Shown piece by piece: positions 1 through 64,000 of a stretch of DNA of 64,000 nt. Origin of the DNA: a virus. The translations under genes and the position numbers were made by a program. The DNA lies in IMG/VR virus record IMGVR_UViG_3300037116_000081, positions 1-64,000 of that record; one strand, given 5' to 3'. Below the pieces are notes generated by a model, which was not told the DNA's origin, ran no database searches, and saw only the letters and a program-made list of their open reading frames with translations. Within the stretch, counting starts at the first letter, position 1; the number at the start of each line of letters is the position of its first letter.

Positions 1-196
1 AAACCAGATCGGATATTCCTGCCCTGGAACCAACGAACTCGCCGTCGGATCGTTCTTGCCCGTCTTGTCTTTGATGTTCACCGGCCCCACGTTATCGATG
101 TTGAGCGAGCATACGCCCGTCGCGTTCGTCACATCTACTACCAGCCGGAAATGCATTCCGCGCTTATAGGCTGTCAGAGTTTGGCAGCCCTGGCTA
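1..196 (-). pseudogene. 3' fragment of a duplicated secreted-protein gene, open at the left edge
   Basis: Read on the minus strand this encodes a C-terminal segment (GMHFRLVVDVTNATG, then DPTASSLVPGQEYPIWF) nearly identical to the gene at 42153-42635; the DNA match runs from base 1 to about 196 and then stops abruptly. The stop codon lies outside the window. No start codon is found in this frame before an in-frame stop upstream, so it looks like a remnant left by recombination rather than an intact gene. A third family member is at 871-1368. Confidence 0.6.
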
Positions 197-260
197 TCAC
201 GAAAAGGCAGGCCCCAATTACCAATCCGGACGTGATTACCAAACCGTGATCGAAGGCCAT
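174..260 (-). CDS. 28-residue single-pass membrane peptide
   Basis: A short ORF starting with MAFDHGLVITSG, mostly one hydrophobic helix (residues about 7-24). Its ATG lies exactly 6 bases after the -10 box of promoter copy A1, the same spacing used by two other genes behind copies of that promoter, which is the main reason to call it real. Function unknown. Confidence 0.45.
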   Translation of the reverse strand: MAFDHGLVITSGLVIGACLFVIARAAKL

Positions 261-263
261 GTA

Positions 264-313
264 TCAATCCTGCCTCAGCGCGCGCACGCCGTCAAGACCC
301 GGAAGTACTAGGA
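264..313 (-). repeat. 50-bp promoter repeat, copy 1
   Basis: The segment TCAATCCTGCCTCAGCG to AGTACTAGGA recurs at 516-565 and 41372-41421. With the adjoining element E1 it forms a roughly 103-bp block (264-366) that is nearly identical to 41372-41474. Confidence 0.85.
267..295 (-). promoter_or_regulatory. Promoter cassette copy A1 (TTGACG-N17-CAGGAT)
   Basis: The -35 TTGACG is at 290-295 and the -10 CAGGAT at 267-272, spaced 17. The ATG at 258-260 begins 6 bases after the -10, so the message would be leaderless. The surrounding 50 bp is repeated at 516-565 and 41372-41421. Confidence 0.65.
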
Positions 314-314
314 C

Positions 315-512
315 TCACACGCCAGCATCATCTTCCGTTTCGCGCTGAACTGGGGTTTCAGCGCGTGAAGCATTTTCGCTGAATGGTGAAGGTAATATAG
401 ACCCGTCCGGAAAAACCTCAAACAATGCTCCACAATCCCGGCACTGCAAGAGCATCCACCCAGCGCGCTTCAACACGCCGCCGCAATCACATCCGGACGA
501 CCGTACATCCAT
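315..512 (-). CDS. Small zinc-ribbon-like protein with element-encoded tail
   Basis: 65 residues. CDCGG at residues 8-12 and CRDCG at about 24-28 form a plausible four-cysteine zinc site. The last 16 residues (RAETPVQRETEDDAGV) come from palindromic element E1 read in frame, and the unrelated protein at 41423-41623 ends in the same residues. Translation starts at an ATG 6 bases after the -10 box of promoter copy A2. Function not recognised. Confidence 0.65.
   Translation of the reverse strand: MDVRSSGCDCGGVLKRAGWMLLQCRDCGALFEVFPDGSILPSPFSENASRAETPVQRETEDDAGV
341..365. repeat. Palindromic junction element E1
   Basis: Stem CGCGCTGAA/TTCAGCGCG around the loop CTGGGGT. It forms the 3' end of the gene at 315-512, encoding RAETPVQRETE. 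Confidence 0.85.
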
Positions 513-515
513 GCG

Positions 516-565
516 TCAATCCTGCCTCAGCGCGCGCACGCCGTCAAGACCCGGAAGTACTAGGA
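516..565 (-). repeat. 50-bp promoter repeat, copy 2
   Basis: Near-identical to 264-313. It carries promoter A2: -35 TTGACG at 542-547, -10 CAGGAT at 519-524, spacing 17, and the ATG of the gene at 315-512 begins 6 bases later (leaderless). Confidence 0.8.
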
Positions 566-592
566 CCGTCGAGAAAAGCGCCAACATAAAAA

Positions 593-874
593 TCAAAGAC
601 CGTAGCGCTGAGCGTGCTCCATCATCCGTGGCCACCAACTACCAGGCTGAGGACGGGGTCCGTCGTAGCCAATCATCCAGTATTCCTTTTGGGCTATGCG
701 TTCTCGCCGTTCTCGATACCGCCGCGTTATCTCTGCGCGATAGGTCAGTGGGCCAATTCGTGGTTTAGGCTGGTATGGGTTGCGCGTTCTCCATGCCCTG
801 GTTGCCGCACGCGACCTGCACTGCGCGCAGTAGTGAGAGCCGCACTGGCACACGCTGCGCTTCGCGAGTATCAT
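593..874 (-). CDS. 93-residue protein with a shuffled C-terminal module
   Basis: The N-terminus has a cysteine cluster (CQCGSHYCAQC), then an arginine-rich middle. The last 32 residues (EYWMIGYDGP to MMEHAQRYG) are nearly identical to the end of the protein at 41625-41828, whose N-terminal half is unrelated. The start overlaps the stop of the preceding gene by ATGA, so it is translationally coupled. Function unknown. Confidence 0.65.
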   Translation of the reverse strand: MILAKRSVCQCGSHYCAQCRSRAATRAWRTRNPYQPKPRIGPLTYRAEITRRYRERRERIAQKEYWMIGYDGPRPQPGSWWPRMMEHAQRYGL

Positions 875-1368
875 TCCAACCTAAACACCGTCCCGTCAAA
901 CCAGATCGGGTATTCGCGTCCTGGTATCAGAGAAGAGGCTACCGGGTCCGTCAGACCGTCCGCTTGCTTGATGGCAACGGGATTACCGCTGACTTGGTCG
1001 ATCGCCAATGAGCAATGGCCCGCCGCGTTAGTCACGTCGGGCACTAACCTGAGATGCATCCCCTTGGCATAGATAGTCAAAGCTTGGCAACCAGCCGGCC
1101 CGAACTGGTATGTGTAGGCGAAAGTCTTGTTGCTCGACGCCACGAAGTCACAGACGCCGGATTGCGCCGTGGCCTTCGTGAGCAACGTTGCAGTGTTGGC
1201 ATCCACGAACCAGCCTTTACCTGGCGTGAAATACTGAACCAGGTTCTTACCCATCTGGAGACCCTGGAAGGGGTTGATTGCCGTGGTGCCCCGTATTTCG
1301 GTTATCACCAGCGCGCACAGCACTGTCAGCGCAACACCTTGGAGTATTCTCTCTAATGGCGATACCAT
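871..1368 (-). CDS. Exported protein, paralogue of 42153-42635
   Basis: 165 residues. The N-terminus (about residues 8-25) is hydrophobic, a signal peptide or anchor. The core (INPFQGLQMGKNLVQYF, GKGWFVDANTATLL, KGMHLRLVPDVTNA, PGREYPIWFDGTVFRLE) matches 42153-42635 closely. Two conserved cysteines could form a disulphide. It follows the collagen-like gene with a 16-base overlap, and the same gene pair occurs at 42-43 kb. Role unknown; possibly a surface or fibre-associated protein. Confidence 0.75.
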   Translation of the reverse strand: MVSPLERILQGVALTVLCALVITEIRGTTAINPFQGLQMGKNLVQYFTPGKGWFVDANTATLLTKATAQSGVCDFVASSNKTFAYTYQFGPAGCQALTIYAKGMHLRLVPDVTNAAGHCSLAIDQVSGNPVAIKQADGLTDPVASSLIPGREYPIWFDGTVFRLE

Positions 1369-1985
1369 GCGACCAATCCATCCGGCGTCGGAGTTGATTG
1401 AGGAATCGCGCCAGCAAGAAACGTGATCGTATTTCCAGACAGCGTGTAATCGATGCCCGCGGTTTGCAAAAGCCCGTTTCGGATCAGCATCAGGCTACCG
1501 GCCGGCGAAGGCGCCGCGGCAAGGACAAACGTGGCGTTGACGCCGTTGACAGTTCCGCCTGGTACTTCAGCATCCGAAAAGTTTCCGCCGCTTCCTGCTG
1601 GTCCCTGTGGCCCCGTTGCGCCGGCCGCTCCGGCTGCACCTGCGGGTCCGGTCGCGCCAATAGTGCCGGCTGGCCCCTGCGCACCTGTAGCACCGGCCGG
1701 CCCCGCGGGTCCAGCAATCGAACACCCCGTAGCAGCCGCGTTAAACGTAATAGAGCCGTGTGTCCCTGCCACTGTCGGATAGGTCACCACAATGCAAGCG
1801 GATTTATTGTCCAGCTCGACAATCGCCCCGGTTGGAGTCACGGCAATGACCGAGCCGGCCGGCACCGCTACCGTGGCTTTGATTTGCTGCTCAAGGCTCG
1901 GCTTGGTCTGGCCATGCAGGACCGCGACAAGGATGCCCCCTACTCCGATACAAAAGAGCGAGCTAACGATGAGAACTCGTTTCAT
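1353..1985 (-). CDS. Secreted collagen-like fibre protein
   Basis: 210 residues from the ATG at 1985. I prefer this start to one further upstream because it gives a clean signal peptide (MKRVLIVSSLFCIG...) and aligns with the paralogue at 42620-43234. A beta-rich N-terminal domain is followed by about 15 Gly-X-Y triplets (GPAGPAGATGAQGPAG...), then a domain of the kind seen in phage fibres ([30 protein letters not shown]). Collagen-like segments in phages form trimeric fibre shafts; the signal peptide suggests export instead of, or before, virion assembly. Alternative: a host-surface protein expressed from a prophage. Confidence 0.75.
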   Translation of the reverse strand: MKRVLIVSSLFCIGVGGILVAVLHGQTKPSLEQQIKATVAVPAGSVIAVTPTGAIVELDNKSACIVVTYPTVAGTHGSITFNAAATGCSIAGPAGPAGATGAQGPAGTIGATGPAGAAGAAGATGPQGPAGSGGNFSDAEVPGGTVNGVNATFVLAAAPSPAGSLMLIRNGLLQTAGIDYTLSGNTITFLAGAIPQSTPTPDGLVAWYRH

Positions 1986-2023
1986 GCAGACAAGCTTACT
2001 CCAGTTCCCGAAATCGCGCAATA

Positions 2024-2254
2024 CTACGCCAGCTCCGCAAGCAACGTCAGTTTCGCTCCAAACGCCGGTTGAGTCGCCCAGGTCATCGCTATCAGGGTAG
2101 CCGAGAGCACGCCCAGGAAGACGCCGACAGCCGCAAGCGGCGCGACGACTGAAGCCAATCCTGGCATCGCGATAATCCCAAACAGCACCAGTAACATGCT
2201 GATGAAAGAGCCGAGCGCGAGCCCAGCGATAAAGCCTTTGTGTTCGTTACTCAT
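2024..2254 (-). CDS. Small two-helix membrane protein
   Basis: 76 residues with two hydrophobic helices (about 8-32 and 38-58). An SD (GGAAGGA) precedes the ATG and a promoter lies at 2275-2303. It heads the leftward unit that includes the collagen-like gene. Function unknown; a holin-type role is possible but unsupported. Confidence 0.6.
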   Translation of the reverse strand: MSNEHKGFIAGLALGSFISMLLVLFGIIAMPGLASVVAPLAAVGVFLGVLSATLIAMTWATQPAFGAKLTLLAELA

Positions 2255-2274
2255 TTGTGTCCTTCCACGGCTTG

Positions 2275-2303
2275 ATAGTATGGCCTGAAATTGAAGTTTG
2301 AAA
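2275..2303 (-). promoter_or_regulatory. Promoter (TTTCAA-N17-TACTAT)
   Basis: -35 TTTCAA at 2298-2303, -10 TACTAT at 2275-2280, spacing 17. It faces the gene at 2024-2254. The TACTATCAA stretch is shared with the promoter at 44257-44285. Confidence 0.5.
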
Positions 2304-2354
2304 TGAACCAGAAGTACCGATTCACTCTTAGTACTTATGGGCTATCCTGCGTCT

Positions 2355-2379
2355 CGTGCTGCACTGGAGTAGCAGCACG
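2355..2379. repeat. Palindromic junction element E2
   Basis: Stem CGTGCTGC/GCAGCACG with loop ACTGGAGTA, at the 3' edge of the minus-strand gene ending at 2388. Confidence 0.85.
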
Positions 2380-2387
2380 TTGGGGCG

Positions 2388-2648
2388 TTACGCGCTTTTC
2401 CATCCGTAATTGTCTCTCGATCCGTGAATGTGTCGGGCGTGCCACTCCCGGCCCTTCGTGTCTACCAACTCGCGTGGCAAAATCAGATCGTCCTTCAATG
2501 TATCGGCGGGTGGCAGGCTCTTCAAATATTCTATCGCTTGCGCTCGAAGGTCGCGCCGAAGAAATTCAAACGGTGTGATTCCCTTGAAGTGATCCGGCAC
2601 ATCCCGGAGTGTTGAGTCACGCGGAAAGATGACAGGCTCCTGGTTCAC
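2388..2648 (-). CDS. Hypothetical 86-residue protein
   Basis: Starts with GTG overlapping the stop of the gene at 2645-3025 (GTGA). Charged and soluble, with no motif I recognise. Element E2 follows its stop. Confidence 0.55.
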   Translation of the reverse strand: MNQEPVIFPRDSTLRDVPDHFKGITPFEFLRRDLRAQAIEYLKSLPPADTLKDDLILPRELVDTKGREWHARHIHGSRDNYGWKSA

Positions 2649-3025
2649 AGAATGCCTGCCTTTTCGGGATAGTTAAGAACCGCGCCAGTTTCGTTTTGCA
2701 TCCCTCGGATGCTGTCTAGATATTCCCCCACGGTGAAGCCTTCGCCGAAATTGATGGACCCCGACATCCCTTCGATTGTAGGCACGCACTCCATACAGCT
2801 TTCAGTGAGGGCGTCCGTCAACTGCCAAACGGTTTCGCCAGCGAGTAGCGTTTCGTCGATGTGAAATTCCGCCTGGTGAAGCTCTTCGTTTGCCGCGGTC
2901 AGTTTTTCTTTGCCTGGATCTTCCGGCCCCAACTCGTGGATCAGCGCTTGAAGGTCGGCGGTTAGCAGCGCTGCATTTGCTGAGATGCGGGCGAGACGGC
3001 GTACTCTGTCACGAGTCCAGTTCAT
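2645..3025 (-). CDS. Hypothetical 126-residue helical protein
   Basis: I place the start at 3025 (MNWTRDRVRRL) because the longer frame would translate through element E3, and an SD-like AAGGT lies just upstream of this ATG. The first 70 residues look helical (RISANAALLTADLQALIHEL), followed by a Cys-x-x-Cys (CMEC). Promoter 3086-3114 and E3 precede it. Function unknown. Confidence 0.6.
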   Translation of the reverse strand: MNWTRDRVRRLARISANAALLTADLQALIHELGPEDPGKEKLTAANEELHQAEFHIDETLLAGETVWQLTDALTESCMECVPTIEGMSGSINFGEGFTVGEYLDSIRGMQNETGAVLNYPEKAGIL

Positions 3026-3047
3026 TACCTTACACTTTTTTCGTCTT

Positions 3048-3076
3048 GGCAGGGCACTGGAGTTAGTAGCCCTGCC
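3048..3076. repeat. Palindromic junction element E3 (class B stem)
   Basis: Stem GGCAGGGC/GCCCTGCC, loop ACTGGAGTTAGTA with a 4-base expansion. It lies between promoter 3086-3114 and the start at 3025, giving a promoter-hairpin-gene order. Confidence 0.8.
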
Positions 3077-3085
3077 CCTGAGCGG

Positions 3086-3114
3086 ATAATGCCCCAACTC
3101 TGCCTGTAAGTCAA
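3086..3114 (-). promoter_or_regulatory. Promoter (TTGACT-N17-CATTAT)
   Basis: -35 TTGACT at 3109-3114, preceded by the GTAC also seen at other promoters here; -10 CATTAT at 3086-3091. It drives the leftward genes 3025 to 2388. Confidence 0.55.
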
Positions 3115-3240
3115 GTACTGTAGGGTACCAGTCGGGTGAAAACACTTGAGATTTTTCCAGGGCGGGTGTAAACTTTGAACCATGCCACAAACAGCAGCAG
3201 CATTCGCTTGGCTGGTTAAATCTCCAAACCTAAAAACGAA

Positions 3241-3272
3241 AGGCCGGATCTCCGCGTGAGAAAACCCGGCCT
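3241..3272. terminator. Hairpin in the divergent gap
   Basis: Inverted repeat AGGCCGG/CCGGCCT with an 18-base loop and no clear U-run. It sits in the 417-base gap (3026-3442) that separates leftward and rightward units and could be a terminator, an attenuator or a protein site. Confidence 0.35.
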
Positions 3273-3317
3273 GACTCGAATGGTCTGCACTTCCCGGTCA
3301 CCACACCAGAAAGGTTC

Positions 3318-3365
3318 ACAGCCTGAACAACAGCCTGAACATGCCCATTATACAACAGTCTGAAC
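3318..3365 (+). repeat. Three direct repeats ACAGYCTGAAC
   Basis: Copies at 3318-3328, 3330-3340 and 3355-3365 overlap the divergent promoter region. They look like binding sites for a regulator or initiator. Confidence 0.55.
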
Positions 3366-3374
3366 CTGCGTCAA
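3347..3374 (-). promoter_or_regulatory. Strong promoter (TTGACG-N16-TATAAT)
   Basis: -35 TTGACG at 3369-3374 and a perfect -10 TATAAT at 3347-3352, facing left. The upstream GGTACTTTTGGGTC resembles the flank of the 50-bp promoter repeats. The direct repeats overlap its spacer and start site, so it is probably regulated. Confidence 0.65.
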
Positions 3375-3442
3375 GACCCAAAAGTACCAGGTTTGAGAGG
3401 TTCCCGCCTCCAAGCTTAAGGGCACCAGAATGTTTCGATGGG

Positions 3443-3703
3443 ATGGAACTAGGCGGCCCGCTCCACGAACTCCCCCTAGAAGCGCTCGGCCTGCTTTGCC
3501 AGTTTCGGGATTACGCCTTCATCCACTTCGGCCTTCCATGCGAAGAGCGTGATTTAGAACGGGTCGCCAAGCAGTTTCGGATGACCCGGCTGAAATTCCG
3601 GCGGCATTGGCCTAGCCTGCGTAAACTTTGGACAGAGTGCGATGGGCGCTTGGTTTATCAAGCAGATGAAGTCTACATCACCGATCGGGAGCCGCGACAA
3701 TGA
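3443..3703 (+). CDS. DUF1376-like short replication-associated protein
   Basis: 86 residues from the ATG at 3443; a longer version from 3341 would run over the opposing promoter. GLLCQFRDYAFIHFGLP and FRMTRLKFRRHWPSLRKLW parallel LRWYAWYHGGIPNNEEF and STRKFRKMWPFLISFF in the next gene, so the two are tandem paralogues of the DUF1376 family found beside phage replication genes. The stop overlaps the next start (ATGA). Confidence 0.6.
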   Translation: MELGGPLHELPLEALGLLCQFRDYAFIHFGLPCEERDLERVAKQFRMTRLKFRRHWPSLRKLWTECDGRLVYQADEVYITDREPRQ

Positions 3704-4476
3704 GATCCCTCCAGATTTTCCCGGCCGACGAACTCGCGGAGTTCATGGGCTGCACAGCAGATCAATTTTTAGCTTTGACACGGCTCCGGTGGTACGCCTG
3801 GTATCACGGCGGAATCCCTAACAACGAGGAGTTTCTCGCTCAACTTCAGAAGAACTTACTCTGTGTTTCAACGCGGAAATTTCGGAAGATGTGGCCATTT
3901 TTGATTTCATTTTTCACCGAAAACGACGGAACTTTGCGGTTTACACTGGATGAGAAGCGGCGTATAGAGTCAGAAGAAAGGATAGCTAAATCACAGGAAG
4001 CAGGTAGGTTAGGGGCTGAAAAGCGCTGGAATCATAAGCGTGGCGTATCGAAAACTGACGATAGCCACCCTATGTTTTCAAACATAGCTCCCATCCCATC
4101 CCATCCCAACCTACCCCATACAGAAGCAGCAACAGCAGACAGAACTACGGGTATTGTGGAACTCAGCCACGCGGTAGCTGCTGCTGATGCTCAAACCACT
4201 GAATCAATTGAACGCAAACCACCAACACGGCAAGATACCGAGTTCCCGGAAGCCCAAAAGCTCATAGCATCCTGCAAGAAATTCTCCGATGTTACGCCAG
4301 ACTTCGTTGAAAAACTCGCAAATCTTGCTCGGGCAGTGGACCCGGACCTTGACGACGGAAGGCTTTGTGAAGCAATCCGCGCGACGTTCAAACGGGAGAA
4401 ACAGGAAAGCGCTGGACTTTGGCTTCACACTGTCCCGGCCTGGTTACAAAATCGAAGGCGGGCGGCTTCAGCATGA
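3700..4476 (+). CDS. DUF1376 family protein, phage replication region
   Basis: 258 residues. Residues 1-85 form the DUF1376-type domain, followed by the characteristic KSQEAGRLGAEKRWN, a Ser/Thr/Ala-rich linker (about 105-165), and a C-terminal helical domain (about 170-258). Such proteins are encoded next to phage helicase-loader or initiator genes and are thought to act in replication initiation. Coupled by ATGA on both sides. Confidence 0.7.
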   Translation: MRSLQIFPADELAEFMGCTADQFLALTRLRWYAWYHGGIPNNEEFLAQLQKNLLCVSTRKFRKMWPFLISFFTENDGTLRFTLDEKRRIESEERIAKSQEAGRLGAEKRWNHKRGVSKTDDSHPMFSNIAPIPSHPNLPHTEAATADRTTGIVELSHAVAAADAQTTESIERKPPTRQDTEFPEAQKLIASCKKFSDVTPDFVEKLANLARAVDPDLDDGRLCEAIRATFKREKQESAGLWLHTVPAWLQNRRRAASA

Positions 4477-4868
4477 CCGATAGAGAAATAATTTCTGCCG
4501 TAACCAAACTTTTCCACCGGGCGCAAGCTGGAGAGTTCGGGCGTGTCGGAGGATTAAAGCCAGCCGTACACATCAAACTAAATCCATTCGCTGTTGAGAT
4601 TGGCAATGTATACCTGGGCCGTGTTAAAGCTGTCGCTGTAGCAGAAGGTAGGTTGACCGTTGAGGCGAGGACGCTTGGGTGGGCGTTGGTGGGCGAGGAC
4701 AAAAAAGAACGCCGTGTGGTGCCTCTAAAGAGTGGCGCGACGTTCAAAGCCTACATCGAGAAGAGAACGATCCAACGGTTGAATCGCAAGCCAGTTCAGC
4801 CATCGAGAGTGAATCAACCTCAACAGCAACGGCGGATGGAGTATCTCCGCGAAGTTGGACGCCTTTAG
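4473..4868 (+). CDS. Hypothetical protein, third gene of the rightward operon
   Basis: 131 residues from MTDREIISAV; the ATG overlaps the previous stop. Mixed alpha/beta start, then a basic C-terminus (KRTIQRLNRKPVQPSRV) that could bind nucleic acid. It converges on the leftward gene at 4865 with a 4-base overlap and no terminator between them. Confidence 0.6.
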   Translation: MTDREIISAVTKLFHRAQAGEFGRVGGLKPAVHIKLNPFAVEIGNVYLGRVKAVAVAEGRLTVEARTLGWALVGEDKKERRVVPLKSGATFKAYIEKRTIQRLNRKPVQPSRVNQPQQQRRMEYLREVGRL

Positions 4869-5371
4869 TTCGGTTGACCGTTTTCTGGAACCGGCTGAGG
4901 AGTTGAGTAGCGGTCCTTCTCTTCGATAGCGTCTCGCATTTCACGAAGCAGGTTTTCTACTTCCACGGCAAAGTGTGCATAGTGCGGAGTGTCGAGTCCT
5001 TGGAAAATCTGTGCCACTCGATCCCTGATCCGTTCATCGCTCGGATGCGCTTCTTTCCGTGCCGTCAACTTATGCACGTTCCACCGCGTGAAGTCCGTCC
5101 CTAACTTCTCTGCCGTTGCGTTGTCCATCTCGAAACACTTCGATACCATCAGGTAGCCTGCGAATTCCCCGCCTGACATTTGCGCCGCTTGGATTGCATC
5201 CGGATGACTTTTTTGCAAGTGCTTCATCAACGGATTTACCATCGCCGCGACTTGCTGAAGCTTCGCCTTAGGATTTGATCCGACGATAGCGGCTGAGCCG
5301 AGTAGGTCAGATTTGAAGACGTGACCACAGAGGATGCATTTGGTGGGCTGGTGAATCAAAGTTGGATTCAT
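4865..5371 (-). CDS. C2H2-type zinc-finger protein
   Basis: 168 residues. CILCG at residues 12-16 and HLQKSHPD at about 52-59 give a CxxC...HxxxxH zinc site; the rest is helical and charged. An SD (GGAAG) precedes the ATG. Element E4 and a mini-ORF lie between it and the gene before. Function unknown, probably nucleic-acid binding. Confidence 0.6.
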   Translation of the reverse strand: MNPTLIHQPTKCILCGHVFKSDLLGSAAIVGSNPKAKLQQVAAMVNPLMKHLQKSHPDAIQAAQMSGGEFAGYLMVSKCFEMDNATAEKLGTDFTRWNVHKLTARKEAHPSDERIRDRVAQIFQGLDTPHYAHFAVEVENLLREMRDAIEEKDRYSTPQPVPENGQPN

Positions 5372-5384
5372 TTCGTTTCTTCCT

Positions 5385-5441
5385 TCAGGTTTCGGCGGGG
5401 CACTGGAGTAGCCCCGCCCAAAATGTTGGCCGGTCGGTCAC
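5385..5441 (-). CDS. Mini-ORF spanning element E4
   Basis: 18 codons from a GTG that overlaps the stop of the upstream gene (GTGA), through E4, to a TGA just before the SD of the gene at 4865-5371. It fits the coupling pattern of the other element mini-ORFs. Confidence 0.45.
   Translation of the reverse strand: MTDRPTFWAGLLQCPAET
5394..5418. repeat. Palindromic junction element E4 (class B)
   Basis: Stem GGCGGGGC/GCCCCGCC, loop ACTGGAGTA, in the gap between two leftward genes. Confidence 0.85.
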
Positions 5442-5878
5442 TTCAGATACCATCGGCGCGTTTCATCGTCGCCTTCAATCTTCGATTCCACTACTCCTTT
5501 CGATTTGAGCCACGAACAGGCGGTATAGACTGTCTGAGCTGGAACTTTCAAAAACTGAATCAATTCCATGCTCGACATCGGGCGTTTGCGCAAAGCCTCT
5601 TGGACCCGATCTACTATGGACGGACCACCAGCGCGCGGTGCTTCACTTTCGTGTGCTGCTATTGGCGCGTGCTTAACCGGCTGCTTTCGCTGGTACGCGC
5701 GTTTTACTGGTGGCTGTTCTGGGGCTTGTTCTACGGGACTGGCTAACTGGAGTGGCCCCTCCGTTATCACGGGAGCTTCCGCAGGACGGGGAGTTCCCTG
5801 GATCGCGGAAAGCAAACTCCGGATCGTTTCTTCGTTTTCAACTTCGGCATCGATAATAACCGCGTGGATCTTCGCCAT
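5438..5878 (-). CDS. Winged-helix DNA-binding protein
   Basis: 146 residues: an N-terminal segment with a beta-strand and an acidic helix, a Pro-rich linker (about 30-80), then a winged helix-turn-helix (VDRVQEALRKRPMSSMELIQ, VPAQTVYTACSWLKSKGVVE, RRWYLK). Probably a regulator or DNA-organising protein. Upstream lies element E5, read in frame with this gene but without a start codon. Confidence 0.6.
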   Translation of the reverse strand: MAKIHAVIIDAEVENEETIRSLLSAIQGTPRPAEAPVITEGPLQLASPVEQAPEQPPVKRAYQRKQPVKHAPIAAHESEAPRAGGPSIVDRVQEALRKRPMSSMELIQFLKVPAQTVYTACSWLKSKGVVESKIEGDDETRRWYLK

Positions 5879-5893
5879 TGTTCGACCTTTCCC

Positions 5894-5917
5894 CGCGCTG
5901 CTATTCCAGTGCAGCGC
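5894..5917. repeat. Palindromic junction element E5
   Basis: Stem GCGCTGC/GCAGCGC, loop TATTCCAGT. On the minus strand its 3' flank GGGGAAAGG serves as the SD for the gene at 5438-5878. Confidence 0.85.
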
Positions 5918-5924
5918 AAGACGA

Positions 5925-7445
5925 CTAGAAATCTTTCGTTACTGCTTTACGTTCATCTTCTGTCCCTGGCTGTTCTGGATCTTCGTCTTCTTCTTCGGCT
6001 GGTTCATCCGAGAGGAACTGCAAGACAAAAGTCTGCACCTTCTCGGGCGGCTGCAATTGCATGAGCAACTGTTGAACGTTTGGCGCCGCGACTTGCTTTC
6101 GAAGTTCGAAAAGCGCGAGAACTTTCTCCGGCCCCAGCTTTTTCGTTTCCCGATATGAGAAATCTCCGTATTCATCCAGGAACCAATCGCGGAAATGCAT
6201 TCCGGTAGCTTTGTGGAACATGTCCACCATGTGTGGTGTCGCTATGTCGAGCATCGGCCCCATGGTCGCATTGATAAGTTCCAACTCCATGAACATGGTT
6301 TGTTGCTCCGATGTGAGATTGGGATTCATTTGCTGGGGCTGCGGGACGTCAGGCGCGGCCGGTTCGGGAAGGGAATGGTCAGCCTGTACGGTAACGGGCG
6401 GGCGTGGTGGCGGCTTCTGCCCAGCGCGCGCGATGGCAACCTGTGCGACGGCTCCCCCAACTTCTAAAAGCTTTTGGACAACCGGGACAAGCACTCCCGC
6501 CCAATCTGTTCCGGAGCTGGCCGCGCTATTCCCGCGGAACATGCCGGCGATTTCTTTCACGTCGCCCAACTCTTCCTTGAGTGAGCGCCGTGGCTCGGGC
6601 GTGTTGTTCTTCGCGAGCAGTTCGCGTGAGAATTTACGCTCTTCGGAAAGTTCGGATTGCATTGCGGCGAGCTGACTCATCACGAGTTGAACCACTCCCC
6701 CGCCGTCCGACTTGTTGACGCTGAGAATTTTCTCGACCAGCCCCATGAACTGAGCCGGGTTCGCCATCGCCAGCATGCGATCCGCGCTTTTTTCCATACT
6801 CTCTATCACTTTCCCGGCGAGTGAGTTTTGTTCTTCCGGTGCAGCCTCAGGACGAAGTTGCTTGACTGCGTTCACCGCGGCCTTGAACATTTCGGCGGCT
6901 TGATCCATGCCCGCACTCGTGCCGGCCACTTGCTGCTGCTGGATACGCCTCGACTCCGCGGCCTCTAGTAAAGGCTTGGCCCACGCCCAGTCTTTGTTGC
7001 GGCCGTCATTGATCCACTCACCCAGGGGAAGCTTAGGCGGGTAGTTCATGTTCATGATCCGAAAATAGTGACTGTAAGCAGACTTACCGTGGCGGGTTGT
7101 CGGATTAAATAGATTTAATACAGCAAGGTACTTTCCGCTGCCGTACTCTTCCATGACCGACTGCTGATCGATCGGCTGGGTGTACTTCATGATGAAGTTG
7201 TCATTGCCGGTGATCTTCCGGTCGGTGTAGGGCTCACATCGGTACAGGTATATGGTGTATAAGTCCTTCCAATCCTGTTCGGTGAGAGCTTTCAAGCTAT
7301 CGAAGAACGATTCTCCGACGTCCCCCGCTCCCGTGTCGGCTTTTACGTCTCTCGGAGCCCTCGGCCGGCCTGGTGGCCGCTTATCCGGCGGTTCAAGTGG
7401 TTGAGTCTGCTCTTTTTGGATCGGTTCTGCGGTGGTTTCTGCCAC
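5925..7445 (-). CDS. Large AT-hook, coiled-coil protein
   Basis: 506 residues from a GTG with an upstream GGAG. An AT-hook (KRPPGRPRAPR) lies at about residues 23-33. A globular part (about 45-175) contains TARHGKSAYSHYFRIMN-like sequence, followed by Ala/Gln-rich helices, a Pro-rich linker with PKPPPRPP, and an acidic end. It could be a minor-groove DNA-binding protein for packaging, scaffolding or gene control. Its 5' leader contains a parS-like palindrome. Confidence 0.6.
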   Translation of the reverse strand: MAETTAEPIQKEQTQPLEPPDKRPPGRPRAPRDVKADTGAGDVGESFFDSLKALTEQDWKDLYTIYLYRCEPYTDRKITGNDNFIMKYTQPIDQQSVMEEYGSGKYLAVLNLFNPTTRHGKSAYSHYFRIMNMNYPPKLPLGEWINDGRNKDWAWAKPLLEAAESRRIQQQQVAGTSAGMDQAAEMFKAAVNAVKQLRPEAAPEEQNSLAGKVIESMEKSADRMLAMANPAQFMGLVEKILSVNKSDGGGVVQLVMSQLAAMQSELSEERKFSRELLAKNNTPEPRRSLKEELGDVKEIAGMFRGNSAASSGTDWAGVLVPVVQKLLEVGGAVAQVAIARAGQKPPPRPPVTVQADHSLPEPAAPDVPQPQQMNPNLTSEQQTMFMELELINATMGPMLDIATPHMVDMFHKATGMHFRDWFLDEYGDFSYRETKKLGPEKVLALFELRKQVAAPNVQQLLMQLQPPEKVQTFVLQFLSDEPAEEEDEDPEQPGTEDERKAVTKDF

Positions 7446-7467
7446 GTTTCACGGCTCCGTGGGCCTA

Positions 7468-7483
7468 TGTTCCACGTGGAACC
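7468..7483. promoter_or_regulatory. parS-like palindrome
   Basis: TGTTCCACGTGGAACC closely resembles the bacterial chromosomal parS consensus TGTTNCACGTGAAACA, with a perfect 14-base palindrome. It lies in the leader of the gene at 5925-7445. It could recruit a host or phage ParB-like protein, or be an operator. Confidence 0.5.
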
Positions 7484-7518
7484 TTCGTACTAGTCCACCT
7501 GGTGACGCCCTGGCCGTT

Positions 7519-7548
7519 AGTATACGTACCTTAGGAGCGCGGTTGCAA
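7519..7548 (-). promoter_or_regulatory. Leftward promoter of a divergent pair (TTGCAA-N18-TATACT)
   Basis: -35 TTGCAA at 7543-7548 and -10 TATACT at 7519-7524. The -35 box is a palindrome shared with the rightward promoter at 7543-7571. It serves the gene at 5925-7445. Confidence 0.5.
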
Positions 7549-7571
7549 CTGGAAAATTATTGCGGTTACAC
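7543..7571 (+). promoter_or_regulatory. Rightward promoter of the virion operon (TTGCAA-N17-TTACAC)
   Basis: It shares the palindromic TTGCAA at 7543-7548; a weak -10 TTACAC lies at 7566-7571. This is the only candidate seen upstream of the long rightward operon. Confidence 0.4.
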
Positions 7572-7604
7572 TTACGCTTCGTGGACTATCTCGACAGCGG
7601 CTCT

Positions 7605-8807
7605 ATGTACGGGTCCTTAGATAGCGCTCCCCTTGCGCCTCCGGATCCGCAATCGTCAACGCCAGCGAGCGCAGCGATCGCGAAAACTGGCCCTATCATT
7701 AAAGAGAAGATCCCCGCGGCGCCCGACACCGACACATCGACTAAGCAGACCATTGCGAAGATGTGCGAGTACATCGCGGCCGGCGCCTCCGATGACGTGT
7801 GCCAGTTATGGGCAAAGCAAGCGCGCGAACGTTGGGCTGGCCAGTTCAACCAAGTAGCGTCTGTAACCGGCCGAATGGTGCCGCAAACCTCAGGCGATTG
7901 TTGGGGCGTGTGGTGGATGGTGAAACACGCCGTCAAGTTCGCGAAGGACGAACCGCGGTTGTTTCAGATCGGTGAGCCCGATGCGCTCGATTTATTGATA
8001 GCGCCCGCGGTGCTCGTGCGTGAACAGGATCGCAAGGAAGATTGCGACGGCTTCACGATGCTGGTGTGCTGCCTACTCAAGATTCTGGGGATCTCATCGG
8101 TCATTGTGACGGTGGCGGCGGACCCATCCGATCCGGAACGCTGGTCGCACGTCTTCCCGATGGCTGAAGTGAACGGTGCGTATCTTCCAATGGACGCATC
8201 GCACGGAAAGTTCCCTGGCTGGATGGTTCCGCGCGATCACATCTCCCGATGGCAGGCTTGGGACCTCAACGGCAATCCAGTGCAGGCGTTTCCGTCACAG
8301 GCGAAGAACACGCTACACGGATATCTTCCACGCGGGGCGCCGATGCGGAAACGCGGGATGCGCGGACTCGGGCAGACGGACTATACATCAGTGGCGAGCT
8401 CCACGGGTGACTACCAAGTTTTCAGTGATGGCACAGTCTTTGATCCGAACGGCAATGTCGTTACAGATTTCAGCGCGTTGCCTAACTCGTTAACGACCCA
8501 GATTAACAGTGCCCTGAATCCGCTGGCCATCAGCACGCCCGCAACGCCAACTGCCACCAGCGCGTCCGGAACCCCTACCAACTGGACCGGCATTATCAAC
8601 AGTATCGTTTCAGGCGGATTGAAAGCAGCGCAGCTTGCGACGTTGCCTCCGGGCTATGTGATCGGCGCGAATGGCCAGCCCGTGTACACAGGGCAGTCCG
8701 CGGCGAATGCACAACTCACATCCAGCTTCGCGAGTATCCTGCCGTGGTTAGCGATTGGATTGGTTGCGGCTGTAGTGGTCATTCCACTTCTTGGGAGCAA
8801 GCAGTGA
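7605..8807 (+). CDS. Transglutaminase-like cysteine protease with RGLGQ site and C-terminal anchor
   Basis: 400 residues from the ATG at 7605; a TTG at 7560 is the alternative but would precede the predicted transcript start. Residues about 85-235 have the order of a transglutaminase-like catalytic core: Cys in KEDCDGFTMLVCCLL, His in RWSHVFPMAEVNG, Asp in YLPMDASHG. Then come KRGMRGLGQTDYTS, a Ser/Thr/Ala-rich stretch, and a membrane helix (LPWLAIGLVAAVVVIPLLG) ending in SKQ. It heads a row of proteins with the same RGLGQ-type motif, so it may process them and itself during particle maturation. That substrate link is inference. Confidence 0.7.
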   Translation: MYGSLDSAPLAPPDPQSSTPASAAIAKTGPIIKEKIPAAPDTDTSTKQTIAKMCEYIAAGASDDVCQLWAKQARERWAGQFNQVASVTGRMVPQTSGDCWGVWWMVKHAVKFAKDEPRLFQIGEPDALDLLIAPAVLVREQDRKEDCDGFTMLVCCLLKILGISSVIVTVAADPSDPERWSHVFPMAEVNGAYLPMDASHGKFPGWMVPRDHISRWQAWDLNGNPVQAFPSQAKNTLHGYLPRGAPMRKRGMRGLGQTDYTSVASSTGDYQVFSDGTVFDPNGNVVTDFSALPNSLTTQINSALNPLAISTPATPTATSASGTPTNWTGIINSIVSGGLKAAQLATLPPGYVIGANGQPVYTGQSAANAQLTSSFASILPWLAIGLVAAVVVIPLLGSKQ

Positions 8808-9557
8808 ATGTACGTCTCTTCAAGATCTTCCGTCTCGCGCTGCACTGGAGTAGCAGCGCGGGGAACAGTCTCGCGATCGCTTGGCGATATCTCCTCACCG
8901 CAGTCCATCAATCAGATAGTAACGGTTGGCGCATCGACTACTGTTGGAATTCTTGTAGCGTTAGGCACGGTTACGGGTCCGATTGGAGCGGCCATCGCTG
9001 GCTTGATCGCAGTTGGCTCGCTTATCGCCAACATGTTTCACGGCTGTGGGCAGACCTGCGTAGTCGCGACACAGGACGCGAACAAGATCGGCGCGTTGCT
9101 CGATCAGAATCAGGCAGCGTATATGAACGCCCCGGTTCACTACAAGAGCTTGCAAGCGGCGGCGCTAAACAACATCAACACGCTCGCGGCGGCATTGCAG
9201 CAAGCGTGCAGCGATCCATCTTTAGGGCAGGCTGGGCAGCGCTGCATCTCCGAAAGATTGGTCAGGCGTCCGTGTCCGAGCACGTTGAACGATTCGAATA
9301 TCGGCGGCGGGCAGATCAAGTTCTGCGATTACTGGAGCTTCTATTACGATCCGATCGCGAACGATCCGAATGTAGTTCCGGACCCCACGCCAGCTTCGTC
9401 GGGTCCAGCTTCAGCGGCGGTCTCTTCGGTGGGCTCCGCAATTTCTTCTGTGCTGCCTTCATCGGTCAGCAGTCTTTTGACCGGGAGCGTCTTTGGTCTT
9501 CCAGTGTGGCTGCTCGGCGCGGTGGCGCTCACGGCCTTGTGGGTGGCGAGCGAATGA
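8808..9557 (+). CDS. Virion-operon membrane protein, element-encoded N-terminus
   Basis: 249 residues. The ATG directly follows the previous stop; codons 5-20 are element E6 read in frame (SVSRCTGVAARG), and I see no later start. A Gly/Ala-rich hydrophobic helix (about 45-75), a cysteine-containing domain (CGQTCVVATQDANKIGALLD, CISERLVRRPCP), a Ser/Ala linker and a C-terminal helix with the FGLPVWLLG signature shared by its neighbours. Probably a membrane-anchored virion component. Confidence 0.6.
   Translation: MYVSSRSSVSRCTGVAARGTVSRSLGDISSPQSINQIVTVGASTTVGILVALGTVTGPIGAAIAGLIAVGSLIANMFHGCGQTCVVATQDANKIGALLDQNQAAYMNAPVHYKSLQAAALNNINTLAAALQQACSDPSLGQAGQRCISERLVRRPCPSTLNDSNIGGGQIKFCDYWSFYYDPIANDPNVVPDPTPASSGPASAAVSSVGSAISSVLPSSVSSLLTGSVFGLPVWLLGAVALTALWVASE
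8836..8860. repeat. Palindromic junction element E6
   Basis: Stem CGCGCTGC/GCAGCGCG, loop ACTGGAGTA. It lies within the first codons of the gene at 8808. Confidence 0.85.
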
Positions 9558-9615
9558 TCCGTTTTCCTCGCATCCTCGCATCATTTTCCTCGCATCCTCG
9601 TATTGCGGAGGCCTT

Positions 9616-10443
9616 GTGTTTCTAAAAGTACAAGCGGGGCTCTCCGGCATCGGCCAAACCGTTCTGATGCGTCAACCAGGCGGGCGCGTGATGCGCGTCC
9701 AAATGCCGATCGTGTTGGATAGGCCTCGGGGGATGCGTGGCTTAGGCGTTACGTGTCCCACGGGCTTGGTGCAGGCTGCAAACGGCGGCTGCATTGATCC
9801 TGGTTACGCTCCCAACAAAAATGTAGCGGCGGCAAGTCCCAAAGCCGTGACCTACGCATCGGCTCCCGGCTGCAACGTGGTGAACCTCGCATCGAACGAA
9901 TGCATGTTGGACGACGGGACAATCACGGGCTGCAACATCATCCAGCAGTGTGATTCGCTCACCGGCAACGCGAGATGTCAGTATGGGCCGTTCCCTGGCC
10001 AAGCTGCTGATCCAAGTTTGCCGTTCTGCTCTGGAAGCGGGCCGTCCGTTTCGTACACGCCGAATTTGAGTCTCACGAACCCGACAGGGCCGTCAACGCC
10101 GTTCACTCCCACGGCGCTTGCGCCGAATGCCGTTCCGGTAGGATCGAGCCCCACGGCGGCGCAGGTTAAAAGCCTGCTTGGGCAGACTCAGCCTACATCG
10201 TCAACGGCAGCGAGTTCGCCGGCGGCATCGCCAACACAGCCGAGTTCCCAAACGAATTTTCTCCAGCAACTCTTAGCCGGGCCGAATCCTCCAGCGGGCG
10301 GATCGACTACGGCGGTGGCGTCTTCGGATAGTTCGTTATTTAGCGGTTCGCTCGACGTGTTCGGTATGCAGATTCCATACTGGCTCATTGGTGTTGTGGT
10401 CGTCGGCGGCGGGATTCTCCTCATGAGCGGGGGCAAGAAATGA
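9616..10443 (+). CDS. Virion-operon protein with two Gly-Leu-Gly motifs and a tail anchor
   Basis: 275 residues from a GTG preceded by GGAGG at ideal distance. AGLSGIGQTVL near residue 8 and RGMRGLGVTCP near residue 40; then a Cys-rich domain (about 8 Cys, 40-140), a Thr/Pro/Ser/Ala-rich stalk, and a C-terminal helix with FGMQIPYWLIG and a GGKK end. Ends with an ATGA overlap to the next gene. Structural, probably stalk-like; function inferred from layout only. Confidence 0.65.
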   Translation: MFLKVQAGLSGIGQTVLMRQPGGRVMRVQMPIVLDRPRGMRGLGVTCPTGLVQAANGGCIDPGYAPNKNVAAASPKAVTYASAPGCNVVNLASNECMLDDGTITGCNIIQQCDSLTGNARCQYGPFPGQAADPSLPFCSGSGPSVSYTPNLSLTNPTGPSTPFTPTALAPNAVPVGSSPTAAQVKSLLGQTQPTSSTAASSPAASPTQPSSQTNFLQQLLAGPNPPAGGSTTAVASSDSSLFSGSLDVFGMQIPYWLIGVVVVGGGILLMSGGKK

Positions 10444-10727
10444 GACGCGGCTTTCGTGGTCTCGGTCAACCATCATCGCCTTTGCCGATGTCACCAGGTG
10501 GATTCTGTCCAACGCTCGGCGCTGTGTGTCCCTACGGCTATACGCTCGACGCGAGCAACTGTCCGAACTATCCATGTCAAGCCGCGGCGGTCGCTACGGC
10601 TACAACCGGAATCGATTTTTCGTTTCTCACAAATCCGGTGATGATTGGAACCATGTCCATTCCGACGTGGGCTATCGGGCTCGCCGTGATCGTGGGCGGC
10701 TACTTCCTGATGGGAGGCAAAAAATAA
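10440..10727 (+). CDS. Small RGLGQ tail-anchored protein
   Basis: 95 residues: MRRGFRGLGQPSS at the start, a short four-Cys region (GFCPTLGAVCPYGY, SNCPNYPCQ), DFSFLTNP, then SIPTWAIG and a membrane helix ending GGKK. It has the whole family architecture in miniature. Coupled to both neighbours. Confidence 0.7.
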   Translation: MRRGFRGLGQPSSPLPMSPGGFCPTLGAVCPYGYTLDASNCPNYPCQAAAVATATTGIDFSFLTNPVMIGTMSIPTWAIGLAVIVGGYFLMGGKK

Positions 10728-11335
10728 TGGCTAAGCAAGACGGCACGATGGGCGAAGTAATCAAGTGGGTTCTGATTTTGGGCGGCGGGTATCTCGCTTA
10801 CGAGTATTTCATTGCGCCGATGCTGGCCACGACTCTGGCGCCCACGACCGGCGTAACGCCAGCAGCTACAACCGTGACGGGCACACCGGTATCGAGCACG
10901 AATACGACGACGGCTACTCCGGTTACTGTGACGACGCCTCCTCCGCCTCCCGTCAATGCGTACCCACTTTCAAACACGATTCCGAATGCAACCGGGACCG
11001 CGGCTACTCTCGCATCAGCCTTGATTGCGCGAGCGACTTCAGACGGTGTTGCAAAGGGCGGATTGGTCAATGGAAGTATCGCCTACACTCCACAGCAGTG
11101 GAATTACATTTTCAACGAAATGAATCCCGGTAACACGAAGAACCTGCCTAGCTCTTCGCAGGCCATGAGCGCGGGCGATTACACACTCGCGCGGGCGACG
11201 GCGTTTGGACAAGCGGGATTGAGCGGGCTCGGACAACTGATGCGCGTCGGGCGAAATACTTTACGGACAGGCGGGCGTCAACCGATGCGAACAGGATATG
11301 TACGGGCAGGAACGCCAATGCGGAGGACCGGATGA
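10727..11335 (+). CDS. N-anchored virion-operon protein with C-terminal GLSGLGQ
   Basis: 202 residues, TAATG start. Here the order is reversed: a membrane helix (about 10-30) comes first, then a Thr/Pro-rich linker, a globular region, and AGLSGLGQLMRVGRN near residue 165 followed by an Arg-rich end. If the motif is a cleavage site, the basic tail would be released. Confidence 0.65.
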   Translation: MAKQDGTMGEVIKWVLILGGGYLAYEYFIAPMLATTLAPTTGVTPAATTVTGTPVSSTNTTTATPVTVTTPPPPPVNAYPLSNTIPNATGTAATLASALIARATSDGVAKGGLVNGSIAYTPQQWNYIFNEMNPGNTKNLPSSSQAMSAGDYTLARATAFGQAGLSGLGQLMRVGRNTLRTGGRQPMRTGYVRAGTPMRRTG

Positions 11336-11694
11336 GACTCTATAGAACTCCGATGCGTGGCTTTCGTGGATTAGGGCAGACGTATCAGACCGTCTCGACT
11401 GCTGCTGGCGACTATCAAGTAGTTACGGCCCCGGACGGAACAGTCACCACTTTTGACCCATCAGGCAACATCGTTTCTGGCGTTGCCGTGGGGCCGCTTC
11501 AAGCTGGCCAATCAGCGCTCGCGTTTTCTGCGTCAATCAATCCATCAGGCTCGGCGGCTCCGGCTTCACTCGCGTCTCTGTTTCCAGGAATGACTGGCAA
11601 TACAACTGTTGCTGGTGTGTCGGTCCCTTCGTGGCTCGTGCCGGTTGCTCTGATAGCTGGCGCGTTTTTCGTCTATAAGGCTTTTGGGAAATGA
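11332..11694 (+). CDS. Small RGLGQ tail-anchored protein
   Basis: 120 residues: PMRGFRGLGQTYQT at the N-terminus, then a TAAGDYQVV...DGTVTTFDPSGNIV segment also present in the protease gene (SSTGDYQVFSDGTVFDPNGNVV), then VSVPSWLVPVALI and a basic end. The shared segment suggests recombination between these genes. ATGA overlaps at both ends. Confidence 0.7.
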   Translation: MRLYRTPMRGFRGLGQTYQTVSTAAGDYQVVTAPDGTVTTFDPSGNIVSGVAVGPLQAGQSALAFSASINPSGSAAPASLASLFPGMTGNTTVAGVSVPSWLVPVALIAGAFFVYKAFGK

Positions 11695-11921
11695 AGAATC
11701 CGGCTCCAACCCGTTTACGTGACGCCGATCCGCGCGGGCGCATGGACGTAGCTGCGTTTCGCTTCGCTGAGAACATGGCAGAAAAAGCAGGCGCGAAGGA
11801 ATTCTGGAATGCGGGCTTGGGTGATTTTGTCGAGACGGTGATTAACGGCACGGTGCCGGCAAAAGCAATCACAGGGCAGGATGTAGCGAAGGCGCTGGGT
11901 TTGGGAGGCAGAAAGCGGTAA
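11691..11921 (+). CDS. Small soluble protein in the virion operon
   Basis: 76 residues, basic ends, helical middle (VAAFRFAENMAEKAGAKEFW, DFVETVINGTVPAKA). It contains NAGLGDF, a weak match to the Gly-Leu-Gly motif, and no membrane helix. Function unknown. Confidence 0.6.
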   Translation: MKNPAPTRLRDADPRGRMDVAAFRFAENMAEKAGAKEFWNAGLGDFVETVINGTVPAKAITGQDVAKALGLGGRKR

Positions 11922-12436
11922 TGCCTTATTTCCGCACAGGAGCACGGATGCGGCGCGGCGTCGGCCAAATCGCTACGGCTACGCTTGGGCCGGCCGGAAC
12001 GGGCATCGCTCAATACGACGCGAGCGGCCGCTACTTGGGCGGGAGCACGATGATGGATGCGTATTGCGGTTCAAGCATCGGGCAGTTCTTCAGTCCGACT
12101 ACGTGCGCGATCCCGACTCCAGCGCAAATCACGGCTACGCAGACTGCGGAACTTGCGACTACTTCAGCTCCCCCAGCAGTGCAGGCGGCGGCGATCGCGG
12201 CGGGCAATGCGCTAGTTGCGCAAGACGCGGCAGCAAACCCGGCAAATTACCAACAGCAGATCGCGGCGTCGAATTGGCCGGAACTTTCAGCGCTGATCGG
12301 TCCCGCGGCGGTGGCTACGTTGTTTCCCGTCGATGTGACGGATCCGAATAATCCAATTCCCCAAGTCCCGTGGCTTCTGATCGGAATTGTAGTGGTGGGC
12401 TTCTCTGTCTTCTACGCATACGGAGGGAAGCATTGA
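11921..12436 (+). CDS. RGVGQ tail-anchored virion-operon protein
   Basis: 171 residues: ARMRRGVGQIATA near residue 12, then an Ala/Thr-rich domain, and a C-terminal helix introduced by VPWLLIGIVVVG and ending YGGKH. Same plan as its neighbours. Confidence 0.65.
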   Translation: MPYFRTGARMRRGVGQIATATLGPAGTGIAQYDASGRYLGGSTMMDAYCGSSIGQFFSPTTCAIPTPAQITATQTAELATTSAPPAVQAAAIAAGNALVAQDAAANPANYQQQIAASNWPELSALIGPAAVATLFPVDVTDPNNPIPQVPWLLIGIVVVGFSVFYAYGGKH

Positions 12437-12768
12437 GCTACATCCAATACACACCGAAAGCTCCACTCTCTACGTGCGTGACGAAGGTGCGTGGGATGGG
12501 GCAGGACGCGACTTCAACTTCGACGGACACCGTAACAGGGCTCTCGATTCCGAATCCGCTTACGATCTTCAGCAATCTTTTTTCATCGACCGACTTTTCA
12601 ACGTGGGGTATAGGTGAGTGGATCGTAATCGCGGGCGTCGGGTTTCTCGCGTTGAAACTCGTTACCGGTGTGCTCTCGGCAGGCAGCGCAGTAAAGAGCA
12701 CGGTTCGTAAGCGGCAGCGGCGAGCGAAGAAGCGGCAAGGGCTGCTGGACGATCTGAGGGATCTATGA
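12433..12768 (+). CDS. RGMGQ membrane protein with basic tail
   Basis: 111 residues from a TTG overlapping the previous stop, with GGAGGG six bases upstream. KVRGMGQDATS near residue 20; FSTWGIGEWIVIAG starts a membrane helix, then a strongly basic tail (RKRQRRAKKRQ). The tail would face the nucleic acid side. Its stop overlaps the mini-ORF start. Confidence 0.65.
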   Translation: MSYIQYTPKAPLSTCVTKVRGMGQDATSTSTDTVTGLSIPNPLTIFSNLFSSTDFSTWGIGEWIVIAGVGFLALKLVTGVLSAGSAVKSTVRKRQRRAKKRQGLLDDLRDL

Positions 12769-12842
12769 GACGACTGAGGGACACCCCGAAAGCTTCAACG
12801 CGCTGCTACTCCAGTGCAGCGCGAAACGGAGAATGTTCATGA
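12765..12842 (+). CDS. Mini-ORF spanning element E7
   Basis: 25 codons. Its ATG overlaps the stop of the gene before (ATGA) and its TGA overlaps the ATG of the gene after (ATGA), so it bridges the gap exactly while passing through E7. Confidence 0.55.
   Translation: MRRLRDTPKASTRCYSSAARNGECS
12799..12823. repeat. Palindromic junction element E7
   Basis: Stem CGCGCTGC/GCAGCGCG, reversed loop TACTCCAGT. Its downstream flank CGGAGAA supplies the SD for the gene at 12839. Confidence 0.88.
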
Positions 12843-13192
12843 GAGGATTCGGTAGCTACAGCAAAACTCCAACTCCATGGGGATGGGAATATTATCCCCC
12901 ACCGTACCGCTTTGCTTCACCGTCCACGGGGCCTAGCGGAATACGTCCGACTTACGCGAGCGCGCGATACATGGGCATGACAACACGAGCGTTGAGCAAC
13001 CAGGGCGGCGGGCTCGGATGTGCGGGGCAGTGCGGTTGCGGTGGGACGTGCGGCATGGGGCAAGTGGATCTTTCGTTTCTGACGAATACGTTCAGCTTGG
13101 CGGGCTACCAGATTCCGGTCTGGATTGGGCTCATGGTTGGGATCGGCGCGGTCGCAATGTACAGCGGGTTGAGCAATAAAAAGAGACGATGA
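12839..13192 (+). CDS. Tail-anchored protein with MRGFG and GMGQ motifs
   Basis: 117 residues; I chose the second ATG because the element's GGAG is 7 bases upstream. MRGFGSYS, an aromatic/Pro stretch, a Gly/Cys cluster (CAGQCGCGGTCGMGQ), DLSFLTN, then YQIPVWIGL with a membrane helix and KKRR end. DLSFLTN is shared with 10440-10727. Confidence 0.65.
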   Translation: MRGFGSYSKTPTPWGWEYYPPPYRFASPSTGPSGIRPTYASARYMGMTTRALSNQGGGLGCAGQCGCGGTCGMGQVDLSFLTNTFSLAGYQIPVWIGLMVGIGAVAMYSGLSNKKRR

Positions 13193-13434
13193 CTTTAACG
13201 CTTTCACAAACGGCGCAACCTCAGATTTTTACCGATATGGGCTCGTATGCCCACGTCGGAGTGGGATTCATGGCCGGGTATCTTTCACCTGGCTGGGCGC
13301 TCGCGATTGCGGCGGCGTTCATCGGGTATCAATTGTCTCAGGTTTCGGCGGGCGTGCCCTGGGGACGGACGGGCGGGGAAGTGATCGAGTTTGCGTTAGG
13401 AGCTGCTATAGCGGCGCTGGTGGCAAAAAAATGA
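13189..13434 (+). CDS. Small hydrophobic membrane protein
   Basis: 81 residues with two hydrophobic helices (about 20-48 and 64-80) and a KK end. In position it closes the anchored-protein array. Unknown; holin-like size but with structural neighbours. Confidence 0.6.
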   Translation: MTLTLSQTAQPQIFTDMGSYAHVGVGFMAGYLSPGWALAIAAAFIGYQLSQVSAGVPWGRTGGEVIEFALGAAIAALVAKK

Positions 13435-14369
13435 AGCGGCGAAAAACCAATTCAGCAAAGTACGGGCGGCGGAATTCAAGCGGCGATACATCAACGGATG
13501 TTCGCAGCCCAACTTCAACTGAAGTGCGAAGCCCTACCAAGACTTCGACTGAAGCTTATACGCAAGGAAACTTCACGGCCACAGTAACGGGCGGCGCAGG
13601 AGCCGGTGCAACTACCAGCGTGACAATCAAACCGAACCGGGGCAGGCGTGATGCTTTCGCGATTTGCAAACGCACGCGCGGGAATCCGTCACGGTGGAAT
13701 CCACTCGTGCCACTCGATCCAATCTCGGTACTTTCGGCGATCGAAGGGCAGCGCGAGAAGATCGCGAAGAAGCTGTTCACGAAGAACGCCAAGAAAGCGC
13801 GGAAGAATCGATTCGGCAAAAAGCGCGTAGTGCTGCACATGAAGCGCGGCAAGTCCGGGAAGTTTGCGCAGCGGAAGAACAGGGGCAATCCCGTCATGGC
13901 GGCAGAGAAGCGCTATCAATCCTTCCACGGCCGGCCTAGCGAAGACTTGGTTAACGTGCGGACCACGCTGCATTCGCATGACGTGCTCGCGGGCATCGGC
14001 GATCTCCGCAAGCTGAAAATCAAATCCGCAAACGGTCACTGGAAAGTAACAGTGAAATTCTTGAAGCCTTACCCGATTCTATCGATGAACGAAGCCGCAA
14101 CCCAGCTTTACATCGAAGGGGGTGATCAATCCGTAGACTTGAGGGACTTCGGAATCAAAACTCCACACGAAAAAGAAATACTCGGTCACGTCACGGACGT
14201 GTGGTACTTCACAACGAAAGATCACTTACGACCGGAAGACGGCGGCACGGCGATCTACCACCACAAATTCGGAAAGATCAAGCCGACGATGATTTACGAC
14301 GTACCGAACCAGCTACTCGAATTCGCGGGTGGCGGCTACACTATCCCGGATGAAGGGATCGACCAATGA
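13431..14369 (+). CDS. Basic protein with conserved C-terminal domain
   Basis: 312 residues. Residues 1-80 are low complexity with repeated RSPT; 80-155 are very basic (KKLFTKNAKKARKNRFGKKR); 155-312 form a folded domain (MAAEKRYQSFHGRPSEDLV, DVLAGIGDLRKLKIKS, TQLYIEGGDQSVDL). Probably binds DNA in the particle. Family not recognised. Confidence 0.6.
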   Translation: MKRRKTNSAKYGRRNSSGDTSTDVRSPTSTEVRSPTKTSTEAYTQGNFTATVTGGAGAGATTSVTIKPNRGRRDAFAICKRTRGNPSRWNPLVPLDPISVLSAIEGQREKIAKKLFTKNAKKARKNRFGKKRVVLHMKRGKSGKFAQRKNRGNPVMAAEKRYQSFHGRPSEDLVNVRTTLHSHDVLAGIGDLRKLKIKSANGHWKVTVKFLKPYPILSMNEAATQLYIEGGDQSVDLRDFGIKTPHEKEILGHVTDVWYFTTKDHLRPEDGGTAIYHHKFGKIKPTMIYDVPNQLLEFAGGGYTIPDEGIDQ

Positions 14370-14620
14370 AAAAGGCGCGCAAGAATATCAGCTTTAGAAA
14401 GTACAAAAAAGAGTTGAACCGCAAGCACTCTCCGGCGAACGCGAGACTCTATCAGTCATTCCGAAAAGAGGAGCAACGTATCGTGAGAGCGCGACGAAAG
14501 AAGGCGGCAAAATCCAATCCGCCAAAGACCCGCAAAGGCAAGACGGGACGCTGGATCAAAGCCAAAGCTGTGAAGGTGACACGAGTCAAAGGAAAGCTTG
14601 TAGTGCAGGTGAAACGGTGA
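14366..14620 (+). CDS. Small highly basic protein
   Basis: 84 residues, about one third Lys/Arg, with ARRKKAAKSNPPKTRKGKTG. Likely nucleic-acid binding, such as a core or packaging protein. ATGA and GTGA overlaps with its neighbours. Confidence 0.6.
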   Translation: MKKARKNISFRKYKKELNRKHSPANARLYQSFRKEEQRIVRARRKKAAKSNPPKTRKGKTGRWIKAKAVKVTRVKGKLVVQVKR

Positions 14621-15981
14621 GTATCGTATCCTTCATCCCGAAAGCCCTGCGCAAGGACAAGCCACCAGTCCCGATGATTAGTCTGTGTCAAACAACGGCG
14701 CGGCTACCGGACGGCTGGAGAGCGGCGGCACAAGCCTGGAAAGACGCGGCGGACAACCCCGGCGACATCGAGCACGTTATTGTAACGGACGATCCAGCCT
14801 TCAAGGCGGAGCCCATATTCGCGGATACGAAGATCGGCGTGAACAAGGGCCGGCATTCCGCGGTTGACGGCTGGAACACTTCAGCGCAACTCTCAACGGG
14901 AAAGTTCCTCATCACGCTTGCGGATGACTGGTTCCCCTGCCCTCACTGGGATACAGAATTTCTGAAGCTCATCCCGGATCTTGACGGCGAGTACGTTTTG
15001 GAAGTGGACACGGGAGGGAATCCCGGCCTGCTGACATTCTCGCTTCTGACTCGGAAGTATTACGAGCGCTACGGGTATTTTTTCTGGCCTCAGTATCTCG
15101 GCATGTACGCTGACAACGAATTCACGATTGTGGCGCGGCGTGACGGCGTGGTGATCGACGCGAAGCATTTATTCTGCGAACATCGGCACCCGCTCTACGG
15201 CTTCGGCGAGATGGACGAGACTCACAAGCATCAACACCGGCGCGAAGCCTTCGAGGTAGGCGAAGAGGTTTATCGGCGGCGGCTTTTGCATCTCGGGTTC
15301 GCCCAGCAGTATGTTCCGCCCCGCAGTTATTCGATCGCGATTTGTATGCCGGGTGAATCGTTCAAACCGGACTGGGTAGCCAACACTCTGAAGCTCACGA
15401 ACTACATTGCGGCGGAAGCGAGTGTTTTTCCGATGCCTGGCTACGCTCCAAATCCGCACATCGTTCGGCAGGGCATGTCAAGCGAAATCCAAAAGATAGA
15501 GCCGATGCCGGATCTGGTGTTGTGGATTGACCACGATAACCTGGTCGCCCCGATTCACTTCGCGCGGCTGTACGGGGTCCTGAAGGAACATCCGGAGATC
15601 GACGGCGTAGCAGGCTGGTGTTATTGGGGGCAAGAAGAAGGGCCACTCAACATCTCGTGTGGCGTTTATGGCGATGGGCGCCGGCATTATTTCAGCGAAG
15701 CCGAATTGCGGAACGGGCCGGAACTCAGGGAGATTGATTTCACCGGCTTCCCGTGCTTTCTGATGCGCGGCGAGACGCTGAAGAAAGCCGGCAAGAATGC
15801 TTTCGCGCCGATATCGGATGAAACTTTCCCGTACGGTTTCGTTCCGGAAGACCTCGCGTTTTGCAGACGGGCGAAAGAAGCGGGATGTAGGTTCATGGTG
15901 GACCGGACGGTTTACGTCCCCCATCGGAAGGTCCAAACGTTGGAGCCCAGGGAAGGGAATAAAAAGCTTTCAGTTGCGTAG
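14617..15981 (+). CDS. Tandem family-2-like glycosyltransferase
   Basis: 454 residues, GTG start. Two GT-A-like halves: residues about 15-220 (ISLCQTTARLPDGW, TLADDWFPCPHWD) and about 235-454 (YSIAICMPGESFK, DLVLWIDHDNLV, FVPEDLAFCRRAKEAGC). ADD and DHD are candidate metal/nucleotide sites. In phages such enzymes modify virion proteins, DNA or host surface sugars. The location among structural genes favours virion or surface glycosylation. Confidence 0.65.
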   Translation: MSIVSFIPKALRKDKPPVPMISLCQTTARLPDGWRAAAQAWKDAADNPGDIEHVIVTDDPAFKAEPIFADTKIGVNKGRHSAVDGWNTSAQLSTGKFLITLADDWFPCPHWDTEFLKLIPDLDGEYVLEVDTGGNPGLLTFSLLTRKYYERYGYFFWPQYLGMYADNEFTIVARRDGVVIDAKHLFCEHRHPLYGFGEMDETHKHQHRREAFEVGEEVYRRRLLHLGFAQQYVPPRSYSIAICMPGESFKPDWVANTLKLTNYIAAEASVFPMPGYAPNPHIVRQGMSSEIQKIEPMPDLVLWIDHDNLVAPIHFARLYGVLKEHPEIDGVAGWCYWGQEEGPLNISCGVYGDGRRHYFSEAELRNGPELREIDFTGFPCFLMRGETLKKAGKNAFAPISDETFPYGFVPEDLAFCRRAKEAGCRFMVDRTVYVPHRKVQTLEPREGNKKLSVA

Positions 15982-16021
15982 ATGCCCCGGTCAATCGGGA
16001 GCCCTAAAAGGAGAAAGTAGT

Positions 16022-16498
16022 ATGAAGACAAAACATCTCATCGGTTTTCTGGCGGCATTGCTAGTGCTCGCGTTCTTCAGTGTCGCCTTGGTTGTTCACG
16101 ATCAAATTTCCATCCGGACATTGGCCGTGTTTCTCGGATTCGCCTCTTTCGCGTTCGGAACCGTCACTGTGACGTATCAGGTCCCGATCCAAGGAACCAG
16201 CGCGCCCACTGCGGCACAGGTCTACGGGCTCGGACTAATCACGGCTCAAGTCAATAATGCCGACACGGACGCTTCCATCACGATCACGCATAACTTTGGT
16301 CTTGATGCAAACGAATTGGCGGCGCTCTACCCGTTTGTCATCATGAACCAGGATTCAGGCGGAACCACGTTGCCTGTCTACGAAGTTTCGAAGGCTACCA
16401 ACTCGGTGACGATCACGAAGGCGTCAACGTCCGGGACTGGTGGAACCTTCGACGTGTGTATCTGGCGCCCGCCGACGAATCAGAGGCCGCGCGTTTAA
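16022..16498 (+). CDS. Membrane-anchored beta-rich protein
   Basis: 158 residues with a strong SD (AAAGGAGAAAG). Two N-terminal hydrophobic helices (about 5-25 and 33-50), then a beta-rich domain (TVTVTYQVPIQGTSAP, DASITITHNFG, VYEVSKATNSVTITKAS). Likely a virion protein on a membrane. Confidence 0.6.
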   Translation: MKTKHLIGFLAALLVLAFFSVALVVHDQISIRTLAVFLGFASFAFGTVTVTYQVPIQGTSAPTAAQVYGLGLITAQVNNADTDASITITHNFGLDANELAALYPFVIMNQDSGGTTLPVYEVSKATNSVTITKASTSGTGGTFDVCIWRPPTNQRPRV

Positions 16499-16523
16499 GG
16501 CGGCCTGACGCAAGGGAAAACAC

Positions 16524-17390
16524 ATGGCGCAGACCACACGAGAAAGAATTATCGCAAACCGAGGGAAGCGGAAAATGTCTGCAAAGCAAATCCGCATCTT
16601 CGGCACGCGCGCGCAAAAGGCGCGGCTCCGCGGAACGCGGAAGCGCGCAAACTCTTCGCGGTCGAATCATCGCCGTCGATCGCGATCCAACAAGGGCGAG
16701 ATCATAGGTTACACGTTTGCTCAACCGGCAAGCAGAAAGAACAGAGGTAGGAAGATGGCAGCTACAAAGACAAAACGTAGACGCCGTGCCCGCTCCGGTG
16801 GGCATCGCGTTAACCGTCGTCGAAACACTGGGCGTCGGAGAAATTTCGTTCACCATCGCCGTCGCGGCACCATGCGGCGCATGAACCGCGGGCGTCGTCG
16901 GAATCCCGGCATGCTAGGAACGGGGCGAATCTCATCCATCGCGATCAATGCAGTATTCGTGATCGTCGGTGCGGTGGGCTCGAAGCTCCTGGCCCAAATG
17001 GTCCTCGGGACAAACAACACCGGCGTAGTCGGATACGCGGCGAATGCGATCGCGGGCGGCGCAATGTGGTTCGTGGCTGAAAAAGTCATGCACAACACAG
17101 ACGCAGCCAATGGCATCATCGCAGGTACCGCGGTCGAAATCATCCTTCGGTTGATTAACGACTACACGCCGTTCGGTTCCTACGTGGCGGGCCTCGGCAT
17201 GGGCGATTACCAGGCGCAAGCTTGGCTGACTCCCCAGGTCCTGGTTGACCCGTACAAAAACGCCAACATTCAGTGGCCTCAAGGGTTACTCTCGGCCGTA
17301 ACCCCGCCTCCCGCGGCAGTCATGCCGGCTTCGGTCGGCATTGCAAGCGGGATGGGGGATCTCTACGGCGGGAAGTCTTCGCTGTACTAA
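16524..17390 (+). CDS. Arg-rich DNA-binding membrane protein
   Basis: 288 residues. Residues 1-135 are extremely Arg-rich (RRRRARSGGHRVNRRRN, HHRRRGTMRRMNRGRRR). Residues about 140-215 hold two to three helices with Gly/Ala faces, then a Pro-rich end containing AGLGMGDYQ and ASGMGDLYGG, which resemble the operon's Gly-Met-Gly motif. An internal ATG at 16755 with upstream AGAGGTAGG could give a shorter product. It could tether the genome to a membrane or shell. Confidence 0.6.
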   Translation: MAQTTRERIIANRGKRKMSAKQIRIFGTRAQKARLRGTRKRANSSRSNHRRRSRSNKGEIIGYTFAQPASRKNRGRKMAATKTKRRRRARSGGHRVNRRRNTGRRRNFVHHRRRGTMRRMNRGRRRNPGMLGTGRISSIAINAVFVIVGAVGSKLLAQMVLGTNNTGVVGYAANAIAGGAMWFVAEKVMHNTDAANGIIAGTAVEIILRLINDYTPFGSYVAGLGMGDYQAQAWLTPQVLVDPYKNANIQWPQGLLSAVTPPPAAVMPASVGIASGMGDLYGGKSSLY

Positions 17391-17407
17391 AAAGTTGAAG
17401 TAAGCGG

Positions 17408-17440
17408 GCGCGGCTCTTAATCCAGCGGGAGGGGCCGCGC
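17408..17440 (+). terminator. GC-rich hairpin before the capsid-candidate gene
   Basis: Inverted repeat GCGCGGC/GCCGCGC in the 99-base gap after 17390. There is no U-run, so it may be an mRNA-stabilising or processing hairpin that sets apart a highly expressed gene. Confidence 0.35.
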
Positions 17441-17489
17441 GCGCAAAATCCCGCTGGGCAAAATCTTTACGAAAGAAGGAAAATTTCTC

Positions 17490-18173
17490 ATGGCATATGG
17501 CGCAAACGGCCAGATCCCAACTGCTGAAGAAGCTCAGGGCAGAAACACAAACTCGATCATGCAGGGCTTTGTTGATCGTGGCCCCTGGCAGTATTGGGAC
17601 GACATCTATTTCGCAAATGCGACGGTAGTTCCGCCGCAAATCCAAATCTTTCAAAACGCCATTGGGCAACAGAACCCCCAAGGCGCAGTAGGCGGTCCCA
17701 CCAACGGCGTGGCGAAAACCAAGCTCCAAACGAACTTGACTCGCCCCGCTTCGAGCGGGCTCCCGCCTCCCCGTTGTCTTTTGCTTCTGGCCATTGGGTT
17801 CGAGTTCTCCTCGAACTTCTTGAAGCCGGATATCGACGCGATTCTCAACTCCTGTTACATGGAGTTCCGCATCGACGACAAGATTTTCCACGAAGGGTGG
17901 CTCGTAACCTTTCCGGCCGGTGCGGGGCTCATGGGAGTCACGCAAAATTCGGGCGAGTCCGTGTACACGTGCGGATTCCCGGCTCCCCAGGCTCAACGGC
18001 GGTACGCTGACTGGGCCAAGTACATTGCTCCGCTTCAGCAGTTCTCCATGGTGCTGAATTTCGGCGGCGGCGGCGTGGCGGCCCCGACTATCGGAACCGG
18101 ATTGACGACCATCAACTATCCTGGCAACCTACGAGTTGTCTTGGATGGCTTGACAGATCGGTCGGTTCAGTAA
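17490..18173 (+). CDS. Candidate major capsid or shell protein
   Basis: 227 residues, SD AGAAGGAAA. Beta-rich throughout: IGFEFSSNFLKPDIDAIL, YMEFRIDDKIFHEGWLV, FPAGAGLMG, IAPLQQFSMVLNFGG, NLRVVLDGLTDRSVQ. Its own hairpin upstream and a terminator-like hairpin downstream suggest separate, high expression, as usual for a major structural protein. The pattern could fit a jelly-roll fold, but I recognise no specific family; confidence in the capsid role is low. Confidence 0.4.
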   Translation: MAYGANGQIPTAEEAQGRNTNSIMQGFVDRGPWQYWDDIYFANATVVPPQIQIFQNAIGQQNPQGAVGGPTNGVAKTKLQTNLTRPASSGLPPPRCLLLLAIGFEFSSNFLKPDIDAILNSCYMEFRIDDKIFHEGWLVTFPAGAGLMGVTQNSGESVYTCGFPAPQAQRRYADWAKYIAPLQQFSMVLNFGGGGVAAPTIGTGLTTINYPGNLRVVLDGLTDRSVQ

Positions 18174-18223
18174 CACACTAGGGCAACGGTTCAAGCGGTC
18201 GTACTCGAATCGCAAGAGAACCG

Positions 18224-18259
18224 GGGGCTGGTGGATCTTTCGCGGACCTCATCAGCCCC
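18224..18259 (+). terminator. Terminator-like hairpin after the capsid candidate
   Basis: GGGGCTGGTG pairs with CATCAGCCCC over a 16-base loop, followed within a few bases by a TTAAAAGTTTTATT stretch. Plausible intrinsic or partial terminator. Confidence 0.45.
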
Positions 18260-18285
18260 GCTCACTTAAAAGTTTTATTCGTCTT

Positions 18286-18307
18286 GCGCTGCTCTGGAAT
18301 GCAGCGC
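18286..18307. repeat. Palindromic junction element E8
   Basis: Stem GCGCTGC/GCAGCGC, loop TCTGGAAT. The flank GGAGAAAGG is the SD for the 53-residue gene at 18325. Confidence 0.85.
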
Positions 18308-18324
18308 GGAGAAAGGTCGATCAA

Positions 18325-18486
18325 ATGTGTGGATGCAACAGCGCTCTTACACCGCAATGGGGCGGGGTGTCTTTGCCGACCGATCCGATGGAGCGTGCCC
18401 GCTATGTAAGTGCGCTGCTAAAGGGATACACGCAACTCCAGATTGACGAAGATCCGATCCTGAAATATTTGCAGGTACACGGATGA
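18325..18486 (+). CDS. 53-residue hypothetical protein
   Basis: Starts MCGCNSALTPQWGG, where the cysteines could be lipidated or bind metal, then a helical segment (DPMERARYVSALLKG). Its SD comes from element E8 and its stop overlaps the start of the next mini-ORF, which supports a real gene. Confidence 0.55.
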   Translation: MCGCNSALTPQWGGVSLPTDPMERARYVSALLKGYTQLQIDEDPILKYLQVHG

Positions 18487-18548
18487 AACGAAATTCGAAT
18501 GCGCTGCTACTCCAGTGCAGCGCGAAACGGAAAATGGAGAGCGAGTAA
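18483..18548 (+). CDS. Mini-ORF spanning element E9
   Basis: 21 codons from an ATG overlapping the previous stop (ATGA) through E9 to a TAA overlapping the next ATG (TAATG). Confidence 0.55.
   Translation: MKRNSNALLLQCSAKRKMESE
18501..18523. repeat. Palindromic junction element E9
   Basis: Stem GCGCTGC/GCAGCGC, loop TACTCCAGT. Downstream GGAGAGCGAG is the SD for the gene at 18548. Confidence 0.88.
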
Positions 18549-19204
18549 TGTACGTCACTTCCGACATGGCATGTAACCAGCCGAACAGCGCTACTCCAAT
18601 GAGTCAAGCGCGGATCACGGCACAGAACAACCGTGTCGCGAGAGTCGGCAGTCAATTCGAAAACGGCAACGCAATCTTGAGCAACCTGGTTCAGAAACTC
18701 GGCGGGATAGGAATCGGGAACCCTCCGGGGACTTCACCACGAACCACTACCCCAACATTTGTGAATTCGCCGTCATGCTCAACCGCGGTACTCACTGGTG
18801 GCGGAATCTACGGCCGGCGTCTTCCGGTTCTTGGCGGACCAACTGGCCAGCCGATGTTGCAACCTGACGGGACGTGGGCACTCCCCGCGACTCCGGGCGC
18901 CCCTTCTCTCGCTACAGTGGGAGCCTCAACGAACGGCGCAAGTTTAGTAAGCACGGCTCCCGCGGTCCCTGCGGTTGCGAACGCGGCAACCATCGGATTA
19001 GAGAACAACGTCCCTGGTGGATCGAGCCCCGGAATAACTCCTACGACTTTAGGCGGCGGCGGACTATATGACGGAACGGGTTACTGCGCGGCAAACCGTC
19101 CGAGCATTCCAGCGCAACCGGGTGGGGCAGACGTCAATCCGATGTGGCTATTAGGTGGATTACTTTTCATCGTCGGCATAAGCGCAATGATGGGCAAAAA
19201 CTGA
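18548..19204 (+). CDS. Tail-anchored stalk-like virion-operon protein
   Basis: 218 residues. Helical N-terminus with MSQARITAQNNRVARVG, LGGIGIGNPPG near residue 57, long Thr/Pro/Gly/Ala region, then NPMWLLGGLLFIVG and an MMGKN end. It has the same end structure as the array at 9.6-13.2 kb, so is probably the same class of anchored protein. Confidence 0.6.
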   Translation: MYVTSDMACNQPNSATPMSQARITAQNNRVARVGSQFENGNAILSNLVQKLGGIGIGNPPGTSPRTTTPTFVNSPSCSTAVLTGGGIYGRRLPVLGGPTGQPMLQPDGTWALPATPGAPSLATVGASTNGASLVSTAPAVPAVANAATIGLENNVPGGSSPGITPTTLGGGGLYDGTGYCAANRPSIPAQPGGADVNPMWLLGGLLFIVGISAMMGKN

Positions 19205-19636
19205 ATGAGACTCGCAAACCTCACCGATTACCAGTTGCAGGGCTGTAACCGTTGGCAACTTCCAAACGGAGCCATCAAGCTCGCTATTGCTCGAGTGATC
19301 CCGTTTTATCAGTTCATCAACGCTACCCAAGTTTTGAACGATCTCGAAGTAGGCACACCCCCAGATCACGACTTCGTGTGCAAGGTTGTCAGCTCAACCG
19401 GAGTAACACCAGGGACTTTAGTGCAGATTCAGTGGCCTGATGGCCGCTACTTGTCAAATCCGGGCGTCGATTTCTTCAGCTTTGTCGGCACCGGGCGGCG
19501 CGGAAGGTTGATTTCCCCGCATAAATTCATGCCCAAAAATTCGAAAATACGCATCAATCTGGATAATTCCCTGGTGGCGTCGAATGCCAACATGGAGATA
19601 TATTTTGAAGGCGTAATTCTGGTGGACATGGTATGA
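19205..19636 (+). CDS. Beta-sandwich virion protein, single domain
   Basis: 143 residues. Beta-rich (HDFVCKVVSSTGVTPGTLVQ, SKIRINLDNSLVASNANMEI) and closing with YFEGVILVDM, the same kind of final strand as its neighbours. First of the beta-protein run; ATGA overlap with the next. Confidence 0.55.
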   Translation: MRLANLTDYQLQGCNRWQLPNGAIKLAIARVIPFYQFINATQVLNDLEVGTPPDHDFVCKVVSSTGVTPGTLVQIQWPDGRYLSNPGVDFFSFVGTGRRGRLISPHKFMPKNSKIRINLDNSLVASNANMEIYFEGVILVDMV

Positions 19637-20559
19637 CAGGGAATCCATACGCGCCGTCCTGGATGGGCTACACGCCCGTCATTGCGGGAGTCGAAGACTT
19701 CGAATTCGATCTCGACTTACAACCCGTTGCGGTCCCGGCCGGCTCGTTTGTTCTTGGGACTGCGCTCGCGGTTGACGTTGACGCGGATTATCTCGTCAGA
19801 GAGATGCAGTTTTTCGTTACCGCGGTCACGATTGACGGCGGAGCTGCGCCAGCCACGGCTTTAGCTTCTGATATCCGCGTGCGCATCCGAGATGGACAGG
19901 GCAGGCTGTTTACATCCGACTTCATTCCGATAGCGGATCTAAGCGGGCCGCTCTGTCCACCGTGGCCAGTACGGCGCGGTTCGGTGCTTCTGATCGACTA
20001 CCAGAACATCAATACGACCGCCTCAGAAATCGCCACAGTCTGGATGCTGCTGAAGGGCTGGAAACGGAATCCATGTCCCGGCACGAAGGCTTTCACCCCT
20101 CCGTACGTCCCGATGTATCGGCAATACCCGACACCGCAACCGGGGACCGAATTTGAAGACTTTGAATATCCCTTCACGTTCACCGAACCCGGCGCGATCG
20201 ATCTTCTGAAAATCCCATTGCAGACGGATAACGACGCGGATTTCTGGTGGTGCGGAATCTCAGGGGATTGGAACACGGCTAACAACGATGTCGCTGTAGT
20301 CGGAAGTGTGGGCGTCACGTTTTACGACGCGATCGGCTTGCCTATGATGCAAGCGAGACTCTTGAATCCGTGGGGCTCACTGGTTGGACCGTTGTTCCGC
20401 GAGTCCGTCTTTTCCTCAGGCGGCGGGAGACCCGCTGGCTTCTTGCCTGCGATCTTCATTCCGAGGGGCGGGGTTATCCAGGTGGATATGAGTTTCGGCC
20501 AAGCTGCGACGTTGCGGTTCTCGCTTCGCGGGAAGAAAATCTACGGAGCCTGCAAATGA
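19633..20559 (+). CDS. Two-domain beta-sandwich virion protein
   Basis: 308 residues with two copies of one domain. Copy 1 (about 15-145) has YLVREMQFFVTAVTIDGG, VRIRDGQGRLFTSDFIPI, VRRGSVLLIDYQN and VWMLLKGWKR. Copy 2 (about 165-305) has DADFWWCGISG, PAIFIPRGGVIQVDMSF and RFSLRGKKIYG. The pattern of a hydrophobic strand then a G-x-K end recurs in the following genes. Probably spike, vertex or decoration proteins. Confidence 0.6.
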   Translation: MTGNPYAPSWMGYTPVIAGVEDFEFDLDLQPVAVPAGSFVLGTALAVDVDADYLVREMQFFVTAVTIDGGAAPATALASDIRVRIRDGQGRLFTSDFIPIADLSGPLCPPWPVRRGSVLLIDYQNINTTASEIATVWMLLKGWKRNPCPGTKAFTPPYVPMYRQYPTPQPGTEFEDFEYPFTFTEPGAIDLLKIPLQTDNDADFWWCGISGDWNTANNDVAVVGSVGVTFYDAIGLPMMQARLLNPWGSLVGPLFRESVFSSGGGRPAGFLPAIFIPRGGVIQVDMSFGQAATLRFSLRGKKIYGACK

Positions 20560-21365
20560 TCGAGCGGCCACAGTGGTACAGCTTCTCTTATGTCAACACC
20601 GCTTTGGCGGCGGGCGCGCAGCGTCTTTATCAGGAGTTGACGCTCGACACTGACGCGCCGTTCCGAATGACAGGCGTTGCGGTGTACGTCTTCAATTCAG
20701 CAGGCGTTCCGCTAGGACCGGCGGGTAACGTTGGGGTGACGTTGCGGTTCACGATGCCGGATTTATCGTGGATTCAAAAACATCTCGACTCCGCGCAACT
20801 TGTGAATACCTACGACGCGCAAGCGGTTAATGGTGCGGGTGGTCTGACGGCTCCCTACTACGCTTACTTTTCTCCGCTCGGGAAAAACCTTTTCTATCAG
20901 ACAGGCTCGCGTATCGTGATTGACTTCGCGGAACTCGCGGGAATCACAGACGCCGTGGTGATGATTGTTTTCCTCGGGACCAAACTCTACGGCGATGGTT
21001 CGGTGTGGTGGCCGATTCATGACCCGACGAAACCAGCTCGGCCTTATATCGGTTACTCAGTGCAGTTCGATCCGACCAAACTTCCGTTGTATAACATTCC
21101 GTTGAGCATCAACCCGGATGCGGATTTCGCTTGGCAGTGCGGCGCCCAAACATCGCAACCCGCGGCGGCTCTTTCGCCGGTAGGGGCAATCCGGAACATC
21201 GGGATCAAGGTCAAAGACTGGACGGGAAAGTATTACATGAACGACTACATCCCGCTCGATCTGATCTTTGGCTTCGACAATTCTCAAACGCCCGGCTTGT
21301 TGTACCCTGAAATCTACATTCCGAAAAATCAATTGCTCTACATGGATCTGGAGACCTTGGGATAA
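20556..21365 (+). CDS. Two-domain beta-sandwich virion protein
   Basis: 269 residues. Domain 1 (about 5-145) ends VVMIVFLGTKLYGDGS; domain 2 (about 160-269) has NPDADFAWQCGAQ, IGIKVKDWTGKYYMNDYIPL, EIYIPKNQLLYMDLE and then stops without the usual last strand. The next ORF begins with FLFNNKIIGSGG, which looks like that missing strand, so the domain may be split over two genes. TAATG junction. Confidence 0.55.
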   Translation: MIERPQWYSFSYVNTALAAGAQRLYQELTLDTDAPFRMTGVAVYVFNSAGVPLGPAGNVGVTLRFTMPDLSWIQKHLDSAQLVNTYDAQAVNGAGGLTAPYYAYFSPLGKNLFYQTGSRIVIDFAELAGITDAVVMIVFLGTKLYGDGSVWWPIHDPTKPARPYIGYSVQFDPTKLPLYNIPLSINPDADFAWQCGAQTSQPAAALSPVGAIRNIGIKVKDWTGKYYMNDYIPLDLIFGFDNSQTPGLLYPEIYIPKNQLLYMDLETLG

Positions 21366-22594
21366 TGGGCGGATTTCTATTCAATAACAAGATAATCGGC
21401 AGCGGCGGCTATCCGCAGAGCGATCAGTTTGGGATTTTCATGACGCCGATCAACGGGCCTGACGGCAGTACCTACCCACCAGGTGGAGCCGTTTTAGCTT
21501 CGCTTGCCGTGTGCGCTCCATTAAGCAGCGGGAGCGGTGCCGGATATGCCGCAGCAATAGTATTGCAACGGCAAGGTTATCCGGGCGGCTGGCTGAATCA
21601 ACTGGATTTGATTCCGGGCACGGGCGTGGACGCGACAGCAACGGCGGGTTTCCCCGGACTGAGCGGAAACACTGCCATCATCAGCTACTATGTGTCCGGC
21701 GTGTTTCCAAACGGCGCGGCATTCGCTTGCGTGAGAAATTCTGTCGGGGTGTGGAGCATTCAGCAGCAATTGGTCCCTGGCGACGGCGCTCCGCAGCAAA
21801 ATTACGGCTTCACATGCTCTATCTTTGGAAATATCGCAGTGATTGCGTCAACGGTGGGAGACGGCCCCGCTATCTATGTGTTTCTGCGAACCGGGACCAC
21901 GTGGACGCAGGTCCAGCAGTTCCAACCGGGCGACATAGGGCCGAGTGACGATCTTGCGGTAGCGGCGATGACCGCGAACCAATTGTTTCTGAGCGCGAAT
22001 GAGCAGAACACGAACACCGGCGCGGTGTACGTTTACACTCTCGTGGGCGGGCAATACCAGTTCACTCAGAAACTTGTTGGAGCTTCGGCCAATGATTTCT
22101 TCGGCGTTAATGTGAGCTGCGACGGGAACACGCTGGTAATCGGCGGCGGCTTCAGTACCACTGGCAAAGCTTACGTCTACACCAAAGCTGGATCAGCATG
22201 GGCAATTTTGCAGACGCTCGTAGGATCAGACAGCTTGAGCGGAGACAGGTTCGGCGAAGGCGTTGCGGTATCTGGAACGTTGATGGCTGTAGGGGCTCCT
22301 ATTGCTACGGTAGGCGGACATGCTATTGCCGGCGCGGCCTACGTCTTTCAATTGATCGCGGGGGTTTGGACCCAAACGCAAAAGCTCACAGCGCCCGTGC
22401 CGGCAGCCAACACCTATTTCGGTTTGTCGGCAGGAGCCATTGCCGGATCACCTTCTTGGATCGCAGTGGGCGCTCCGGCGATCGCGAACGCGGCAGTAGA
22501 AGGCGCGGCGTACTTTTTCTACGGCCCTGCAATCGCGCCTGTAGCTGATCCCTTCGTGACCCTGACATTCAAAGGACAGAAGGTGTACGCATGA
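21365..22594 (+). CDS. FG-GAP beta-propeller inserted in a beta-sandwich frame
   Basis: 409 residues. The middle (about 60-385) has repeated blades of the form GAVYVYTL...WTQ.QKL..........FG.....G..L.VG, typical of FG-GAP/integrin-like propellers, and the C-terminus returns to DPFVTLTFKGQKVYA, the domain-closing strand of the neighbours. Propellers of this kind bind ligands or sugars, so a receptor-binding role is plausible. Confidence 0.6.
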   Translation: MGGFLFNNKIIGSGGYPQSDQFGIFMTPINGPDGSTYPPGGAVLASLAVCAPLSSGSGAGYAAAIVLQRQGYPGGWLNQLDLIPGTGVDATATAGFPGLSGNTAIISYYVSGVFPNGAAFACVRNSVGVWSIQQQLVPGDGAPQQNYGFTCSIFGNIAVIASTVGDGPAIYVFLRTGTTWTQVQQFQPGDIGPSDDLAVAAMTANQLFLSANEQNTNTGAVYVYTLVGGQYQFTQKLVGASANDFFGVNVSCDGNTLVIGGGFSTTGKAYVYTKAGSAWAILQTLVGSDSLSGDRFGEGVAVSGTLMAVGAPIATVGGHAIAGAAYVFQLIAGVWTQTQKLTAPVPAANTYFGLSAGAIAGSPSWIAVGAPAIANAAVEGAAYFFYGPAIAPVADPFVTLTFKGQKVYA

Positions 22595-23217
22595 GCGCAG
22601 GCGCTTACTGCACATTCCCGGCACTGCCGCCGTTCAACCCCCTTCGGCTCGCGTCAAATTATCGCGACGGCTACGGAGATCCGCACGCACTCTTGACCGA
22701 GCTTACGGACGCGGTCATCGCATCTGGCTGCTACGTGCCGAGAATCTTTCACGCACCTGACACGTCTGTCGATAACGAGATTCTGCAAACCAACAGATTT
22801 CTCGAATACGCTTTGGCCTTACCGATCGGCTCTTTCATTCTGGCCTACCTACACGGATACACGGCGGCTCCCAGTGCGAACGTTACCGATCCTCCGGTCG
22901 CCTCAGGCTTTCGAGTTCAAATCACGGACATCAAGCCGAACTATAAGTTTTTCGGCAAGCCGGTCCCTGAAGCATTCTTTCTGAATGACATCCCGAGCGC
23001 GAATCCGAACAGCGTGCTTTCGCCAAATTTGTTGTCAGTCCAAAACCAGAGCGCGCGATTGTTGACAGCTCCATATCCCGTGACGGCGCCTGGAATTTTC
23101 AAGATCGAATTCTGGAATATCCTCACAACGGGGAATGTCTCGGCAACGTTGAACCCGAACGTCAGGCTGTCGTTTTTAGTTGCCATCCCTGACCCGGATT
23201 TGAAGGTGGGATCATAA
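22591..23217 (+). CDS. Beta-sandwich virion protein
   Basis: 208 residues. GSFILAYLHGYTAAPS, GFRVQITDIKPNYKFFG, IFKIEFWNILTTGN and VRLSFLVAIPDPDLK follow the neighbours' domain plan. Overlaps the previous gene by ATGA. Probable capsid-exterior or spike component. Confidence 0.55.
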   Translation: MSAGAYCTFPALPPFNPLRLASNYRDGYGDPHALLTELTDAVIASGCYVPRIFHAPDTSVDNEILQTNRFLEYALALPIGSFILAYLHGYTAAPSANVTDPPVASGFRVQITDIKPNYKFFGKPVPEAFFLNDIPSANPNSVLSPNLLSVQNQSARLLTAPYPVTAPGIFKIEFWNILTTGNVSATLNPNVRLSFLVAIPDPDLKVGS

Positions 23218-23220
23218 ACC

Positions 23221-23721
23221 ATGGGCGCACTCTCGTTAGCAGACATCCAAAAAGACAAGCGCGATTGGGCAACGTCCTACGTTCCGCCAGAGCGGATCAT
23301 TCCGATCCATCGTCTCCCGATCACTGCGCTCGGCTCAGTTCTATCGCCGGCGTACGGGGTGCTGAATCAAACGCTGATAGTGACTTACACAGTGCGGGCG
23401 AATTGGGCGTGCCTTATAACTCACATCGTGCTCGGCTTCGCGGGACCCGCACCGGCTCCTCTGCCTGGTGACATTATCTGGTCGATTGACATTGATCGGA
23501 ATCTAGGGAGTATGGCGGGATACTTCGAGAAGGACTACGGGAATATCAACATGCCGCTCGGGAGCTTCACGCACGGCTGGATGTGGCCCGTAGAATTTCA
23601 GCACCGGGACAATGAAATCATCCGGGTCAAGGCGTACACGAATCAGAACGTCGCGACGGGTCCGGGCGCGTTCATCACAGCCGCTCTGATCGGCTACGAA
23701 TGGCCGGAGGATTCAGACTAA
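23221..23721 (+). CDS. Beta-sandwich virion protein
   Basis: 166 residues. IVTYTVRANWACLITHIVLG, PLPGDIIWSIDIDRN, WPVEFQHRDNEIIRVKAY and the closing ITAALIGYEWPE match the domain plan. Last of the run. Confidence 0.55.
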   Translation: MGALSLADIQKDKRDWATSYVPPERIIPIHRLPITALGSVLSPAYGVLNQTLIVTYTVRANWACLITHIVLGFAGPAPAPLPGDIIWSIDIDRNLGSMAGYFEKDYGNINMPLGSFTHGWMWPVEFQHRDNEIIRVKAYTNQNVATGPGAFITAALIGYEWPEDSD

Positions 23722-24584
23722 TGAAACGTTATCTTCTAGCGGCCGCTCTCGCCGTTTCTGCCTACGCACAGGTCCCCGCTCCGGATTGCATCGCCAGCTT
23801 CACTCTGAGCGCGGCGGGCTCCCAAACTGGCTTTGCGAACCAGGGCTGCATCTTTTGGAACATGACGTATCGAAACTTCGGTTTCACGGGGCTCTCTCTG
23901 ACTCTCCAGCAAGCTCCGGATGCGAACAACGCACCAGGTACGTGGAAGACTTTCGCGGGCACGGGCGAAGTGGGCTCGAATCCGTCAACGTCGATCACGG
24001 GCGCTTACTACACGATCATTGCATTGGATACCGATCTTGCGGCGTGGGTGCGAGTGACGCTCTCCGGACTAACAGGAACCGGCTTCGTTACCGGCTACGC
24101 CTTCGGGTACAAGACTTACCCCGGCGCGTCAGGCGGCGGTGGCGGCGGTGGCGGCTGTACATCTCCCTGCGTTGTCATTGGACCGGACGCTACGGGTGTG
24201 ACTCCTACTCAAGACCCGGTACAAATCGCGACTACGGACGGCTCCGGGAACGTGGTCCGTCCAATGTACTGCTCACTCAGTGCGCCGATCACGGTTACAG
24301 GGTCCGGGCTTACTCAGATCGTGGCGCTCAGTGGTGGACAGCAAATTGAGATTTGCAACATCTCCGTTTCCTTCGCGTCGGGCGTGGATTTCCAGCTCGA
24401 AACCGGCACAGGCTCAAATTGCGCGGGCGCGACTACCGCACTTACGGGCGTATACAAGACAGTGCTTACGGTCGCACTCGATTTCACCAGCGGCACACTG
24501 AACGGTGTTGTCTCTCAAGCCCTCTGCATCAACCTTGGCGCGGGCGTCACAGGCGGCGGCGTCGTAAACTACGGCCTGAGGTAA
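23721..24584 (+). CDS. Secreted beta-rich protein
   Basis: 287 residues. Signal peptide MKRYLLAAALAVSAYAQ with cleavage after AYA. Beta domain (FTLSAAGSQTGFANQG, TYRNFGFTGLSLTLQ), a Gly-rich hinge (about 142-150), then a second beta domain with paired cysteines. Probably exported; may be a spike or surface-exposed protein acting with the next gene. Confidence 0.6.
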   Translation: MKRYLLAAALAVSAYAQVPAPDCIASFTLSAAGSQTGFANQGCIFWNMTYRNFGFTGLSLTLQQAPDANNAPGTWKTFAGTGEVGSNPSTSITGAYYTIIALDTDLAAWVRVTLSGLTGTGFVTGYAFGYKTYPGASGGGGGGGGCTSPCVVIGPDATGVTPTQDPVQIATTDGSGNVVRPMYCSLSAPITVTGSGLTQIVALSGGQQIEICNISVSFASGVDFQLETGTGSNCAGATTALTGVYKTVLTVALDFTSGTLNGVVSQALCINLGAGVTGGGVVNYGLR

Positions 24585-24585
24585 A

Positions 24586-25986
24586 ATGCTAAATCTGAAA
24601 TCCAAGTGGGTTAAACTGTCTGCCGGTTTGATGGCCGGAGCTGCGCTTCTGTGGGCCTCAGGGATCGCGCCGCAAGCCTACAACCTGATCGTGGGCAACG
24701 GGACACCAGCCGGAAGAGGCAGCACGCTTAGCTTTCCAAACACGGCATCGGTGAGCTGGTCCTGTTCGACTACAGGCATTGTTACCACGTGCCTTGCGAC
24801 CGCATCCGGTGGCGGTGGAGGCAGCGGCGGGGGAATCGTCACGTATTCATCAGGCGCAGCATTGACGCCAGCCGGAACGCAATTCGTAGCTATCGGCGGC
24901 GGCGGGCAAGCATCCGCGACTGAATCTGACGTTGAGATCGGCGCTCCATCAGCCGCGACGATTAGCTCGATGTTTGTCAATCTCGACCTTCCTGCGGGAA
25001 CGGGTAATTCAATCGCGTTCATCTGGCGCAAGGCCGGGGCGGATCAAACTCTTACATGTACGATCTCCGGAGTTTCCGCGACGACCTGCAGCGACACGAC
25101 CCACAGCTTCACTGTGGCGCAGGGCGATTTGATCGACATCAAATTGGTTACGACAGGCACGGTCATTGTAGCTCCCGGCCTGACCATCGCGACGGCCTAC
25201 GGAGTCTCCGGATCGGCTGGGTATTTGACCATTCAGAATAACGGTACTCCACTCGCGCAAGAGCCGGTGTTGAATCTTACGGACGGCACGAACACGACGA
25301 TGGTCTGTGCCGACAATCCAGGTGTTGCAACAAACTGCCAAGTCAACGCATCGGGCGGAGGCGGTGGCACTTTCTCCGCTCTTCCGCCGTACTTGTATGA
25401 CGGCACTAATTATTTCGCGCCTTCCTCCGCAGTTGTCAAGCCTGTGCCGGGTAACTTCACATGGCAGAATCAAGGCGGTGCTACGAACACGACCACTGCG
25501 AACGGGGCGATCTATCTGCTAGGGACAAACGGGAGCCTTGACAACCGATTCTATGAAGAAGCTTGTCCGGGAAGCACCCCTTACACAATCACGGTTGCAT
25601 TCATGCCCCAATTAACGGCTAACACTTTCGCTTGGCTGGGTTTTGGATTCCGTGATCCCGTCGCCGGGAGACTTGAATATATGGCGCTGGAAGGCAACGG
25701 GGCTCAGATCGAAGTTGCTTTATGGGGCTCGATTGCGGGTTTTGCTGGACGAAGCGCTAACAGGTCAGTAGCAGCGGTTCCTTCTGTTCTGTGGTTTAGG
25801 GTGGGGAATGACGGTACAAATCTAACTTTTTCCTGGAGCGTAGACGGTATCAATTTCTTTCAAATACTGGCCGATCCAATCTCCGGCGGTTTTCTGAACG
25901 CCACTCCTACACAATGCGGGTTCTTCTTGGTTAACAACGATTCGAGCCCTGCAATCAGCGCGATGACAGTCTTGAGTGTCCAATGA
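24586..25986 (+). CDS. Secreted fibre-like protein with lectin-type C-terminus
   Basis: 466 residues. N-terminal hydrophobic segment (LSAGLMAGAALLWASG) as signal or anchor, two Gly-rich hinges (about 75-85 and 260-270) separating beta domains, and a C-terminal beta-sandwich (FAWLGFGFRDPVAGRLEYMA, LWFRVGNDGTNLTFSWSVDG, CGFFLVNN) of concanavalin-like appearance. A carbohydrate-binding fibre is likely. Confidence 0.55.
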   Translation: MLNLKSKWVKLSAGLMAGAALLWASGIAPQAYNLIVGNGTPAGRGSTLSFPNTASVSWSCSTTGIVTTCLATASGGGGGSGGGIVTYSSGAALTPAGTQFVAIGGGGQASATESDVEIGAPSAATISSMFVNLDLPAGTGNSIAFIWRKAGADQTLTCTISGVSATTCSDTTHSFTVAQGDLIDIKLVTTGTVIVAPGLTIATAYGVSGSAGYLTIQNNGTPLAQEPVLNLTDGTNTTMVCADNPGVATNCQVNASGGGGGTFSALPPYLYDGTNYFAPSSAVVKPVPGNFTWQNQGGATNTTTANGAIYLLGTNGSLDNRFYEEACPGSTPYTITVAFMPQLTANTFAWLGFGFRDPVAGRLEYMALEGNGAQIEVALWGSIAGFAGRSANRSVAAVPSVLWFRVGNDGTNLTFSWSVDGINFFQILADPISGGFLNATPTQCGFFLVNNDSSPAISAMTVLSVQ

Positions 25987-26162
25987 AAATGTTCCTTTCA
26001 AACAATCCTGACGTAGCCGAACTCTTAGGCGCTGGGCTCATCGCTCTGTTCTTCATGCTGGGCGACTACTACGCTTCACGTGTGGAAGGCGGGTACACGA
26101 TCGCGCGGTCAGTGGAAACGATTCGCGATATGTCGGCTTCAGTTCAAGAGGGCACACCATGA
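25983..26162 (+). CDS. 59-residue single-pass membrane protein
   Basis: One helix (ELLGAGLIALFFMLGDYY), then a short soluble tail. ATGA overlaps with the fibre gene before and the mini-ORF after. Opens the lysis region; function unknown. Confidence 0.55.
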   Translation: MKMFLSNNPDVAELLGAGLIALFFMLGDYYASRVEGGYTIARSVETIRDMSASVQEGTP

Positions 26163-26269
26163 AGTTGAGAGGCTGGATACTCATGGCTCTCTGGAGTGGT
26201 TTCTACAGAAGCATCTTGCGTTTTGTGCCGCACTGGAATTGCGGCACGGAGAAAGGTCGATCCGAATGA
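26159..26269 (+). CDS. Mini-ORF spanning element E10
   Basis: 36 codons: ATGA overlap with the gene before, passage through E10 (SILRFVPHWNCGTEKGR), and ATGA overlap with the holin-like gene after. The peptide shares the SILRFV-x-HW frame with other element mini-ORFs. Confidence 0.5.
   Translation: MKLRGWILMALWSGFYRSILRFVPHWNCGTEKGRSE
26225..26247. repeat. Palindromic junction element E10
   Basis: Stem GTGCCGC/GCGGCAC, loop ACTGGAATT. The flank GGAGAAAGG is the SD for the gene at 26266. Confidence 0.87.
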
Positions 26270-26520
26270 ACGATAATCCGCTAGGCCCATTGCAGGGCAC
26301 ATCGAGTCAGCAGTTCCACCTGAACACGCTGGATTTCCAGAAAGTCGGCCGCATGGTGCTAGTGCAGATCATCGGGCTCGGCCTGACGCTCGGGGTTCCG
26401 TGGTTGCTGAAGCTTTCCTACGTGTGGAAGGGCCACGATTACACGCCAGATGTCCTGATCGTGGTGAACTGCGTAGCTGAACTGGGGAGACGTTTTCTGA
26501 CCGGGGCACCGAAGACCTGA
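26266..26520 (+). CDS. Holin-like membrane protein, paralogue of 46593-46847
   Basis: 84 residues, about 80 percent identical to the minus-strand protein at 46593-46847. Two helices (VLVQIIGLGLTLGVPWLLKL and DVLIVVNCVAELGRRFL) with a charged N-terminus. Size, topology and the nearby muramidase suggest a holin; not proven. Confidence 0.55.
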   Translation: MNDNPLGPLQGTSSQQFHLNTLDFQKVGRMVLVQIIGLGLTLGVPWLLKLSYVWKGHDYTPDVLIVVNCVAELGRRFLTGAPKT

Positions 26521-26529
26521 AAGGAACCC

Positions 26530-26685
26530 ATGAAAGATATCATTCAACGAGTGCTGCTTGAACAGACGAACCTCTCGGACGCAAAGGCGGAGTATGTGGC
26601 ACGGGAAATCGTGAACGCGTTGGGGCCTTACGCGCGGAACGATGATATCGGCAGCAGAACCGAGTACGCGGAGTCCGCAACTTAA
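26530..26685 (+). CDS. 51-residue helical protein
   Basis: SD AAGGAAC. Helical (QRVLLEQTNLSDAKAEYVAREIVNAL is the main segment, here only partly quoted by position 5-30). No motif recognised; lies within the lysis region. Confidence 0.45.
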   Translation: MKDIIQRVLLEQTNLSDAKAEYVAREIVNALGPYARNDDIGSRTEYAESAT

Positions 26686-26697
26686 AAGTAGAGGCGT

Positions 26698-27105
26698 GTG
26701 TTAACCTTGATGTTGAATCCGTTCGCTGATTACCACTTCATCTTTGATATCATCTCTGGCGTTGCGGTTGTCGCGGGCTCCTACTTCGGGCTCATGATAA
26801 AGAACGCGCTCGGGGCCATCCGGCTAGAGCAGGCCAACGCGAAGTCCGAACTACTCTTACAGCAATCGCACACGAAAGCAGAACTACTCGCCCATCAGAA
26901 CGAAGTCAAAGAGGAAATGCTCGAACAGCATGACGTGGTTGTCGAAGGGCAGCACGATTTAAGGGCCGAGTTTGTGGATAAACACGCTGAAAACAAACAA
27001 TCTCTTGCGGTTCACCTCAATGACGATGACCGCCGATTTGAAGCCTTGAACACAGTGCTGGCGCGGATCGATAAGACGGTCGAGAAGATAGCCAACGGGC
27101 ACTGA
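26698..27105 (+). CDS. Membrane-anchored coiled-coil protein
   Basis: 135 residues (GTG; an ATG 12 bases later is possible). One N-terminal helix (IISGVAVVAGSYFGLMI), then a long coiled coil (about 35-130). Architecture matches lysis accessory proteins such as XhlA- or spanin-like factors. Confidence 0.5.
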   Translation: MLTLMLNPFADYHFIFDIISGVAVVAGSYFGLMIKNALGAIRLEQANAKSELLLQQSHTKAELLAHQNEVKEEMLEQHDVVVEGQHDLRAEFVDKHAENKQSLAVHLNDDDRRFEALNTVLARIDKTVEKIANGH

Positions 27106-27122
27106 CGACAGCCCAACCTTTG

Positions 27123-27147
27123 GGCGGGGATACTCCAGATCCCCGCC
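27123..27147. repeat. Palindromic junction element E11 (class B)
   Basis: Stem GGCGGGGA/TCCCCGCC; both arms changed together at the innermost pair relative to the class B consensus. Loop TACTCCAGA. After the stop at 27105. Confidence 0.83.
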
Positions 27148-27227
27148 GACACCTGACTGAGCACATTTGAACAGTATCAAAACCCCTGAACTGGGGTATA
27201 CTCCAATCTGAAGAGGAGAAAACGAAA

Positions 27228-27521
27228 ATGTCTACCAAGCCTGTTCCAGCAACGGATAAAAACGAGAAAACCATCTCGGTGAACGTGGAAGGAAAATCGC
27301 GCCAAGTCGTCATTCAGCGGCACGAAACCACCACACACATTCTCGATCGGCTGAACCTGAAGGGCTATCAGCTCTCCATGGGGCCGAGCACGCCACAGAA
27401 AACTAACGTGCTCAACGCCGGCGATATCGTTTTTGACAACGTAGTAGAAAACGAAGGGCTCGTCGCGACTGCGGTTCCGCCTGTCGGAAGACCTGCGCAA
27501 CCTCAGCCCGTCAAAAAGTAG
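27228..27521 (+). CDS. Small beta-grasp-like protein
   Basis: 97 residues, SD GAGGAG. KTISVNVEGKSRQVVIQRHE, THILDRLNLKGYQLSMGP and DIVFDNVVENEGLVATAV give a beta-beta-alpha-beta order compatible with a ubiquitin-like fold (similar in pattern to multiubiquitin domains). It ends QPVKK rather than Gly-Gly. Tentative. Confidence 0.45.
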   Translation: MSTKPVPATDKNEKTISVNVEGKSRQVVIQRHETTTHILDRLNLKGYQLSMGPSTPQKTNVLNAGDIVFDNVVENEGLVATAVPPVGRPAQPQPVKK

Positions 27522-27526
27522 GGACT

Positions 27527-27730
27527 ATGTTCCCTGCCTTTCTGATCCAGATTGTCATTTGCCTCATCATCGTGGGGCTCCTGCTGTACGTGGTCAACCT
27601 TCTGCCGATTGAGCCGAACATCAAGCAGATTATCCGGGTGGTGGTGATTGTGTTCGTTGTCATCTGGTTACTCTATGCTTTGATGGGTGCGGCTCCTATG
27701 GCTCCTATGAGTTTGCCCCTTAGACGTTGA
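27527..27730 (+). CDS. Two-helix membrane protein (Thivi_2564-like)
   Basis: 67 residues: FLIQIVICLIIVGLLLYVV, NLLPIEPNIKQIIRVVVIV and IWLLYALMG match the pattern of the small Thivi_2564-type membrane family. Possible second holin/antiholin of this lysis region. Confidence 0.5.
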   Translation: MFPAFLIQIVICLIIVGLLLYVVNLLPIEPNIKQIIRVVVIVFVVIWLLYALMGAAPMAPMSLPLRR

Positions 27731-27762
27731 ATCACAGCCGGCTTTAGGCGTATACTTCTGAC

Positions 27763-27819
27763 ATGAGCATCCTCCGTTTCGTGCGGCATTGGAGTAGCCG
27801 CACGGAGGGCTGTCGATGA
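27763..27819 (+). CDS. Mini-ORF spanning element E12
   Basis: 18 codons, MSILRFVRHWSSRTEGCR, ending in a TGA that overlaps the ATG of the methylase gene (ATGA). The peptide matches the mini-ORFs at E10, E14 and E16 in frame and sequence. Confidence 0.55.
   Translation: MSILRFVRHWSSRTEGCR
27780..27804. repeat. Palindromic junction element E12
   Basis: Stem CGTGCGGC/GCCGCACG, loop ATTGGAGTA. The flank CGGAGGG is the SD for the gene at 27816. Confidence 0.88.
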
Positions 27820-28232
27820 CACCGACCTTGCAGGCGCGATCTGTACACTTCAGCTCCTCATCAGACCGTTGGGCCACCCCGCGGGCCGTTTACGATGCGC
27901 TCGACGCGGAGTTTGCTTTTGATTTTGACCCATGCCCGTTAGATGGAAGCGCAGACGGCCTAGCCAGCCTGTTTACGGAGTGGCGTGGAAGGCGGGTATT
28001 CTGCAACCCTCCGTATGGCCCCGGCCTCGGAAAGTGGCTGGAACGTGGCCTAGAAGCCGAACTAGCAGTCTTCCTCGTCCCTGCCCGCACTGATACGCGC
28101 TGGTTCCATGACATCGTGCTACCAAAAGCGGTGGAGATACGATTCCTGAAGGGCCGCCTGACATTCGGAGATGCCGTCAACCCGGCCCCGTTTCCTAGTA
28201 TGGTAGTGATATTCCAGAGGGCAGGTCGATGA
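27816..28232 (+). CDS. dam: Phage-type Dam N6-adenine methyltransferase
   Basis: 138 residues. WATPRAVYDALDAEFAFDFDPCP and the catalytic FCNPPYGPGLGKW (NPPY) are typical of the small phage Dam family, with VEIRFLKGRLTFG downstream. Transfers a methyl group from SAM to adenine N6; in phages it protects DNA from restriction or marks it. Unusual place, inside the lysis cassette. Confidence 0.85.
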   Translation: MTPTLQARSVHFSSSSDRWATPRAVYDALDAEFAFDFDPCPLDGSADGLASLFTEWRGRRVFCNPPYGPGLGKWLERGLEAELAVFLVPARTDTRWFHDIVLPKAVEIRFLKGRLTFGDAVNPAPFPSMVVIFQRAGR

Positions 28233-28384
28233 CCCGGCTGCTACTCGCGGTGTGGTGGTCTGCCGCTGGTTGGATTGCCATGTGCGCGGGTGTTAGCTGG
28301 ATTCTTTTTAACGGTTGGTTGCGGAAGACAGTTCAAACTCTTGGGCGGGGCTACTCCAAGTGCCCCGCCGAAACCCCAAAGTAG
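28229..28384 (+). CDS. 51-residue membrane peptide with element-encoded end
   Basis: Begins MTRLLLAVWWSAAGWIAM, one or two helices; the last 15 residues (TLGRGYSKCPAETPK) come from element E13. ATGA overlap with the methylase gene. Possible small lysis or spanin partner. Confidence 0.5.
   Translation: MTRLLLAVWWSAAGWIAMCAGVSWILFNGWLRKTVQTLGRGYSKCPAETPK
28344..28369. repeat. Palindromic junction element E13 (class B)
   Basis: Stem GGCGGGGC/GCCCCGCC, loop TACTCCAAGT. Inside the 3' end of the gene at 28229-28384. Confidence 0.86.
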
Positions 28385-28387
28385 CGT

Positions 28388-28546
28388 ATGACACTACAGG
28401 TCTGTGACGTATGCCGATTAGTAGACGGAGACTTGTCAGTGAAGTTGTGCGACTGGTGCCAATCCTGTAAAGCGTGGATATGTCAGAAGGACTGGAATAA
28501 CTGGCCCCGGCGCTCGCTCGCGGCTATTCGGAGAATGAGACAATGA
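28388..28546 (+). CDS. 52-residue zinc-binding protein
   Basis: CDVC, CDWCQSC and a later Cys give a compact zinc site, followed by a Trp/Arg-rich end. Its stop overlaps the lysozyme start (ATGA). Function unknown. Confidence 0.5.
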   Translation: MTLQVCDVCRLVDGDLSVKLCDWCQSCKAWICQKDWNNWPRRSLAAIRRMRQ

Positions 28547-29163
28547 ACCCCCTCGGCACACCAGCTTACTTACCAGGCATCGACGTTTCGCACTTCCAGG
28601 GAGTCATAGACTGGCAGCGCGTGAAAGCGGCGGGCATCGGATTCGCATTTATCAAGGCGACGGATGGGACAGGCTTTGTGGACCCGCAACTGAACTACAA
28701 TGCTCTTGCTTGCCAAGCGCTGAGTATCCCGTTCGGGCTTTACCATTTCTTCCGGCCCACCGCGGACTCTGCGTCACAGGCTCAGTTTTTCCTGGCCAAC
28801 ACCAAGCCCTATACCCCGTTGCTTCCGCCTGCGCTTGATCTGGAACTCGGCCCGGTGACAACGAGTCAAGCGGCTACATGGCTCGACATCGTAGACGTGG
28901 CGCTTGGCCGCGAATCTCTGGTGTACACTGCCCCGGCTTTCGCGGCCGAGAATTTTAACGGCGAAAACTCAGGACTGATCAGCGTCTATCCCCTCTGGAT
29001 TGCAGAGTACACAACCAAACCTGCCCCAACTGTGCCGGCCGCGTGGGAAGATTGGGAATTCTGGCAGCACACCCCGAGTGGACAAGTTGACGGAGTACCG
29101 AATGCAGTAGACTTAGATTGGTTCCATGGAACAGCCGACGATTTAAGGGCATGGGTGAAATGA
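28543..29163 (+). CDS. GH25 muramidase (endolysin)
   Basis: 206 residues. GIDVSHFQGVIDWQRVKAAG, GFAFIKATDGTGFVDPQLNYN, FGLYHFFRP, PALDLELG, LWIAEYTTKPAP and FWQHTPSGQVDG are the landmarks of GH25 lysozymes; the DxE in PALDLELG is catalytic. It cleaves the glycan strands of peptidoglycan at lysis. No cell-wall-binding domain. Distinct from the GH24 enzyme at 43250. Confidence 0.9.
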   Translation: MNPLGTPAYLPGIDVSHFQGVIDWQRVKAAGIGFAFIKATDGTGFVDPQLNYNALACQALSIPFGLYHFFRPTADSASQAQFFLANTKPYTPLLPPALDLELGPVTTSQAATWLDIVDVALGRESLVYTAPAFAAENFNGENSGLISVYPLWIAEYTTKPAPTVPAAWEDWEFWQHTPSGQVDGVPNAVDLDWFHGTADDLRAWVK

Positions 29164-29222
29164 CCGCGAGCATTTTGCGTTTCGTTTTGCACTGGGGTAG
29201 CAGGACGCTGGGAGATCGATGA
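29160..29222 (+). CDS. Mini-ORF spanning element E14
   Basis: 20 codons, beginning MTASILRFVLHWGSRT; its start overlaps the lysozyme stop (ATGA) and its TGA abuts the next ATG. Confidence 0.55.
   Translation: MTASILRFVLHWGSRTLGDR
29183..29207. repeat. Palindromic junction element E14
   Basis: Stem CGTTTTGC/GCAGGACG with G-U pairs, loop ACTGGGGTA. The flank GGGAGA provides an SD. Confidence 0.83.
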
Positions 29223-29600
29223 ATGGCGACTAAGCGTAAACAAGTTCGACCCACGAAAGGGGAACCCGCTCAACCGTCTCCCGCTGGTTTTGAAGCATGG
29301 GCTATTATCGAAATCTTTGGCCACCAGAAATACGCGGGCAAGGTTTCGGAGTTCGCAATCGGCGGGTGTAATTTCGTGCGCGTCGATGTTCCCGAGCTGC
29401 CCACGCGCCGTCCACAGGAACCGGCCATGCCCGCGTTTACCAAGCTCTTTGGAAACGGAGCCGTGTATTCGATCACGCTTGTATCTGAGGACGTGGCCCG
29501 CGCGGTCGCTGCGACGATCCGGCCAGAGCCGCTCAACGTTTACATCCCGATAATCCCTGACCGCCAGTTGCGCTCCGGAGACGAGGACGGATTTCAGTGA
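29223..29600 (+). CDS. Acidic-tail protein, inverted paralogue of 33789-34175
   Basis: 125 residues, about 85 percent identical to the minus-strand protein at 33789-34175. Core FEAWAIIEIFGHQKYAGKVS, EFAIGGCNFVRVDVPELP, AVYSITLVSEDVARAVAA, then an acidic end (SGDEDGFQ). This sequence is often found in phages as a small conserved protein of unknown role; the two copies here imply separate use in each gene block. Confidence 0.65.
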   Translation: MATKRKQVRPTKGEPAQPSPAGFEAWAIIEIFGHQKYAGKVSEFAIGGCNFVRVDVPELPTRRPQEPAMPAFTKLFGNGAVYSITLVSEDVARAVAATIRPEPLNVYIPIIPDRQLRSGDEDGFQ

Positions 29601-29668
29601 TGTCGCCGACCGTTCGGAATCTTGGGCAGGGCTACTTCAGTGCCCTGCCGACAGCCCCTGGAACCTGA
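29600..29668 (+). CDS. Mini-ORF spanning element E15
   Basis: 22 codons with NLGQGYFSALPTAPGT; the ATG overlaps the previous stop (TGATG). The mini-ORF at E20 encodes PLGQGYSSALPITPGN, so the class B frame is conserved too. Confidence 0.5.
   Translation: MSPTVRNLGQGYFSALPTAPGT
29625..29649. repeat. Palindromic junction element E15 (class B)
   Basis: Stem GGCAGGGC/GCCCTGCC, loop TACTTCAGT. Confidence 0.86.
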
Positions 29669-29676
29669 AAAGATTC

Positions 29677-30210
29677 GTGTACCTCTACTACCAACCCCGG
29701 CGAAGAAGAGGCTTCGGTGATCTCTCAACCGTTGCGGCCGCGATTCAGCAAATTGAAGGTTGGGCGCCCGGTACACGATCTTACCGCAATAACAATCCTG
29801 GGAACCTGATGTACGCGGGGCAACCCGGCGCGACTGGCCAAGATCCTCAAGGCTTCGCAATCTTTCCGGATTATCAAACCGGGCTCACGGCGCTCGACAA
29901 TCAAATCACACTCGACGCTTCGCGCGGCCAGACCATTTCGCAGTTCACGTCCATCTATGCCCCGGCGTCAGACGGAAATAACCCCACGTCGTATGCGGCG
30001 CAAATAGCTTCAGCGGCCGGCCTCTCACCTTCAGACTCACTTTCAGCAGCAATCGCGGGCTCCAGCTCGGCGCCCGACGTTTCAAGCGGTATGGATCTCT
30101 CATCGCTGTTTCCGTCGCTCAGCCTTCCGTCAATCGACTTCACGGACCCGACGACAATTGCCGTAACGGTGGGGATCGGCCTGGCGCTGGCGTGGGCACT
30201 GAATGCGTAA
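29677..30210 (+). CDS. Lysozyme-like virion protein with tail anchor
   Basis: 177 residues, GTG start. The N-terminus RRRRGFGDLST resembles the operon's Gly-motif; residues 15-110 (AIQQIEGWAPGTRSYRNNNP, GNLMYAG, FAIFPDYQTGLTALDNQI) resemble phage lysozyme/transglycosylase-like domains with the NNNPGNL signature; a Ser-rich linker and a C-terminal helix (TIAVTVGIGLALAWALNA). Probably a virion-bound peptidoglycan hydrolase for entry. Confidence 0.65.
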   Translation: MYLYYQPRRRRGFGDLSTVAAAIQQIEGWAPGTRSYRNNNPGNLMYAGQPGATGQDPQGFAIFPDYQTGLTALDNQITLDASRGQTISQFTSIYAPASDGNNPTSYAAQIASAAGLSPSDSLSAAIAGSSSAPDVSSGMDLSSLFPSLSLPSIDFTDPTTIAVTVGIGLALAWALNA

Positions 30211-30271
30211 CTCTTTTCGTTTTGTGCTGCCCTGGAGTAGCAGCACGGAGAATGGTCGGCAAAGGGGGTGA
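30203..30271 (+). CDS. Mini-ORF spanning element E16
   Basis: 22 codons, beginning MRNSFRFVLPWSSSTENG; it starts inside the end of the gene before and its TGA overlaps the next ATG (TGATG). Confidence 0.5.
   Translation: MRNSFRFVLPWSSSTENGRQRG
30224..30246. repeat. Palindromic junction element E16
   Basis: Stem GTGCTGC/GCAGCAC, loop CCTGGAGTA. Confidence 0.86.
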
Positions 30272-30378
30272 TGCACTTTGCAATCTGCGCACTTTGCGGC
30301 GGCTACCATGCAATCGGATGCTGTCCAACCCCGCAGTTTTGCCCGCGCGTGGACGTGGTAGCGCTAGCGGGCCGGTAA
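30271..30378 (+). CDS. 35-residue zinc-ribbon peptide
   Basis: CALCGGYHAIGCCPTPQFC holds enough Cys/His for one zinc. It is flanked by element E16 and E17, and preceded by AAAGGGGG as SD. One of several tiny zinc proteins closing the operon. Confidence 0.45.
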   Translation: MHFAICALCGGYHAIGCCPTPQFCPRVDVVALAGR

Positions 30379-30401
30379 AACCACGATCTCCCAACCTCTT
30401 G

Positions 30402-30426
30402 GGCGGGGCTATTCCAGTGCCCCGCC
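30402..30426. repeat. Palindromic junction element E17 (class B)
   Basis: Stem GGCGGGGC/GCCCCGCC, loop TATTCCAGT. Between 30378 and promoter 30452. Confidence 0.86.
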
Positions 30427-30451
30427 GATAGCCCCTATAGTACTTTCCAAC

Positions 30452-30480
30452 TTGAATTAAACTGGTGTGTGCAGTAGACT
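30452..30480 (+). promoter_or_regulatory. Rightward promoter (TTGAAT-N17-TAGACT)
   Basis: -35 at 30452-30457, -10 at 30475-30480. A GTG begins 7 bases later (30488), matching the leaderless spacing of the minus-strand promoters. Confidence 0.55.
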
Positions 30481-30487
30481 CTTTATC

Positions 30488-30667
30488 GTGCCCGAAGAAC
30501 TTGACGACACCAACGAACTCTGCCCTGAATGCGGAGAGTCGATTAATGAGTGCGAGTGCGACGACGACGATATTTGCTGTGAAGAGTGCGGAGAGCTGCT
30601 GGCTGAATGCATCTGCGATCCAGACGAAGACGGCGAAGGAGACGAGGACAACGATGAAATCAGCTAA
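30488..30667 (+). CDS. Acidic double zinc-knuckle protein
   Basis: 59 residues. CPECGESINECEC and CCEECGELLAECIC are two four-Cys knuckles in a very acidic chain (DDDD, EDGEGDEDNDE). I chose the GTG at 30488 for its leaderless spacing; a GTG at 30467 would lie inside the promoter. Possibly a DNA mimic or regulator; unknown. Confidence 0.55.
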   Translation: MPEELDDTNELCPECGESINECECDDDDICCEECGELLAECICDPDEDGEGDEDNDEIS

Positions 30668-30872
30668 CCCTTACATCGAAGTGAACCTTCAGATCGACTA
30701 CGATCTACTCGAATCACAGCGCTGCTTGTGTGGCGACCACAAAACGATGGGGCAGAAGATGTGTAACGGCTGCTACGCGAGACTCCGCACGGGCCAGCAA
30801 GCCCAACTCGCGGCAATGCAGCCGGGGGACGGCGTTGCGAATGCAGTAGCAGGATTGGTGCGGCGTGGCTGA
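30654..30872 (+). CDS. Zinc-binding hypothetical protein
   Basis: 72 residues. CLCGDHKTMGQKMCNGC supplies a CxC...CxxC site. Overlaps the acidic gene by 14 bases and the next start by 8. Confidence 0.55.
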   Translation: MKSANPYIEVNLQIDYDLLESQRCLCGDHKTMGQKMCNGCYARLRTGQQAQLAAMQPGDGVANAVAGLVRRG

Positions 30873-31092
30873 TATCGTTCACATTGCCGCGATTCCCCAG
30901 GAGAAAGAGCAACGCTGCCTCCGTTGTCTGCGAAAGCTGATCGACATCGACCCGGTAACGCAAGCCAGCTTTACGCCCACAGCCTTCGTGATGCAAACAG
31001 CGGGCGGGCATTGCGAAATCCAAGAGTCGGACGCAGGGCCGGGACAGATCGCATGCAGGGGTCGGGGTAGGCCACGGGAGAAAAGCATATGA
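30865..31092 (+). CDS. Small Cys-motif protein
   Basis: 75 residues, GTG start. CLRCLRKL near residue 18 and later CEIQ/C residues; basic end RGRGRPREK. May bind zinc and nucleic acid. Confidence 0.5.
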   Translation: MADIVHIAAIPQEKEQRCLRCLRKLIDIDPVTQASFTPTAFVMQTAGGHCEIQESDAGPGQIACRGRGRPREKSI

Positions 31093-31502
31093 CGTGCCCG
31101 AAGTGCGGCGCGGAAGTCCCAGAAGGAAAGATCGCCTGCCAATGTTTCCTGGTGGCTGTCGATAACGAGATTGAAACGCGCGCGCTGAAAAACTTTGCGG
31201 AGGGTCCACCACACACTTCGCGCTTGTACCTGACAAGCTCCCCCTCTAGCGGCTACCACTTAATGCCGATGCCGCGGGACTGCTTGACGCTGTGTCGCAA
31301 GAAACGCTACGGCAGACCCGAGACCCGCATAATCTTCGCCGACGAGATCCGGAAGAAAGGGCTCGATATCACAAGCGGAAAGAAACCCGATTGGTGCATG
31401 GGCTGTCTGATGAAAGCGCTTCAGAGCGCGAACGCGGGAAAGCCTCAGCCGGCGAAAGACAACTCCGAAGAGCGCCAACCCCAAAAGAGCCAATGCGAAT
31501 AG
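31089..31502 (+). CDS. Zinc-ribbon protein with second Cys pair
   Basis: 137 residues. N-terminal CPKCGAEVPEGKIACQC is a classic zinc ribbon; a second site is WCMGC near residue 100. The middle (MPRDCLTLCRKKRYGRP) is basic. Unknown role, perhaps transcription-related. Confidence 0.55.
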   Translation: MTCPKCGAEVPEGKIACQCFLVAVDNEIETRALKNFAEGPPHTSRLYLTSSPSSGYHLMPMPRDCLTLCRKKRYGRPETRIIFADEIRKKGLDITSGKKPDWCMGCLMKALQSANAGKPQPAKDNSEERQPQKSQCE

Positions 31503-31894
31503 ATGTAACTCCTGGTGATGTTCAAGTAGCCTCAGTTGAGGTACGCCGGCATACTGGGGGGATCTACAGCGTCCAAATCCTGACGCCACACGAACGGCGG
31601 GCCGGATGCATCGCGCACGGATCAGTAACTGGCAAGAATGATCCGCGTTCCCAGATGGTCTACCTGTACGCCTTTGAGCCTGGTTTGGGCGTACTGAATG
31701 CCCCGACGCGAATTCTTTTCACGCCAGAATCAAACGATGAAGAAGAAGCTTTTTTACTAGGCCTCTTCGACGTACTGGACGATTGGTCGCGCTACACCGT
31801 GGCGCTCATTGCAATCCCGGCTTCAGTACTTGAAGAAGCTGAAGAAGCAGGAAGCTGGGAGCCACAAGGGCCAGTGGACTACTTGGCTACCTGA
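31493..31894 (+). CDS. Hypothetical alpha/beta protein, last rightward gene
   Basis: 133 residues. IDVTPGDVQVASVEVRRHTG, GIYSVQILTPHERRAG, FLLGLFDVLDDWSRYTVALI; soluble, acidic end. It converges on the leftward gene at 31887 with an 8-base overlap and no terminator. Confidence 0.5.
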   Translation: MRIDVTPGDVQVASVEVRRHTGGIYSVQILTPHERRAGCIAHGSVTGKNDPRSQMVYLYAFEPGLGVLNAPTRILFTPESNDEEEAFLLGLFDVLDDWSRYTVALIAIPASVLEEAEEAGSWEPQGPVDYLAT

Positions 31895-32540
31895 GACCCG
31901 AGATCCGTTCCAGCAATCCCATGATCCTGTCCAGCTTGTCTATTATACATTCGCGCTCCTCTGAGCTGTCTTTCGTCGGCTGTTCCTTTTCCGCGTTCGC
32001 GCGCTGAGGCGGCACGGCGAACGCGGCGCTAGCCCTGAGATTGGGCAACACGTCCCCCTGTGAGTTGCCGGGGAAGTGTGGGCCGTCGTGTCCGACGTCG
32101 TACCCACACCGAATAATCCGCGCCCAATCATTCTGAAACCCAGCAGAACCGTGAGGAGTTGAGTAGAAGTACGGGCACTGTTCACGGTGCTTGGCGCATC
32201 CAGCAACACCAGGACAGTCGGGCTGATCATTGTACATTCGCGGGCCGGCATTCCCGCAAATTCCGCATGGCGAATCCGCATATGCTGAATGGGCTCCTGA
32301 GTGGCCATTATTCAACTCGCATGAATTCCCGCCCATGGTGTCCCTCCCGCACTTTTCACGCGGCATAGCGCCCTCCTTGTTTACTAACTTGTGTGGACCG
32401 TAATGCCCTTCGACCATGACACAACCCGTCTCGTGGCACCGCACCAACGGAGTGAATATGTGCTCTCCGTCATGGCCCCGATGGACCCTACATTGCGTGG
32501 TGCCTTCGTAGACCCCGCAACGCGCTGGATCATGCGGCAT
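31887..32540 (-). CDS. Protein with four C-x4-GHxGxH zinc repeats
   Basis: 217 residues from the ATG behind GGAGG. CRVHRGHDGEH, CVMVEGHYGPH, CELNNGHSGAH and CGYDVGHDGPH are four copies of one Cys/His motif; between them CGICGNAGPRMYNDQ-type and CPGVAGCAKH sequence reappears in the protein at 44032. A second ATG at 32366 has the same GGAGGGCGCT leader, so two genes seem to have fused or an internal start is used. Function unknown. Confidence 0.6.
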   Translation of the reverse strand: MPHDPARCGVYEGTTQCRVHRGHDGEHIFTPLVRCHETGCVMVEGHYGPHKLVNKEGAMPREKCGRDTMGGNSCELNNGHSGAHSAYADSPCGICGNAGPRMYNDQPDCPGVAGCAKHREQCPYFYSTPHGSAGFQNDWARIIRCGYDVGHDGPHFPGNSQGDVLPNLRASAAFAVPPQRANAEKEQPTKDSSEERECIIDKLDRIMGLLERISGLR

Positions 32541-33048
32541 AGCGCCCTCCTTGCTGTCCAATATACACCGAGATCCCGAGACTCTTGATGTCCGAAGGTG
32601 CGAACCTCACAGTATAGCCGATCGACTTCCCGAAGGTCTCAGCAGCAGCGGCAGCGGCTACAGCGGTCTTTAGCGCGTCTTCGAGCCGGGTAGGAGGAAT
32701 AGACGTTGGGATACCGTCCAAGGGCTCAGATTGGTCAAGAATCGTTGCTATGGCTGTTTTAGGAGCTATCTTCGTCTCGTGCGGCAATGGAGTAGCCGCA
32801 CGTTGGGCCCCGTTGGCTATCCAGTTGAAAGTACGCCCGTTCTGGTGTTTCGTGATAGTAAACGGCTGTCCGGGCCTTACGCCCAGGTCTTCGATCTGTG
32901 GGCCTACTAACAGTGGCGTGTACAGCAAGTCACCGTTTGAGAGTATCCAGCGGAGCTGATCTCCCCAGGTGCCGGGCACTAGTTTCCCGGTCGGGTACCT
33001 CAGTGCGATGGTGTAGGGCTTGTTCGGCTCCAACTTTAGGATTGGCAT
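32530..33048 (-). CDS. OB-fold-like protein interrupted by element E18
   Basis: 172 residues from MPILKLEPNKPYTIAL, the ATG that follows the TAA of the gene before by one base. Beta-rich (YPTGKLVPGTWGDQLRWILS, GDLLYTPLLVG, GQPFTITKH) in a way that suggests an OB-fold nucleic-acid binder. Element E18 is read in frame as QRAATPLPHETK in the middle, then an Ala-rich helix and an aromatic end. Confidence 0.55.
   Translation of the reverse strand: MPILKLEPNKPYTIALRYPTGKLVPGTWGDQLRWILSNGDLLYTPLLVGPQIEDLGVRPGQPFTITKHQNGRTFNWIANGAQRAATPLPHETKIAPKTAIATILDQSEPLDGIPTSIPPTRLEDALKTAVAAAAAAETFGKSIGYTVRFAPSDIKSLGISVYIGQQGGRYAA
32778..32802. repeat. Palindromic junction element E18
   Basis: Stem CGTGCGGC/GCCGCACG, loop AATGGAGTA. 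Unlike the others it is internal to a gene, in the same frame as the RAETPVQRETE tails. Confidence 0.85.
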
Positions 33049-33049
33049 G

Positions 33050-33223
33050 TTAGCGGCGAGCCCTTTCGAGTTCATCTTCAGCATCGTCTTCTTCTTCGAC
33101 CGGATCGGCCGCGCGGCTTTGTGCTTGGCTGTGATCTTCAAATCGCCTCTGCTGGTCGCGTGAATAACGGTAAGCGTCCTGTGCGTCAATCGCTCTTTGT
33201 TGTTCTAACCATGTTTGCATCAT
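33050..33223 (-). CDS. 57-residue charged helical protein
   Basis: Starts MMQTWLEQQRAIDAQ; Gln/Arg-rich then Glu/Asp-rich, one long helix. Its TAA sits one base before the ATG of the OB-like gene, indicating coupling. Confidence 0.45.
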   Translation of the reverse strand: MMQTWLEQQRAIDAQDAYRYSRDQQRRFEDHSQAQSRAADPVEEEDDAEDELERARR

Positions 33224-33330
33224 GGTTAAGTTTCGCCCGCAGACGTTGGGCGCGTCACTGGATCGAAGGTACCGAAATGAAAGGCGAAGATGCCTATGCC
33301 AAATCAGGTGTTTGTCCTAGTACCGAATCC

Positions 33331-33375
33331 TCAGGGCGCTGCATTCCAGAGCAGCGCGAGACGCAGAAAAATCAT
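33331..33375 (-). CDS. Mini-ORF spanning element E19
   Basis: 14 codons, MIFLRLALLWNAAP, starting on the stop of the DUF192 gene (ATGA). Same reading frame through the element as the rightward SILRFV-x-HW peptides. Confidence 0.5.
   Translation of the reverse strand: MIFLRLALLWNAAP
33336..33357. repeat. Palindromic junction element E19
   Basis: Stem GCGCTGC/GCAGCGC, loop ATTCCAGA, downstream of the DUF192 gene. Confidence 0.83.
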
Positions 33376-33719
33376 AAGCGAGTGAACGTAATCTGATCTC
33401 CTACTTCTGTTGAAAGTGCTCCCCCAGAAGGAAGCTCAAGCACAGAATTGGAGCCGGATACTTCGGCGATTCTGAACCCAGGCGGTGCCGCAACATGCTG
33501 AAGCACGCGCCCGCGATTGTCCAGGTACAGCACGTCAATCGGAAACTTCATCCCCACCGTATGAACGCTCTGGCACTTCAAAATCAGCAAGCCTTCGCCG
33601 GCCTGCATCGACGTTCGATCGAGTAGCCCGCGCGTTCGTTCCTGATCTGATTGAGCTACTTTACAGACTGAACAGAGGAGTATTTGTTTGGTTTGATTGA
33701 ATACTCTAAGGTGGGCCAC
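33372..33719 (-). CDS. DUF192 family protein
   Basis: 115 residues, GTG start. LLILKCQSVHTVGMKFPIDVLYLDNRGRVL and VLELPSGGA (quoted in part) are the DUF192 core, a small beta-barrel family of unknown function found in many bacteria and archaea. Rare in phages. Confidence 0.7.
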   Translation of the reverse strand: MAHLRVFNQTKQILLCSVCKVAQSDQERTRGLLDRTSMQAGEGLLILKCQSVHTVGMKFPIDVLYLDNRGRVLQHVAAPPGFRIAEVSGSNSVLELPSGGALSTEVGDQITFTRL

Positions 33720-33720
33720 T

Positions 33721-33792
33721 TCAATTTCCAGGAGTTATCGGCAGGGCACTGGAGTAGCCCTGCCCAAGAGGTTGGACGGTCGTAGAGCTCAC
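33721..33792 (-). CDS. Mini-ORF spanning element E20
   Basis: 23 codons with PLGQGYSSALPITPGN, from a GTG overlapping the previous stop (GTGA) to a TGA 2 bases before the GTG of the DUF192 gene. Confidence 0.5.
   Translation of the reverse strand: MSSTTVQPLGQGYSSALPITPGN
33740..33764. repeat. Palindromic junction element E20 (class B)
   Basis: Stem GGCAGGGC/GCCCTGCC, loop ACTGGAGTA. Confidence 0.86.
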
Positions 33793-34175
33793 TGATAATC
33801 ATCCTCGTCTCCTGAGTGCAACTGGCGGTCAGGGATTACCGGAATGTATATATTGAGCGGTTCAGGGCGAATCGTAGCGGCAACCGTGCGCGCTACGCCT
33901 TCAGATACAAGAGTGATCGAATACACAGCGCCGTTCCCAAAAAACTTGGTAAACGCGGGCATCGCGGATTCCTCGGGACGTCGCGCTGGCAACTCCGGAA
34001 CATCGACGCGCACGAAGTTACATCCACCGATTGCGAACTCGGAAACCTTGCCGGCGTATTTTTGATGTCCAAAGATTTCGATAATCGCCCATGCTTCAAA
34101 AGCAGCGGGGGACGGTTGAGCAGGTTCGCCTACCCGTCCCCCTTTGGGGTGTTGAACTTGTTTGCGAGTGCCCAT
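33789..34175 (-). CDS. Paralogue of 29223-29600 on the opposite strand
   Basis: 128 residues with FEAWAIIEIFGHQKYAGKVS, EFAIGGCNFVRVDVPELP, AVYSITLVSEGVARTVAA and an acidic SGDEDDYQ end. The pair forms an inverted duplication 4 kb apart; class B elements sit at the 3' end of both. Function unknown. Confidence 0.65.
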   Translation of the reverse strand: MGTRKQVQHPKGGRVGEPAQPSPAAFEAWAIIEIFGHQKYAGKVSEFAIGGCNFVRVDVPELPARRPEESAMPAFTKFFGNGAVYSITLVSEGVARTVAATIRPEPLNIYIPVIPDRQLHSGDEDDYQ

Positions 34176-34191
34176 TTTTCATAACTCCCAA

Positions 34192-34215
34192 CGTCCTGCA
34201 TTCCAGAGCAGGACG
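34192..34215. repeat. Palindromic junction element E21
   Basis: Stem CGTCCTGC/GCAGGACG, loop ATTCCAGA. On the minus strand its TTGGGAG flank precedes the gene at 33789. Confidence 0.84.
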
Positions 34216-34237
34216 AAACGAATAAATCCCCGCGCCC

Positions 34238-34293
34238 GGCTCCGTTTCACCTTTTCTGATCACCCCCCGGTAATTTTCAAGGGAAGCGGAGCC
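34238..34293 (-). terminator. Long-stem hairpin downstream of the lipoprotein cassette
   Basis: GGCTCCG...CGGAGCC with further pairing inside, in the 170-base gap between the cassette (ends 34388) and the gene at 33789. It may end cassette transcription or be a structured RNA. Confidence 0.4.
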
Positions 34294-34387
34294 AGACACG
34301 AGACGCCCCGAATCTCCGCCGCTCGGGACCACGCGGGTTGCAATCGACGCTCGCCCGGCTAAGGTTGCGGCGCCGATCCGGAACTTG

Positions 34388-34960
34388 TTAAAGCTTCTTA
34401 GCAGCCTTGGCTGTCGCTTGGGCTGCTGTGGTCGTCGCGGTGGTACTCGTAACGGGCGTCGCGACTCCGAACAAATCACCAACCGCCGTCGCTGCTGTCG
34501 GTGACACAGTAACGGTATCGGTCAACGTTTCCGCCGTCGATCCGTCCTTGTTGAGCACCGTCACTGTACAACTGATGGGGACATTCGGCTGCGCGGGAGC
34601 GGAAGGCGTCGATACCACACCGCTAAGCATGGTGAAAGTGCCAGCCGGAACCGAAGCTGTAGCATCTGCCGGCCGCACCGCTACGGGTGATGCGTCAGGC
34701 GTCAACGCGACGGTGGCAGGGTCCGCCGATACAGCGCTAATGGTTTGACCAGGGCCGAGCAACGCGCCAAGAAACGGAGCGGTGCCGAAAATGTAGAAAT
34801 TGTCTGTGTCCCCTACGGGAAGAATCAATGGCATATTTTCTCCTTTTGACTTTGAAAACAGAATGCCGATCCGACTTGGAACCGGGTTAATTAACCGTCG
34901 AAGCTCCTTGAGTATTTCTCTTTCAAGCTCAAGAATTTCTCTAAGCTCTGCGGGCCACAT
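34388..34960 (-). CDS. Beta-rich cassette protein fused to an upstream helical peptide (copy 1)
   Basis: 190 residues as an open frame. Residues 1-42 (LREILELEREILKELRRLI) match the separate 49-residue gene at 45023-45172; residues 43-190 (MPLILPVGDTDNFYIFGTAP, CTVTVLNKDGSTAETLTDTV, Ala/Thr-rich end) match 44545-45021. Compared with copy 2, four bases containing the stop are missing, fusing the frames. Initiation at the old ATG (34834, SD GGAG) remains possible. Role unknown; looks like a surface or virion Ig-like protein. Confidence 0.6.
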   Translation of the reverse strand: MWPAELREILELEREILKELRRLINPVPSRIGILFSKSKGENMPLILPVGDTDNFYIFGTAPFLGALLGPGQTISAVSADPATVALTPDASPVAVRPADATASVPAGTFTMLSGVVSTPSAPAQPNVPISCTVTVLNKDGSTAETLTDTVTVSPTAATAVGDLFGVATPVTSTTATTTAAQATAKAAKKL

Positions 34961-34962
34961 TT

Positions 34963-35181
34963 CTAGGCCGTGGGTGTTGCGGGCTTCGCCGCGGCGGTTT
35001 TTGCCGCTATCGCTGCCTGAAGTCCTTGAATGGCCGTCATGGCCGCAGTGTCATTGACGTCCGCCTGGGCGAGCACCATAATGGTAGTGCTGCCGTCCGG
35101 ATGCACCAAGCTAAGAATCAGGTTCACGATCCCCGGAGCCTGACCGATCAATGTTGTGATGATTGGCAATATCAAGCCCAT
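34963..35181 (-). CDS. Small hydrophobic cassette protein (copy 1)
   Basis: 72 residues: a hydrophobic helix (LILPIITTLIGQAPGIVNLI), then DGSTTIMVLAQADV and an Ala-rich end. Closely matches 45174-45389. Confidence 0.6.
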   Translation of the reverse strand: MGLILPIITTLIGQAPGIVNLILSLVHPDGSTTIMVLAQADVNDTAAMTAIQGLQAAIAAKTAAAKPATPTA

Positions 35182-35661
35182 TTATGTCCCCACCTTTGCT
35201 TGGATTATTTGGAGCGTCACCACGAGACTGCTCAGCGCTGTCGTGATAGCCACCTTTGCGGCCGCGTTTTTGATATTGAAAACATCCCCGGAGGTGATCG
35301 ACGCCTGCGCCTCTTGAATGATTGGGGTGATAATCGCCGCTATCGAGGTATTCCCCGCAGCCGCGAGCGTACTGATGGCTTTGGTTGCCGTCACAGCGCG
35401 CACATTGGCGTTGATGATGTCCGTCAGGAGCGCCGCTACCCTAGTTCCTTCAGCCGGCGTCATAGCGCCCTGGTTCACCAACGCCGTGCTCGTGTTGGCA
35501 ACGATCGTCACGCCTTGGGGAATGGCCACTTCGGCATTGGCCACAATCTGAAGCGGTGTGAGCGCAGGCGCGCCGACCGAGCCTACTTTCGCGCATCCAG
35601 TCAACGCCACGAAAAAGATGAGCGGCAGGATCAGTGCCGCACGATGAAATTTAATAGGCAT
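35182..35661 (-). CDS. Lipoprotein of the duplicated cassette (copy 1)
   Basis: 159 residues. Signal peptide with lipobox (FFVALTGC-AKVGS), so Cys is lipidated and the protein is exported. Then an all-helical repeat-like domain (LTPLQIVANAEVAIPQG, STALVNQGAMTPAEGTRVAA). Paralogue at 45391-45882. May be a surface or superinfection-exclusion protein; speculative. Confidence 0.65.
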   Translation of the reverse strand: MPIKFHRAALILPLIFFVALTGCAKVGSVGAPALTPLQIVANAEVAIPQGVTIVANTSTALVNQGAMTPAEGTRVAALLTDIINANVRAVTATKAISTLAAAGNTSIAAIITPIIQEAQASITSGDVFNIKNAAAKVAITTALSSLVVTLQIIQAKVGT

Positions 35662-35662
35662 G

Positions 35663-36019
35663 TTAGCTCAGTACGTTTTGAATGCTCTCGCCGTTTGCCA
35701 CGCGCACGATGATCATTCCTGCCGCCTCGTAGTTCCCAAAGGCTTCGATCCAGATTTGCAGGTACAGCAAATCGTTCGCCGGGTCCACTCCGAGCGTGGT
35801 CAGGTCTTGGTTCGGGTCCACCCACGGGGCCGAGCCGTTATTCTGTGTGGTGTTGAGCGGGCACATGAGGTTTTGGCCCCCACCCGTTTCGTTAGCGAAG
35901 AGCGCGATCGGTTGGCCTTTGTCGATACCGGCCGCGACGATTGAAGCTATCAGGGCTTGCGCCGCGTTCACGGTCACATTCAGCGAAGCGCGCCCCGCTG
36001 TGAATCCTTGAGTGTTCAT
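35663..36019 (-). CDS. First protein of the duplicated cassette (copy 1)
   Basis: 118 residues, SD AAGGAG. SLNVTVNAAQALIASIVA, PIALFANETGGGQNLMCPLN, YLQIWIEAFGNYEAAGMIIV. Paralogue at 45885-46232. Unknown function; promoter 36061-36088 drives the unit. Confidence 0.6.
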   Translation of the reverse strand: MNTQGFTAGRASLNVTVNAAQALIASIVAAGIDKGQPIALFANETGGGQNLMCPLNTTQNNGSAPWVDPNQDLTTLGVDPANDLLYLQIWIEAFGNYEAAGMIIVRVANGESIQNVLS

Positions 36020-36060
36020 GTATTTCTCCTTTTTATTTTACCGCTACCAGGTTCTCAACC

Positions 36061-36088
36061 ATCATACTGCAATTCAGATAAGAAGCAA
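36061..36088 (-). promoter_or_regulatory. Promoter of cassette copy 1 (TTGCTT-N16-TATGAT)
   Basis: -35 at 36083-36088 within GGTACTTGCTTC, -10 TATGAT at 36061-36066. The position corresponds to promoter 46252-46280 of copy 2. Confidence 0.6.
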
Positions 36089-36109
36089 GTACCGGAGCGT
36101 ACCAGGACC

Positions 36110-36280
36110 TTACTCCGTTTCGCGCTGAACTGGGGTTTCAGCGCGTGAGGATTTGCGGGCACGCCACCACAGTTCTGGATCTCCGCTGCGATTCTTGTGC
36201 CATTTACCTTTGTGCCCCTTAGGGAGCGAGCATTGAGTGCCCCCACGCTTTCCGAACTCAGTTGAACGGCAACGCCTCAC
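36110..36280 (-). CDS. Small basic protein with RAETPVQRETE tail
   Basis: 56 residues from a GTG with GGGAGG six bases upstream, the SD coming from element E23. KGHKGKWHKNRSGDPELWWR is basic and aromatic; the end RAETPVQRETE is element E22 read in frame. Cys at about 5 and 16. Possibly nucleic-acid binding. Confidence 0.5.
   Translation of the reverse strand: MRRCRSTEFGKRGGTQCSLPKGHKGKWHKNRSGDPELWWRARKSSRAETPVQRETE
36121..36145. repeat. Palindromic junction element E22
   Basis: Stem CGCGCTGAA/TTCAGCGCG, loop CTGGGGT; 3' end of the gene at 36110-36280. Confidence 0.87.
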
Positions 36281-36323
36281 GATTGACCTCCCAACGTGCT
36301 GCTACTCCAGATTGACCTCCCAA

Positions 36324-36354
36324 CGTGCTGCTACTCCTACTCCAGTGCAGCACG
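36324..36354. repeat. Palindromic junction element E23 with partial duplication
   Basis: Stem CGTGCTGC/GCAGCACG; the loop has gained CTACTC. A 30-base piece (GATTGACCTCCCAACGTGCT and on) at 36281-36310 repeats the left arm and part of the loop, a tandem slip of the element. Confidence 0.83.
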
Positions 36355-36368
36355 AGACGAATATAACC

Positions 36369-37202
36369 TCACAGAAATCTTTGATTGACCCAGCTCTGTA
36401 CTCCATCCAGAAACTCAATTGGCCCAAAAGGCGTCTCCTGCGTTTTCCCGCATTCGTAATCCCAAACAGGCTCCCAGAGCTGAACCGATAACAGATCCCG
36501 CAAGTCCCGCTCAATCTCCGCGCTGTGCGTTGCGATGTGCAAGCGCTTCACTTTCGCGTTGAGGTCATCCAGCCCTGCGCGGATCACGAGGTATTCCTGG
36601 CCCTGTATGTCCACGTCGATCACATCGACTAACTGGTGAGGGCGCAGAAGATCGGCCAACGTGACGGTTTCAGTTGTTAGCCCTTCTTCATTGAGCGTAG
36701 CTATCCGTTGTCCGTACCACTCAGCCGGCCGGCCAGTCAGAAAGAGACATTCGCCCGGTGTGTCCGATACTGCGGCTTCGACTAATGTCGGAATGATGCA
36801 AGGCGCTATGCCGAGTCCGTTATCTCGGCAATGTTGCAACATCCATTGGTAATGCGTGGGCTCCGCCTCCACCGCTACCAATCGGGTTCGCTCTAGCCCA
36901 GCCGCAAACGCCGCCCGCACAGACCAGCGGCCATATCCGGCGCCCAGCTCCATGAACGTATAAATTTCGTTCGCGGCCTGCACGGATTCCAGTAGATCAA
37001 TCCACTCAAAGTACTCTTCGTTGAACGCAGGAAGCCCAGCTACTCCTACGGCGCCCGGCCCTTCCCTCGTTGTCTGCGCGGTGAATTCCGCCCGCGAAAC
37101 AGTTCCGAGGAAGCTGTCACTTAGAAAAACAGGATTGCCCCACATGCGTAGAGGAGCCGGCTTCCGCACGAAATGAGAGAAGACTGGGTGATGTTCAGGC
37201 AT
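36369..37202 (-). CDS. FkbM-family SAM-dependent methyltransferase
   Basis: 277 residues. FMELGAGYGRWSVRAAFAAG is the SAM-binding motif I; VAVEAEPTHYQWMLQHCRDN and VDVIDVDIQGQEYLVIRAG are typical FkbM motifs. O-methylates sugars or similar small groups. In this phage it could modify a glycan made by the enzyme at 14617 or host surface sugars. Confidence 0.75.
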   Translation of the reverse strand: MPEHHPVFSHFVRKPAPLRMWGNPVFLSDSFLGTVSRAEFTAQTTREGPGAVGVAGLPAFNEEYFEWIDLLESVQAANEIYTFMELGAGYGRWSVRAAFAAGLERTRLVAVEAEPTHYQWMLQHCRDNGLGIAPCIIPTLVEAAVSDTPGECLFLTGRPAEWYGQRIATLNEEGLTTETVTLADLLRPHQLVDVIDVDIQGQEYLVIRAGLDDLNAKVKRLHIATHSAEIERDLRDLLSVQLWEPVWDYECGKTQETPFGPIEFLDGVQSWVNQRFL

Positions 37203-37205
37203 TGC

Positions 37206-37529
37206 TCAAATCGATTCCCAAAACGATTCCCTTGTCTTGAATGGAGGAGACTCAACATTTTCCGTCCCGCGCTGAACTGGGGTTTCAGCGCGTTGAGCAC
37301 TCATCCACTTACTGAGGGCCTTCGATGCGCAGGGTTCGGAGCAGATGTGTTTTTCTACTGTGTCGTCACCCGCGTTTACAACCGTCGTATCCCATGGGAT
37401 TAATATAAAGACATCGGCGATCAACAAGCTCGGCGTTCGCTGTTGCGCGTACGGCCTTAACCTCCACCAGTGATTCGATTCCTGCTTTTGCTTCCCGCAC
37501 CCATCGCACGAGTAGACTTCGGATTTCAT
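37206..37529 (-). CDS. Zinc-binding protein with internal element-encoded segment
   Basis: 107 residues. CDGCGKQ near residue 8 and ICSEPCASK near residue 62 make a zinc site; QRAETPVQRGTENVE near the end comes from element E24 and is followed by 18 further residues. Start overlaps the previous stop (ATGA). Confidence 0.55.
   Translation of the reverse strand: MKSEVYSCDGCGKQKQESNHWWRLRPYAQQRTPSLLIADVFILIPWDTTVVNAGDDTVEKHICSEPCASKALSKWMSAQRAETPVQRGTENVESPPFKTRESFWESI
37268..37292. repeat. Palindromic junction element E24
   Basis: Stem CGCGCTGAA/TTCAGCGCG, loop CTGGGGT; inside the 3' part of the gene at 37206. Confidence 0.87.
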
Positions 37530-37819
37530 TCCGCCATCCGTCCTTTACAGAACTCGCGATGCGCTCCCCGCTGGCCCTGAAGCAACATCACTTCCACGCA
37601 ATTACAGCACAGCCCCGCGTGTTCATCATTCGCGCCTGCGCTCAGTAGCGCGCCGCACTTCCGGCAATTGTGTGGTTCAAACAGCGGACGGAGACGCGTT
37701 CCCAGGTCCCTACAGAATCGCGCGAACTGAAACGGATCAGAAACAGCCAATCCCAAACCAAGCAACGCGAGCAGAGGGAAGAACAACACCAGGCCGACGT
37801 AATTGAATGCGCGTCTCAT
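37526..37819 (-). CDS. Membrane-anchored zinc-ribbon protein
   Basis: 97 residues: a helix (YVGLVLFFPLLALLGLGLAV), then CRKCGALLSAG and CCNCVEV forming a zinc ribbon. Coupled to both neighbours by ATGA. Confidence 0.55.
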   Translation of the reverse strand: MRRAFNYVGLVLFFPLLALLGLGLAVSDPFQFARFCRDLGTRLRPLFEPHNCRKCGALLSAGANDEHAGLCCNCVEVMLLQGQRGAHREFCKGRMAE

Positions 37820-38001
37820 ATTGGCCTCGCTATTACATCGTGGCTATAATGGTCCCACCAGAAATCATGAAAGCGACTCGCGTTCAACTCGCCGGCATCG
37901 GCTTTTAGCTGATCGAAGTCGGGCTCGAGCAACTCCTGTTCTGACGTGGCAACAAGCGAAGGGAACGCGAGCGAGCACGATTTACAGAACAGTTCGAACA
38001 T
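37816..38001 (-). CDS. Small Cys-pair protein
   Basis: 61 residues. CKSCSLAFPS near the start, acidic middle, FHDFWWDHYSHD. Hypothetical. Confidence 0.5.
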   Translation of the reverse strand: MFELFCKSCSLAFPSLVATSEQELLEPDFDQLKADAGELNASRFHDFWWDHYSHDVIARPI

Positions 38002-38643
38002 TTACGCGGCCCTTCGGCTCTTCCCCACGCCTGCGTTCACGTGAGCCAGCGCGGTTTTGAAAAGCTCATCGAAAGATTGCCCGTCTTTGCCGGCCGCGAG
38101 TACGGCCTCCTGCGCTTCAGCAAAAGGAACTTTCAGATTGCAGAGAGCAGAGAGCACATCTTGATGAACTGAAGAAAGCATTTCGCGGTATTGTACTACA
38201 CTTCCACGTTTTGCGTTTCGCGCTGCACTGGAGTTGCAGCGCGTTGGGAGTTCTTTCCCGAAAACTTTGGCAGGACCTCCCACAGTTGCCCGGTTAGGCG
38301 ACGTACCCGACCATTTCTGGCTGTGACTTACCCGTCCCTGTTGTGCCTGGACGCCGATGGATTCAGATTTCTCTGAACGGACGGACTCGCTCATCTCAAG
38401 GTCCTGGGTCTTGCGACCGCGCTTATATGCGCCACTACTCCAGTGTGGCGCAAGACGAAAACTATCGAGATTCAAAAAGAGCCGGGCAACCTTACTGCAA
38501 CCGATTGCCCGGACAAGAAGTACATGCGAAATTACAGATACTCCAAAGCCTATCAGAAACATCCACCCAGGTAAAGAGCGAGTCGCAACCACGCAGAGGG
38601 AAACCAGGGCGACACCAGCGAGGAAGCTGTAGGCGTGTTTCAT
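38002..38643 (-). CDS. Read-through ORF holding two elements; probably two or three genes
   Basis: 213 codons without a stop. Residues 1-60 have two membrane helices; 61-78 are element E26 (SFRLAPHWSSGAYKRG); 79-135 are a low-complexity Ser-rich segment that could start at its own Met (MSESVRSEKSES); 136-150 are E25 (LPTRCNSSAARNAKRG). The last 59 residues, from a possible start at 38181, resemble a small three-helix domain like RuvA domain III (VLSALCNLKVPFAEAQEAVL). I expect separate initiation, but the frame is continuous. Confidence 0.45.
   Translation of the reverse strand: MKHAYSFLAGVALVSLCVVATRSLPGWMFLIGFGVSVISHVLLVRAIGCSKVARLFLNLDSFRLAPHWSSGAYKRGRKTQDLEMSESVRSEKSESIGVQAQQGRVSHSQKWSGTSPNRATVGGPAKVFGKELPTRCNSSAARNAKRGSVVQYREMLSSVHQDVLSALCNLKVPFAEAQEAVLAAGKDGQSFDELFKTALAHVNAGVGKSRRAA
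38219..38243. repeat. Palindromic junction element E25
   Basis: Stem CGCGCTGC/GCAGCGCG, loop ACTGGAGTT. Confidence 0.87.
38429..38451. repeat. Palindromic junction element E26
   Basis: Stem GCGCCAC/GTGGCGC, a stem sequence unique to this copy yet fully paired; loop TACTCCAGT. Confidence 0.86.
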
Positions 38644-38945
38644 TTTAACACCTCAGCATTTTCCGTCTCGCGCTGAATTGGAGTCGGATCGTCAGGCAGA
38701 AGTTCCAGTTCGTTTAGCTCGAATGGTATCGCCCCGCCGAGCATCATCTTGGGACCGAAGACCTCAAAGATATTCCAGAGCTGAGTTTCGATCAAGCCAT
38801 CCCGCCAGCCGGAATAGACTGCGTCACAATATTTTTCCCCATCCTGGATGTGGCCGAACACCACACGCGAATAGAAATTAACGAGGATGTTTTGCCCGTG
38901 TCTGTTGAGCTTCACCCGGACTCGTCGGTTAAGGTTGATCTTCAT
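38640..38945 (-). CDS. Hypothetical protein with decayed element tail
   Basis: 101 residues. RVRVKLNRHGQNILVNFYSR, VFGHIQDGEKYCDAVYSGW, then DPTPIQRETENAEVLK, a worn version of the RAETPVQRETE tail from E27. Function unknown. Confidence 0.55.
   Translation of the reverse strand: MKINLNRRVRVKLNRHGQNILVNFYSRVVFGHIQDGEKYCDAVYSGWRDGLIETQLWNIFEVFGPKMMLGGAIPFELNELELLPDDPTPIQRETENAEVLK
38661..38686. repeat. Degenerate palindromic element E27
   Basis: Left arm CGCGCTGAA and loop TTGGAGT remain, the right arm is lost. The reading frame is still kept open. Confidence 0.6.
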
Positions 38946-38948
38946 GAT

Positions 38949-39029
38949 TTATTTTGTCCCGAAACCAGCCACAAAACAAGTAACCAAAGTACCATTCTTG
39001 TCGTAGTACGAAATCCCTATGTGCTGCAT
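38949..39029 (-). CDS. 26-residue peptide
   Basis: MQHIGISYYDKNGTLVTCFV and on, starting inside element E28 and ending just before the gene at 38640. Position in a tight gap supports it; weak otherwise. Confidence 0.35.
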   Translation of the reverse strand: MQHIGISYYDKNGTLVTCFVAGFGTK

Positions 39030-39042
39030 TCCAGGGCAGCAC
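39021..39042. repeat. Palindromic junction element E28
   Basis: Stem GTGCTGC/GCAGCAC, loop ATTCCAGG. Confidence 0.84.
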
Positions 39043-39060
39043 AAGACGCAACCTGCCCAG

Positions 39061-39216
39061 TCAGCAATCGCCGAAATTAACAGTCCAGAGCGCTACAATC
39101 TTCTGCCAAAACGATCCATGGCCGGTCATCTGTATTTCACAGGTCCCGTACTTATAAGTAGTCGCCAGCAATGGCAGACCGCAGATCAGCACACCACATG
39201 CGAGAATGCGTTTCAT
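39061..39216 (-). CDS. 51-residue exported peptide (copy 1)
   Basis: MKRILACGVLICGLPLLATT is a signal peptide or anchor; the rest (YKYGTCEIQMTGHGSFWQKI) is small with paired Cys. SD AAAGGAGG. Nearly identical to 51971-52126, so the gene is duplicated over 13 kb. Confidence 0.6.
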   Translation of the reverse strand: MKRILACGVLICGLPLLATTYKYGTCEIQMTGHGSFWQKIVALWTVNFGDC

Positions 39217-39246
39217 TTGCCTCCTTTCTCCCCATTTTCTTCGTCT

Positions 39247-39271
39247 CGCGCTGAACTGGGATTTTAGCGCG
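39247..39271. repeat. Palindromic junction element E29
   Basis: Stem CGCGCTGAA with a mismatched TTTAGCGCG arm, loop CTGGGAT. Just after the stop at 39280. Confidence 0.8.
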
Positions 39272-39279
39272 TTGAGCTT

Positions 39280-39558
39280 TCAGTCCGTGTGGCATCGAAA
39301 ATACCAGCCACCGTTTTGAGACTTGGTCCTCGGGATATCCGGGTCTTTTCCGAAGCGCGGTTTTGCGCAACGCGCCTGTTCAAGCCAATCTCCCCGATCC
39401 GTCGCCGCAATAATCACCACCGGCTGAGATAATGGCATTTCCGCAAACACGATCAAACAAGCGCCTACCTGCGGAATGATAGACCGCTCATGGAAGCCTA
39501 CGACAAGGTACCCGCGTTCCTGAATCAGGAAGCTTGCAACTTCATCACCTTTGGTCAT
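39280..39558 (-). CDS. Hypothetical 92-residue protein
   Basis: ATG at 39558 chosen because GGGAGGT from element E30 lies 9 bases upstream. DEVASFLIQERGYLVVGFHE, PVVIIAATDRGDWLEQARCA; alpha/beta, basic end. Unknown. Confidence 0.55.
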   Translation of the reverse strand: MTKGDEVASFLIQERGYLVVGFHERSIIPQVGACLIVFAEMPLSQPVVIIAATDRGDWLEQARCAKPRFGKDPDIPRTKSQNGGWYFRCHTD

Positions 39559-39563
39559 GATGC

Positions 39564-39971
39564 TCAACCTCCCAACGTCCTGCTACTCCAGTGCAGGACG
39601 AAACGAATACCATTCCTCATAAGAATAGCGGCTATAATCACCACTCCGAACCACAACATGGACGGCTCCGGAGTAATCGTTGGCGGTGGCACGTACGGCG
39701 GCGGCACAATTGTCTGTCCTGGAGGAATCACAGGAGGCCCCGGAGGGATGACCACGGCCACATACGCAGGCGGCTCCCACGTCTCCGCTTTCGGCGCGCA
39801 CCATTGGATTGCAGGGTTCAGGACCGAATTCTCACAGATAATTTTATCCGTCCCATAACCCGGAAAGTAGACTACCGTTGTCCAGGCGTCCTGTTGCAAG
39901 GTGATCACGAGATCGCCGTAGGTAAACGGTGTCGTACCGTTCCCCATTGGCTGCTGAAGATTGACACTCAT
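39564..39971 (-). CDS. PEP-CTERM-like protein with element tail (copy 1)
   Basis: 135 residues. Beta domain (GDLVITLQQDAWTTVVYF, NPAIQWCAPKAETW), a Pro-rich stalk, then TPEPSMLWFG with a membrane helix, a PEP-CTERM-like sorting signal. The end RFVLHWSSRTLGG is element E30 in frame, and the TGA sits 6 bases before the next gene. Paralogue at 51522-51881 lacks the element tail and ends KRNRKRR. Confidence 0.6.
   Translation of the reverse strand: MSVNLQQPMGNGTTPFTYGDLVITLQQDAWTTVVYFPGYGTDKIICENSVLNPAIQWCAPKAETWEPPAYVAVVIPPGPPVIPPGQTIVPPPYVPPPTITPEPSMLWFGVVIIAAILMRNGIRFVLHWSSRTLGG
39576..39600. repeat. Palindromic junction element E30
   Basis: Stem CGTCCTGC/GCAGGACG, loop TACTCCAGT. Encodes RFVLHWSSRTLGG on the minus strand and ends in the SD GGGAGGT for the gene at 39280. 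Confidence 0.9.
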
Positions 39972-40447
39972 TAGCATTCCTCCGTCTCGCGCTGAACTGG
40001 GGTTTCAGCGCGGGGAACCTCCGACCAATCCCAGAGACTTAGCGCGCCTTTTGCAGGAATCGGAGTTTCGAACGCGCGCACATTTTTAAGTATCCAACCA
40101 AACCGATTCGGAGAATAGTCTCCGAATGCACGCTCTCTTTCCGTGTCCAGTTCAGGGTAATCGTCAAACACTCCCGAGAGGCAGCCGCGCGCCTCTGTCG
40201 GAAGAATGTCAATGAGTTCGCATGTTGCGATAATCTTCCCAATAGGAAGTTGTAACGCGGACACCACGGAAAGGGAAGAACGGAATGGCTCAATTAGAAC
40301 GTAATCGCGGCAATCGGGCGGGAAGCCCTTCGCGGCGTGTATCGCAAGCGGCCCACGGTACGCGGTGCTCCAGGAGCGTGTCTCGATTCTCTTCGCCCCG
40401 AGTGCTACAAGCGTAGCCCATGGCTGAGTGAGAGTCAGGGCTTTCAT
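39971..40447 (-). CDS. ASCH-domain protein with RAETPVQRETE tail
   Basis: 158 residues. MKALTLTQPWATLVALGAKR and ETRSWSTAYRGPLAIHAAKG are the ASCH signature; then ATCELIDILP and WILKNVRAFETPIPAKG. ASCH domains are RNA/nucleotide-binding relatives of PUA and some cleave modified nucleosides. The end RAETPVQRETEEC is from E31. The SD GGGAGGT comes from E32. Confidence 0.8.
   Translation of the reverse strand: MKALTLTQPWATLVALGAKRIETRSWSTAYRGPLAIHAAKGFPPDCRDYVLIEPFRSSLSVVSALQLPIGKIIATCELIDILPTEARGCLSGVFDDYPELDTERERAFGDYSPNRFGWILKNVRAFETPIPAKGALSLWDWSEVPRAETPVQRETEEC
39988..40012. repeat. Palindromic junction element E31
   Basis: Stem CGCGCTGAA/TTCAGCGCG, loop CTGGGGT; 3' end of the ASCH gene. 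Confidence 0.87.
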
Positions 40448-40461
40448 GCGAGACCTCCCAA

Positions 40462-40486
40462 CGTGCTGCTACTCCAGTGCAGCACG
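40462..40486. repeat. Palindromic junction element E32
   Basis: Stem CGTGCTGC/GCAGCACG, loop TACTCCAGT. Supplies the SD of the ASCH gene at 39971. Confidence 0.9.
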
Positions 40487-40495
40487 AAACGAATA

Positions 40496-40621
40496 CTACT
40501 CCTCATTCTTTGGCCATTTCGCACGGTCAGTCTTAGGGTACTTTGCGTTCGACGTAAACACTTCGTACGCAGCCATCCCGAGCAGGCATACGATGAGGAG
40601 AAAGCATCCAAGTGCAATCAT
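40496..40621 (-). CDS. 41-residue membrane peptide (copy 1)
   Basis: One helix (MIALGCFLLIVCLLGMAAYE), then KYPKTDRAKWPKNEE. Copy 2 at 52168-52368 is the same up to WPKNE and then continues with a zinc ribbon. Overlaps the HNH gene by ATGA. Confidence 0.55.
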   Translation of the reverse strand: MIALGCFLLIVCLLGMAAYEVFTSNAKYPKTDRAKWPKNEE

Positions 40622-41058
40622 GCGGCCCTCCGTTGAATCAACTGATCTCTAAGGTATTCCCCGCAGACACGGAAAGCTCTGAGAATCGCATTCTTGGCCC
40701 CATAGGCAACCGGATCTAGCAAGAATTCTTGCCCTCTGTAAAGCGCATGCCAGTAACGCAAGCCTGCTTCTTCCTCACGTGGGACGATTACCAGCCGCGG
40801 CTTCTCTCTCAACTCCCGTAAAATCTCCTGCACATCCAATTCGTAAGTCTGAATGAATCGCGGCCATCCGATCCGGTGTTGCTCTTCGTGATGCGCGGAG
40901 CACAGCGGCAACGTGTCCAGGTCAGAGCGCTTCTGTCCCATCCCGCGTGATCCCGGAGCGTGCGCCGCTTGGACTCCCCGCGTGCGGCCGCAACCTGGCA
41001 CAGCGCAAGGAAGCGTGCGGATGAAGGCGAGATGTTCGGGAGAGCGTGTGGGAGTCAT
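40618..41058 (-). CDS. HNH-type nuclease (DUF968-like)
   Basis: 146 residues. CAVPGCGRTRGVQAAHAPGS, RGMGQKRSDLDTLPLCSAHH and EEQHRIGWPRF match the Cys-Cys-His-Cys-His-His pattern of the phage DUF968/YbcO-type HNH nucleases. Cuts DNA, probably in recombination or packaging. Helical C-terminus. Confidence 0.75.
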   Translation of the reverse strand: MTPTRSPEHLAFIRTLPCAVPGCGRTRGVQAAHAPGSRGMGQKRSDLDTLPLCSAHHEEQHRIGWPRFIQTYELDVQEILRELREKPRLVIVPREEEAGLRYWHALYRGQEFLLDPVAYGAKNAILRAFRVCGEYLRDQLIQRRAA

Positions 41059-41062
41059 GTGT

Positions 41063-41368
41063 CTACAAGAACCTCTGCGCTACCCAACCGACTCCCAGGA
41101 TCATCAGCAGTCCACAAATTTCATAGATTTCCCTAAAGTGAAAGGGATATTCTCTTTCGGGTTTGGGCTTCTTGAAATTACGCCGCCTGAACATCGCGAC
41201 AAGGCAGGACACGCCAATACTTCTTGCTACACCCAACGGTCTGACGTCGGTATAGGAAACGATAAACCACAGCCAAAAAAAGCTGGTTACGTATCCGGCC
41301 AAAACAATACTGATAGGCACCAGCAATATCCCGACGCAGCCCCAAGCCGAATCTTTTGTTTCGCCCAT
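41063..41368 (-). CDS. Three-helix membrane protein
   Basis: 101 residues with helices at about 10-35, 47-60 and 85-100. ATG lies 6 bases after the -10 box of promoter A3 (leaderless). Unknown. Confidence 0.6.
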   Translation of the reverse strand: MGETKDSAWGCVGILLVPISIVLAGYVTSFFWLWFIVSYTDVRPLGVARSIGVSCLVAMFRRRNFKKPKPEREYPFHFREIYEICGLLMILGVGWVAQRFL

Positions 41369-41371
41369 GCG

Positions 41372-41421
41372 TTAATCTTGCCTCAGCGCGCGCACGCCGT
41401 CAAGATCCGGAAGTACTAGGA
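41372..41421 (-). repeat. 50-bp promoter repeat, copy 3 (A3)
   Basis: -35 TTGACG at 41398-41403, -10 CAAGAT at 41375-41380, spacing 17; ATG of the gene at 41063 begins 6 bases on. Nearly identical to 264-313 and 516-565. Confidence 0.8.
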
Positions 41422-41422
41422 C

Positions 41423-41623
41423 TCACACGCCAGCATCATCTTCCGTTTCGCGCTGAACTGGGGTTTCAGCGCGTTGAAAGTTCGCAACAAAGAATTGGCG
41501 CGAATAAAATCCCACGTCGCCTGAGTCGAACTTCACCGCGACGTAATTGCATCCCAGATTCACCTTGGTGATTTCACCAACGCTCCGTCTCGTAACTTTG
41601 TCACCCACTTTGAAATCTTCCAT
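41423..41623 (-). CDS. Small beta-barrel-like protein with element tail
   Basis: 66 residues. FKVGDKVTRRSVGEITKV, NYVAVKFDSGDVGFYSRQFF look like an SH3-type barrel; the end RAETPVQRETEDDAGV equals that of the protein at 315-512. Possibly a translation- or nucleic-acid-related fold; unknown. Confidence 0.6.
   Translation of the reverse strand: MEDFKVGDKVTRRSVGEITKVNLGCNYVAVKFDSGDVGFYSRQFFVANFQRAETPVQRETEDDAGV
41449..41473. repeat. Palindromic junction element E33
   Basis: Stem CGCGCTGAA/TTCAGCGCG, loop CTGGGGT. Together with promoter A3 it is a copy of the block at 264-366. Confidence 0.88.
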
Positions 41624-41624
41624 T

Positions 41625-41828
41625 TCACCAACCGTAGCGCTGAGCGTGCTCCATCATCCGTGGCCACCAACTGCCCGGCTGTTGGCTGGGTCCGTCGTAG
41701 CCGATCATCCAGTATTCCCGCGCGCCTTCGAGAATTCGCCTTGCTCCCCCGCTACCTCCCGGCATGTACCAACCTTCACGCATCGCGAGCGCTCGGTCCT
41801 TTCGTGGCAGGCTTACGATCTGCTTCAC
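41625..41828 (-). CDS. 67-residue protein with the shuffled C-terminal module
   Basis: GTG start overlapping the previous stop by one base. The second half (EYWMIGYDGPSQQPGSWWPR and on) matches 593-874; the first half is unrelated. Confidence 0.6.
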   Translation of the reverse strand: MKQIVSLPRKDRALAMREGWYMPGGSGGARRILEGAREYWMIGYDGPSQQPGSWWPRMMEHAQRYGW

Positions 41829-42136
41829 TACTTTCCTTTGGCGAATGATTCACGGCAGTCCACTTGGCCGCCGTTTAAGATTGGAATTCCACCCTTGGCT
41901 ATGCACGCATCGACTATCTTGGTCTGGATTTCCAGCATTCGTTTGTTTGATTCCATGCCGAATTGCAGGTCACGTGCGCTCTGTGCAGCCTTCGTCACTT
42001 CTTCGCTAGACGCGCAACTCTTGGTCAGTTGATCCCGAAGTGGCTGGTTCAAAATCGCACCGGCCATCCAGCCGCCAATCATCGCCCCGAGAATCCCTAG
42101 CAGCAAACTGCAAAGCAGGGTGGTTCGCAAGTTCAT
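41828..42136 (-). CDS. Membrane-anchored small protein
   Basis: 102 residues from MNLRTTLLCSLLLGILG; one or two helices to about residue 28, then a soluble part with two Cys. Takes the place held at 0.6-0.9 kb by a different gene in the duplicated block. Confidence 0.55.
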   Translation of the reverse strand: MNLRTTLLCSLLLGILGAMIGGWMAGAILNQPLRDQLTKSCASSEEVTKAAQSARDLQFGMESNKRMLEIQTKIVDACIAKGGIPILNGGQVDCRESFAKGK

Positions 42137-42152
42137 GTTAGGCTCACTTTCA

Positions 42153-42635
42153 TCATTCCAATCTAAAAACCGTTCCGTCAAACCAGATCGGATATTCCTG
42201 CCCTGGAACCAACGAACTCGCCGTCGGATCGTTCTTGCCCGTCTTGTCTTTGATGTTCACCGGCCCTACATTGTCGATGTTCAGTGAGCATACGCCCGTC
42301 GCGTTCGTCACGTCGGGCACCAGCCGCAAATGCATTCCTTTGGTGTACACCGTCAGAACTTGGCAACCGGCCGCACCGAAAGAGTACGTGTACGCTGGAG
42401 TCTTGTTGCTCGAAAACACCGCATCACAGACGCCGGATTGCGCCGTGGCCTTCGTCAGAAGCGTTGCGGTGTTGGCATCAACGAACCAGCCTTTACCTGG
42501 CGTGAAATACTGAACAAGATTCTTGCCCATCTGAAGGCCTTGCATGGGATTGATTGCCGTCGAGGCGAGCGCGGCCGCAACGCAGAAGCCGACCGCGGCG
42601 CCGCAGAGGAACCCGCGGCTCAGTGACGATACCAT
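42153..42635 (-). CDS. Exported protein, paralogue of 871-1368
   Basis: 160 residues. Hydrophobic N-terminus (GFLCGAAVGFCVAAALAST), then INPMQGLQMGKNLVQYF, GKGWFVDANTATLL, KGMHLRLVPDVTNATG, DPTASSLVPGQEYPIW, FDGTVFRLE. Overlaps the collagen-like gene by 16 bases, as in the first block. Confidence 0.75.
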   Translation of the reverse strand: MVSSLSRGFLCGAAVGFCVAAALASTAINPMQGLQMGKNLVQYFTPGKGWFVDANTATLLTKATAQSGVCDAVFSSNKTPAYTYSFGAAGCQVLTVYTKGMHLRLVPDVTNATGVCSLNIDNVGPVNIKDKTGKNDPTASSLVPGQEYPIWFDGTVFRLE

Positions 42636-43234
42636 GCGACAAGTCCATCCGGAGTCGGAGTCGACTGGGGAATCGCACCGGCCAAGAACGTTATCGTGCT
42701 TCCCACCAGCGTGTAATCGATGCCCGCAGTTTGAAGTAGTCCGTTCCTGTGCAGCAAAAGGCTCCCGGCCGGCGAAGGCGCCGCGGCAAGCGTAAAGGTG
42801 GCGTTAACTCCGTTGACTGTTCCGCCTGGTACTTCACCATCCGAGTAGTTGACGCCGCTTCCTGCCGGTCCCTGTGGCCCAGCGGGTCCCGTTGCACCGA
42901 TCGCTCCGGCCGGTCCAATTGCTCCAGCGGGTCCCACTGATCCGTTTACCCCAGCAGTTCCGGTTGCTCCTTGCGGTCCAGCCGGTCCAGCGATCGAGCA
43001 TCCGGGAGCTAAAGCGTTGAATCCGATCTTGCCATGAGTTCCCGAAACAGTCGGGTAAGCCACAGTGATACAGGGTGAGCTGATGTCCAGCTCAACAATC
43101 GTGGCTGTTGGGGTAACCGCTAAAATGGAGCCCGTCGCGATCGCTACCGATGCTTTGGTTTGCTGTTCGAGGCTCGGCTTCGTTTGAGCCCCGAGAGTTG
43201 CGAGAGCCGCGAAAAACAGGAGTAAGATGCGCAT
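42620..43234 (-). CDS. Secreted collagen-like protein (second copy)
   Basis: 204 residues. Signal peptide [36 protein letters not shown]; about 14 Gly-X-Y triplets ([19 protein letters not shown]...); then [30 protein letters not shown] and WYRH. Its C-terminal domain is nearly identical to 1353-1985 while the triplet region differs. Confidence 0.75.
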
Positions 43235-43249
43235 GGGAAAAGTGTACTC

Positions 43250-43651
43250 CTATGCCGAGATTGGCGCAACCGAAGCGATGAGCGCCACCTCGAGGCCTCG
43301 CCTTGACACCAGGCCAGGAAGAACATTGCCGTGCCGATCGTGGACAAAATTCAGCAGCTCGGATTGCCCAAGCAAAACCTGTTCCAAGGTGTGATATCCG
43401 CAGTTATAGCCAAACGAGACGTACGCCGCCGCCGCTATCATGGGTTCGGCTTCGACCAGCTTCAGCAGCGGAGCCGCGTCAGTTTGCAGCAACGAGCTGG
43501 CTGTGTCCATGGTGATCGAGTATTCCTCAACTACCTCCGGTCCGGTGTGACCGAAGCCTACAGTCCAAACTCCGCCTGTGTCCTGATAGGCGGTCAAGCG
43601 CACGCCTTCAAAGACCCGAATCAAAGCTGCTGCCAGCATCGCTACGTTCAT
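43250..43651 (-). CDS. GH24 lysozyme (endolysin)
   Basis: 133 residues. RVFEGVRLTAYQDTGGVWTV and GFGHTGPEV show the Glu-x8-Asp-x5-Thr triad of T4-type lysozymes; YVSFGYNCG and VLPGLVSRRGLEVALI complete the family pattern. Cuts peptidoglycan glycan strands. A second, unrelated lysis enzyme besides the GH25 at 28543. Confidence 0.88.
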   Translation of the reverse strand: MNVAMLAAALIRVFEGVRLTAYQDTGGVWTVGFGHTGPEVVEEYSITMDTASSLLQTDAAPLLKLVEAEPMIAAAAYVSFGYNCGYHTLEQVLLGQSELLNFVHDRHGNVLPGLVSRRGLEVALIASVAPISA

Positions 43652-43661
43652 GGGTTTCTCC

Positions 43662-43892
43662 TCAGTCCGTGCTCACTTCGTAGAAATGGTCGTAATGATA
43701 CAACGGGGCTTCTGCCGCGAAAACATCATCTGGATGAGCCTCCAGGTAGTCCCTAAGCGTCACTTCGCGTATGATTAACAGCGGCTGCGGCGTTACTTCT
43801 CGCCCACCAAGACCGAGCCTGAAATGCTGAATCTCGACGGGAGGATGCCACACCTCGCCGACAGGTAAAGCACAATCGCAGTGAATTATCAC
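43662..43892 (-). CDS. Hypothetical 76-residue protein
   Basis: GTG at 43892 with AGGAG seven bases upstream. IHCDCALPVGEVWHPPVEIQ, TPQPLLIIREVTLRDYLEA. Next to the lysozyme; unknown. Confidence 0.5.
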   Translation of the reverse strand: MIIHCDCALPVGEVWHPPVEIQHFRLGLGGREVTPQPLLIIREVTLRDYLEAHPDDVFAAEAPLYHYDHFYEVSTD

Positions 43893-43903
43893 AAGCCAAC
43901 TCC

Positions 43904-44035
43904 TCAATCGCTGTAATCGAACGGCCAGCCTTTGAACCGGGAATCCTTGCGCCGCCCCGCGCTCTGGCAAGTTCCAAAGAAAACAACCAACGCGATCACT
44001 ATGACCGCTATTCCAAACATCGCTGCGTAATTCAT
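43904..44035 (-). CDS. 43-residue membrane peptide
   Basis: MNYAAMFGIAVIVIALVVFF helix and a basic tail. ATGA overlap with the gene before. Possible lysis accessory. Confidence 0.5.
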   Translation of the reverse strand: MNYAAMFGIAVIVIALVVFFGTCQSAGRRKDSRFKGWPFDYSD

Positions 44036-44250
44036 CGTCTTGCCCTTTCCATTTCGTCTTCCGTGAGTGATTCTAGCTGTTTTTTCGCGCAGCCCTCGAC
44101 ACCTGGGCATTCGTCCATGTCATCGTAGAGCCTGCCACCTTGGTGTCCACAGACGCCACACTCTGGCCCGTAAAACAACCGCGCCTGCTCAACTGTCCGA
44201 TAAACGACGCGTTCCCGACCCATCGCGTCTCGCTCTCTGTAGGCTTCCAT
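44032..44250 (-). CDS. Zinc-binding protein related to 31887-32540
   Basis: 72 residues. CGVCGHQGGRLYDDMDECPG and VEGCAKKQ match CGICG...YNDQPDCPGVAGCAK in the repeat protein at 31887. Its ATG lies 6 bases from the -10 of the promoter at 44257. Confidence 0.6.
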   Translation of the reverse strand: MEAYRERDAMGRERVVYRTVEQARLFYGPECGVCGHQGGRLYDDMDECPGVEGCAKKQLESLTEDEMERARR

Positions 44251-44256
44251 GGTTTG

Positions 44257-44285
44257 ATAGTACGCCCTGGTTTTGAAGCTGGGAA
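44257..44285 (-). promoter_or_regulatory. Promoter (TTCCCA-N17-TACTAT), leaderless spacing
   Basis: -10 TACTAT at 44257-44262, weak -35 at 44280-44285; ATG at 44250. Shares TACTATCAA with 2275-2303. Confidence 0.45.
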
Positions 44286-44332
44286 TGGTACTGAAGGTTC
44301 AATTCGTCTAAGGTGAATCGCTGTAAGGTTGT

Positions 44333-44528
44333 GCCGGGGGTCTTCCTCTGTCCCCGGCGCCGGTGCAAACCCTGCTTCTGCTCCGTAGCGGTTTCAAGCT
44401 TTCCAGGGCGGAAATGTGCTGGGTTTATCCGGCCCGCCCAGCGTCGGGGTTAGCCGAGCCTTTCAGCTCAACCGGAAATGGTGTGGGCCACAACCTTGAC
44501 CGACAATGCTGGTTGAAGGGTGTGGCCC
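44333..44528. other. Structured intergenic region
   Basis: The 294-base gap 44251-44544 has no convincing gene. It holds two good hairpins: GCCGGGG/CCCCGGC at 44333-44358 and GGGCCACA/TGTGGCCC at 44485-44528. The second lies just after the cassette's last stop and may terminate it; the rest may be an RNA. Confidence 0.4.
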
Positions 44529-44544
44529 CGTCCGGACTATATCG

Positions 44545-45021
44545 TTAAAGCCCTGTCGGATTCGTCTTTGGCTTCGCAGCAAGCTTAGCCGCCGCAACCT
44601 GAGCCGCTGTGCCGGTAGCGGTTGTGGTCGAACTGGTTACCGCCGTAGCGACTCCGAACAGATCACCGATCGCCGTCGCCGCTGTGCTGGAAGGTGTGAC
44701 GGTATCGTTTAACGTCTCGGCTGTCGATCCATCGGCATTGAGCACCGTGGCCGTACAGGGAATTGCGACGTTCGGCTGTGCGGGAGCGTTCGGCGTGGAA
44801 ACGACAAGGCTCATTATCGTGGGGGTACCGGCCGGAACCGCAGGAGTCGCATCCGCTGCACGAACCGCTATTGGTGAAGGATCGGGCGTTAGTATGACGC
44901 TGGCCGGATCCGCCGACACCAGGCTAATGGTTTGACCAGGGCCAAGCAATGCGCCAAGAAACGGAGCAGTGCCGAAAATGTATTCGTTTGATGTATCCCC
45001 TATGGGAAGAATGAGAGGCAT
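44545..45021 (-). CDS. Beta-rich cassette protein (copy 2)
   Basis: 158 residues. MPLILPIGDTSNEYIFGTAP, ISLVSADPASVILTPD, CTATVLNADGSTAETLNDTV, Ala/Thr-rich end. Here it is separate from the helical peptide gene that is fused to it in copy 1. Confidence 0.65.
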   Translation of the reverse strand: MPLILPIGDTSNEYIFGTAPFLGALLGPGQTISLVSADPASVILTPDPSPIAVRAADATPAVPAGTPTIMSLVVSTPNAPAQPNVAIPCTATVLNADGSTAETLNDTVTPSSTAATAIGDLFGVATAVTSSTTTATGTAAQVAAAKLAAKPKTNPTGL

Positions 45022-45022
45022 G

Positions 45023-45172
45023 TTAATTTTCTCCTTTTGGTTTCGAAAACAAATCGCCGATCTCGGTCGCTGGTGCGGGTTCTTCCGGGGTCAGCAGGTG
45101 AATCAATCGACGCAACTCCTTGAGGATTTCCTTCTCGGTGTGAAGAATCTCCCCAAGGTCGTCGGGCCACAT
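45023..45172 (-). CDS. 49-residue helical peptide (copy 2)
   Basis: MWPDDLGEILHTEKEILKEL, one amphipathic helix, then an acidic/Pro linker. TAA is one base before the next ATG; corresponds to residues 1-42 of the fused ORF at 34388-34960. Confidence 0.6.
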   Translation of the reverse strand: MWPDDLGEILHTEKEILKELRRLIHLLTPEEPAPATEIGDLFSKPKGEN

Positions 45173-45173
45173 T

Positions 45174-45389
45174 CTAAGCCGTGGGTGTTACGGGCTTCAC
45201 TGTGGCGTTCTTTGCCGCCACCGCTGCCGAAAGTCCTTGAACGGCCGTTATGGCCGTGGCATCGCCTGCGTCCGCACCGGCGAGCGTAGCCATAATCGTG
45301 GTGCTGTTGTTCGGATGCAACAGGTTAACAATCAAGCTCACGAAACTCGGCGCTTCGCTGATAAGAGTCGTAATCAGAGCTGCTGCCAT
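45174..45389 (-). CDS. Small hydrophobic cassette protein (copy 2)
   Basis: 71 residues, MAAALITTLISEAPSFVSLI helix; NNSTTIMATLAGADAGDATA. Matches 34963-35181. Confidence 0.6.
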   Translation of the reverse strand: MAAALITTLISEAPSFVSLIVNLLHPNNSTTIMATLAGADAGDATAITAVQGLSAAVAAKNATVKPVTPTA

Positions 45390-45390
45390 G

Positions 45391-45882
45391 TTAGCCTACC
45401 TTTGCTTGGATGATTTGCAGTGTCACAACCAGGCTAGTTAGCGCCGTCGTTATCGTTACCTTGGCGGTCGCGTTCTTGATATTGAAAACGTCCCCTGAGG
45501 CGATCGAGCCCTGAATCTCTTGGATGATTGGGGTGATAACCGCCGCTATCGAGGCGTTCCCGGTAGTCGCCAATGTGCTGATGGCTCGGGTTGCCACCAC
45601 CGCGCGCGCATTGGCGTCGATAATATCCGTCAGGATCTTCGCCACTGCCGCACCTTCAGCCGGCGACATACTACCCTGGTTCACCAATGCCGTGCTGGTG
45701 TTCGCAATCTGGGCTACCACCTGAGGGATATCGTTCTCAGCGTTCGCGACGATCTGAAGCGGAGTGAGCGCCGGCGCGACGGAGCCGACTTTCGCGCATC
45801 CTGCCAGCCCCATGGAAAGCAGCAACGGTATCAGAACCAGTGCCGCACGCATTCGAGCAAGTCCAGTGTGTCCGATGGGCAT
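45391..45882 (-). CDS. Lipoprotein of the duplicated cassette (copy 2)
   Basis: 163 residues from the ATG at 45882 (SD GGAGT). Lipobox MGLAGC-AKVGS; LTPLQIVANAENDIPQ, STALVNQGSMSPAEGAAVAK. Exported and lipid-anchored. About 70 percent identical to copy 1. Confidence 0.65.
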   Translation of the reverse strand: MPIGHTGLARMRAALVLIPLLLSMGLAGCAKVGSVAPALTPLQIVANAENDIPQVVAQIANTSTALVNQGSMSPAEGAAVAKILTDIIDANARAVVATRAISTLATTGNASIAAVITPIIQEIQGSIASGDVFNIKNATAKVTITTALTSLVVTLQIIQAKVG

Positions 45883-45884
45883 GG

Positions 45885-46232
45885 TTACTCCAGCGCCTCG
45901 TTGACCGTCTCGCCGCGGTTCAGATCGGCAATGACGCCTGCGGCATCGTAGAAGCTTTTCTTCGCCGCTACCCAGATTTGTAGGTAGACCGGAAGCGCAG
46001 TCGGCACTCCGAGGTCCGCAAGATTCTGAGTCTTGTCTATCCATGGAACGCTCGACACGTCTTCGGTTGCGTTGACGGGAATCAGAAATGATCCGGTCCC
46101 CATGCCTCCGATGTTTTCACAGACCAGAACACCAGGCGTGTTGTTCGCCGCCAGTTTTGCGAGAACCCCCGCGGTCTGATCGAGACTGATATTCAGGCTC
46201 GCCCGCGGCGCTTGCAGATTTTCAAAGGGCAT
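45885..46232 (-). CDS. First protein of the duplicated cassette (copy 2)
   Basis: 115 residues, SD AGGAG. SLNISLDQTAGVLAKLAAN, VLVCENIGGMGTGSFLIPVN, YLQIWVAAKKSFYDAAGVI. Matches 35663-36019 in plan. Confidence 0.6.
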   Translation of the reverse strand: MPFENLQAPRASLNISLDQTAGVLAKLAANNTPGVLVCENIGGMGTGSFLIPVNATEDVSSVPWIDKTQNLADLGVPTALPVYLQIWVAAKKSFYDAAGVIADLNRGETVNEALE

Positions 46233-46251
46233 GTATTTCTCCTCACTGGGA

Positions 46252-46280
46252 ACCTTAGCACTTTCGTGCTACTTGCGCAA
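46252..46280 (-). promoter_or_regulatory. Promoter of cassette copy 2 (TTGCGC-N17-TAAGGT)
   Basis: -35 TTGCGC at 46275-46280 inside the palindrome ACTTGCGCAAGT; -10 TAAGGT at 46252-46257; SD-led start at 46232. Confidence 0.65.
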
Positions 46281-46394
46281 GTACCAAAATGCCTCACCTA
46301 TCAGAAACGCCACAAACACCCCAACAATCAGTATCGCGATCGCCCTCAATGACCCAACCAGCAGCGTCCGCAATACGTGGCCTTTCACCGTCAT
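46269..46394 (-). CDS. 41-residue membrane peptide
   Basis: One helix (RAIAILIVGVFVAFLIGEAF); its C-terminal codons WYLRK and stop overlap the -35 palindrome of the cassette promoter. Confidence 0.45.
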   Translation of the reverse strand: MTVKGHVLRTLLVGSLRAIAILIVGVFVAFLIGEAFWYLRK

Positions 46395-46401
46395 CAGGTC
46401 T

Positions 46402-46581
46402 TTAAGGGGCCAGCATTTTCGCGAACCGAGCCTTGGCCTCGATAAGCCGACGTTCTACTTCTTTGAGTTCGCTCCGCTTCTGGTACGCTTGCCGTTCCAA
46501 GTCCTGGATGTAGTTGAACTGCTCATGTTCGTCCGCATCGGATACCTTGGCTGGCTTGTCAGTATGTTTCGTGTGGCTCAT
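46402..46581 (-). CDS. 59-residue coiled-coil protein
   Basis: MSHTKHTDKPAKVSDADEHE then a coiled coil (YIQDLERQAYQKRSELKEVE). SD AAAGGG for the ATG at 46581; an upstream ATG at 46596 overlaps the previous stop. Possibly a lysis accessory after the holin-like gene. Confidence 0.55.
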   Translation of the reverse strand: MSHTKHTDKPAKVSDADEHEQFNYIQDLERQAYQKRSELKEVERRLIEAKARFAKMLAP

Positions 46582-46592
46582 GTTTTTCCCTT

Positions 46593-46847
46593 TCATGTCT
46601 TCGGCGCCCCGGTCAGAAATCGTCTCGCCAGCTCCGCGCCGGCGTTCACCACGATCAAAACTTCCGCGGTGTAATCATGGCCGTTCCAAACGTACGAGAG
46701 TTTCAGCAGCCATGGAACCCCGAGCGTCACGAAAAGTCCGATGATCTGCACCAGGACCATACGCCCGGCCTTCTGGAGATCGAGGCTATTGAGATGGAAC
46801 TGCCGACTCGAAGTACCTTGGAGTGCGCCTAGCGGGTTTTCGTTCAC
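46593..46847 (-). CDS. Holin-like membrane protein, paralogue of 26266-26520
   Basis: 84 residues, MNENPLGALQGTSSRQFHLN, VLVQIIGLFVTLGVPWLLKL, VLIVVNAGAELARRFLTG. Two helices. The near-identical protein on the other strand suggests each gene block has its own lysis set. Confidence 0.55.
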   Translation of the reverse strand: MNENPLGALQGTSSRQFHLNSLDLQKAGRMVLVQIIGLFVTLGVPWLLKLSYVWNGHDYTAEVLIVVNAGAELARRFLTGAPKT

Positions 46848-47014
46848 TTAACCGCGCTCCCAAAAACAGCGAAGCCCAGGATGCCGATCAGGATGAAAAT
46901 CAGAAGGCCGCCACCGCCCCAGCGAAACCACGGCTTTGAAGCATCGTAGCTGATCCAGTTGTAAAACAGGATCGCAATCACAAAGAAAACCCAGAACCAA
47001 ATCGCCAGCGGCAT
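46844..47014 (-). CDS. 56-residue two-helix membrane protein
   Basis: MPLAIWFWVFFVIAILFYNW and LLIFILIGILGFAVFG helices; SD GGAGG. ATGA overlap with the holin-like gene. Confidence 0.6.
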   Translation of the reverse strand: MPLAIWFWVFFVIAILFYNWISYDASKPWFRWGGGGLLIFILIGILGFAVFGSAVK

Positions 47015-47015
47015 G

Positions 47016-47234
47016 TTAAGCCTCCTTGCGGAGAATGGTATCACTTTTCTCGGCTAGGTATTCCGCCCGCCGTTCCTGCCAGGGTGTCGCATGGTTCTTC
47101 GCCGGCCCGCGGCGCTTGATCTCCCGCGGGGTCACGGGCGGCCCTAGCCACCATCGGAACTTGCTCTTTGGTCCCGGTCTGACGCTGTACTTTGTGCGCA
47201 TCTCGTCAGCGTGCGCTTTTTGCCGATCGGTCAT
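47016..47234 (-). CDS. Small basic protein
   Basis: 72 residues from MTDRQKAHADEMRTKYSVRP (SD AGGAG); Arg/Lys/Pro-rich, KFRWWLGPPVTPREIKRRGP. Overlaps the previous gene by 29 bases. Confidence 0.5.
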   Translation of the reverse strand: MTDRQKAHADEMRTKYSVRPGPKSKFRWWLGPPVTPREIKRRGPAKNHATPWQERRAEYLAEKSDTILRKEA

Positions 47235-47703
47235 AGCCGGTCTCCTTTGCTGGTGGCTTCCTGAGCTTGTAGGCTCGCTCAGCAGCTTCGAGCTCCGCTC
47301 CGTTGCCGGTAGGGTACCCCTCAGCGTCTGCCCACGCAAAGAGCTCCAGAACCTCGGGGCTTGGGGTTTCGGTTTCCATGGGACGCTTGCGCCATATCTC
47401 TTCAGCAGTTCCTGCAACTCTATAAGGATAGCGGCCGGAAGCTTTGCCATAGCTTTGCCGTTGCTTCGCCGTAGCTTTGCCATTTTGGTCTGGAACTACT
47501 TGATAACTGGCAGGTTGCGGACCACCCTGAGAAACAGCGACCAAACCGGCTTTTTTTAGTTCAGCAGTGTATCGATCAAGCTGCCTAAGACTGCAATTCA
47601 GGTGTTTGGCGATTGTCGATCGGTAGGGGTAGACTTCCTGAAAGTGTGCGGCGTACCACCTGAGAAGCTTCAGGTATCGCTGGGCACCACGCGAAAGAGT
47701 CAC
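47206..47703 (-). CDS. Helix-turn-helix replication/regulatory protein
   Basis: 165 residues from a GTG overlapping the previous stop. Residues 1-60 (SRGAQRYLKLLRWYAAHFQE, YRSTIAKHLNCSLRQLDRYT, AELKKAGLVAV) form a winged HTH typical of phage replication initiators and DnaD/RepA-like proteins; a Gln/Lys linker and a helical end follow. Confidence 0.6.
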   Translation of the reverse strand: MTLSRGAQRYLKLLRWYAAHFQEVYPYRSTIAKHLNCSLRQLDRYTAELKKAGLVAVSQGGPQPASYQVVPDQNGKATAKQRQSYGKASGRYPYRVAGTAEEIWRKRPMETETPSPEVLELFAWADAEGYPTGNGAELEAAERAYKLRKPPAKETGYDRSAKSAR

Positions 47704-47927
47704 AGAAGTTTGTACCCCATGACAGCGGCGACCTTCCATCCTAGGTCGGCAATCTTTTCGATGTCTGGGTTTGGTGTGACACCCCGAGACTCCAGAGTCA
47801 CCAGTTTCGAATGACAAAGAGCCGAGTCAATCTCTCCATTCAACTCGATCAACTTAGCATCGATTAACTCTTGGATTAGCAGCAGAGCTGCTGTAGCGTC
47901 GGCCTGCTCTTGCAGGGACATTGACAT
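47700..47927 (-). CDS. Helical hypothetical protein
   Basis: 75 residues, SD GAGGAGG. LQEQADATAALLLIQELIDA, then CHSKLVTLESRG. GTGA coupled to the HTH gene. Confidence 0.5.
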   Translation of the reverse strand: MSMSLQEQADATAALLLIQELIDAKLIELNGEIDSALCHSKLVTLESRGVTPNPDIEKIADLGWKVAAVMGYKLL

Positions 47928-48019
47928 AGAGCCTCCTCGAAAGGCAGTGCAGCGTGGGCTGGAAGTTCGAGGCGACCAGCTCAGCGCTGCACGGGACTCT
48001 TACATCCGCGCCCCTTATT

Positions 48020-48409
48020 CTAACTCAGAATCTGGTGGCGCATCAACCCGGACTTCTTGTAATATTCTCGAAATCCGTCGACGTCGTCCACCTTCAGCAC
48101 CAGAGCTCCGCGATTGGTCTCGGTCACAGCCCAGAGCACCTGGTGTGGCAATGGCCCCTTTCCTGGTGCCTTGAACTCGATCCAGAGCACCTGGGCCGTG
48201 CAGGACGAAGGGGCAACTGAGCCATACCGGATGAACAGGTAATCCGGCATTCCCACTTCCCCGAAGCCTTTACCCCGTGATCGATCGCTTACCGGGTCCG
48301 TTCGTATCGCTCGCCAGCCATCGATCTCCAGCATCAGCACTACCGCTTGCTGAACGTCTGCCTCGCTTATTTTGAGTTTTGCAGTTTTGTGTACGCTTCG
48401 AGCCGGCAT
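48020..48409 (-). CDS. VRR-NUC domain nuclease
   Basis: 129 residues. SEADVQQAVVLMLEIDGWRA, GEVGMPDYLFIR, QVLWIEFKAPGKGPLPHQ (quoted in part) are the PD-(D/E)xK motifs of the VRR-NUC family. Phage members cut branched or specific DNA in recombination and replication. Overlaps the next upstream gene by 43 bases. Confidence 0.75.
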   Translation of the reverse strand: MPARSVHKTAKLKISEADVQQAVVLMLEIDGWRAIRTDPVSDRSRGKGFGEVGMPDYLFIRYGSVAPSSCTAQVLWIEFKAPGKGPLPHQVLWAVTETNRGALVLKVDDVDGFREYYKKSGLMRHQILS

Positions 48410-48507
48410 GTTATGCAATACCTCTTTCTGAAGTCACAGAGCCACGCTGGAGATTTGTTGGGGCATGGGCTCCATCCAAGCAACCAGAACAGTAGCGCAC
48501 GCATCAT
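48367..48507 (-). CDS. 46-residue Cys-containing membrane peptide
   Basis: MMRALLFWLLGWSPCPNKSP, then CDFRKRYCITCRLEAY. ATGA overlap with the gene before. Unknown. Confidence 0.45.
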   Translation of the reverse strand: MMRALLFWLLGWSPCPNKSPAWLCDFRKRYCITCRLEAYTKLQNSK

Positions 48508-48590
48508 CGCGCCGCCAATGCCGCTGCGAAGCCCAGTATCACAGCAGCCACATAGCCCAGAAAGATTCCCCACTTCTGACGACTAGTCAT
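48504..48590 (-). CDS. 28-residue membrane peptide
   Basis: MTSRQKWGIFLGYVAAVILG and an Ala-rich end; start overlaps the stop of the gene before, stop overlaps the next start. Confidence 0.45.
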   Translation of the reverse strand: MTSRQKWGIFLGYVAAVILGFAAALAAR

Positions 48591-49092
48591 CGCCCTCAGT
48601 GTCCTTTGCTTGGCCTTCCGAAATCAGCTTGTCCTGCTTGCCGTCGCCTTCCACTACTAGGTCGAGCATGGTCTGTTTGACGTAGCTCACGTTGAGCACA
48701 CCCTTTCCTTCACCCACCGTGGTAATGTACTCTTCGAGAAATTTGCAGGCCGTGGTGTCTGCGAACTCCACCTTGAAATGCAACTCCAGCCGGTGGCCTT
48801 TGTTCTTCTTGCCTTCGACTTCGTACCGGACGCCCTCGAAGCCAGTAACCGCCGTGGCGTCGAATTCGATCTGGTACTTGGCGAGTGGCCCCTCTTTCGG
48901 CTGGAGACTCGCGTGAGTAGCTGAGAGCCGGCCTTCGAGCTTCGCCGAGGTAACACCGTTCTCGAGTGGCCCCCAGCCCATTGCATCGGCAACGGCCTTT
49001 GAGTAGTTGGCTGAGAAGCTGGAAACGCCGCCCTTGGAAGAACGGCTGAAAGATTTCAGAACAACACCAGTGAATTGAATTGAGGTTGACAT
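48583..49092 (-). CDS. Leaderless early protein, possibly nucleic-acid binding
   Basis: 169 residues. Beta-rich (SIQFTGVVLKSFSRSSKGG, KYQIEFDATAVTGFEGVRYE, HRLELHFKVEFADTTA) with an acidic end (EGQAKDTEGDD), a layout like small phage DNA-binding proteins. ATG 7 bases after the -10 of promoter 49100. Confidence 0.5.
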   Translation of the reverse strand: MSTSIQFTGVVLKSFSRSSKGGVSSFSANYSKAVADAMGWGPLENGVTSAKLEGRLSATHASLQPKEGPLAKYQIEFDATAVTGFEGVRYEVEGKKNKGHRLELHFKVEFADTTACKFLEEYITTVGEGKGVLNVSYVKQTMLDLVVEGDGKQDKLISEGQAKDTEGDD

Positions 49093-49099
49093 GGGTTAC

Positions 49100-49128
49100 A
49101 GAATACTTCTTTCAGCGCAGTTGCGCAA
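49100..49128 (-). promoter_or_regulatory. Promoter (TTGCGC-N17-TATTCT), leaderless
   Basis: -35 at 49123-49128 in GTACTTGCGCAACT, -10 TATTCT at 49100-49105, ATG at 49092 seven bases on. Confidence 0.7.
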
Positions 49129-49140
49129 GTACCAAACTAC

Positions 49141-49276
49141 CGCTTCCAGTGAATCACTTGGCCATGCCACGGCTTCGAGTCCCGACCGCTTCCAGTGAAT
49201 CACTTGGCCATGCCACGGCTTCGAGTCCCGACCGCTTCCAGTGAATCACTTGGCCATGCCACGGCTTCGAGTCCCG
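49141..49276. repeat. Tandem 46-bp repeat, three copies
   Basis: Copies at 49141-49186, 49187-49232 and 49233-49276 are identical apart from the last two bases. They lie at the 3' end of the ASCH gene; since 46 is not a multiple of 3, each copy is read in a new frame. Confidence 0.95.
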
Positions 49277-49672
49277 CGCATCCGTCAGCCGCTTGCTCGC
49301 GATCCAGAACCGCGCCATGTCATCAAGTGACGCACGAAACACATCACCAGTGGGCATCCCGCCGATTGTCTTACCGTTCCTGAATCCGTCGCGCCAAGCG
49401 AACTGGCACGCTTCATCAAGGCTCAACGTCTGATCCGCTATCGTGACTCTCAGCGTGTACGAAATACCTATGCTGGTCAGGTCCAGCGTGATCGGTTCCA
49501 CCTTAACGCAAGGCCAGCGCCCGAGCAGCCGCATGGTCTTCTGACGCGGATCAACGTAGCAGTGGCACATCTCGCCAACCTTCGGAGGATTCTTGCGAAA
49601 GCCCCTGACCGTGTGCGTCTTCGAGCCTTCCTCAACGAACTGCGCAAACTGACGCTGGAAACCTAGCAGCAT
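49154..49672 (-). CDS. ASCH-domain protein with repeat-altered C-terminus
   Basis: 172 residues. MLLGFQRQFAQFVEEGSKTH, TVRGFRKNPPKVGEMCHCYV and LDEACQFAWRDGF are ASCH features, so nucleotide or RNA binding is likely. The final part reads the 46-bp repeat in three frames (WHGQVIHWKR, then SGLEAVAWPSDSLEAV, then GTRSRGMAK). With one repeat the protein would end in WKR and a TAG, which is still present at about 49138. Confidence 0.75.
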   Translation of the reverse strand: MLLGFQRQFAQFVEEGSKTHTVRGFRKNPPKVGEMCHCYVDPRQKTMRLLGRWPCVKVEPITLDLTSIGISYTLRVTIADQTLSLDEACQFAWRDGFRNGKTIGGMPTGDVFRASLDDMARFWIASKRLTDARDSKPWHGQVIHWKRSGLEAVAWPSDSLEAVGTRSRGMAK

Positions 49673-50383
49673 CTATTCAACCCTCAGGCTCATCTTATCG
49701 GTCACAAGGCTGCAACCTGGTACGCCTTGGTTTACTTTGCCGGTCGCGTTGCATTTAGGGCAGCCAGGCGCATCGGAGAATGGTGTCGTGCGGCCGATTC
49801 CGTGACACGCTGCGCACGCTATCTGCTGCTTCAACGCTTCGGCTATCCGGATTTTCATGGGCTCACGCTTCGGGTTCGAGAACGGTAGCGATTCTCCCAG
49901 GCGTTGGGCTTCAGGATCTTTAGATTCGCGACATGCAGCTTTCAGCGTGATGACATCGGCCACGGTGAGCTTTAGCTCTGATGCGCAATACTCTGCGGGA
50001 ACCAATTCCGGCTGGGCTATCTCTACGCTTGCCGGACACTTCACCAGCCTCAGCGTATTCGAGTCTCCGTCCAACCGTGCTTTGCCGCTCATCAGCATGA
50101 CCGACTTCACCAGCGTCTTTAATCGTTCGTGCCGAGCTTCCCACGCATCCGCCCTAGCCTTCAGCCGTTTCGCTTCTTCCTTTGCCGCGGCCGCGCGCGC
50201 TTCGAACTCTTTCAGGTAATACGCCACGCCGTCTACTTTCTTGATTTCTCGCCCGACGTATTCGCGAATCTCGATGTCCTTCTCAATAATCGAAAGACCT
50301 TCGGCCGCCAGTTCCTCACGTTCGAACATCAGCCGCATGAGCGTGGCTTCCAGGTTATACAGTGTTAGGTTTGCTGTGCTCAT
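49673..50383 (-). CDS. Gp157-like protein with C-terminal zinc finger
   Basis: 236 residues. YNLEATLMRLMFEREELAAE, long coiled coil (LKEFEARAAAAKEEAKRLKA), SVMLMSGKARLDGDSNTLRL and PASVEIAQPELVPAEYC match the Siphovirus Gp157 family of recombination/replication regions. A DnaJ-type zinc finger (CAACHGIG, CPKCNATGKV) is added at the C-terminus. Confidence 0.75.
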   Translation of the reverse strand: MSTANLTLYNLEATLMRLMFEREELAAEGLSIIEKDIEIREYVGREIKKVDGVAYYLKEFEARAAAAKEEAKRLKARADAWEARHERLKTLVKSVMLMSGKARLDGDSNTLRLVKCPASVEIAQPELVPAEYCASELKLTVADVITLKAACRESKDPEAQRLGESLPFSNPKREPMKIRIAEALKQQIACAACHGIGRTTPFSDAPGCPKCNATGKVNQGVPGCSLVTDKMSLRVE

Positions 50384-50577
50384 TTCTTTGGCTCCTGTAG
50401 GTCCAGCGTTCTCGATTGGCCGGCGTCACTGCGCTTCTTGCGCTTTGGCTGCGCTTCCATTAATTCACGTACGTCGATCACGCCTTGCGCCCACCACACG
50501 AATTCCATTACCTCTTTGAGTGGAGCTGTCCGGACAAACTCTTGACAGTCCCAGATTTCAACCTTCTTGTCAGGCAT
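50380..50577 (-). CDS. Hypothetical 65-residue protein
   Basis: IWDCQEFVRTAPLKEVMEFV, then a basic PKRKKRSDAGQ. ATGA overlap with the Gp157-like gene. Confidence 0.5.
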   Translation of the reverse strand: MPDKKVEIWDCQEFVRTAPLKEVMEFVWWAQGVIDVRELMEAQPKRKKRSDAGQSRTLDLQEPKK

Positions 50578-50579
50578 GT

Positions 50580-50780
50580 TTATTTCGACAGTTCCTCTCT
50601 ACGCAGTTGCTTGTCTTCGTACTCAATCGTTGCATCGTCGAGCGTTTGTTGGGTGGTCTCTCGATACCGAGCGTGAGCGATCGCGCACTCTGGTAGCCCG
50701 CAATGCTCGCTCCCAACAATCCGCTTGCAACGTCCCTTCCTGTTCGGAATAAATTCGTGCATGTGTCGCGGGTCAGCCAT
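50580..50780 (-). CDS. Small zinc-binding protein
   Basis: 66 residues. HEFIPNRKGRCKRIVGSEHC and GLPECAIAH give a Cys/His zinc site, then a charged helix. Common in phage early regions. Confidence 0.5.
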   Translation of the reverse strand: MADPRHMHEFIPNRKGRCKRIVGSEHCGLPECAIAHARYRETTQQTLDDATIEYEDKQLRREELSK

Positions 50781-50789
50781 TCGTTCCTC

Positions 50790-51326
50790 CTAGAAAGGTA
50801 CCCAGTCGTCGCTCGGTATGTCTCCGTCCGGTTCTTGCCCTTGCGTCTGTTGTTCGGCGTCTTCCGGCTTGCGATCCTTCACACGGATGTAATCCCGAAC
50901 CTTCGGCGCTTCCATCGCTTTGGGTAGTCGCATGATCGTAGTGACGTTTGCGTACGTGTCACCTTCCTTGGTGACCTGCATCACGTTCAGCAAAGCTGGA
51001 GCACTCAGTAGCGTTTCGAGATCGAAGCCCTGAAGTTGTTCGTCGCTGAACGGTATACCACGCCACGATTCCAGATCCTTCAGCAGCGCTGCCTTCTTGT
51101 GCAGGCTTAACGTGTAGCGCTTTTGGACGATGTAAGGTTTGTTGTCCGCCATCACTTCCGCAATCTGCCAAACGATTCGAACCTTGTGCTGGCTTTTCTT
51201 TTTCCCGCCGTAGGAGACTTCAAGTACACCCATGTCCACAACGTCACAGCAAACCGCCGCATGGGCGCCGGCTGGCGCCGGGATGAAGTCTCGCCCGCCT
51301 CCAGTTGCTTTCGCCACGATAGCCAT
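50790..51326 (-). CDS. Single-stranded-DNA-binding-like protein
   Basis: 178 residues. AGAHAAVCCDVVDMGVLEVS, KSQHKVRIVWQIAEVMADNK, KRYTLSLHKKAALLKDLESW outline an OB-type phage SSB; the acidic end DGDIPSDDWVPF with a terminal aromatic resembles SSB tails that recruit partners. Confidence 0.65.
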   Translation of the reverse strand: MAIVAKATGGGRDFIPAPAGAHAAVCCDVVDMGVLEVSYGGKKKSQHKVRIVWQIAEVMADNKPYIVQKRYTLSLHKKAALLKDLESWRGIPFSDEQLQGFDLETLLSAPALLNVMQVTKEGDTYANVTTIMRLPKAMEAPKVRDYIRVKDRKPEDAEQQTQGQEPDGDIPSDDWVPF

Positions 51327-51472
51327 TACGCACTCTCCTTTTCTTCGATCTCCGGATAGTCTTGATCGCGCTCCGCATTCGCCCAGGCTTTCGCGACTCG
51401 CTTCCGCATCGCTTGGGTAATTGCCGGCTGCGATTCTCGAAAGTCTAGATCCAGCTTTTCATCAGGTTCCAT
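51326..51472 (-). CDS. 48-residue charged protein
   Basis: MEPDEKLDLDFRESQPAITQ, helical and charged, TAATG junction to the SSB-like gene. ATG 7 bases after the -10 of promoter 51480. Confidence 0.5.
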   Translation of the reverse strand: MEPDEKLDLDFRESQPAITQAMRKRVAKAWANAERDQDYPEIEEKESA

Positions 51473-51479
51473 GCTTTCG

Positions 51480-51508
51480 ATTCTGAACTGAGAACGTGTT
51501 TACAGCAA
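51480..51508 (-). promoter_or_regulatory. Promoter (TTGCTG-N17-CAGAAT), leaderless
   Basis: -35 at 51503-51508, -10 CAGAAT at 51480-51485, ATG at 51472. Drives SSB-like, zinc, Gp157-like and ASCH genes. Confidence 0.55.
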
Positions 51509-51521
51509 TGGAACTGAGGTA

Positions 51522-51881
51522 CTAGCGCCGCTTTCGGTTACGTTTCAGCGCCATCCCGATAATCATCAAAGCTATCCCGAGTGTGAACATAAACATGGTC
51601 GGCTCCGGAGTGGTGGCAACGATCGGTGGTAGCGGTGGAGGTACGATCGTATGCCCCGGCGGAATGATCACCGCCTTGTACGCCAGCGGCACCCATGTCT
51701 CGGCCTTTGGAGCACACCACTGGATCGCTGGATTCAGCACGGAATCCGCACAGATAATCTTATTCGACCCATTGGCGAAGTACACCGTCGCGGTCCACGC
51801 ATCCTGCTGCATGGTGAGAAGAAGATCCTGGTAGGCGAACGCCCCATCGCCGTTCCCGGTAGGCTGTTGATTGATAATCAT
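51522..51881 (-). CDS. PEP-CTERM-like protein (copy 2)
   Basis: 119 residues. QQPTGNGDGAFAYQDLLLTM, NPAIQWCAPKAETWVP, a Pro stalk, then TTPEPTMFMFTLGIALMIIG and KRNRKRR: Pro-Glu-Pro, a helix and an Arg-rich end, the three parts of a PEP-CTERM signal read by exosortase in Gram-negative hosts. Paralogue of 39564-39971. Confidence 0.6.
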   Translation of the reverse strand: MIINQQPTGNGDGAFAYQDLLLTMQQDAWTATVYFANGSNKIICADSVLNPAIQWCAPKAETWVPLAYKAVIIPPGHTIVPPPLPPIVATTPEPTMFMFTLGIALMIIGMALKRNRKRR

Positions 51882-51970
51882 GCGTCAGTTGAGCCCTCGC
51901 GAATGCGCCGTGCACGTTGCCCGCGAAGTTCTCACCGGGGCAACAAGAGACTTGGCGCATTCGTCAAAGC

Positions 51971-52126
51971 TCAGCAGTCGCCGAAATTAACAGTCCAGAG
52001 CGCGACGATCTTCTGCCACAACGATCCATGGCCGGTCATCTGTATTTCACAGGTCCCGTACTTGTAAGTCGTCGCCAACAGTGGCAGACCGCAGATCAGC
52101 ACACCACATGCGAGAATGCGTTTCAT
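51971..52126 (-). CDS. 51-residue exported peptide (copy 2)
   Basis: Identical to 39061-39216 except for a residue or two (GSLWQKI against GSFWQKI). SD AAAGGAG. Confidence 0.6.
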   Translation of the reverse strand: MKRILACGVLICGLPLLATTYKYGTCEIQMTGHGSLWQKIVALWTVNFGDC

Positions 52127-52158
52127 TTTGTCTCCTTTCTCCCCATTTCTTTCGTCTT

Positions 52159-52229
52159 GCGCTGCTACTACTCCTCATGAGAATAGCTCCCACATATCGG
52201 ACAACGGCCCTGCCTTCCGGGTGCAGCGC
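52159..52229. repeat. Interrupted palindromic element E34
   Basis: Arms GCGCTGC (52159-52165) and GCAGCGC (52223-52229) are intact, but about 57 bases encoding CxxC zinc-ribbon sequence lie between them in place of the 9-base loop. Confidence 0.55.
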
Positions 52230-52368
52230 AACCCCAGCATTGAAGTAGCTCATTCTTTGGCCATTTCGCACGGTCAGTCTTTGGGTACTTTGTCATTGAC
52301 GTGAGCACTTCGTACGCAGCCATCCCGAACAGGCATACGATGAGGAGAAAGCAGCCAAGCGCGATCAT
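52168..52368 (-). CDS. Membrane peptide extended by a zinc ribbon (copy 2)
   Basis: 66 residues. Same as 40496-40621 up to KWPKNE, then LLQCWGCAAPGRQGRCPICG adds a CxxC...CxxC site. The added part sits between the arms of element E34. Confidence 0.6.
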   Translation of the reverse strand: MIALGCFLLIVCLFGMAAYEVLTSMTKYPKTDRAKWPKNELLQCWGCAAPGRQGRCPICGSYSHEE

Positions 52369-52550
52369 CGCTTAATCCACTTCCACAGGCGTATCCACCA
52401 AGGAGCAGGTTGCGAATAAAAGACACAATTCAGGTAGATCGCCCGCGGCTCATCCAAAGACTGAACCGGAGGAAATTGAAACGCATCCCGGCCATTGCCG
52501 TAAAAGACGCAGCTAGTGAAAGCGGGGGTCTGCTGTTTTTCTGGTTCCAT
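52365..52550 (-). CDS. Hypothetical 61-residue protein
   Basis: FTSCVFYGNGRDAFQFPPVQ, NCVFYSQPAPWWIRLWKW; ATGA and TAATG junctions. Confidence 0.5.
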   Translation of the reverse strand: MEPEKQQTPAFTSCVFYGNGRDAFQFPPVQSLDEPRAIYLNCVFYSQPAPWWIRLWKWIKR

Positions 52551-52885
52551 CAGTACTCGATTTCCTGATTGCTCTTGCAGCCCACTTTATGGCACGATGC
52601 TTGCCCGTTGATGATTGGCTCCGCGCATTCAGGACAGAACTCCGTCCGTGGTTTCGGCGCGGCCTCGAACGCCACGCGCGCTTCGCGTTCCTGGTCTTCG
52701 GTCTGCTCTTCGTAGCCGGAATCCGTCAACTGCTCGCGAAGATTTGCAATTGCCGCGCTCTCCGTCGCGCCTCGGCCTACATGCCATTCTTCGCGCCCGT
52801 CGAGCCACGCGGACCAATCCATGGAACGAATAGGAATCGGTGGATAGTCGAAGTTGGTTTTTACTGTGGCGTTTCCGATTCTCAT
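52550..52885 (-). CDS. Hypothetical protein with C-terminal zinc ribbon
   Basis: 111 residues. DWSAWLDGREEWHVGRGATE, SAAIANLREQLTDSGYEEQT, then FCPECAEPIINGQASCHKVG and CKS: a zinc ribbon. The first part looks like a small alpha/beta domain. Confidence 0.55.
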   Translation of the reverse strand: MRIGNATVKTNFDYPPIPIRSMDWSAWLDGREEWHVGRGATESAAIANLREQLTDSGYEEQTEDQEREARVAFEAAPKPRTEFCPECAEPIINGQASCHKVGCKSNQEIEY

Positions 52886-53070
52886 GCAACCTCCTCAAGA
52901 TCCGGCTCGGCGTATTCCGCTTTCCAGTTCGCCTCTGCGATTTCAGAGAGGCGGTTTTGAAGTTGCTTGGCGTCTTCTGCCAAGCCGGTTTCGCGTAGCA
53001 CGACAAGCTGCTTAATTAGCGTGTCCAACGTGTCGCCCGCGTCCTGCAAGAGCTGGTAGCGCGTCTTCAT
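52882..53070 (-). CDS. 62-residue helical protein, leaderless
   Basis: Two helices (YQLLQDAGDTLDTLIKQLVV, EDAKQLQNRLSEIAEANW). First gene after promoter 53077; ATG 6 bases from the -10. Confidence 0.55.
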   Translation of the reverse strand: MKTRYQLLQDAGDTLDTLIKQLVVLRETGLAEDAKQLQNRLSEIAEANWKAEYAEPDLEEVA

Positions 53071-53076
53071 GAACTG

Positions 53077-53105
53077 ATTATGCTTGAGAAACGGTAGTTG
53101 CGCAA
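53077..53105 (-). promoter_or_regulatory. Promoter (TTGCGC-N17-CATAAT), leaderless
   Basis: -35 at 53100-53105 in CTACTTGCGCAACT; -10 CATAAT at 53077-53082; ATG at 53070. Confidence 0.7.
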
Positions 53106-53235
53106 GTAGGCAGAAAGTACCGATTGTGACTTAGTACCGAGGTTCTAAGGGCTGGCTGCCTTATTTCCAGCCCCACTGCATTTGGCGCGCCCTCCGTGAC
53201 CGAGACCGGGGTGGAAGCCCGAGCGCCAAAAAACT

Positions 53236-53412
53236 TTAAGCCCGGCGTCCGTCCATCGGCAATCCCCGCAGATGCCGTGTTGGGCTCTTTAACAGCAGCC
53301 GCACGCCCGTGGCTACCAGGACGCCGATGGTCGTTTTCTTGTCTTCTGCGAGCTTCGTAAGCTGCTGGTGATGCTCTGGAGTCACGAAGCCGGATACCTT
53401 GACGGGTTTCAC
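53236..53412 (-). CDS. Ribbon-helix-helix-like regulator, leaderless
   Basis: 58 residues from a GTG 7 bases after the -10. KPVKVSGFVTPEHHQQLTKL and AEDKKTTIGVLVATGVRLLL follow the strand-helix-helix pattern of MetJ/Arc-type proteins. A good candidate for the protein that binds the ACTTGCGCAAGT palindromes, by its early position. Confidence 0.6.
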   Translation of the reverse strand: MKPVKVSGFVTPEHHQQLTKLAEDKKTTIGVLVATGVRLLLKSPTRHLRGLPMDGRRA

Positions 53413-53419
53413 AGACTTG

Positions 53420-53448
53420 ATTGTATGGCAGGATGCAGAGTTGCGCAA
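53420..53448 (-). promoter_or_regulatory. Promoter (TTGCGC-N17-TACAAT), leaderless
   Basis: -35 at 53443-53448, strong -10 TACAAT at 53420-53425, GTG at 53412. Confidence 0.72.
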
Positions 53449-53528
53449 GTTTCAAAAAGACCGGAGCGCCAGACATTCGCGAGAGCGCCCCGGTTGGCAT
53501 GACAGTCCTCTAACGTCCTAACGCTGGA

Positions 53529-53557
53529 ATGCTATCACAGACTCAGTACTTGCGCAA
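53529..53557 (-). promoter_or_regulatory. Promoter (TTGCGC-N17-TAGCAT) with full palindrome
   Basis: The -35 at 53552-53557 lies in the perfect palindrome ACTTGCGCAAGT; -10 TAGCAT at 53529-53534. Directly downstream of the last tail gene. Confidence 0.62.
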
Positions 53558-53565
53558 GTGCTAAC

Positions 53566-54765
53566 TTACCAGGCGTAGCTTCCGACTCCCCCGCATGTGT
53601 ACGGTTTGCTTGGATCAAGGCTCACCAGCTTCATCAGCGAAAACTGCGTACAATGGATTCCTGTCGATAACGCTTTAATCCCCCACTCCGCCGCCCCGAT
53701 GTCCCCATCATTCCACGCCTGATTGTTTGACGGGTTTTTCTCGCTCAAGAACTGGTACGCCAGATACCCGAACATTGGCGGATAACTCGGCTCAACCGTG
53801 CTTCCTGAATCGATTAGCGTGGCATTCGAGCCCATCTGAAACAACGTGACGGCCGGCCGCGTGTACCCGCCGATCTGCGCGCCACCGCCTGTTGGCCGGC
53901 AAACGAAGTTCAAGCCCAACCCGAGAATCAGCCCGTAGCAACGCGGCCGCGAAAAGCCAAACTGCTGCAAAGCTCCTACCGTATTGGGAACCATGTATGT
54001 CGTGTCACCGTCAGGGTAGTTGCCTGTCGGCCCATGCTCACTGACTGCCAGCACGTTCGTAGCGGCGCCGACAGGAGACCAGGGGTTTCCTCCGACACTC
54101 ACGTTTGGAACGAAGCTATCAATCCGTGTGGCGCCCAGGAACCCGGTGAGCCCAGGTTGGGAATCTAGGATATAGTGATTTTGGATTGCCCAATTCTGAT
54201 TCGGCGCGCGCCACACGAACGTGTCGATGAGCGTTAACGCTCCCGCACTGCCGTGCATGATCGGGTTACCCTCGTAGTGGACCAAAAAAGCTCCCGCGCC
54301 GATCTGCACTTCGAGCTTTCCCCAGATAGGCTGCTGACCAAGCGCGTAACTCGATACCGGGAACTGATTTGATGAGACGGCCAGGTCGATCGGTGCCGGC
54401 CCTCCGGTGTTCGTACCAAGTCTGAAATGCAGATAACCGCTGGTATCGATCAGCATTGAGCAGATGATTTGCCCCGTGTGTTGATTCGCCGCTTGCCAGA
54501 TTTCCGCATTGCCCTGAATGACGGTCTGGGTTCCGTCGTTAAAAAACGCGATATCCGCAGCCCAGTACCACGGCTCCTGGAGATCATTTAGAGTGATGAT
54601 GTGGTTCAGTGCGCCGAAAGAAGCGTTGAGCATCCAGTACGCGAAGCCTTGCCCGTCACGACCCACGATTGCCGTAGCCTGCGAAAACTCATTTACCTTG
54701 GTGTATTTGGTCCCTGTTCCGGGTGGATCGGTTACATTGCAGAGATCGTCAAGAAAGCGAAGCAT
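53566..54765 (-). CDS. Tail fibre or receptor-binding protein
   Basis: 399 residues. Beta-rich, lectin-like (EPWYWAADIAFFNDGTQTVI, SGYLHFRLGTNTGGPAPIDL, GKLEVQIGAGAFLVHYEG) with a large C-terminal domain ending CGGVGSYAW. Last gene of the tail module, the usual place of host-recognition proteins. Confidence 0.6.
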   Translation of the reverse strand: MLRFLDDLCNVTDPPGTGTKYTKVNEFSQATAIVGRDGQGFAYWMLNASFGALNHIITLNDLQEPWYWAADIAFFNDGTQTVIQGNAEIWQAANQHTGQIICSMLIDTSGYLHFRLGTNTGGPAPIDLAVSSNQFPVSSYALGQQPIWGKLEVQIGAGAFLVHYEGNPIMHGSAGALTLIDTFVWRAPNQNWAIQNHYILDSQPGLTGFLGATRIDSFVPNVSVGGNPWSPVGAATNVLAVSEHGPTGNYPDGDTTYMVPNTVGALQQFGFSRPRCYGLILGLGLNFVCRPTGGGAQIGGYTRPAVTLFQMGSNATLIDSGSTVEPSYPPMFGYLAYQFLSEKNPSNNQAWNDGDIGAAEWGIKALSTGIHCTQFSLMKLVSLDPSKPYTCGGVGSYAW

Positions 54766-54803
54766 GGAATAGAATGGCCCGGCTGTTACACCGGGCCTGT
54801 TTT

Positions 54804-54917
54804 TTACTGCGATGATTTCTTGCGAAGATCGGCCAGCTCTTTGTCTTCTGCTGGTGTCTTATTGGCTTTGTTGACAAGCTCGGTGACCCGAGCGCTTTCT
54901 TTCGCGTTGAGATTCAT
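54804..54917 (-). CDS. 37-residue helical protein
   Basis: MNLNAKESARVTELVNKANK, charged helix-turn-helix-like hairpin; SD AAAGGAG. Lies between hub and fibre genes. Confidence 0.5.
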   Translation of the reverse strand: MNLNAKESARVTELVNKANKTPAEDKELADLRKKSSQ

Positions 54918-54948
54918 GGCTGAATCTCCTTTCGACAACAAGTCTACA

Positions 54949-57333
54949 TCACATCGCTGTTCTGACTTTGAGCGTGACGCCGCTCGCTGGCGTTGGGTTC
55001 GAGCCGAAAATGTTGTAGCTTGCGCTGATGTTCGAGACGTCGCCGGCAAAGACGTAGATTGGTATCGAGGTTGGTTGGTTGAACTGGAAGAGCTGATTCG
55101 CCGCGGCCGTCGCTGGAAGCGTGATCGTCGCAATGGTCCGGTTGCCATCCGAAACCGTGAGCACCAAATCTTGTCCAGTCGGAGGAACCGAGGCCGCGAG
55201 CAGCAGTTGAACGAAAAGCCCGGTGCGTCCCCAGATGTACGGGTTAGTGATGTTGTTCGCACTCGCTACCGAAGCACCGGCGCCCAGCACAAAGACGGCT
55301 TCCTCGTATTGCAAGACAGGCAGCGGATTGACCGTGCGCCCTACCAACCGTTCGTACCATTTGATCCAGTTGCCCGGATCGAGATTTGTGGTCCCTTCCA
55401 CTGCCCATGAAAACGCGGATCCCTTGTAGAGGTTCGGTGGAATCATCGTCCCGGTAACTTGCGTGACGAGGATTTGCTTGGCGTTAATCCCCGACAGCGG
55501 AATATCGACGCTCATAATCTGGCCCGGTCGAATTCCTGGGTAGCGCGTGGTGAAGTCGATCACAGTTGGAACCCCGCCAAGCCTCAGCAGTTCCGCGCCG
55601 GCGATCGCGTTCAAGTCGTCAATGGTCGAGACGTTCTGGAGTTGCATGACGCCTTCATAGATTCCAGAACCGCAGGTGCCCAGCGGGCTCCCGGAAGGAC
55701 CGACAGGCGCAAGAGCATCACCGTACTGCGCGTTGCTCGAATTGGTTGAGCTGGCTGGCACGTAGTCGATAACGATCACAGCATCCGCTGGAGGCTGGAA
55801 GGTCCACACAACCGTTGTGGTGCCGGGTCCGAAGAACCACAAGTAGTCGGTCAGTCCCGTTCGGACCTGTCCGGAAAACTGGGTGAAGTCGATAACGCTT
55901 TGTGGAGCGCCGTTCACCGTCATACTCAGCACCGAGCCGATTCCCACACTCGTGTTGAACCCCGTCGCGATGAAAGTGTTCGTCGGCGAAAAGAATGTCT
56001 TGATGATTCCCGGCTGGCCCACTGCGAAATTCGGGTAATTATCCGTTATCCCCGTTTGTCCCGTTGTGCCGGATCCGCCTGAGCCTGAGCCTGGGAGAAT
56101 GTTGAGATTCGAAACCGCGTACAGCTTGTTGTAGTAGTTCGTTGTGGTGACGGTGTTTCGGATCGTCAGATCCTTTTCAGGTCCCCAGTAGTTCGCCGAA
56201 CTCTCAGTGAGCGAGAACGGCGCCGCGGGCAGGTTCGTCAGTGACGAGAAATGGAGCACGTAGTTTTCATCGATCCACCACACCATACCGTTATCGGTGC
56301 AGATTTGATCGAATGCCTGGGTGACGGTCGGGAAGTTCCATGTGAGGTCCGCCGCGAGGTCTCCCAGGTTTCCAGGTGCGATTTCCGGACCCGGCACGAT
56401 TCCCTCGCCGTTCAGGAAATTGTTGACAATATCGAGAATGACACCCGCCACGTCGGTCGGCAGTAACGAGATCGGATCAACCGCGGGGTAGGTGACGCCG
56501 ACTACTACCCGATGATCACAGATTCCCGACTTGTCGGTAGCCGTGACGTGGAACGTGGTGGCGTTCGAGCTCTCTGTGCTCAAGAATCGGTCGGTGATTA
56601 TCTGGGTGATGCAGCCTGAAAAGATCCGCGCGCCGAAGTCGAGCATCAAAACCGTCTGGCCGAGGACCGGAATAAGCGACTGACTCTGGCCAGGCGGCTT
56701 CATGTTCATGTCGAAGGTAGCCGTCCAGCGTCCCAGGGTTTGGCTGGTAACCTGACAAGTGCCGTCAACGAAGCTCAGATAGGCTGAAGCGTCTTGGCCG
56801 GACAGAAACAGGAAGATACCCTGATTGCCTCCGTTGAGAGTTGGGGTGTACCAGCGTTCGCCGGACGGGATCCCTACAACATTGAGCCACCGTGGGCTAC
56901 CTTCCACTATCGGGGTAGGCCAAGACTCGCCAGACGGTATCCCGGCTGACAGTGCAATCGTTTGGACGTTGGCCACTCGAGGGGGATACCAGGTCTCACC
57001 GCTCGGAATTGCCACCGTGGGAGGGCTTGCGGTACCCACCAGCACGGTTTGGCCCACCCGGATGGTAGGTGTAGGCCAAGATTCTCCTGAAGGGATGGCA
57101 GCCACCGTGATGGCTCCCGCAACCGCAGGGGTGAACCAGCGTTCCGAAGTGCCGATCGCAGGCAACGGCGGAATGACGGTATTGGCGCCCCCCGTGATGG
57201 TTGGGGTTCCCCAAGACTCACTGGAAGCGATAGCCGGCGCCGCGGGAGTGATGGTCTGCGGACCCGTTGAGGAGCTTTGCAGCGGTCCTATATCGAGGTT
57301 CGAGGTTTGAAGAGGCCCAATGTCAAGAGCCAT
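54949..57333 (-). CDS. Tail tip/baseplate hub-like protein with IPSGESW repeats
   Basis: 794 residues. Residues about 30-175 hold six repeats of about 25 residues built on IPSGESWPTPTI. Residues 180-560 contain a hub-like region (TCQVTSQTLGRWTATFDMNM, VLMLDFGARIFSGCITQII, FDQICTDNGMVWWIDENYVL) as in siphophage tail-tip proteins; the remainder is beta-rich with a carbohydrate-binding appearance. Follows the tape-measure region as in siphophages. Confidence 0.65.
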   Translation of the reverse strand: MALDIGPLQTSNLDIGPLQSSSTGPQTITPAAPAIASSESWGTPTITGGANTVIPPLPAIGTSERWFTPAVAGAITVAAIPSGESWPTPTIRVGQTVLVGTASPPTVAIPSGETWYPPRVANVQTIALSAGIPSGESWPTPIVEGSPRWLNVVGIPSGERWYTPTLNGGNQGIFLFLSGQDASAYLSFVDGTCQVTSQTLGRWTATFDMNMKPPGQSQSLIPVLGQTVLMLDFGARIFSGCITQIITDRFLSTESSNATTFHVTATDKSGICDHRVVVGVTYPAVDPISLLPTDVAGVILDIVNNFLNGEGIVPGPEIAPGNLGDLAADLTWNFPTVTQAFDQICTDNGMVWWIDENYVLHFSSLTNLPAAPFSLTESSANYWGPEKDLTIRNTVTTTNYYNKLYAVSNLNILPGSGSGGSGTTGQTGITDNYPNFAVGQPGIIKTFFSPTNTFIATGFNTSVGIGSVLSMTVNGAPQSVIDFTQFSGQVRTGLTDYLWFFGPGTTTVVWTFQPPADAVIVIDYVPASSTNSSNAQYGDALAPVGPSGSPLGTCGSGIYEGVMQLQNVSTIDDLNAIAGAELLRLGGVPTVIDFTTRYPGIRPGQIMSVDIPLSGINAKQILVTQVTGTMIPPNLYKGSAFSWAVEGTTNLDPGNWIKWYERLVGRTVNPLPVLQYEEAVFVLGAGASVASANNITNPYIWGRTGLFVQLLLAASVPPTGQDLVLTVSDGNRTIATITLPATAAANQLFQFNQPTSIPIYVFAGDVSNISASYNIFGSNPTPASGVTLKVRTAM

Positions 57334-57337
57334 GACG

Positions 57338-58612
57338 TTATGGGATTACCGTTGGGACGCCAGCCTGTTTGCAGGCCGCGCCTGCTCCCGACGTGTTGTT
57401 TAGCGAAAAGTCGCCACTAGATGCGTTCGTAAATGGATCGCCGGTCAAGGTCACGTCATCAACCCCAGGTCCGCATCCGCTATAGTTGCCGCCTGTGTTG
57501 GAGCCGAAAGCGTTGTTAGAAAAGAACTGTCCGGCAGCACTCCCGTTAGAGCGGATGGCAGGTGCCCCCTGTCCCCAAAAGATGCTGTTGATCACCTGAA
57601 GCGAGTTCGCGTTGTTCAGGTAAATCCCGGAGTTTGTGTTTGCGTAAAACGCGCAATTGACGATGGACGGGGTATCTGCGTTTTGTTGAAACCACAGCCC
57701 CCCGAGACTTCCGCAGCCCTTGAAGACGCACCGCTCAAAAGAAGCGACCGCCCCTAAAAACCCGCTATTCCCGATGTTCACACCCTCGGCGGTCGTATCG
57801 TGAATGAAGCAGGCGAACATGCTGATAGCTCCACAGTTCGCAATTCCGTTGATGGTCTGATTTTTGAACTCGCAGAACTGGCAGATAAGTCCCTGGATGG
57901 TGTACGGCGTGGTGTAATCTGCCCACACCCCGTAAGTGCCCCCATCGAAAAGACAATTGGTAACGGTTATTTGGCCTACGTTTCCTCCGCTAGGCCGCAC
58001 GGTGAGCAACGCTCCAGGTGTTCCTGCTGTGCACTCGAAATGAATATTGGCAAACTCAATTTGGTTGTTGTATAGGGTGACTAAATTGACAGAGTTCGTG
58101 GATGTCGTCCAGGTCACCTGTGTGCCGTCACCGCGCGTGGAGCCGTATCCGATGAATTGACAGTTGCCGGGAATGCCCGTTTGGGTAGCTGTGACGATGT
58201 AAGAACCGGAATTCTGGATATATACGTCGTTACCAGGGACCATTTCTGCTATGGCTTGCGCAACCGTCGCAAGCGCGCCGCCGATATTTAGCGTCAACCC
58301 GGTGCCGGTTGTGGTGTTGCGGTCCACCACAATCGTTGTACTGTTGGTGAGGCTCTCGACCCAATACCAATTTCCATCGAAGTAGATGATGTTATCAACG
58401 ATGGCCGAGGTGAAAGACGCCGTTACGCTGACTATCGAGGTGGAACCAACCCCCACTCCGTCTGTGGTGCTTTGATTATTTCCACTGCCTGGGTTTTTGG
58501 AGTCCTGTTGGGAATAGTCCGTACCCGAGCCACCCGAGATGAAGCCGCCGCCGTTGGTGTCATTGCCAACGGTTGGGCGAACCTCCCATACTGCTGTGGC
58601 TGGAAGCGCCAT
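57338..58612 (-). CDS. Right-handed beta-helix tail protein
   Basis: 424 residues. Repeated short rungs with N-ladders (QITVTNCLFDGGTYGVWADY, SIVNCAFYANTNSGIYLNN, LQVINSIFWGQG) mark a parallel beta-helix as in pectate-lyase-like tailspikes. May bind or cut surface polysaccharide; catalytic residues not identifiable here. Confidence 0.7.
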   Translation of the reverse strand: MALPATAVWEVRPTVGNDTNGGGFISGGSGTDYSQQDSKNPGSGNNQSTTDGVGVGSTSIVSVTASFTSAIVDNIIYFDGNWYWVESLTNSTTIVVDRNTTTGTGLTLNIGGALATVAQAIAEMVPGNDVYIQNSGSYIVTATQTGIPGNCQFIGYGSTRGDGTQVTWTTSTNSVNLVTLYNNQIEFANIHFECTAGTPGALLTVRPSGGNVGQITVTNCLFDGGTYGVWADYTTPYTIQGLICQFCEFKNQTINGIANCGAISMFACFIHDTTAEGVNIGNSGFLGAVASFERCVFKGCGSLGGLWFQQNADTPSIVNCAFYANTNSGIYLNNANSLQVINSIFWGQGAPAIRSNGSAAGQFFSNNAFGSNTGGNYSGCGPGVDDVTLTGDPFTNASSGDFSLNNTSGAGAACKQAGVPTVIP

Positions 58613-58615
58613 GCA

Positions 58616-59146
58616 TTACGCCAGAACGATACGCGGTTCGGGAATCCAGATCCCGCCAGGTCCGAGCTTGGCCGGTATCCCAGCGACTTCACGGAACCAC
58701 TCGAGAAGCTTTCGCGCGCGGCCTTTCTCTGATTCTGGCAATCCAGCAAAGAGAGTGAACACTTGGCCGGACGCCCACGCTACCGTGATGTCGCCACCAT
58801 TCGGCGTCACAGGCAAACCGCTCGCGGTGTCGATCAGGCCAATGAGTGGTGACGTGCTCGAAGTCCCGCTATCCACGTATAGGGGAATATAGGAAGCTGT
58901 CGATCCCGACACGGACGTGAAGATCACGTTAGCAGCCGATAGAGTTCCAGCAGATCCAGTACGGCTCGAAAGCGCCACCCCAGCAGCAACGATGTTGCCT
59001 CCGGAGATTGCCGAGTAAAATTGATCCGTGGCCAGGTTCGGCGTGTAGCCGGTCGTCACGAGCGAAATTTTCAGCGCGTCCGTGAGTGCATCCGTTCCGC
59101 CTTCGAGAAACAACTCGCGGCCGTGTGCGTAAAGGCTATTCGCCAT
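58616..59146 (-). CDS. Phage tail protein
   Basis: 176 residues, SD AAAGGAG. MANSLYAHGRELFLEGGTDA, LTDALKISLVTTGYTPNLAT, DTASGLPVTPNGGDITVAWA match a widespread small phage tail/virion protein. A short charged helix at the end. Confidence 0.65.
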   Translation of the reverse strand: MANSLYAHGRELFLEGGTDALTDALKISLVTTGYTPNLATDQFYSAISGGNIVAAGVALSSRTGSAGTLSAANVIFTSVSGSTASYIPLYVDSGTSSTSPLIGLIDTASGLPVTPNGGDITVAWASGQVFTLFAGLPESEKGRARKLLEWFREVAGIPAKLGPGGIWIPEPRIVLA

Positions 59147-59288
59147 CTTGCGGCTCCTTTGGTTGTGTCGCTATTACTTCTGCGATTATCTTCCTAGAAT
59201 CCGCCACTGCTGTTTTTGGAGTTTTCGTGCCTCCCGCGCACATCAGCGCCGCCATGATGCAAATCATTTCAGGATCGATGCGTTTCAT
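59136..59288 (-). CDS. 50-residue tail-region peptide
   Basis: MKRIDPEMICIMAALMCAGG then a soluble, charged end. ATGA overlap with the gene before; contains the SD of the next gene. Confidence 0.5.
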   Translation of the reverse strand: MKRIDPEMICIMAALMCAGGTKTPKTAVADSRKIIAEVIATQPKEPQDGE

Positions 59289-59500
59289 TGCTTAACTCCC
59301 AGATCCAACACTCTCGCGAGACTTGGCGGCCCAGCGGTCTGTCTGAAATGCTCTGCCCACTTCTTATCTCGGTACGGCGTCATCTTTCGGTTTTCGTTCC
59401 TCAGATCGTCCATTGCCCGCCTTCGTTCCATGATGTGCGCTTCCAATTCCTTGATGCTCATCGGCTCGACGTTCGCCAAAATGTCTTGTAGGTCTCTCAT
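59285..59500 (-). CDS. 71-residue charged helical protein
   Basis: MRDLQDILANVEPMSIKELE, HIMERRRAMDDLRNENRKMT; coiled-coil-like. Follows the tape-measure gene. Confidence 0.55.
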   Translation of the reverse strand: MRDLQDILANVEPMSIKELEAHIMERRRAMDDLRNENRKMTPYRDKKWAEHFRQTAGPPSLARVLDLGVKQ

Positions 59501-59513
59501 CGTTCCCCCGATT

Positions 59514-62500
59514 CTACCGTATTTTCTGCCCGCCTACCTGCTGAAGTTTCGTTACCACGTTCTTCGACACCAGATCCGAGAATTGCTGGATCTGCGCATT
59601 GTTGTTCATCGCCACCACTCCCGGAGTGATATTGGTCTGAATGTTGAGAATGAGTTGCCCTGGATTCGTCAGAATGTTGTTCGACGTAAAGCTGTTCGAG
59701 CCGCCTGGCCCGCTGTTGCCGATGCCCGGAACATTCGCGGTTGGCAGGATCGGTGTGAAGCTGTTCGAGCCAGGCGAGTAAGCTACCGTAGCCGGCACAG
59801 GCGTTGCCTTGGTAATCGCGGTGAAGCTGGTCGCCACAGTGTTGGCCGCGGCTGTCACCGTAGTTCCCACAGCCGTCAGAGTCGTACCCAGCGTACTCGT
59901 AACCGTCGAGAGCGTTGCAAGACTCGTGCCTGTCGCGCTTGCCGCCGTCGCCACACCCTGCACTGACGCCCCAAGCCCGTATGGCCCGGCAAGATCCCCA
60001 TCGAGCACTTTGAGATCTGCGCCGATTTGATCGGCGAAGGATTGTAGCGCCGCGCCGCCAGATCCGCCTCCGCCGGCGCCGCCCGCCACCACAGCAGCCA
60101 GGATGTTGGTTAGCGTCTCATTCATTGACTGGGTGAGTTCCATGATGGTCACGACATCGCCATGGATGTAGCCCAGGAATTCCGCTGACTTGCCGGTGTA
60201 AAACTGGATCGAACCGGATCCTGAGTCCCCCAAGTAGATGGCCATGCGCGCGGTTTCATGCTCGATATCCGATAGCAGGGTGTTGGTGTGCATCAACTCA
60301 ATCGCGCTGAAGATGGAGGCGATTGCTGAGACGACAGACGCCACAGCCGTAAGCCCAGAAACCATCTGGCTTGCACTCTGACTTACCGAACTCGCCGCTG
60401 ACTTCATTGAACTGCTCGCGGTGTTGGAAAACGACTTGACCGCATCCCCGGCTTGGCCAAAGTAGGTAATCGAAACCTGCGAGAAATCCTGAGCCGCTTG
60501 CCCGGCCGACTGCATGGCCGGTGCAATGATTCCACCTCCAGACGGTCCACCGAAGATCGCGTTGAACATCTTCCCGAAATCGCTCACTGCGTTCGTGTTC
60601 TGAAGAAACGCATCCTTGAGCTGATTGAGAAGATACTGGGTTACAAGTTCCGCAATCTGCTGTTTCAGTGTGTCGAAAACTTTGGTCAGCGCAGCACCGA
60701 AGTTTTGACCGCTCACCATCGCATCCCCGAGCCCTTTACCGAGATCAGTCCAAGCCGTTCCGAGCGCCTTCACCATGCCGGTGTACAAATTCGATAGGCC
60801 GATGGTCTGATCCTTCAGGACGTTCATCTGGGTCTGAACGGCAGTAAGCTGCTCGGTCCATTGCAACGTCTGCTGAGCCGTCGCACCGGTGGAATCCGCG
60901 ATCTTAATTTGGAGCTGCGCTATCTGAGCCTGCACCGCTAACTGCTGCTGAAGCGGCGCGCCCATCTGTTCCATGGTTTGCAGGTTCCTCTGCATTGCCG
61001 CGAGTTGCTGTTCGTCGAGACTGACATCGTCAATCTTCAGCGTCTTGAGCATCGCGTAGACGGCCCCAACTTTAGCGCCCCAAGTGGTAACGGTAGTCGA
61101 AGAGTCGATCCAGCTTTTGTTGATCGCTTGGATGTTCGCCTCCATTTGGGTGGTGAACACTCCAGCATCCGCCAGTTGGCTAGTGAGCGATTTCCCGAAA
61201 GTGGTATCGAACGTAGCCCAGTCCTTTTGCATACTACTCGCGAGGTCATCAAAACCTTTCTGCATTGCCAGAAGGTTCTCTAAAATCTTCGCAGGGTCGT
61301 CGGTCTGTGCTGCTTGGTGTTGCGCCGCCGCAAACGCCGTCATGTCCTTAATCCATTCCTGAATGGCTGGGCTCATCTCAGCAACCTGTACGGGGAACTT
61401 ATCCGCAAGCGTTTGGATTTTGTCGCCCAACTTGGTGAGATTATCGTCCTCAATGAAACCCTGGACCGTCATCTTCAGCGCGTTGAGTTGATCGATGTAT
61501 TGCTGTATGCCCGCGATTTGCGCTGGAGTAAGACTGAAATTCGCCATGTCCTTCATGGCCAGCGCGAGAGCCTGATTGATCTGAGAAAGCATCTGGGTAG
61601 CTTTCTCGCCACCCTGCTGAAGTTGTATTAGGTAAGCATCCTCAGTAGCGGGAATGGAGTTCAGAAGACTCGCCACCGACTGGCCGAGCTTCGCAAGAGC
61701 GACCTGTATCTGCTGGCCGCTTTGGTCCGCCTTGACGCCTAACAATTTCAGCGCATCACCCACCTGGGAAGCTGAATATCCCATGGCGGCCAGCATCGTG
61801 CCGAGTTGAGTCGCCGCATAGCCTTCGTTCAGTAGCTCCTTGCCCATAGCAAAGGCGCTTGCGGTTACCCCGTCAGTGGACGTCTTCACATTGGTAGCCG
61901 TGGCGGCCCAGATTTGATCGATTATTTTTCCGTTCGCTGCCCAATCAGCAGCCATCTTTTGCCCGGTATCGTGGATATCGCTCGCCACTGCGTTCCACCC
62001 GTTCGTGATGGCGCTCCACGCGCCGGCCCAATCCTGATTCGCCGCTGCGACCGCTGCTTTGCCGACGCTCATGAACACATCGACCGCAACCTTGCCGAGC
62101 CCCACGATGATATCGACGGCTTGCTGCACGTAGCCGATCAGCGCCACAACGAAAGTTTCAATGCCTTGAAGAGCTAGCTTGAAAACACCGACGCCGCCAG
62201 GTCCACCAATCAGTGCGAGCGAATCGCCAATGTTGACGGCGGCCTCATGCACAGCGTTGGACATCTGCTGCCATGACCCGGTGACGTCGCCGGCCGTCGC
62301 TTGGGAGATTCCAGCGACTTTTTGAGTTGCGGCAACCAACACGTTCGCGCGTTCAGCGGCAGCTTCCGCATCGGTGCCGTAATTCGCGAAAGCGTTTTGA
62401 ATATCTTTAACGCTGGCATTCGTCATGCCCATGGCGTTCCCTAAATCGGTCATGCTCAAACCGGCCGCCACGAGAGACCTGGTCATCACCTTACCGGTAG

Positions 62501-63506
62501 CATCCATCCGCTCAAACGAAGATGCGACCGAATCGAAGTCATTGCCCGACGCGCGCGCCGCGTCACTAACAGCGGTGAGCAACGCCGGCATTTGTCCAAG
62601 AGTGACACCGAATAGAGCAAACTTCTGCTGCGCGGCTTCTAATGACGGGACTGCCTGGGCGAGAGAGTTGGCGAGTTCGGGTATCGCTTCGAGAGCGGCC
62701 GCGGCCCCTTCAGCATCCTTGGTTATGGCGGCCAGAGCTTCGCCCGCACGCTGGAATTCAGCGAAGGCCTCTATAGATCCCATGAGCGCTTCTTTGAGAG
62801 CTTCAAGCGTTATAGCGATCCCAGCCAGTTCCAGTCCAGTCGCGAGCATTTCCGTAAAGCCTTCGCTTACGCTGCTCGATTCGGTCTCGACTTCGTGGAG
62901 TGCCGGTGGAATCTGTTCTATGTTGCCCGCAACTTCGCCAGCGCTAGTACCCATGCCGGACATGGACTCAGCCACACCGTCGAGCCCCTGAGCGGCCGTG
63001 TTAGCCTCATCGGCGATTCCCGCAATTGCCTGCGTTGCCGCATTGGCTTCGTCTGGTATTTCACTGAGCCCGGAGGTACTACCGAACGCCTCGTTTACAG
63101 CGGTGCCAGCCTCTTCGGCCGCTTGGCTGATTTGAGCAAAGGATTGTGCAACCTCATCCCCTACACCACCAAGCGCAGCCTCAGTGGCTTGCGCGGCCTC
63201 TTCTGCAGCTACTGGAATAGCATCAAAGGCTTGCTGGGCTTGCTCGTCAATCCCGGTGAAGAGATCCGCCTGCCCAGCGAATGCATCCGCAACCTCCGCC
63301 GCGGCCGCCTGCGCAGCCTCAGGAACCGCTGCGAAAGCCTCCTGGGCTTGCGTGCCGATATCCGCGAACAGGTTGTCTTGGCCGGCAAACGCGTCTTGGA
63401 CGGCAGCGGCCGCCGCTTGCGCAGCTTCGGGGATTTGATCAAACGCGGCCTGGAGATCGGAGATGTCTCCGCCGACTGTGACGACTAAATTATCGAGATC
63501 TGCCAC
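59514..63506 (-). CDS. Tail tape-measure protein
   Basis: 1330 residues, the longest gene. N-terminal 240 residues are Ala/Gln-rich heptads with three near-repeats (PEAAQAAAAEVADAFAGQAD); then tape-measure core sequence (LEALKEALMGSIEAFAEFQR, SSFERMDATGKVMTRSLVAA, MTDLGNAMGMTNASVKDIQN), hydrophobic segments near 460-500 and a C-terminal coiled-coil. It sets tail length and is ejected with the DNA. At about 0.15 nm per residue the tail would be near 200 nm. Confidence 0.9.
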   Translation of the reverse strand: MADLDNLVVTVGGDISDLQAAFDQIPEAAQAAAAAVQDAFAGQDNLFADIGTQAQEAFAAVPEAAQAAAAEVADAFAGQADLFTGIDEQAQQAFDAIPVAAEEAAQATEAALGGVGDEVAQSFAQISQAAEEAGTAVNEAFGSTSGLSEIPDEANAATQAIAGIADEANTAAQGLDGVAESMSGMGTSAGEVAGNIEQIPPALHEVETESSSVSEGFTEMLATGLELAGIAITLEALKEALMGSIEAFAEFQRAGEALAAITKDAEGAAAALEAIPELANSLAQAVPSLEAAQQKFALFGVTLGQMPALLTAVSDAARASGNDFDSVASSFERMDATGKVMTRSLVAAGLSMTDLGNAMGMTNASVKDIQNAFANYGTDAEAAAERANVLVAATQKVAGISQATAGDVTGSWQQMSNAVHEAAVNIGDSLALIGGPGGVGVFKLALQGIETFVVALIGYVQQAVDIIVGLGKVAVDVFMSVGKAAVAAANQDWAGAWSAITNGWNAVASDIHDTGQKMAADWAANGKIIDQIWAATATNVKTSTDGVTASAFAMGKELLNEGYAATQLGTMLAAMGYSASQVGDALKLLGVKADQSGQQIQVALAKLGQSVASLLNSIPATEDAYLIQLQQGGEKATQMLSQINQALALAMKDMANFSLTPAQIAGIQQYIDQLNALKMTVQGFIEDDNLTKLGDKIQTLADKFPVQVAEMSPAIQEWIKDMTAFAAAQHQAAQTDDPAKILENLLAMQKGFDDLASSMQKDWATFDTTFGKSLTSQLADAGVFTTQMEANIQAINKSWIDSSTTVTTWGAKVGAVYAMLKTLKIDDVSLDEQQLAAMQRNLQTMEQMGAPLQQQLAVQAQIAQLQIKIADSTGATAQQTLQWTEQLTAVQTQMNVLKDQTIGLSNLYTGMVKALGTAWTDLGKGLGDAMVSGQNFGAALTKVFDTLKQQIAELVTQYLLNQLKDAFLQNTNAVSDFGKMFNAIFGGPSGGGIIAPAMQSAGQAAQDFSQVSITYFGQAGDAVKSFSNTASSSMKSAASSVSQSASQMVSGLTAVASVVSAIASIFSAIELMHTNTLLSDIEHETARMAIYLGDSGSGSIQFYTGKSAEFLGYIHGDVVTIMELTQSMNETLTNILAAVVAGGAGGGGSGGAALQSFADQIGADLKVLDGDLAGPYGLGASVQGVATAASATGTSLATLSTVTSTLGTTLTAVGTTVTAAANTVATSFTAITKATPVPATVAYSPGSNSFTPILPTANVPGIGNSGPGGSNSFTSNNILTNPGQLILNIQTNITPGVVAMNNNAQIQQFSDLVSKNVVTKLQQVGGQKIR

Positions 63507-63816
63507 CGAATCCGCCCATGAAGTTTTGAATCATTTCTATTTGTTCTTCTGGACTCCTCAACACCTTGCCGCTGGTCACAATCCGTTCCACTCGTTTGGA
63601 GTTGCGCCGCGGGAAAAGCTCGTCCAGGCTTTGCGCCGGTGCGTGCTCGGCTCGGTGCGCGTTGTAGTACATCGTGTAGAGCATTCCGATTCGTCGATCC
63701 GCCCGCTCCTCAGCATCCAGGTATTGCTCCCACACCGCGAAAAACTCCCGCGGCGTCATTTCCCAAAACTCAGCGTCGGTCAGACCCAGTAATTTTCCCG
63801 ACGCCCACGCGCCCAA
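63490..63816 (-). CDS. Tail-assembly chaperone, second frame (T part)
   Basis: 108 residues if started at the TTG at 63816, but the frame is open further upstream and reads GEVLDPVERVLGAWASGKLL. It is the -1 frame of the gene at 63825-64000. FWEMTPREFFAVWEQYLDAE, ERADRRIGMLYTMYYNAHRA is typical of GT-type chaperones between tail tube and tape measure. Probably made by -1 frameshifting. Confidence 0.65.
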   Translation of the reverse strand: MGAWASGKLLGLTDAEFWEMTPREFFAVWEQYLDAEERADRRIGMLYTMYYNAHRAEHAPAQSLDELFPRRNSKRVERIVTSGKVLRSPEEQIEMIQNFMGGFGGRSR

Positions 63817-63824
63817 AACCCTTT

Positions 63825-64000
63825 CTACTGGATCGAGGACTTCTCCGGTATCGGCTCCGGGTTCTCCTGGGGGGCAACTTTTAGGATCATGTTCTTGATG
63901 GCAGTTGCCACAGCGAGAGAGTCGCCGACGTCCAGTTTGTCGATCAACTGATCGGGCGTGAACTGCACGAAACCCGAAAGAGCAACGGATAATATCTTAG
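63825..64000 (-). CDS. Tail-assembly chaperone, first frame (G part), cut at the right edge
   Basis: Partial; visible residues include LSVALSGFVQFTPDQLIDKL, VATAIKNMILKVAPQENPEP and the end EKSSIQ before a TAG. GTTGCCCCCCAGGAG near the end contains a six-C run where the ribosome could slip -1 into the frame at 63490-63816, with AGGAG just downstream. Confidence 0.6.
   Translation of the reverse strand, partial: KILSVALSGFVQFTPDQLIDKLDVGDSLAVATAIKNMILKVAPQENPEPIPEKSSIQ

Follow-up and report, generated by a model that had tools for sequence, protein, structure and literature searches.

The window analysed here is a stretch of 64,000 nucleotides, bases 1-64000 of the 85,924-base IMG/VR record IMGVR_UViG_3300037116_000081. 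From position 7605 it carries an operon-like run of plus-strand genes with stop/start overlaps, which opens with a gene for a putative transglutaminase-like cysteine protease and continues into an array of membrane proteins that share a short glycine-containing site. Most of the array gene starts are pinned by overlap with the stop of the preceding gene. The features that bear on our analysis are the following, where SSIP-1 stands for Salisaeta icosahedral phage 1 and Phi for L, M, V, F or I.

5925-7445, minus strand: gene of 506 aa, divergent, upstream of the protease (family K12, 10 of 17 related records)
7605-8807, plus strand: predicted transglutaminase-like cysteine protease of 400 aa with a linker site and a C-terminal membrane anchor (relatives, alignment, fold search, SSIP-1 gp34)
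8043-8045, plus strand: codon of Cys147 (EDCDGF), invariant in 12 homologues, putatively catalytic
8148-8150, plus strand: codon of His182 (WSHV), invariant in 12 homologues, putatively catalytic
8193-8195, plus strand: codon of Asp197 (MDASHG), invariant in 12 homologues, putatively catalytic
8361-8375, plus strand: RGLGQ of the protease linker, in a low-pLDDT stretch
8808-9557, plus strand: C-anchored protein, core family K2 (17 of 17 records); apparently decayed site RSLGD at 8874-8888
9616-10443, plus strand: C-anchored protein ending QIPYWLIG...GGKK; RGLGV at 9736-9750, SGIGQ at 9643-9657
10440-10727, plus strand: C-anchored protein ending SIPTWAIG...GGKK; RGLGQ at 10455-10469
10727-11335, plus strand: N-anchored protein with an Arg-rich C-terminal tail; SGLGQ at 11222-11236 (SGLG and Arg-rich tail kept in relatives L006 and L048)
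11332-11694, plus strand: C-anchored protein ending SVPSWLVP...AFGK; RGLGQ at 11365-11379, kept in L006
11921-12436, plus strand: C-anchored protein ending QVPWLLIG...GGKH; RGVGQ at 11954-11968, kept in L006
12433-12768, plus strand: membrane protein of family K7 with a basic tail; RGMGQ at 12490-12504
12833-13192, plus strand: C-anchored K7 protein; RGFGS, GGLGC and CGMGQ around a Cys/Gly-rich peptide
13431-14369, plus strand: core protein, family K3, with a basic RGNP-containing N-terminal part (16 of 17 records)
16524-17390, plus strand: family K9, an Arg-rich leader, then a membrane segment and GMGDYQ; SGMGD near the C terminus
17490-18173, plus strand: probable capsid protein, family K5/F6, jelly-roll-like model (16 of 17 records, Foldseek)
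28543-29163, plus strand: GH25 lysozyme (Pfam Glyco_hydro_25, E 8.9e-41)
29677-30210, plus strand: C-anchored protein, family K14; RGFGD at 29707-29721

The genes and motifs listed by an earlier, sequence-only reading of this DNA are found at the positions it gave or no more than a few bases away, and so are the two sites it had considered looser, in the genes at 16524 (GLGMGDYQ and SGMGD) and 29677 (RGFGD). Its list passed over the 8808 protein, whose RSLGDISS aligns with RGMGDISS in one relative and which, on that alignment, we read as a member with a decayed site. Of the two sites it assigned to the 9616 protein, RGLGV is kept in the closest relative (L006, 71%), whereas SGIGQ reads SGLPQ there and is probably not a genuine site. 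Likewise, its description of the array as tail-anchored applies to most members but not to the 10727 protein, which is reversed, with its anchor N-terminal and its site C-terminal.

Pfam and PHROGs searches with the window's proteins gave nothing useful for the protease or the array, and the 506-aa product of the upstream gene was without a match in Pfam; in a distant group of related records, a different family (K28) takes the place of this gene. A glycosyltransferase-like gene lies within the structural run at 14617-15981, with further ones in related records. A dispersed repeat ending like ...CAGTGCAGCGCGAAACGGAGA precedes many genes of the window, for example just before 12833 and around 8850, and yields peptides such as TPVQRETE when translated through.

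The protein at 7605

The Cys-His-Asp core that the sequence-only reading saw in the first gene is borne out by an alignment of 12 homologues, in which Cys147, His182 and Asp197 are invariant at identities down to 29%. A first search of viral contigs yielded 11 relatives, and one more was added later. Structure prediction, which that reading had put forward as a check, gave an AlphaFold2 model with a core of moderate confidence. In a Foldseek search of the PDB, the top matches of this model were 3ISR and 3KD4, both transglutaminase-like cysteine proteases, followed by TglA, PNGase, LapG and CPR-C4, with PeiP also among the matches and most of the next matches being transglutaminase-like enzymes. 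The best match had an E-value of 3.4e-3 at a probability of 1.00 and none reached E <= 0.001, which we attribute to the medium confidence of the model. Pfam Transglut_core matched three of the 12 homologues weakly (best E 0.033), the protease profile matched no chain among PDB sequences at E up to 1, and tblastn of the window protease against phage records gave no match. Together, the order of the triad and the predicted core fold place the 7605 product, with the caution due to a model, in the transglutaminase-like cysteine protease superfamily.

The MRGLGQ noted earlier between the catalytic part and the C-terminal anchor lies within residues 230-258, where pLDDT falls below 50, suggesting that the linker which bears it is probably a flexible stretch. 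This layout of core, linker with site, tail and anchor defines a fused group of proteases, and the core motif of the site, GPhiG, is present in the linker of 9 of the 11 homologues tested, SSIP-1 gp34 included, compared with 3.5 expected; in one homologue (L007) the linker has GLSG instead. In a split group (G007-G011 and G014-G016) the core and the site-bearing anchored part are separate adjacent genes, so that the protease gene is without a linker site and the motif sits in the next gene. Distant proteases (L012-L016, L044) carry RG[MVLQ]G[VF] immediately ahead of the EDCDGF active-site stretch.

The shared site and its carriers

The site that the sequence-only reading described as RGLGQ-like is real, but that definition proved too narrow: what stays constant is G-[LMVFI]-G, while a preceding R and a following Q or D are preferences. 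Among 75 first sites in C-anchored proteins, 28 have R, 27 Q and 17 D at these positions, and 53 have L or M in the middle. Across 12 genomes, GPhiG occurs within the first 60 residues of 99 of the 223 proteins of the block against 34.3 expected (maximum 46 in 300 shuffles), whereas no excess is seen for genes outside the block (45 of 546 against 49.8 expected), nor for Gly-x-Gly with any other middle residue inside it (67 against 83.8). A wider count, over 17 records and leaving out membrane helices, finds GPhiG close to the N terminus in 68 of 109 C-anchored proteins of the block (expected 19.1, maximum 30), and there is no excess near the C terminus (12 against 15.1). These counts come from related genomes, which are not independent samples, and from a mechanical gene caller, which makes start codons, and hence leader lengths, uncertain. 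The sites use each of the four Gly codons and a wide range of codons for Phi, which argues for selection on the protein rather than on the DNA and rules out a DNA-level repeat as the origin of the motif.

The motif is shared, as had been claimed, by many otherwise different membrane proteins, and every one of the 17 related records has it next to the protease. Its place is the end distal to the membrane anchor, and it also lies inside the fused protease, where a signal acting through a free N terminus could not work. In family K7, GPhiG precedes the shared domain in all 15 members called, and the unalignable leaders, 2 to about 90 residues long, stop at it. G[MV]GDYQ is kept in 11 of 11 K9 members, and in family K14 GPhiG is found in the N-terminal leader of six other members, the closest relative having RRRGVGDL. 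The 12833-13192 product has GPhiG on either side of a Cys/Gly-rich, CGCGGxCGG-like peptide; a similar peptide, flanked in the same way, occurs in the multi-site K34 proteins of G007-G011, in which a DFV...VPENPVMRG unit is also repeated between sites. Identity upstream of the site is 8%, only twofold lower than the 16% found downstream. An analysis of identity by offset around all sites was discarded, as a few families dominate it and the pairing of sites is biased.

The anchors have features of their own. Among 115 C-anchored proteins, [ILVF]Px[WIL] marks the start of the helix in 34 (7.4 expected) and a G..K/R/H terminus ends 55 (3.3 expected). The IPxW ending that had been ascribed to most of the array, or a close form of it, is present in about seven of ten window proteins but absent from those at 12433 and 10727. 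A positive tail follows the anchor in 93 of the 115 and a neutral or negative stretch lies ahead of the helix in 103, a charge pattern from which the positive-inside rule predicts that the site-bearing part faces away from the cytoplasm.

SSIP-1 and the related genomes

Contrary to the earlier statement that no described phage system matches, a profile of the protease family finds gp34 of SSIP-1 (E 2.5e-15) among the 57 proteins of that phage. SSIP-1 is a membrane-containing icosahedral phage with a circular 44-kb dsDNA genome and two types of capsid protein, which have been reviewed as two vertical single beta-barrel proteins (PMC6356626, PMC6260650, PMC4958249). Gp34 is annotated as a structural (virion) protein, scores above the cut-off for Pfam Transglut_core (E 8.9e-7) and shows, in order, Transglut_core, VRARGMGEPTQ, an IDW stretch, and LPYL with a C-terminal anchor. 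It is a full-length relative of the 7605 protease with the same layout of protease, RARGMGE and anchor, and together with Foldseek it backs the transglutaminase-like fold put forward by the sequence-only reading. A search with gp34 hit SSIP-1 itself and otherwise only an archaeal pleolipovirus and a faecal record of 4.5 kb, both of them weakly and judged generic. In the literature searched, we found no paper naming both Salisaeta and transglutaminase.

Like the window's group, SSIP-1 has a circular dsDNA genome of tens of kb and a cassette with several small anchored proteins; unlike it, SSIP-1 is annotated with a virion ATPase (gp40), of which no counterpart was found in that group, and apart from a serine recombinase its other proteins show no clear similarity. 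The excess of the motif in SSIP-1 proteins other than gp34 is not significant (4 against 2.2 expected, P 0.14). The low-confidence model of the 17490-18173 product is jelly-roll-like and retrieves for the most part viral coats of jelly-roll type in Foldseek, the best viral match being I1ZBH9, of 211 aa; SSIP-1 gp46 is also 211 aa long, although the identity of the two is unconfirmed. The link through gp34 is independent of this structure match. Sequence comparison of the coat candidate with SSIP-1 gp45 and gp46 gave no match, nor did its profile against PDB sequences, and the models, at low confidence, offer one jelly-roll-like candidate here against two capsid proteins in SSIP-1.

Among the 17 related records, the protease and K2 are present in all, and K3, K4 and the coat candidate in 16. 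In nine (G001-G005, G008, G012, G013 and G015; 33-58 kb) the two ends repeat the same 67-127 bases, which is the pattern of complete circular assemblies, and we regard them as complete circular genomes. Gene calling in these circular genomes gave no terminase, portal or HK97 capsid gene, and no S78-type protease was recognised; the one TerL family tested was also absent, which is a weak test as it missed a probable terminase in the right half of the window as well. P-loop genes are missing from most related records, and no P-loop packaging ATPase was recognised in eight complete circular genomes of 33-45 kb (G001-G005, G012, G013 and G015). A HerA-like ATPase was set aside as the packaging motor, being present only in G008, G009 and G011. 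By analogy with SSIP-1, we infer a tailless, membrane-containing virus. A 41-kb contig (L056, PMAK01000004.1) from a Phycisphaerales metagenome-assembled genome bin has the protease and the coat candidate; this binning may be a hint of the host or a case of a mis-binned virus.

In the record from which the window comes, two phage genomes, each about 43 kb long, seem to have been linked through homologous segments, either by a real fusion or by mis-assembly: sequence from 41.6-43.2 kb recurs, at 72-95% identity, at the contig end together with 0-1.9 kb. Left of the join lies the SSIP-1-like genome, whose length of about 43 kb is near that of the 44-kb circular relative G001, and right of it are genes that by eye are siphovirus-like (long tape-measure-like, portal-like, capsid-like and P-loop terminase-like). 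Only the left half therefore bears on the protease. Several accessory genes occur in both halves.

Possible roles of the protease and the site

We favour the reading, to which we give a probability of about 0.62, that the 7605 gene belongs to a tailless, membrane-containing phage related to SSIP-1 and encodes a membrane-anchored virion maturation protease of transglutaminase fold, which releases itself and cuts its neighbours at GPhiG; that the motif is cut, and that this protease cuts it, are both inferred. During assembly, the protease would free itself from its anchor at RGLGQ and would cut neighbouring virion membrane proteins at GPhiG, at the end farthest from their anchors, thereby taking off terminal peptides that are short and often rich in Arg, and splitting multi-site proteins in some relatives. 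Cutting by the adjacent protease is the simplest reading because the protease is always present and the site recurs in its linker and in families K7, K9, K14 and K34. Counting against cleavage are the many leaders of just 3-10 residues, which are short for a propeptide, the small difference in identity across the site, the GLSG of L007, the non-significant excess in SSIP-1, the weak Foldseek values and the absence of a linker site in the split group.

The nearest parallel is adenain (AVP), likewise a cysteine protease that cuts many virion precursors at short sites, and the Arg-rich tails described here resemble pVIc, the basic peptide released in adenovirus. As the sequence-only reading had remarked, the likeness lies in the site and not in the fold: we found no relation in sequence or fold, adenain (peptidase family C5) is absent among the best 50 structure matches listed for the 7605 model, and the substrates here, unlike those of adenain, are mostly membrane-anchored. 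The sites reported for adenovirus, IVGL/G and QRGF/G among them (PMC4246237), are much like xRGL/G here and suggest that the bond cut could be Phi/G, although G/x is equally possible. LapG and other bacterial transglutaminase-like cysteine proteases have the fold class, by structure search, and Cys-His-Asp in common with the 7605 protein but are cellular and act on other substrates. S78-type prohead proteases of tailed phages are likewise phage maturation proteases but belong to a serine enzyme family and serve HK97-type capsids (PMC6563490).

The main rival is that GPhiG is an uncut docking motif, an assembly address by which the membrane-distal ends insert into a common partner such as the capsid shell, a vertex or the protease-like protein. 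The position of the site near a terminus and distal to the anchor would suit docking, as would leaders of only 2-5 residues and the several copies in some proteins. By itself, however, docking explains neither a protease with an invariant triad in every record nor the motif in the linker between its two domains, and we consider it improbable, if the most serious of the alternatives.

The transglutaminase-like protein might instead serve in cell-wall entry or lysis, or be a structural relic, with the motif processed by a host peptidase or otherwise used. Cell-wall peptides are the substrates of some relatives of the fold with solved structures (PeiP is among the matches), and a lysis gene lies nearby; yet the genome already has a dedicated wall hydrolase, and the motif is kept beside the protease gene in viruses with little else in common, which makes such a role unlikely. 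We give still less credence to a true transglutaminase or transpeptidase that would join the Gln of RGLGQ to the Lys of GGKK, or read the site as a ligation signal, and so cross-link virion membrane proteins. The fold, the Gln at 27 of the 75 sites and the Lys/Arg-rich ends are compatible with this activity, but most sites have D, A, L or another residue in place of Gln, both Gly are constant where Gln is not, and many tails carry Arg or His rather than Lys. That the motif reflects chance or Gly-rich composition is scarcely credible: the proteins are Gly-rich and GPhiG is found in membrane helices, but the shuffles without helices and the controls with other middle residues and outside the block contradict it.

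Returning to cleavage by the 7605 protease, a bolder version would have the adenovirus scheme invented independently in a widespread phage lineage, membrane-containing, with circular dsDNA and with no recognisable packaging ATPase, whose transglutaminase-fold protease releases Arg-rich end peptides and peptides from multi-site proteins, possibly as DNA-bound cofactors; we regard this as improbable. To our knowledge, the transglutaminase-like fold is not associated with virion maturation, and our literature search found no described viral case. As SSIP-1 was brought into culture together with its host, and as its gp34 carries a virion annotation, the protease claim is directly testable on an existing phage. 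SSIP-1 itself moves from a singleton to a lineage of at least 17 records. If the favoured reading is true, this lineage would add a new protease fold to virion maturation, bacterial viruses would have converged with adenovirus on Gly-x-Gly cutting of many substrates, and a function would be assigned to a run of unknown genes.

Follow-up and report, generated by a model that had tools for sequence, protein, structure and literature searches.

Single-helix tail anchors in a metagenomic viral record probably mark a tailless, membrane-containing bacterial virus distantly related to SSIP-1

The window analyzed here (the whole stretch of 64,000 nucleotides, positions 1 to 64,000 of IMG/VR record IMGVR_UViG_3300037116_000081) carries a run of genes whose products end in a single membrane helix, and this raised the question of where such proteins are placed. 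The sequence-only reading had offered two answers, a particle containing a membrane or a shared sorting signal. In the reading we favor, the anchors most likely hold proteins, among them enzymes that cut the cell wall, in the membrane of the particle. With a probability of roughly 0.83, the first ~42 kb of the window (half A) represents a tailless, internal-membrane bacterial virus with a circular genome, distant kin of Salisaeta icosahedral phage 1 (SSIP-1), its protein tails being single-helix anchors of virion proteins in a membrane under the capsid.

The 86-kb record apparently joins two separate viruses, half A (1-42000), which is delimited by the closure of its relatives, by hairpins and by junction repeats, and half B, a tailed phage from 42 kb onward. 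The ends of half A were not closed within the record, and Rfam at gathering thresholds gave no match in 1-43,000. If the whole record were one tailed phage and the anchored block an accessory module, this would fit the single contig and the stretches of 72-96% identity common to the two halves. However, relatives of half A circularize without a terminase, and the only terminase (phrog_2) match in the record, at 83668-84903, lies inside half B. The half-A capsid candidate was absent from 10/10 half-B relatives, and sequence past 41,900 matched the half-B relatives G007 and G008, not the half-A relatives. Repeats mark the junction, and constant-loop hairpins numbered 22 in half A, one in 42-53.5 kb and none in the remainder of the record. 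In view of the terminase, closure, capsid candidate, junction matches and hairpins, we set aside a single 86-kb phage as highly improbable; two viruses within one record are a warning against reading it as one.

Ten relatives of half A had the same block of anchored proteins, so that 11 genomes could be compared. At least seven of the nine viral relatives were circles, with sizes of 32,955-44,983 bases; exact end overlaps of 67-127 nt were present in six (G001-G004, G006 and G018), and G005 had an overlap of 171 nt at 98.8%. The lineage is one of little-known tailless viruses of ~33 to 45 kilobases, for which we found no description in the literature as judged from titles and abstract openings. 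The terminase large subunit phrog_2, our mark of Caudoviricetes, was found in 0/6 half-A relatives and the HerA ATPase PF01935 in 0/9 virus relatives, and none of the 22 gene families that clustering placed in at least 4 of the 11 genomes had a consistent Walker A motif. In a search of 84,980 bacterial and archaeal species, every one represented by a single genome, the only match was a 41,049-base contig in a Phycisphaerales MAG. Since this contig looks like an entire virus, its binning may be wrong and we claim no host from it.

Half A encodes a conserved 506-aa protein on the minus strand (5925-7445; in 11/11 genomes by clustering), and the other genes described here lie on the plus strand. 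The first anchored product is a transglutaminase-like cysteine peptidase candidate at 7605-8807 (RGLG linker, 8361-8375; anchor LPWLAIG, 8739-8804). Further tail-anchored proteins are encoded at 8808-9557 (LPVWLLG, 9498-9554), 9616-10443 (SGIGQ, 9643-9657; RGLGV, 9736-9750; IPYWLIG...SGGKK, 10372-10440), 10440-10727 (RGLGQ, 10455-10469; IPTWAIG...GGKK, 10659-10724), 11332-11694 (RGLGQ, 11365-11379; VPSWLVP, 11623-11691), 11921-12436 (RGVGQ, 11954-11968; VPWLLIG...YGGKH, 12365-12433), 12833-13192 (RGFGS, 12842-12856; IPVWIGL...NKKRR, 13112-13189) and 18548-19204 (NPMWLLGG, 19136-19201). The start codon at 9616 is GTG, and at the aligned position L009 has an in-frame Met. All eight anchor peptides quoted in the sequence-only reading, four of them as MQIPYWLIG, SIPTWAIG, VSVPSWLVP and QIPVWIGL, were present, each at the C-terminus of a plus-strand ORF. 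Two of them sit upstream of 9616, where that reading began; the claimed Pro-x-Trp occurs in the anchors, but two of the eight (LPWLAIG and VPWLLIG) read P-W with no intervening residue, and the anchor of ORF 8808-9557 ends in VASE, without the basic end that had been described. Two more helix-bearing ORFs fall outside the quoted eight and are without P-x-W, namely a membrane protein of uncertain start at 12370-12768 (RGMGQ, 12490-12504; helix, 12616-12684; long basic end) and a peptidoglycan hydrolase at 29677-30210.

Sequence features were counted in the structural blocks of the 11 genomes, where 71 automatically called ORFs have a C-terminal transmembrane helix; some of these ORFs may be spurious and many are kin by descent. 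P-x(0-2)-W was present at the membrane boundary in 25/71 anchors, whereas random 17-mers drawn from other parts of these proteins gave a mean of 3.4. This count is conservative because an overlap filter had removed three window anchors (8808, 10440 and 11332) beforehand and one visible PYW row lay outside the scored segment. Tryptophan occupied the boundary in 42 of the 71, and the last eight residues had a net charge of +2 or more in 36. P-x-W was not retained in many anchors of distant relatives and is only a part of the signal. A stronger mark is R-G-[LMFVI]-G next to a basic peptide at the protein end opposite the helix, which was found in 49 of the 71 anchored proteins and in 9.7 after shuffling. 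The product of 10727-11335 has the mirror-image layout, with an N-terminal helix (10757-10825) followed by SGLGQ (11222-11236) and a basic C-terminal tail (+8).

A motif, a helix and a basic end could together form a surface signal for an exosortase, rhombosortase or sortase, where the protein would be cleaved and moved onto the surface of the host. Signals of the *-CTERM type have this same order, a resemblance that counts for such a reading, as does a P-x(0-2)-W common to so many anchors. These signals require an N-terminal signal peptide, however, and a hydrophobic 10-mer within the 45 residues before the motif was found in 0/49 motif-bearing anchored proteins. Models of *-CTERM signals gave no match for 10 window proteins, where the sole sortase-related row (PdsO, E 0.017) was far under the cut-off, and the loss of P-x-W in distant relatives also speaks against this reading. 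Since no signal peptide precedes the motif, we do not regard it as a cell-surface sorting signal; with both tests negative, that part of the earlier proposal was rejected as having next to no chance of being right.

The proposal of a membrane-containing particle fared better, because the first anchored protein matches structural protein gp34 of the internal-membrane phage SSIP-1 (hhalign 95.5%, E 1.5e-8). Its family profile found gp34 as the sole match in the whole SSIP-1 genome (E 4e-9), and the clustered family matched gp34 with an E of 1.3e-10. SSIP-1 gp34, which is annotated as structural, has a Transglut_core match (8.9e-7), RGMG and a C-terminal helix, so half A carries within its structural block a gp34 homologue that also ends in a helix. 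C147, H182 and D197 were invariant in seven sequences of the transglutaminase-like proteins and may form a catalytic Cys-His-Asp triad. The window protein alone reached no Pfam family, tblastn against a phage collection matched neither it nor the capsid candidate, and PDB sequence searches with the transglutaminase-like profiles and the capsid candidate gave nothing useful. Anchors of this kind are not confined to non-virion proteins, since gp34, gp41 and gp53 of SSIP-1 are annotated as structural and have C-terminal helices.

The proposal was also supported by the wall hydrolases, as all 11 genomes encode a peptidoglycan hydrolase with a C-terminal helix. These are of three unrelated kinds, seven of one lysozyme-like kind, three SLT and one M23, as typed by PHROGs for six of the seven lysozyme-like and by Pfam for two of the three SLT proteins, the others being assigned by phmmer to these. 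The hydrolase of the window (29677-30210; RGFGD, 29707-29721; C-terminal helix, 30154-30207) is of the virion-entry kind. SSIP-1 gp54 is SLT-like (E 0.0054, under the cut-off) with a C-terminal hydrophobic segment. The anchored proteins might instead act in the infected cell only, as holins, lysis proteins or membrane remodellers absent from the particle, since membrane-helix wall hydrolases could serve lysis and only gp34, gp41 and gp53 among 10 SSIP-1 C-terminal-helix proteins are annotated as structural. However, the domains of the window hydrolase also occur in tape measure proteins, injection transglycosylases and proteins associated with the head, a separate GH25 lysozyme is encoded at 28543-29163, and gp34 itself is annotated as structural. 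We consider a role restricted to the cell unlikely and favor anchorage in the particle membrane.

The remainder of the block encodes a basic core protein (13431-14369; in 11/11 genomes), a very basic small protein (14366-14620), a glycosyltransferase-like protein (14617-15981; in 7/11 genomes by clustering) and another very basic protein (16524-17390), whose interior has hydrophobic stretches (16929-16991). The three basic proteins are as the sequence-only reading described them, with K+R against D+E of 57/29, 33/3 and 55/9, respectively. Three ORFs of one beta-rich family (19205-19636, 19633-20559 and 20556-21365), present in 11/11 genomes, are possible vertex or spike proteins. The 227-aa product of 17490-18173 is the candidate major capsid protein, with a jelly roll predicted at low confidence (weak model; mean pLDDT 60.5, pTM 0.62). 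For two models of this candidate the coat protein of SPV1 (6oj0) ranked first, with Z of 6.9 and 7.0, values within the range of common arrangements, and the matches below it were largely jelly-roll capsids. Rank 2 in BFVD was I1ZBH9, 211 aa and of the same length as SSIP-1 gp46, which it may be; neither gp45 nor gp46 was similar to the candidate in sequence. Searches of Pfam and PHROGs assigned neither the capsid candidate nor the beta-rich proteins to a family, and most anchored proteins also went without a match.

Internal membranes are described for the particles of both SSIP-1 and SPV1 (PMC8459092, PMC6356626, PMC6260650). SSIP-1 is still among the unclassified dsDNA phages, there is no formal family for SSIP-1-like viruses, and a 2019 review describes its genome as hardly similar to anything in GenBank (PMC6356626). 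Its circular dsDNA of 43,788 bases is within the size range of the half-A relatives. The two share the transglutaminase-like structural protein early in the structural block, an SLT-like protein that has a hydrophobic segment at its C-terminus, and small helix-tailed proteins (gp39 ends NPWVLGG...KKGQ). The SSIP-1 invertase is matched by a resolvase in 4 of the 11 half-A lineage genomes, and gp34 and this resolvase were the only matches to the 22 families. In contrast, ATPase gp40, the 2319-aa structural protein gp43 and the integrase of SSIP-1 matched no shared half-A family, and its cultivated host, Salisaeta sp. SP9-1, came from hypersaline water. SSIP-1 has two single jelly-roll capsid proteins, and one low-confidence jelly-roll candidate was found in half A. 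The 11 metagenomic genomes give SSIP-1 distant relatives, and what they recognizably have in common with it is a transglutaminase-like protein bearing an anchor, together with the practice of tethering a wall hydrolase. SPV1 of the Portogloboviridae, with circular dsDNA and a glycosyltransferase gene, has a single jelly-roll coat that was the best structural match of both capsid models, but its 20-kb genome, outside which the 33-45 kb relatives fall, and its archaeal host set it apart; no sequence similarity was found, and its description mentions no anchored wall hydrolase. SPV1 has an internal membrane, as proposed for half A, and a nucleoprotein core.

The single-helix tails would place virion proteins (the transglutaminase-like protein, the peptidoglycan hydrolase and several small proteins) in a membrane beneath the capsid, and the anchored hydrolase would breach the wall when the virus enters. 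The basic ends, together with the basic proteins, may bring the circular genome to this membrane, the genome being enclosed as the capsid forms. For corticovirus PM2, joint enclosure of circular genome and membrane, rather than pumping, has been proposed, with membrane proteins as the capsid template (PMC6356626). Half A would resemble PM2 in both respects, but PM2 has a 10-kb genome and a double jelly-roll capsid protein. A more specific and rather doubtful possibility is a two-ended address on the membrane proteins, in which a helix and the R-G-[LMFVI]-G motif plus basic peptide occupy opposite termini, whichever way round. The motif would be the site where the anchored transglutaminase-like peptidase trims virion proteins, itself among them, at maturation, and the basic ends would gather the circular genome at the membrane for enclosure without a packaging motor. 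SSIP-1 has RGMG in gp34, RGLG in gp37 and PGMG in gp53, but within SSIP-1 alone a G-x-G motif was not significantly associated with a C-terminal helix (3/10 vs 9/47, p = 0.42). Should the address exist, the short motif may be a maturation site; a 40-kb virus without a recognizable packaging motor would, if confirmed, be a testable case.

Half A is also likened to tectivirus PRD1 by the wall-cutting enzymes predicted for its virion. The PRD1 virion carries such an enzyme, P7. A second one, P15, is described for the same virion (PMC6356626). PRD1 differs from half A in its linear genome, packaging ATPase P9 and double jelly-roll capsid.

The window spans bases 1-64,000 of a virus record 85,924 bases long, and the anchored block lies in half A, from 1 to about 42 kb. 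Half B, from 42 kb, is a tailed phage, read on the minus strand, with a terminase match (83668-84903, phrog_2, E 4.5e-21), a tape measure match (59514-63506, Pfam TMP_3, E 7.3e-6, below the TMP_3 cut-off) and, by our reading, portal and capsid genes. Relatives of the half-B capsid protein, up to 98% identical, were found on separate contigs, the larger ones of 32-48 kb, and the half-A capsid candidate was absent from all 10 of the records with such relatives that were searched. The junction is marked by repeats common to both halves and the record ends: 41623-41938 is repeated at 85609-85924 (95.6%) and 42180-42338 at 1-159 (93%). The region 41,900-46,900 was similar to the half-B relatives G007 and G008 (74-96%) and matched no half-A relative; end overlaps were found in none of the record, G007 and G008. 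We conclude that the record combines two viruses, most probably through an assembly join; a genuine fusion of the halves is less likely. Accessory genes at 870-1910 and 34439-35643 recur in half B at 42152-43186 and 44626-45849, respectively. Since these genes of the tailless and tailed halves are ~72% identical and lie in the same order, they suggest that accessory genes may have been exchanged between viruses of a common host.

Searching with the 227 aa protein encoded at 17490-18173 identified 12 viral contigs and one contig from a MAG. Among the nine large viral records, the ends of six overlapped exactly over 67-127 nt, and those of a seventh over 171 nt at 98.8%. The overlap was 40 nt (exact) in relative G020, only 146 nt at 98.6% in relative G019 when compared minus its first 108 bases, and 20 nt in the MAG contig. 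The half-A relatives appear to form closed circles, 33-45 kb in size. The MAG contig, a whole relative of 41,049 bases (G017:C292, L052-L054), is binned in the Phycisphaerales MAG palsa_1353, possibly as a host link or possibly by misbinning. Clustering the genes of half A and 10 relatives yielded 22 families present in four or more of the 11 genomes; found in all 11 were the 5925-7445 protein, the 13431-14369 basic protein and the beta-rich family encoded at 19205-21365.

The sequence-only reading had proposed a common [IV]PxW tail-anchor signature at 9616-19204. All eight anchors quoted there were found, each at the C-terminus of a plus-strand ORF; six fell within that range, and LPWLAIG and LPVWLLG lay upstream of its start. 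The Pro-x-Trp form held for six of the eight, the remaining two having P-W, and the basic end was seen in all except one. Of 71 ORFs with a C-terminal helix in the 11 genomes, 25 carried the signature at the membrane boundary in the form P-x(0-2)-W; random 17-mers taken from elsewhere in the same proteins gave a mean of 3.4. These 71 ORFs were picked automatically inside structural-block coordinates chosen by hand, with three anchored ORFs of the window removed by an overlap filter; some are possibly spurious, many share common ancestry, and the rows are not independent in the motif tests.

A second motif, R-G-[LMFVI]-G, was counted in the broader form [RKSHQ]G[LMFVI]G. It occurred in 49 of the 71 C-terminal-helix ORFs versus 36 of 186 other ORFs in the same blocks (Fisher 1.8e-13), while shuffling the 71 gave a mean of 9.7 and a maximum of 18; in half B it was present in 7 of 58 ORFs. 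Among the 47 motif-bearing anchored proteins with a body long enough for comparison, position 1 was R in 37, and 46 showed greater basicity in the 15 residues N-terminal of the motif than in the body. In proteins whose helix is N-terminal, such as 10727-11335, the motif was found toward the C-terminal end, and the basic tail after it had a charge of +4 to +10 in several orthologues. The helix and the basic peptide thus occupy opposite ends of the protein. For SSIP-1 (Salisaeta icosahedral phage 1, an isolated phage with an internal membrane) alone, the association between motif and C-terminal helix was not significant (3/10 versus 9/47, p = 0.42). The motif may be a cleavage site or a binding site.

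The first anchored protein of half A (7605-8807) had C147, H182 and D197 invariant across 7 sequences, with an invariant G-x-G between the domain bearing these residues and the tail. Its profile was similar to SSIP-1 gp34 (hhalign 95.5%, E 1.5e-8), the only match in the SSIP-1 genome (E 4e-9). This gp34 is a structural protein by annotation and a Transglut_core member (8.9e-7), and it carries RGMG and a C-terminal helix. Another protein, 29677-30210, has wall hydrolase domains of kinds known from tape measure proteins, injection transglycosylases and head-associated endolysins. In each of the 11 genomes, a hydrolase had a C-terminal helix (seven like 29677-30210, three SLT and one M23). The best indication that this tail acts as a targeting module is that three unrelated enzymes each bear the same kind of tail. 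A GH25 lysozyme (28543-29163, E 8.9e-41), separate from the anchored hydrolase, had orthologues in 5 of the 11 genomes. Weak tblastn matches to gp34 were seen in a human faecal phage scaffold (L060, MT839222.1, 428-928, E 3e-4) and in a Geoglobus pleomorphic virus (BK065156.1, 7845-8078, E 1e-3).

Foldseek against the PDB with the 227 aa capsid candidate returned no match below E 0.001. For both of its AlphaFold models (pLDDT 59.0 and 60.5), re-scoring of Foldseek matches placed the coat protein of SPV1 (Portogloboviridae) at the top, with Z 6.9 over 123 residues and Z 7.0 over 137, values below 8 that, per the tool's warning, possibly reflect just a common arrangement. BFVD matches were mostly jelly-roll capsid proteins, and the candidate is likely, if unproven, a jelly roll.

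Terminase was absent from all six half-A relatives searched and HerA ATPase from all nine searched, and no shared gene family of the 11 genomes had a consistent Walker A motif. An excerpt of PMC6356626 describes the circular genome of PM2 as enclosed during membrane and capsid formation, and an excerpt of PMC6260650 places FLiP and the Odin group among viruses without a packaging ATPase. By analogy with PM2, the half-A lineage may enclose its circular genome as membrane and capsid form; the DNA would be held by the basic ends of the anchored proteins together with the basic proteins. Tailless phages with an internal membrane are an already known kind, and SSIP-1 is still unclassified; literature listings contained no description that we could find of the half-A lineage or of its two-ended address.

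Half A also contains 22 intergenic-looking hairpin sites (343-41451) with a near-constant loop, ACTGGAGTA. Its relative G004 (L009, L013, L014) has 21 of the same type, a few perhaps counted twice through locus overlaps; hairpins with this loop were near-absent in the other half-A relatives, half B and SSIP-1. The stems vary yet keep pairing, with 10 distinct stems in half A and 11 in G004 against means of 0.25 and 0.1, respectively, in shuffled controls. On the minus strand, the C-terminus of 39564-39977 was judged by eye to be similar to a PEP-CTERM signal (PEPSMLWFGVVIIAAILMRNG).
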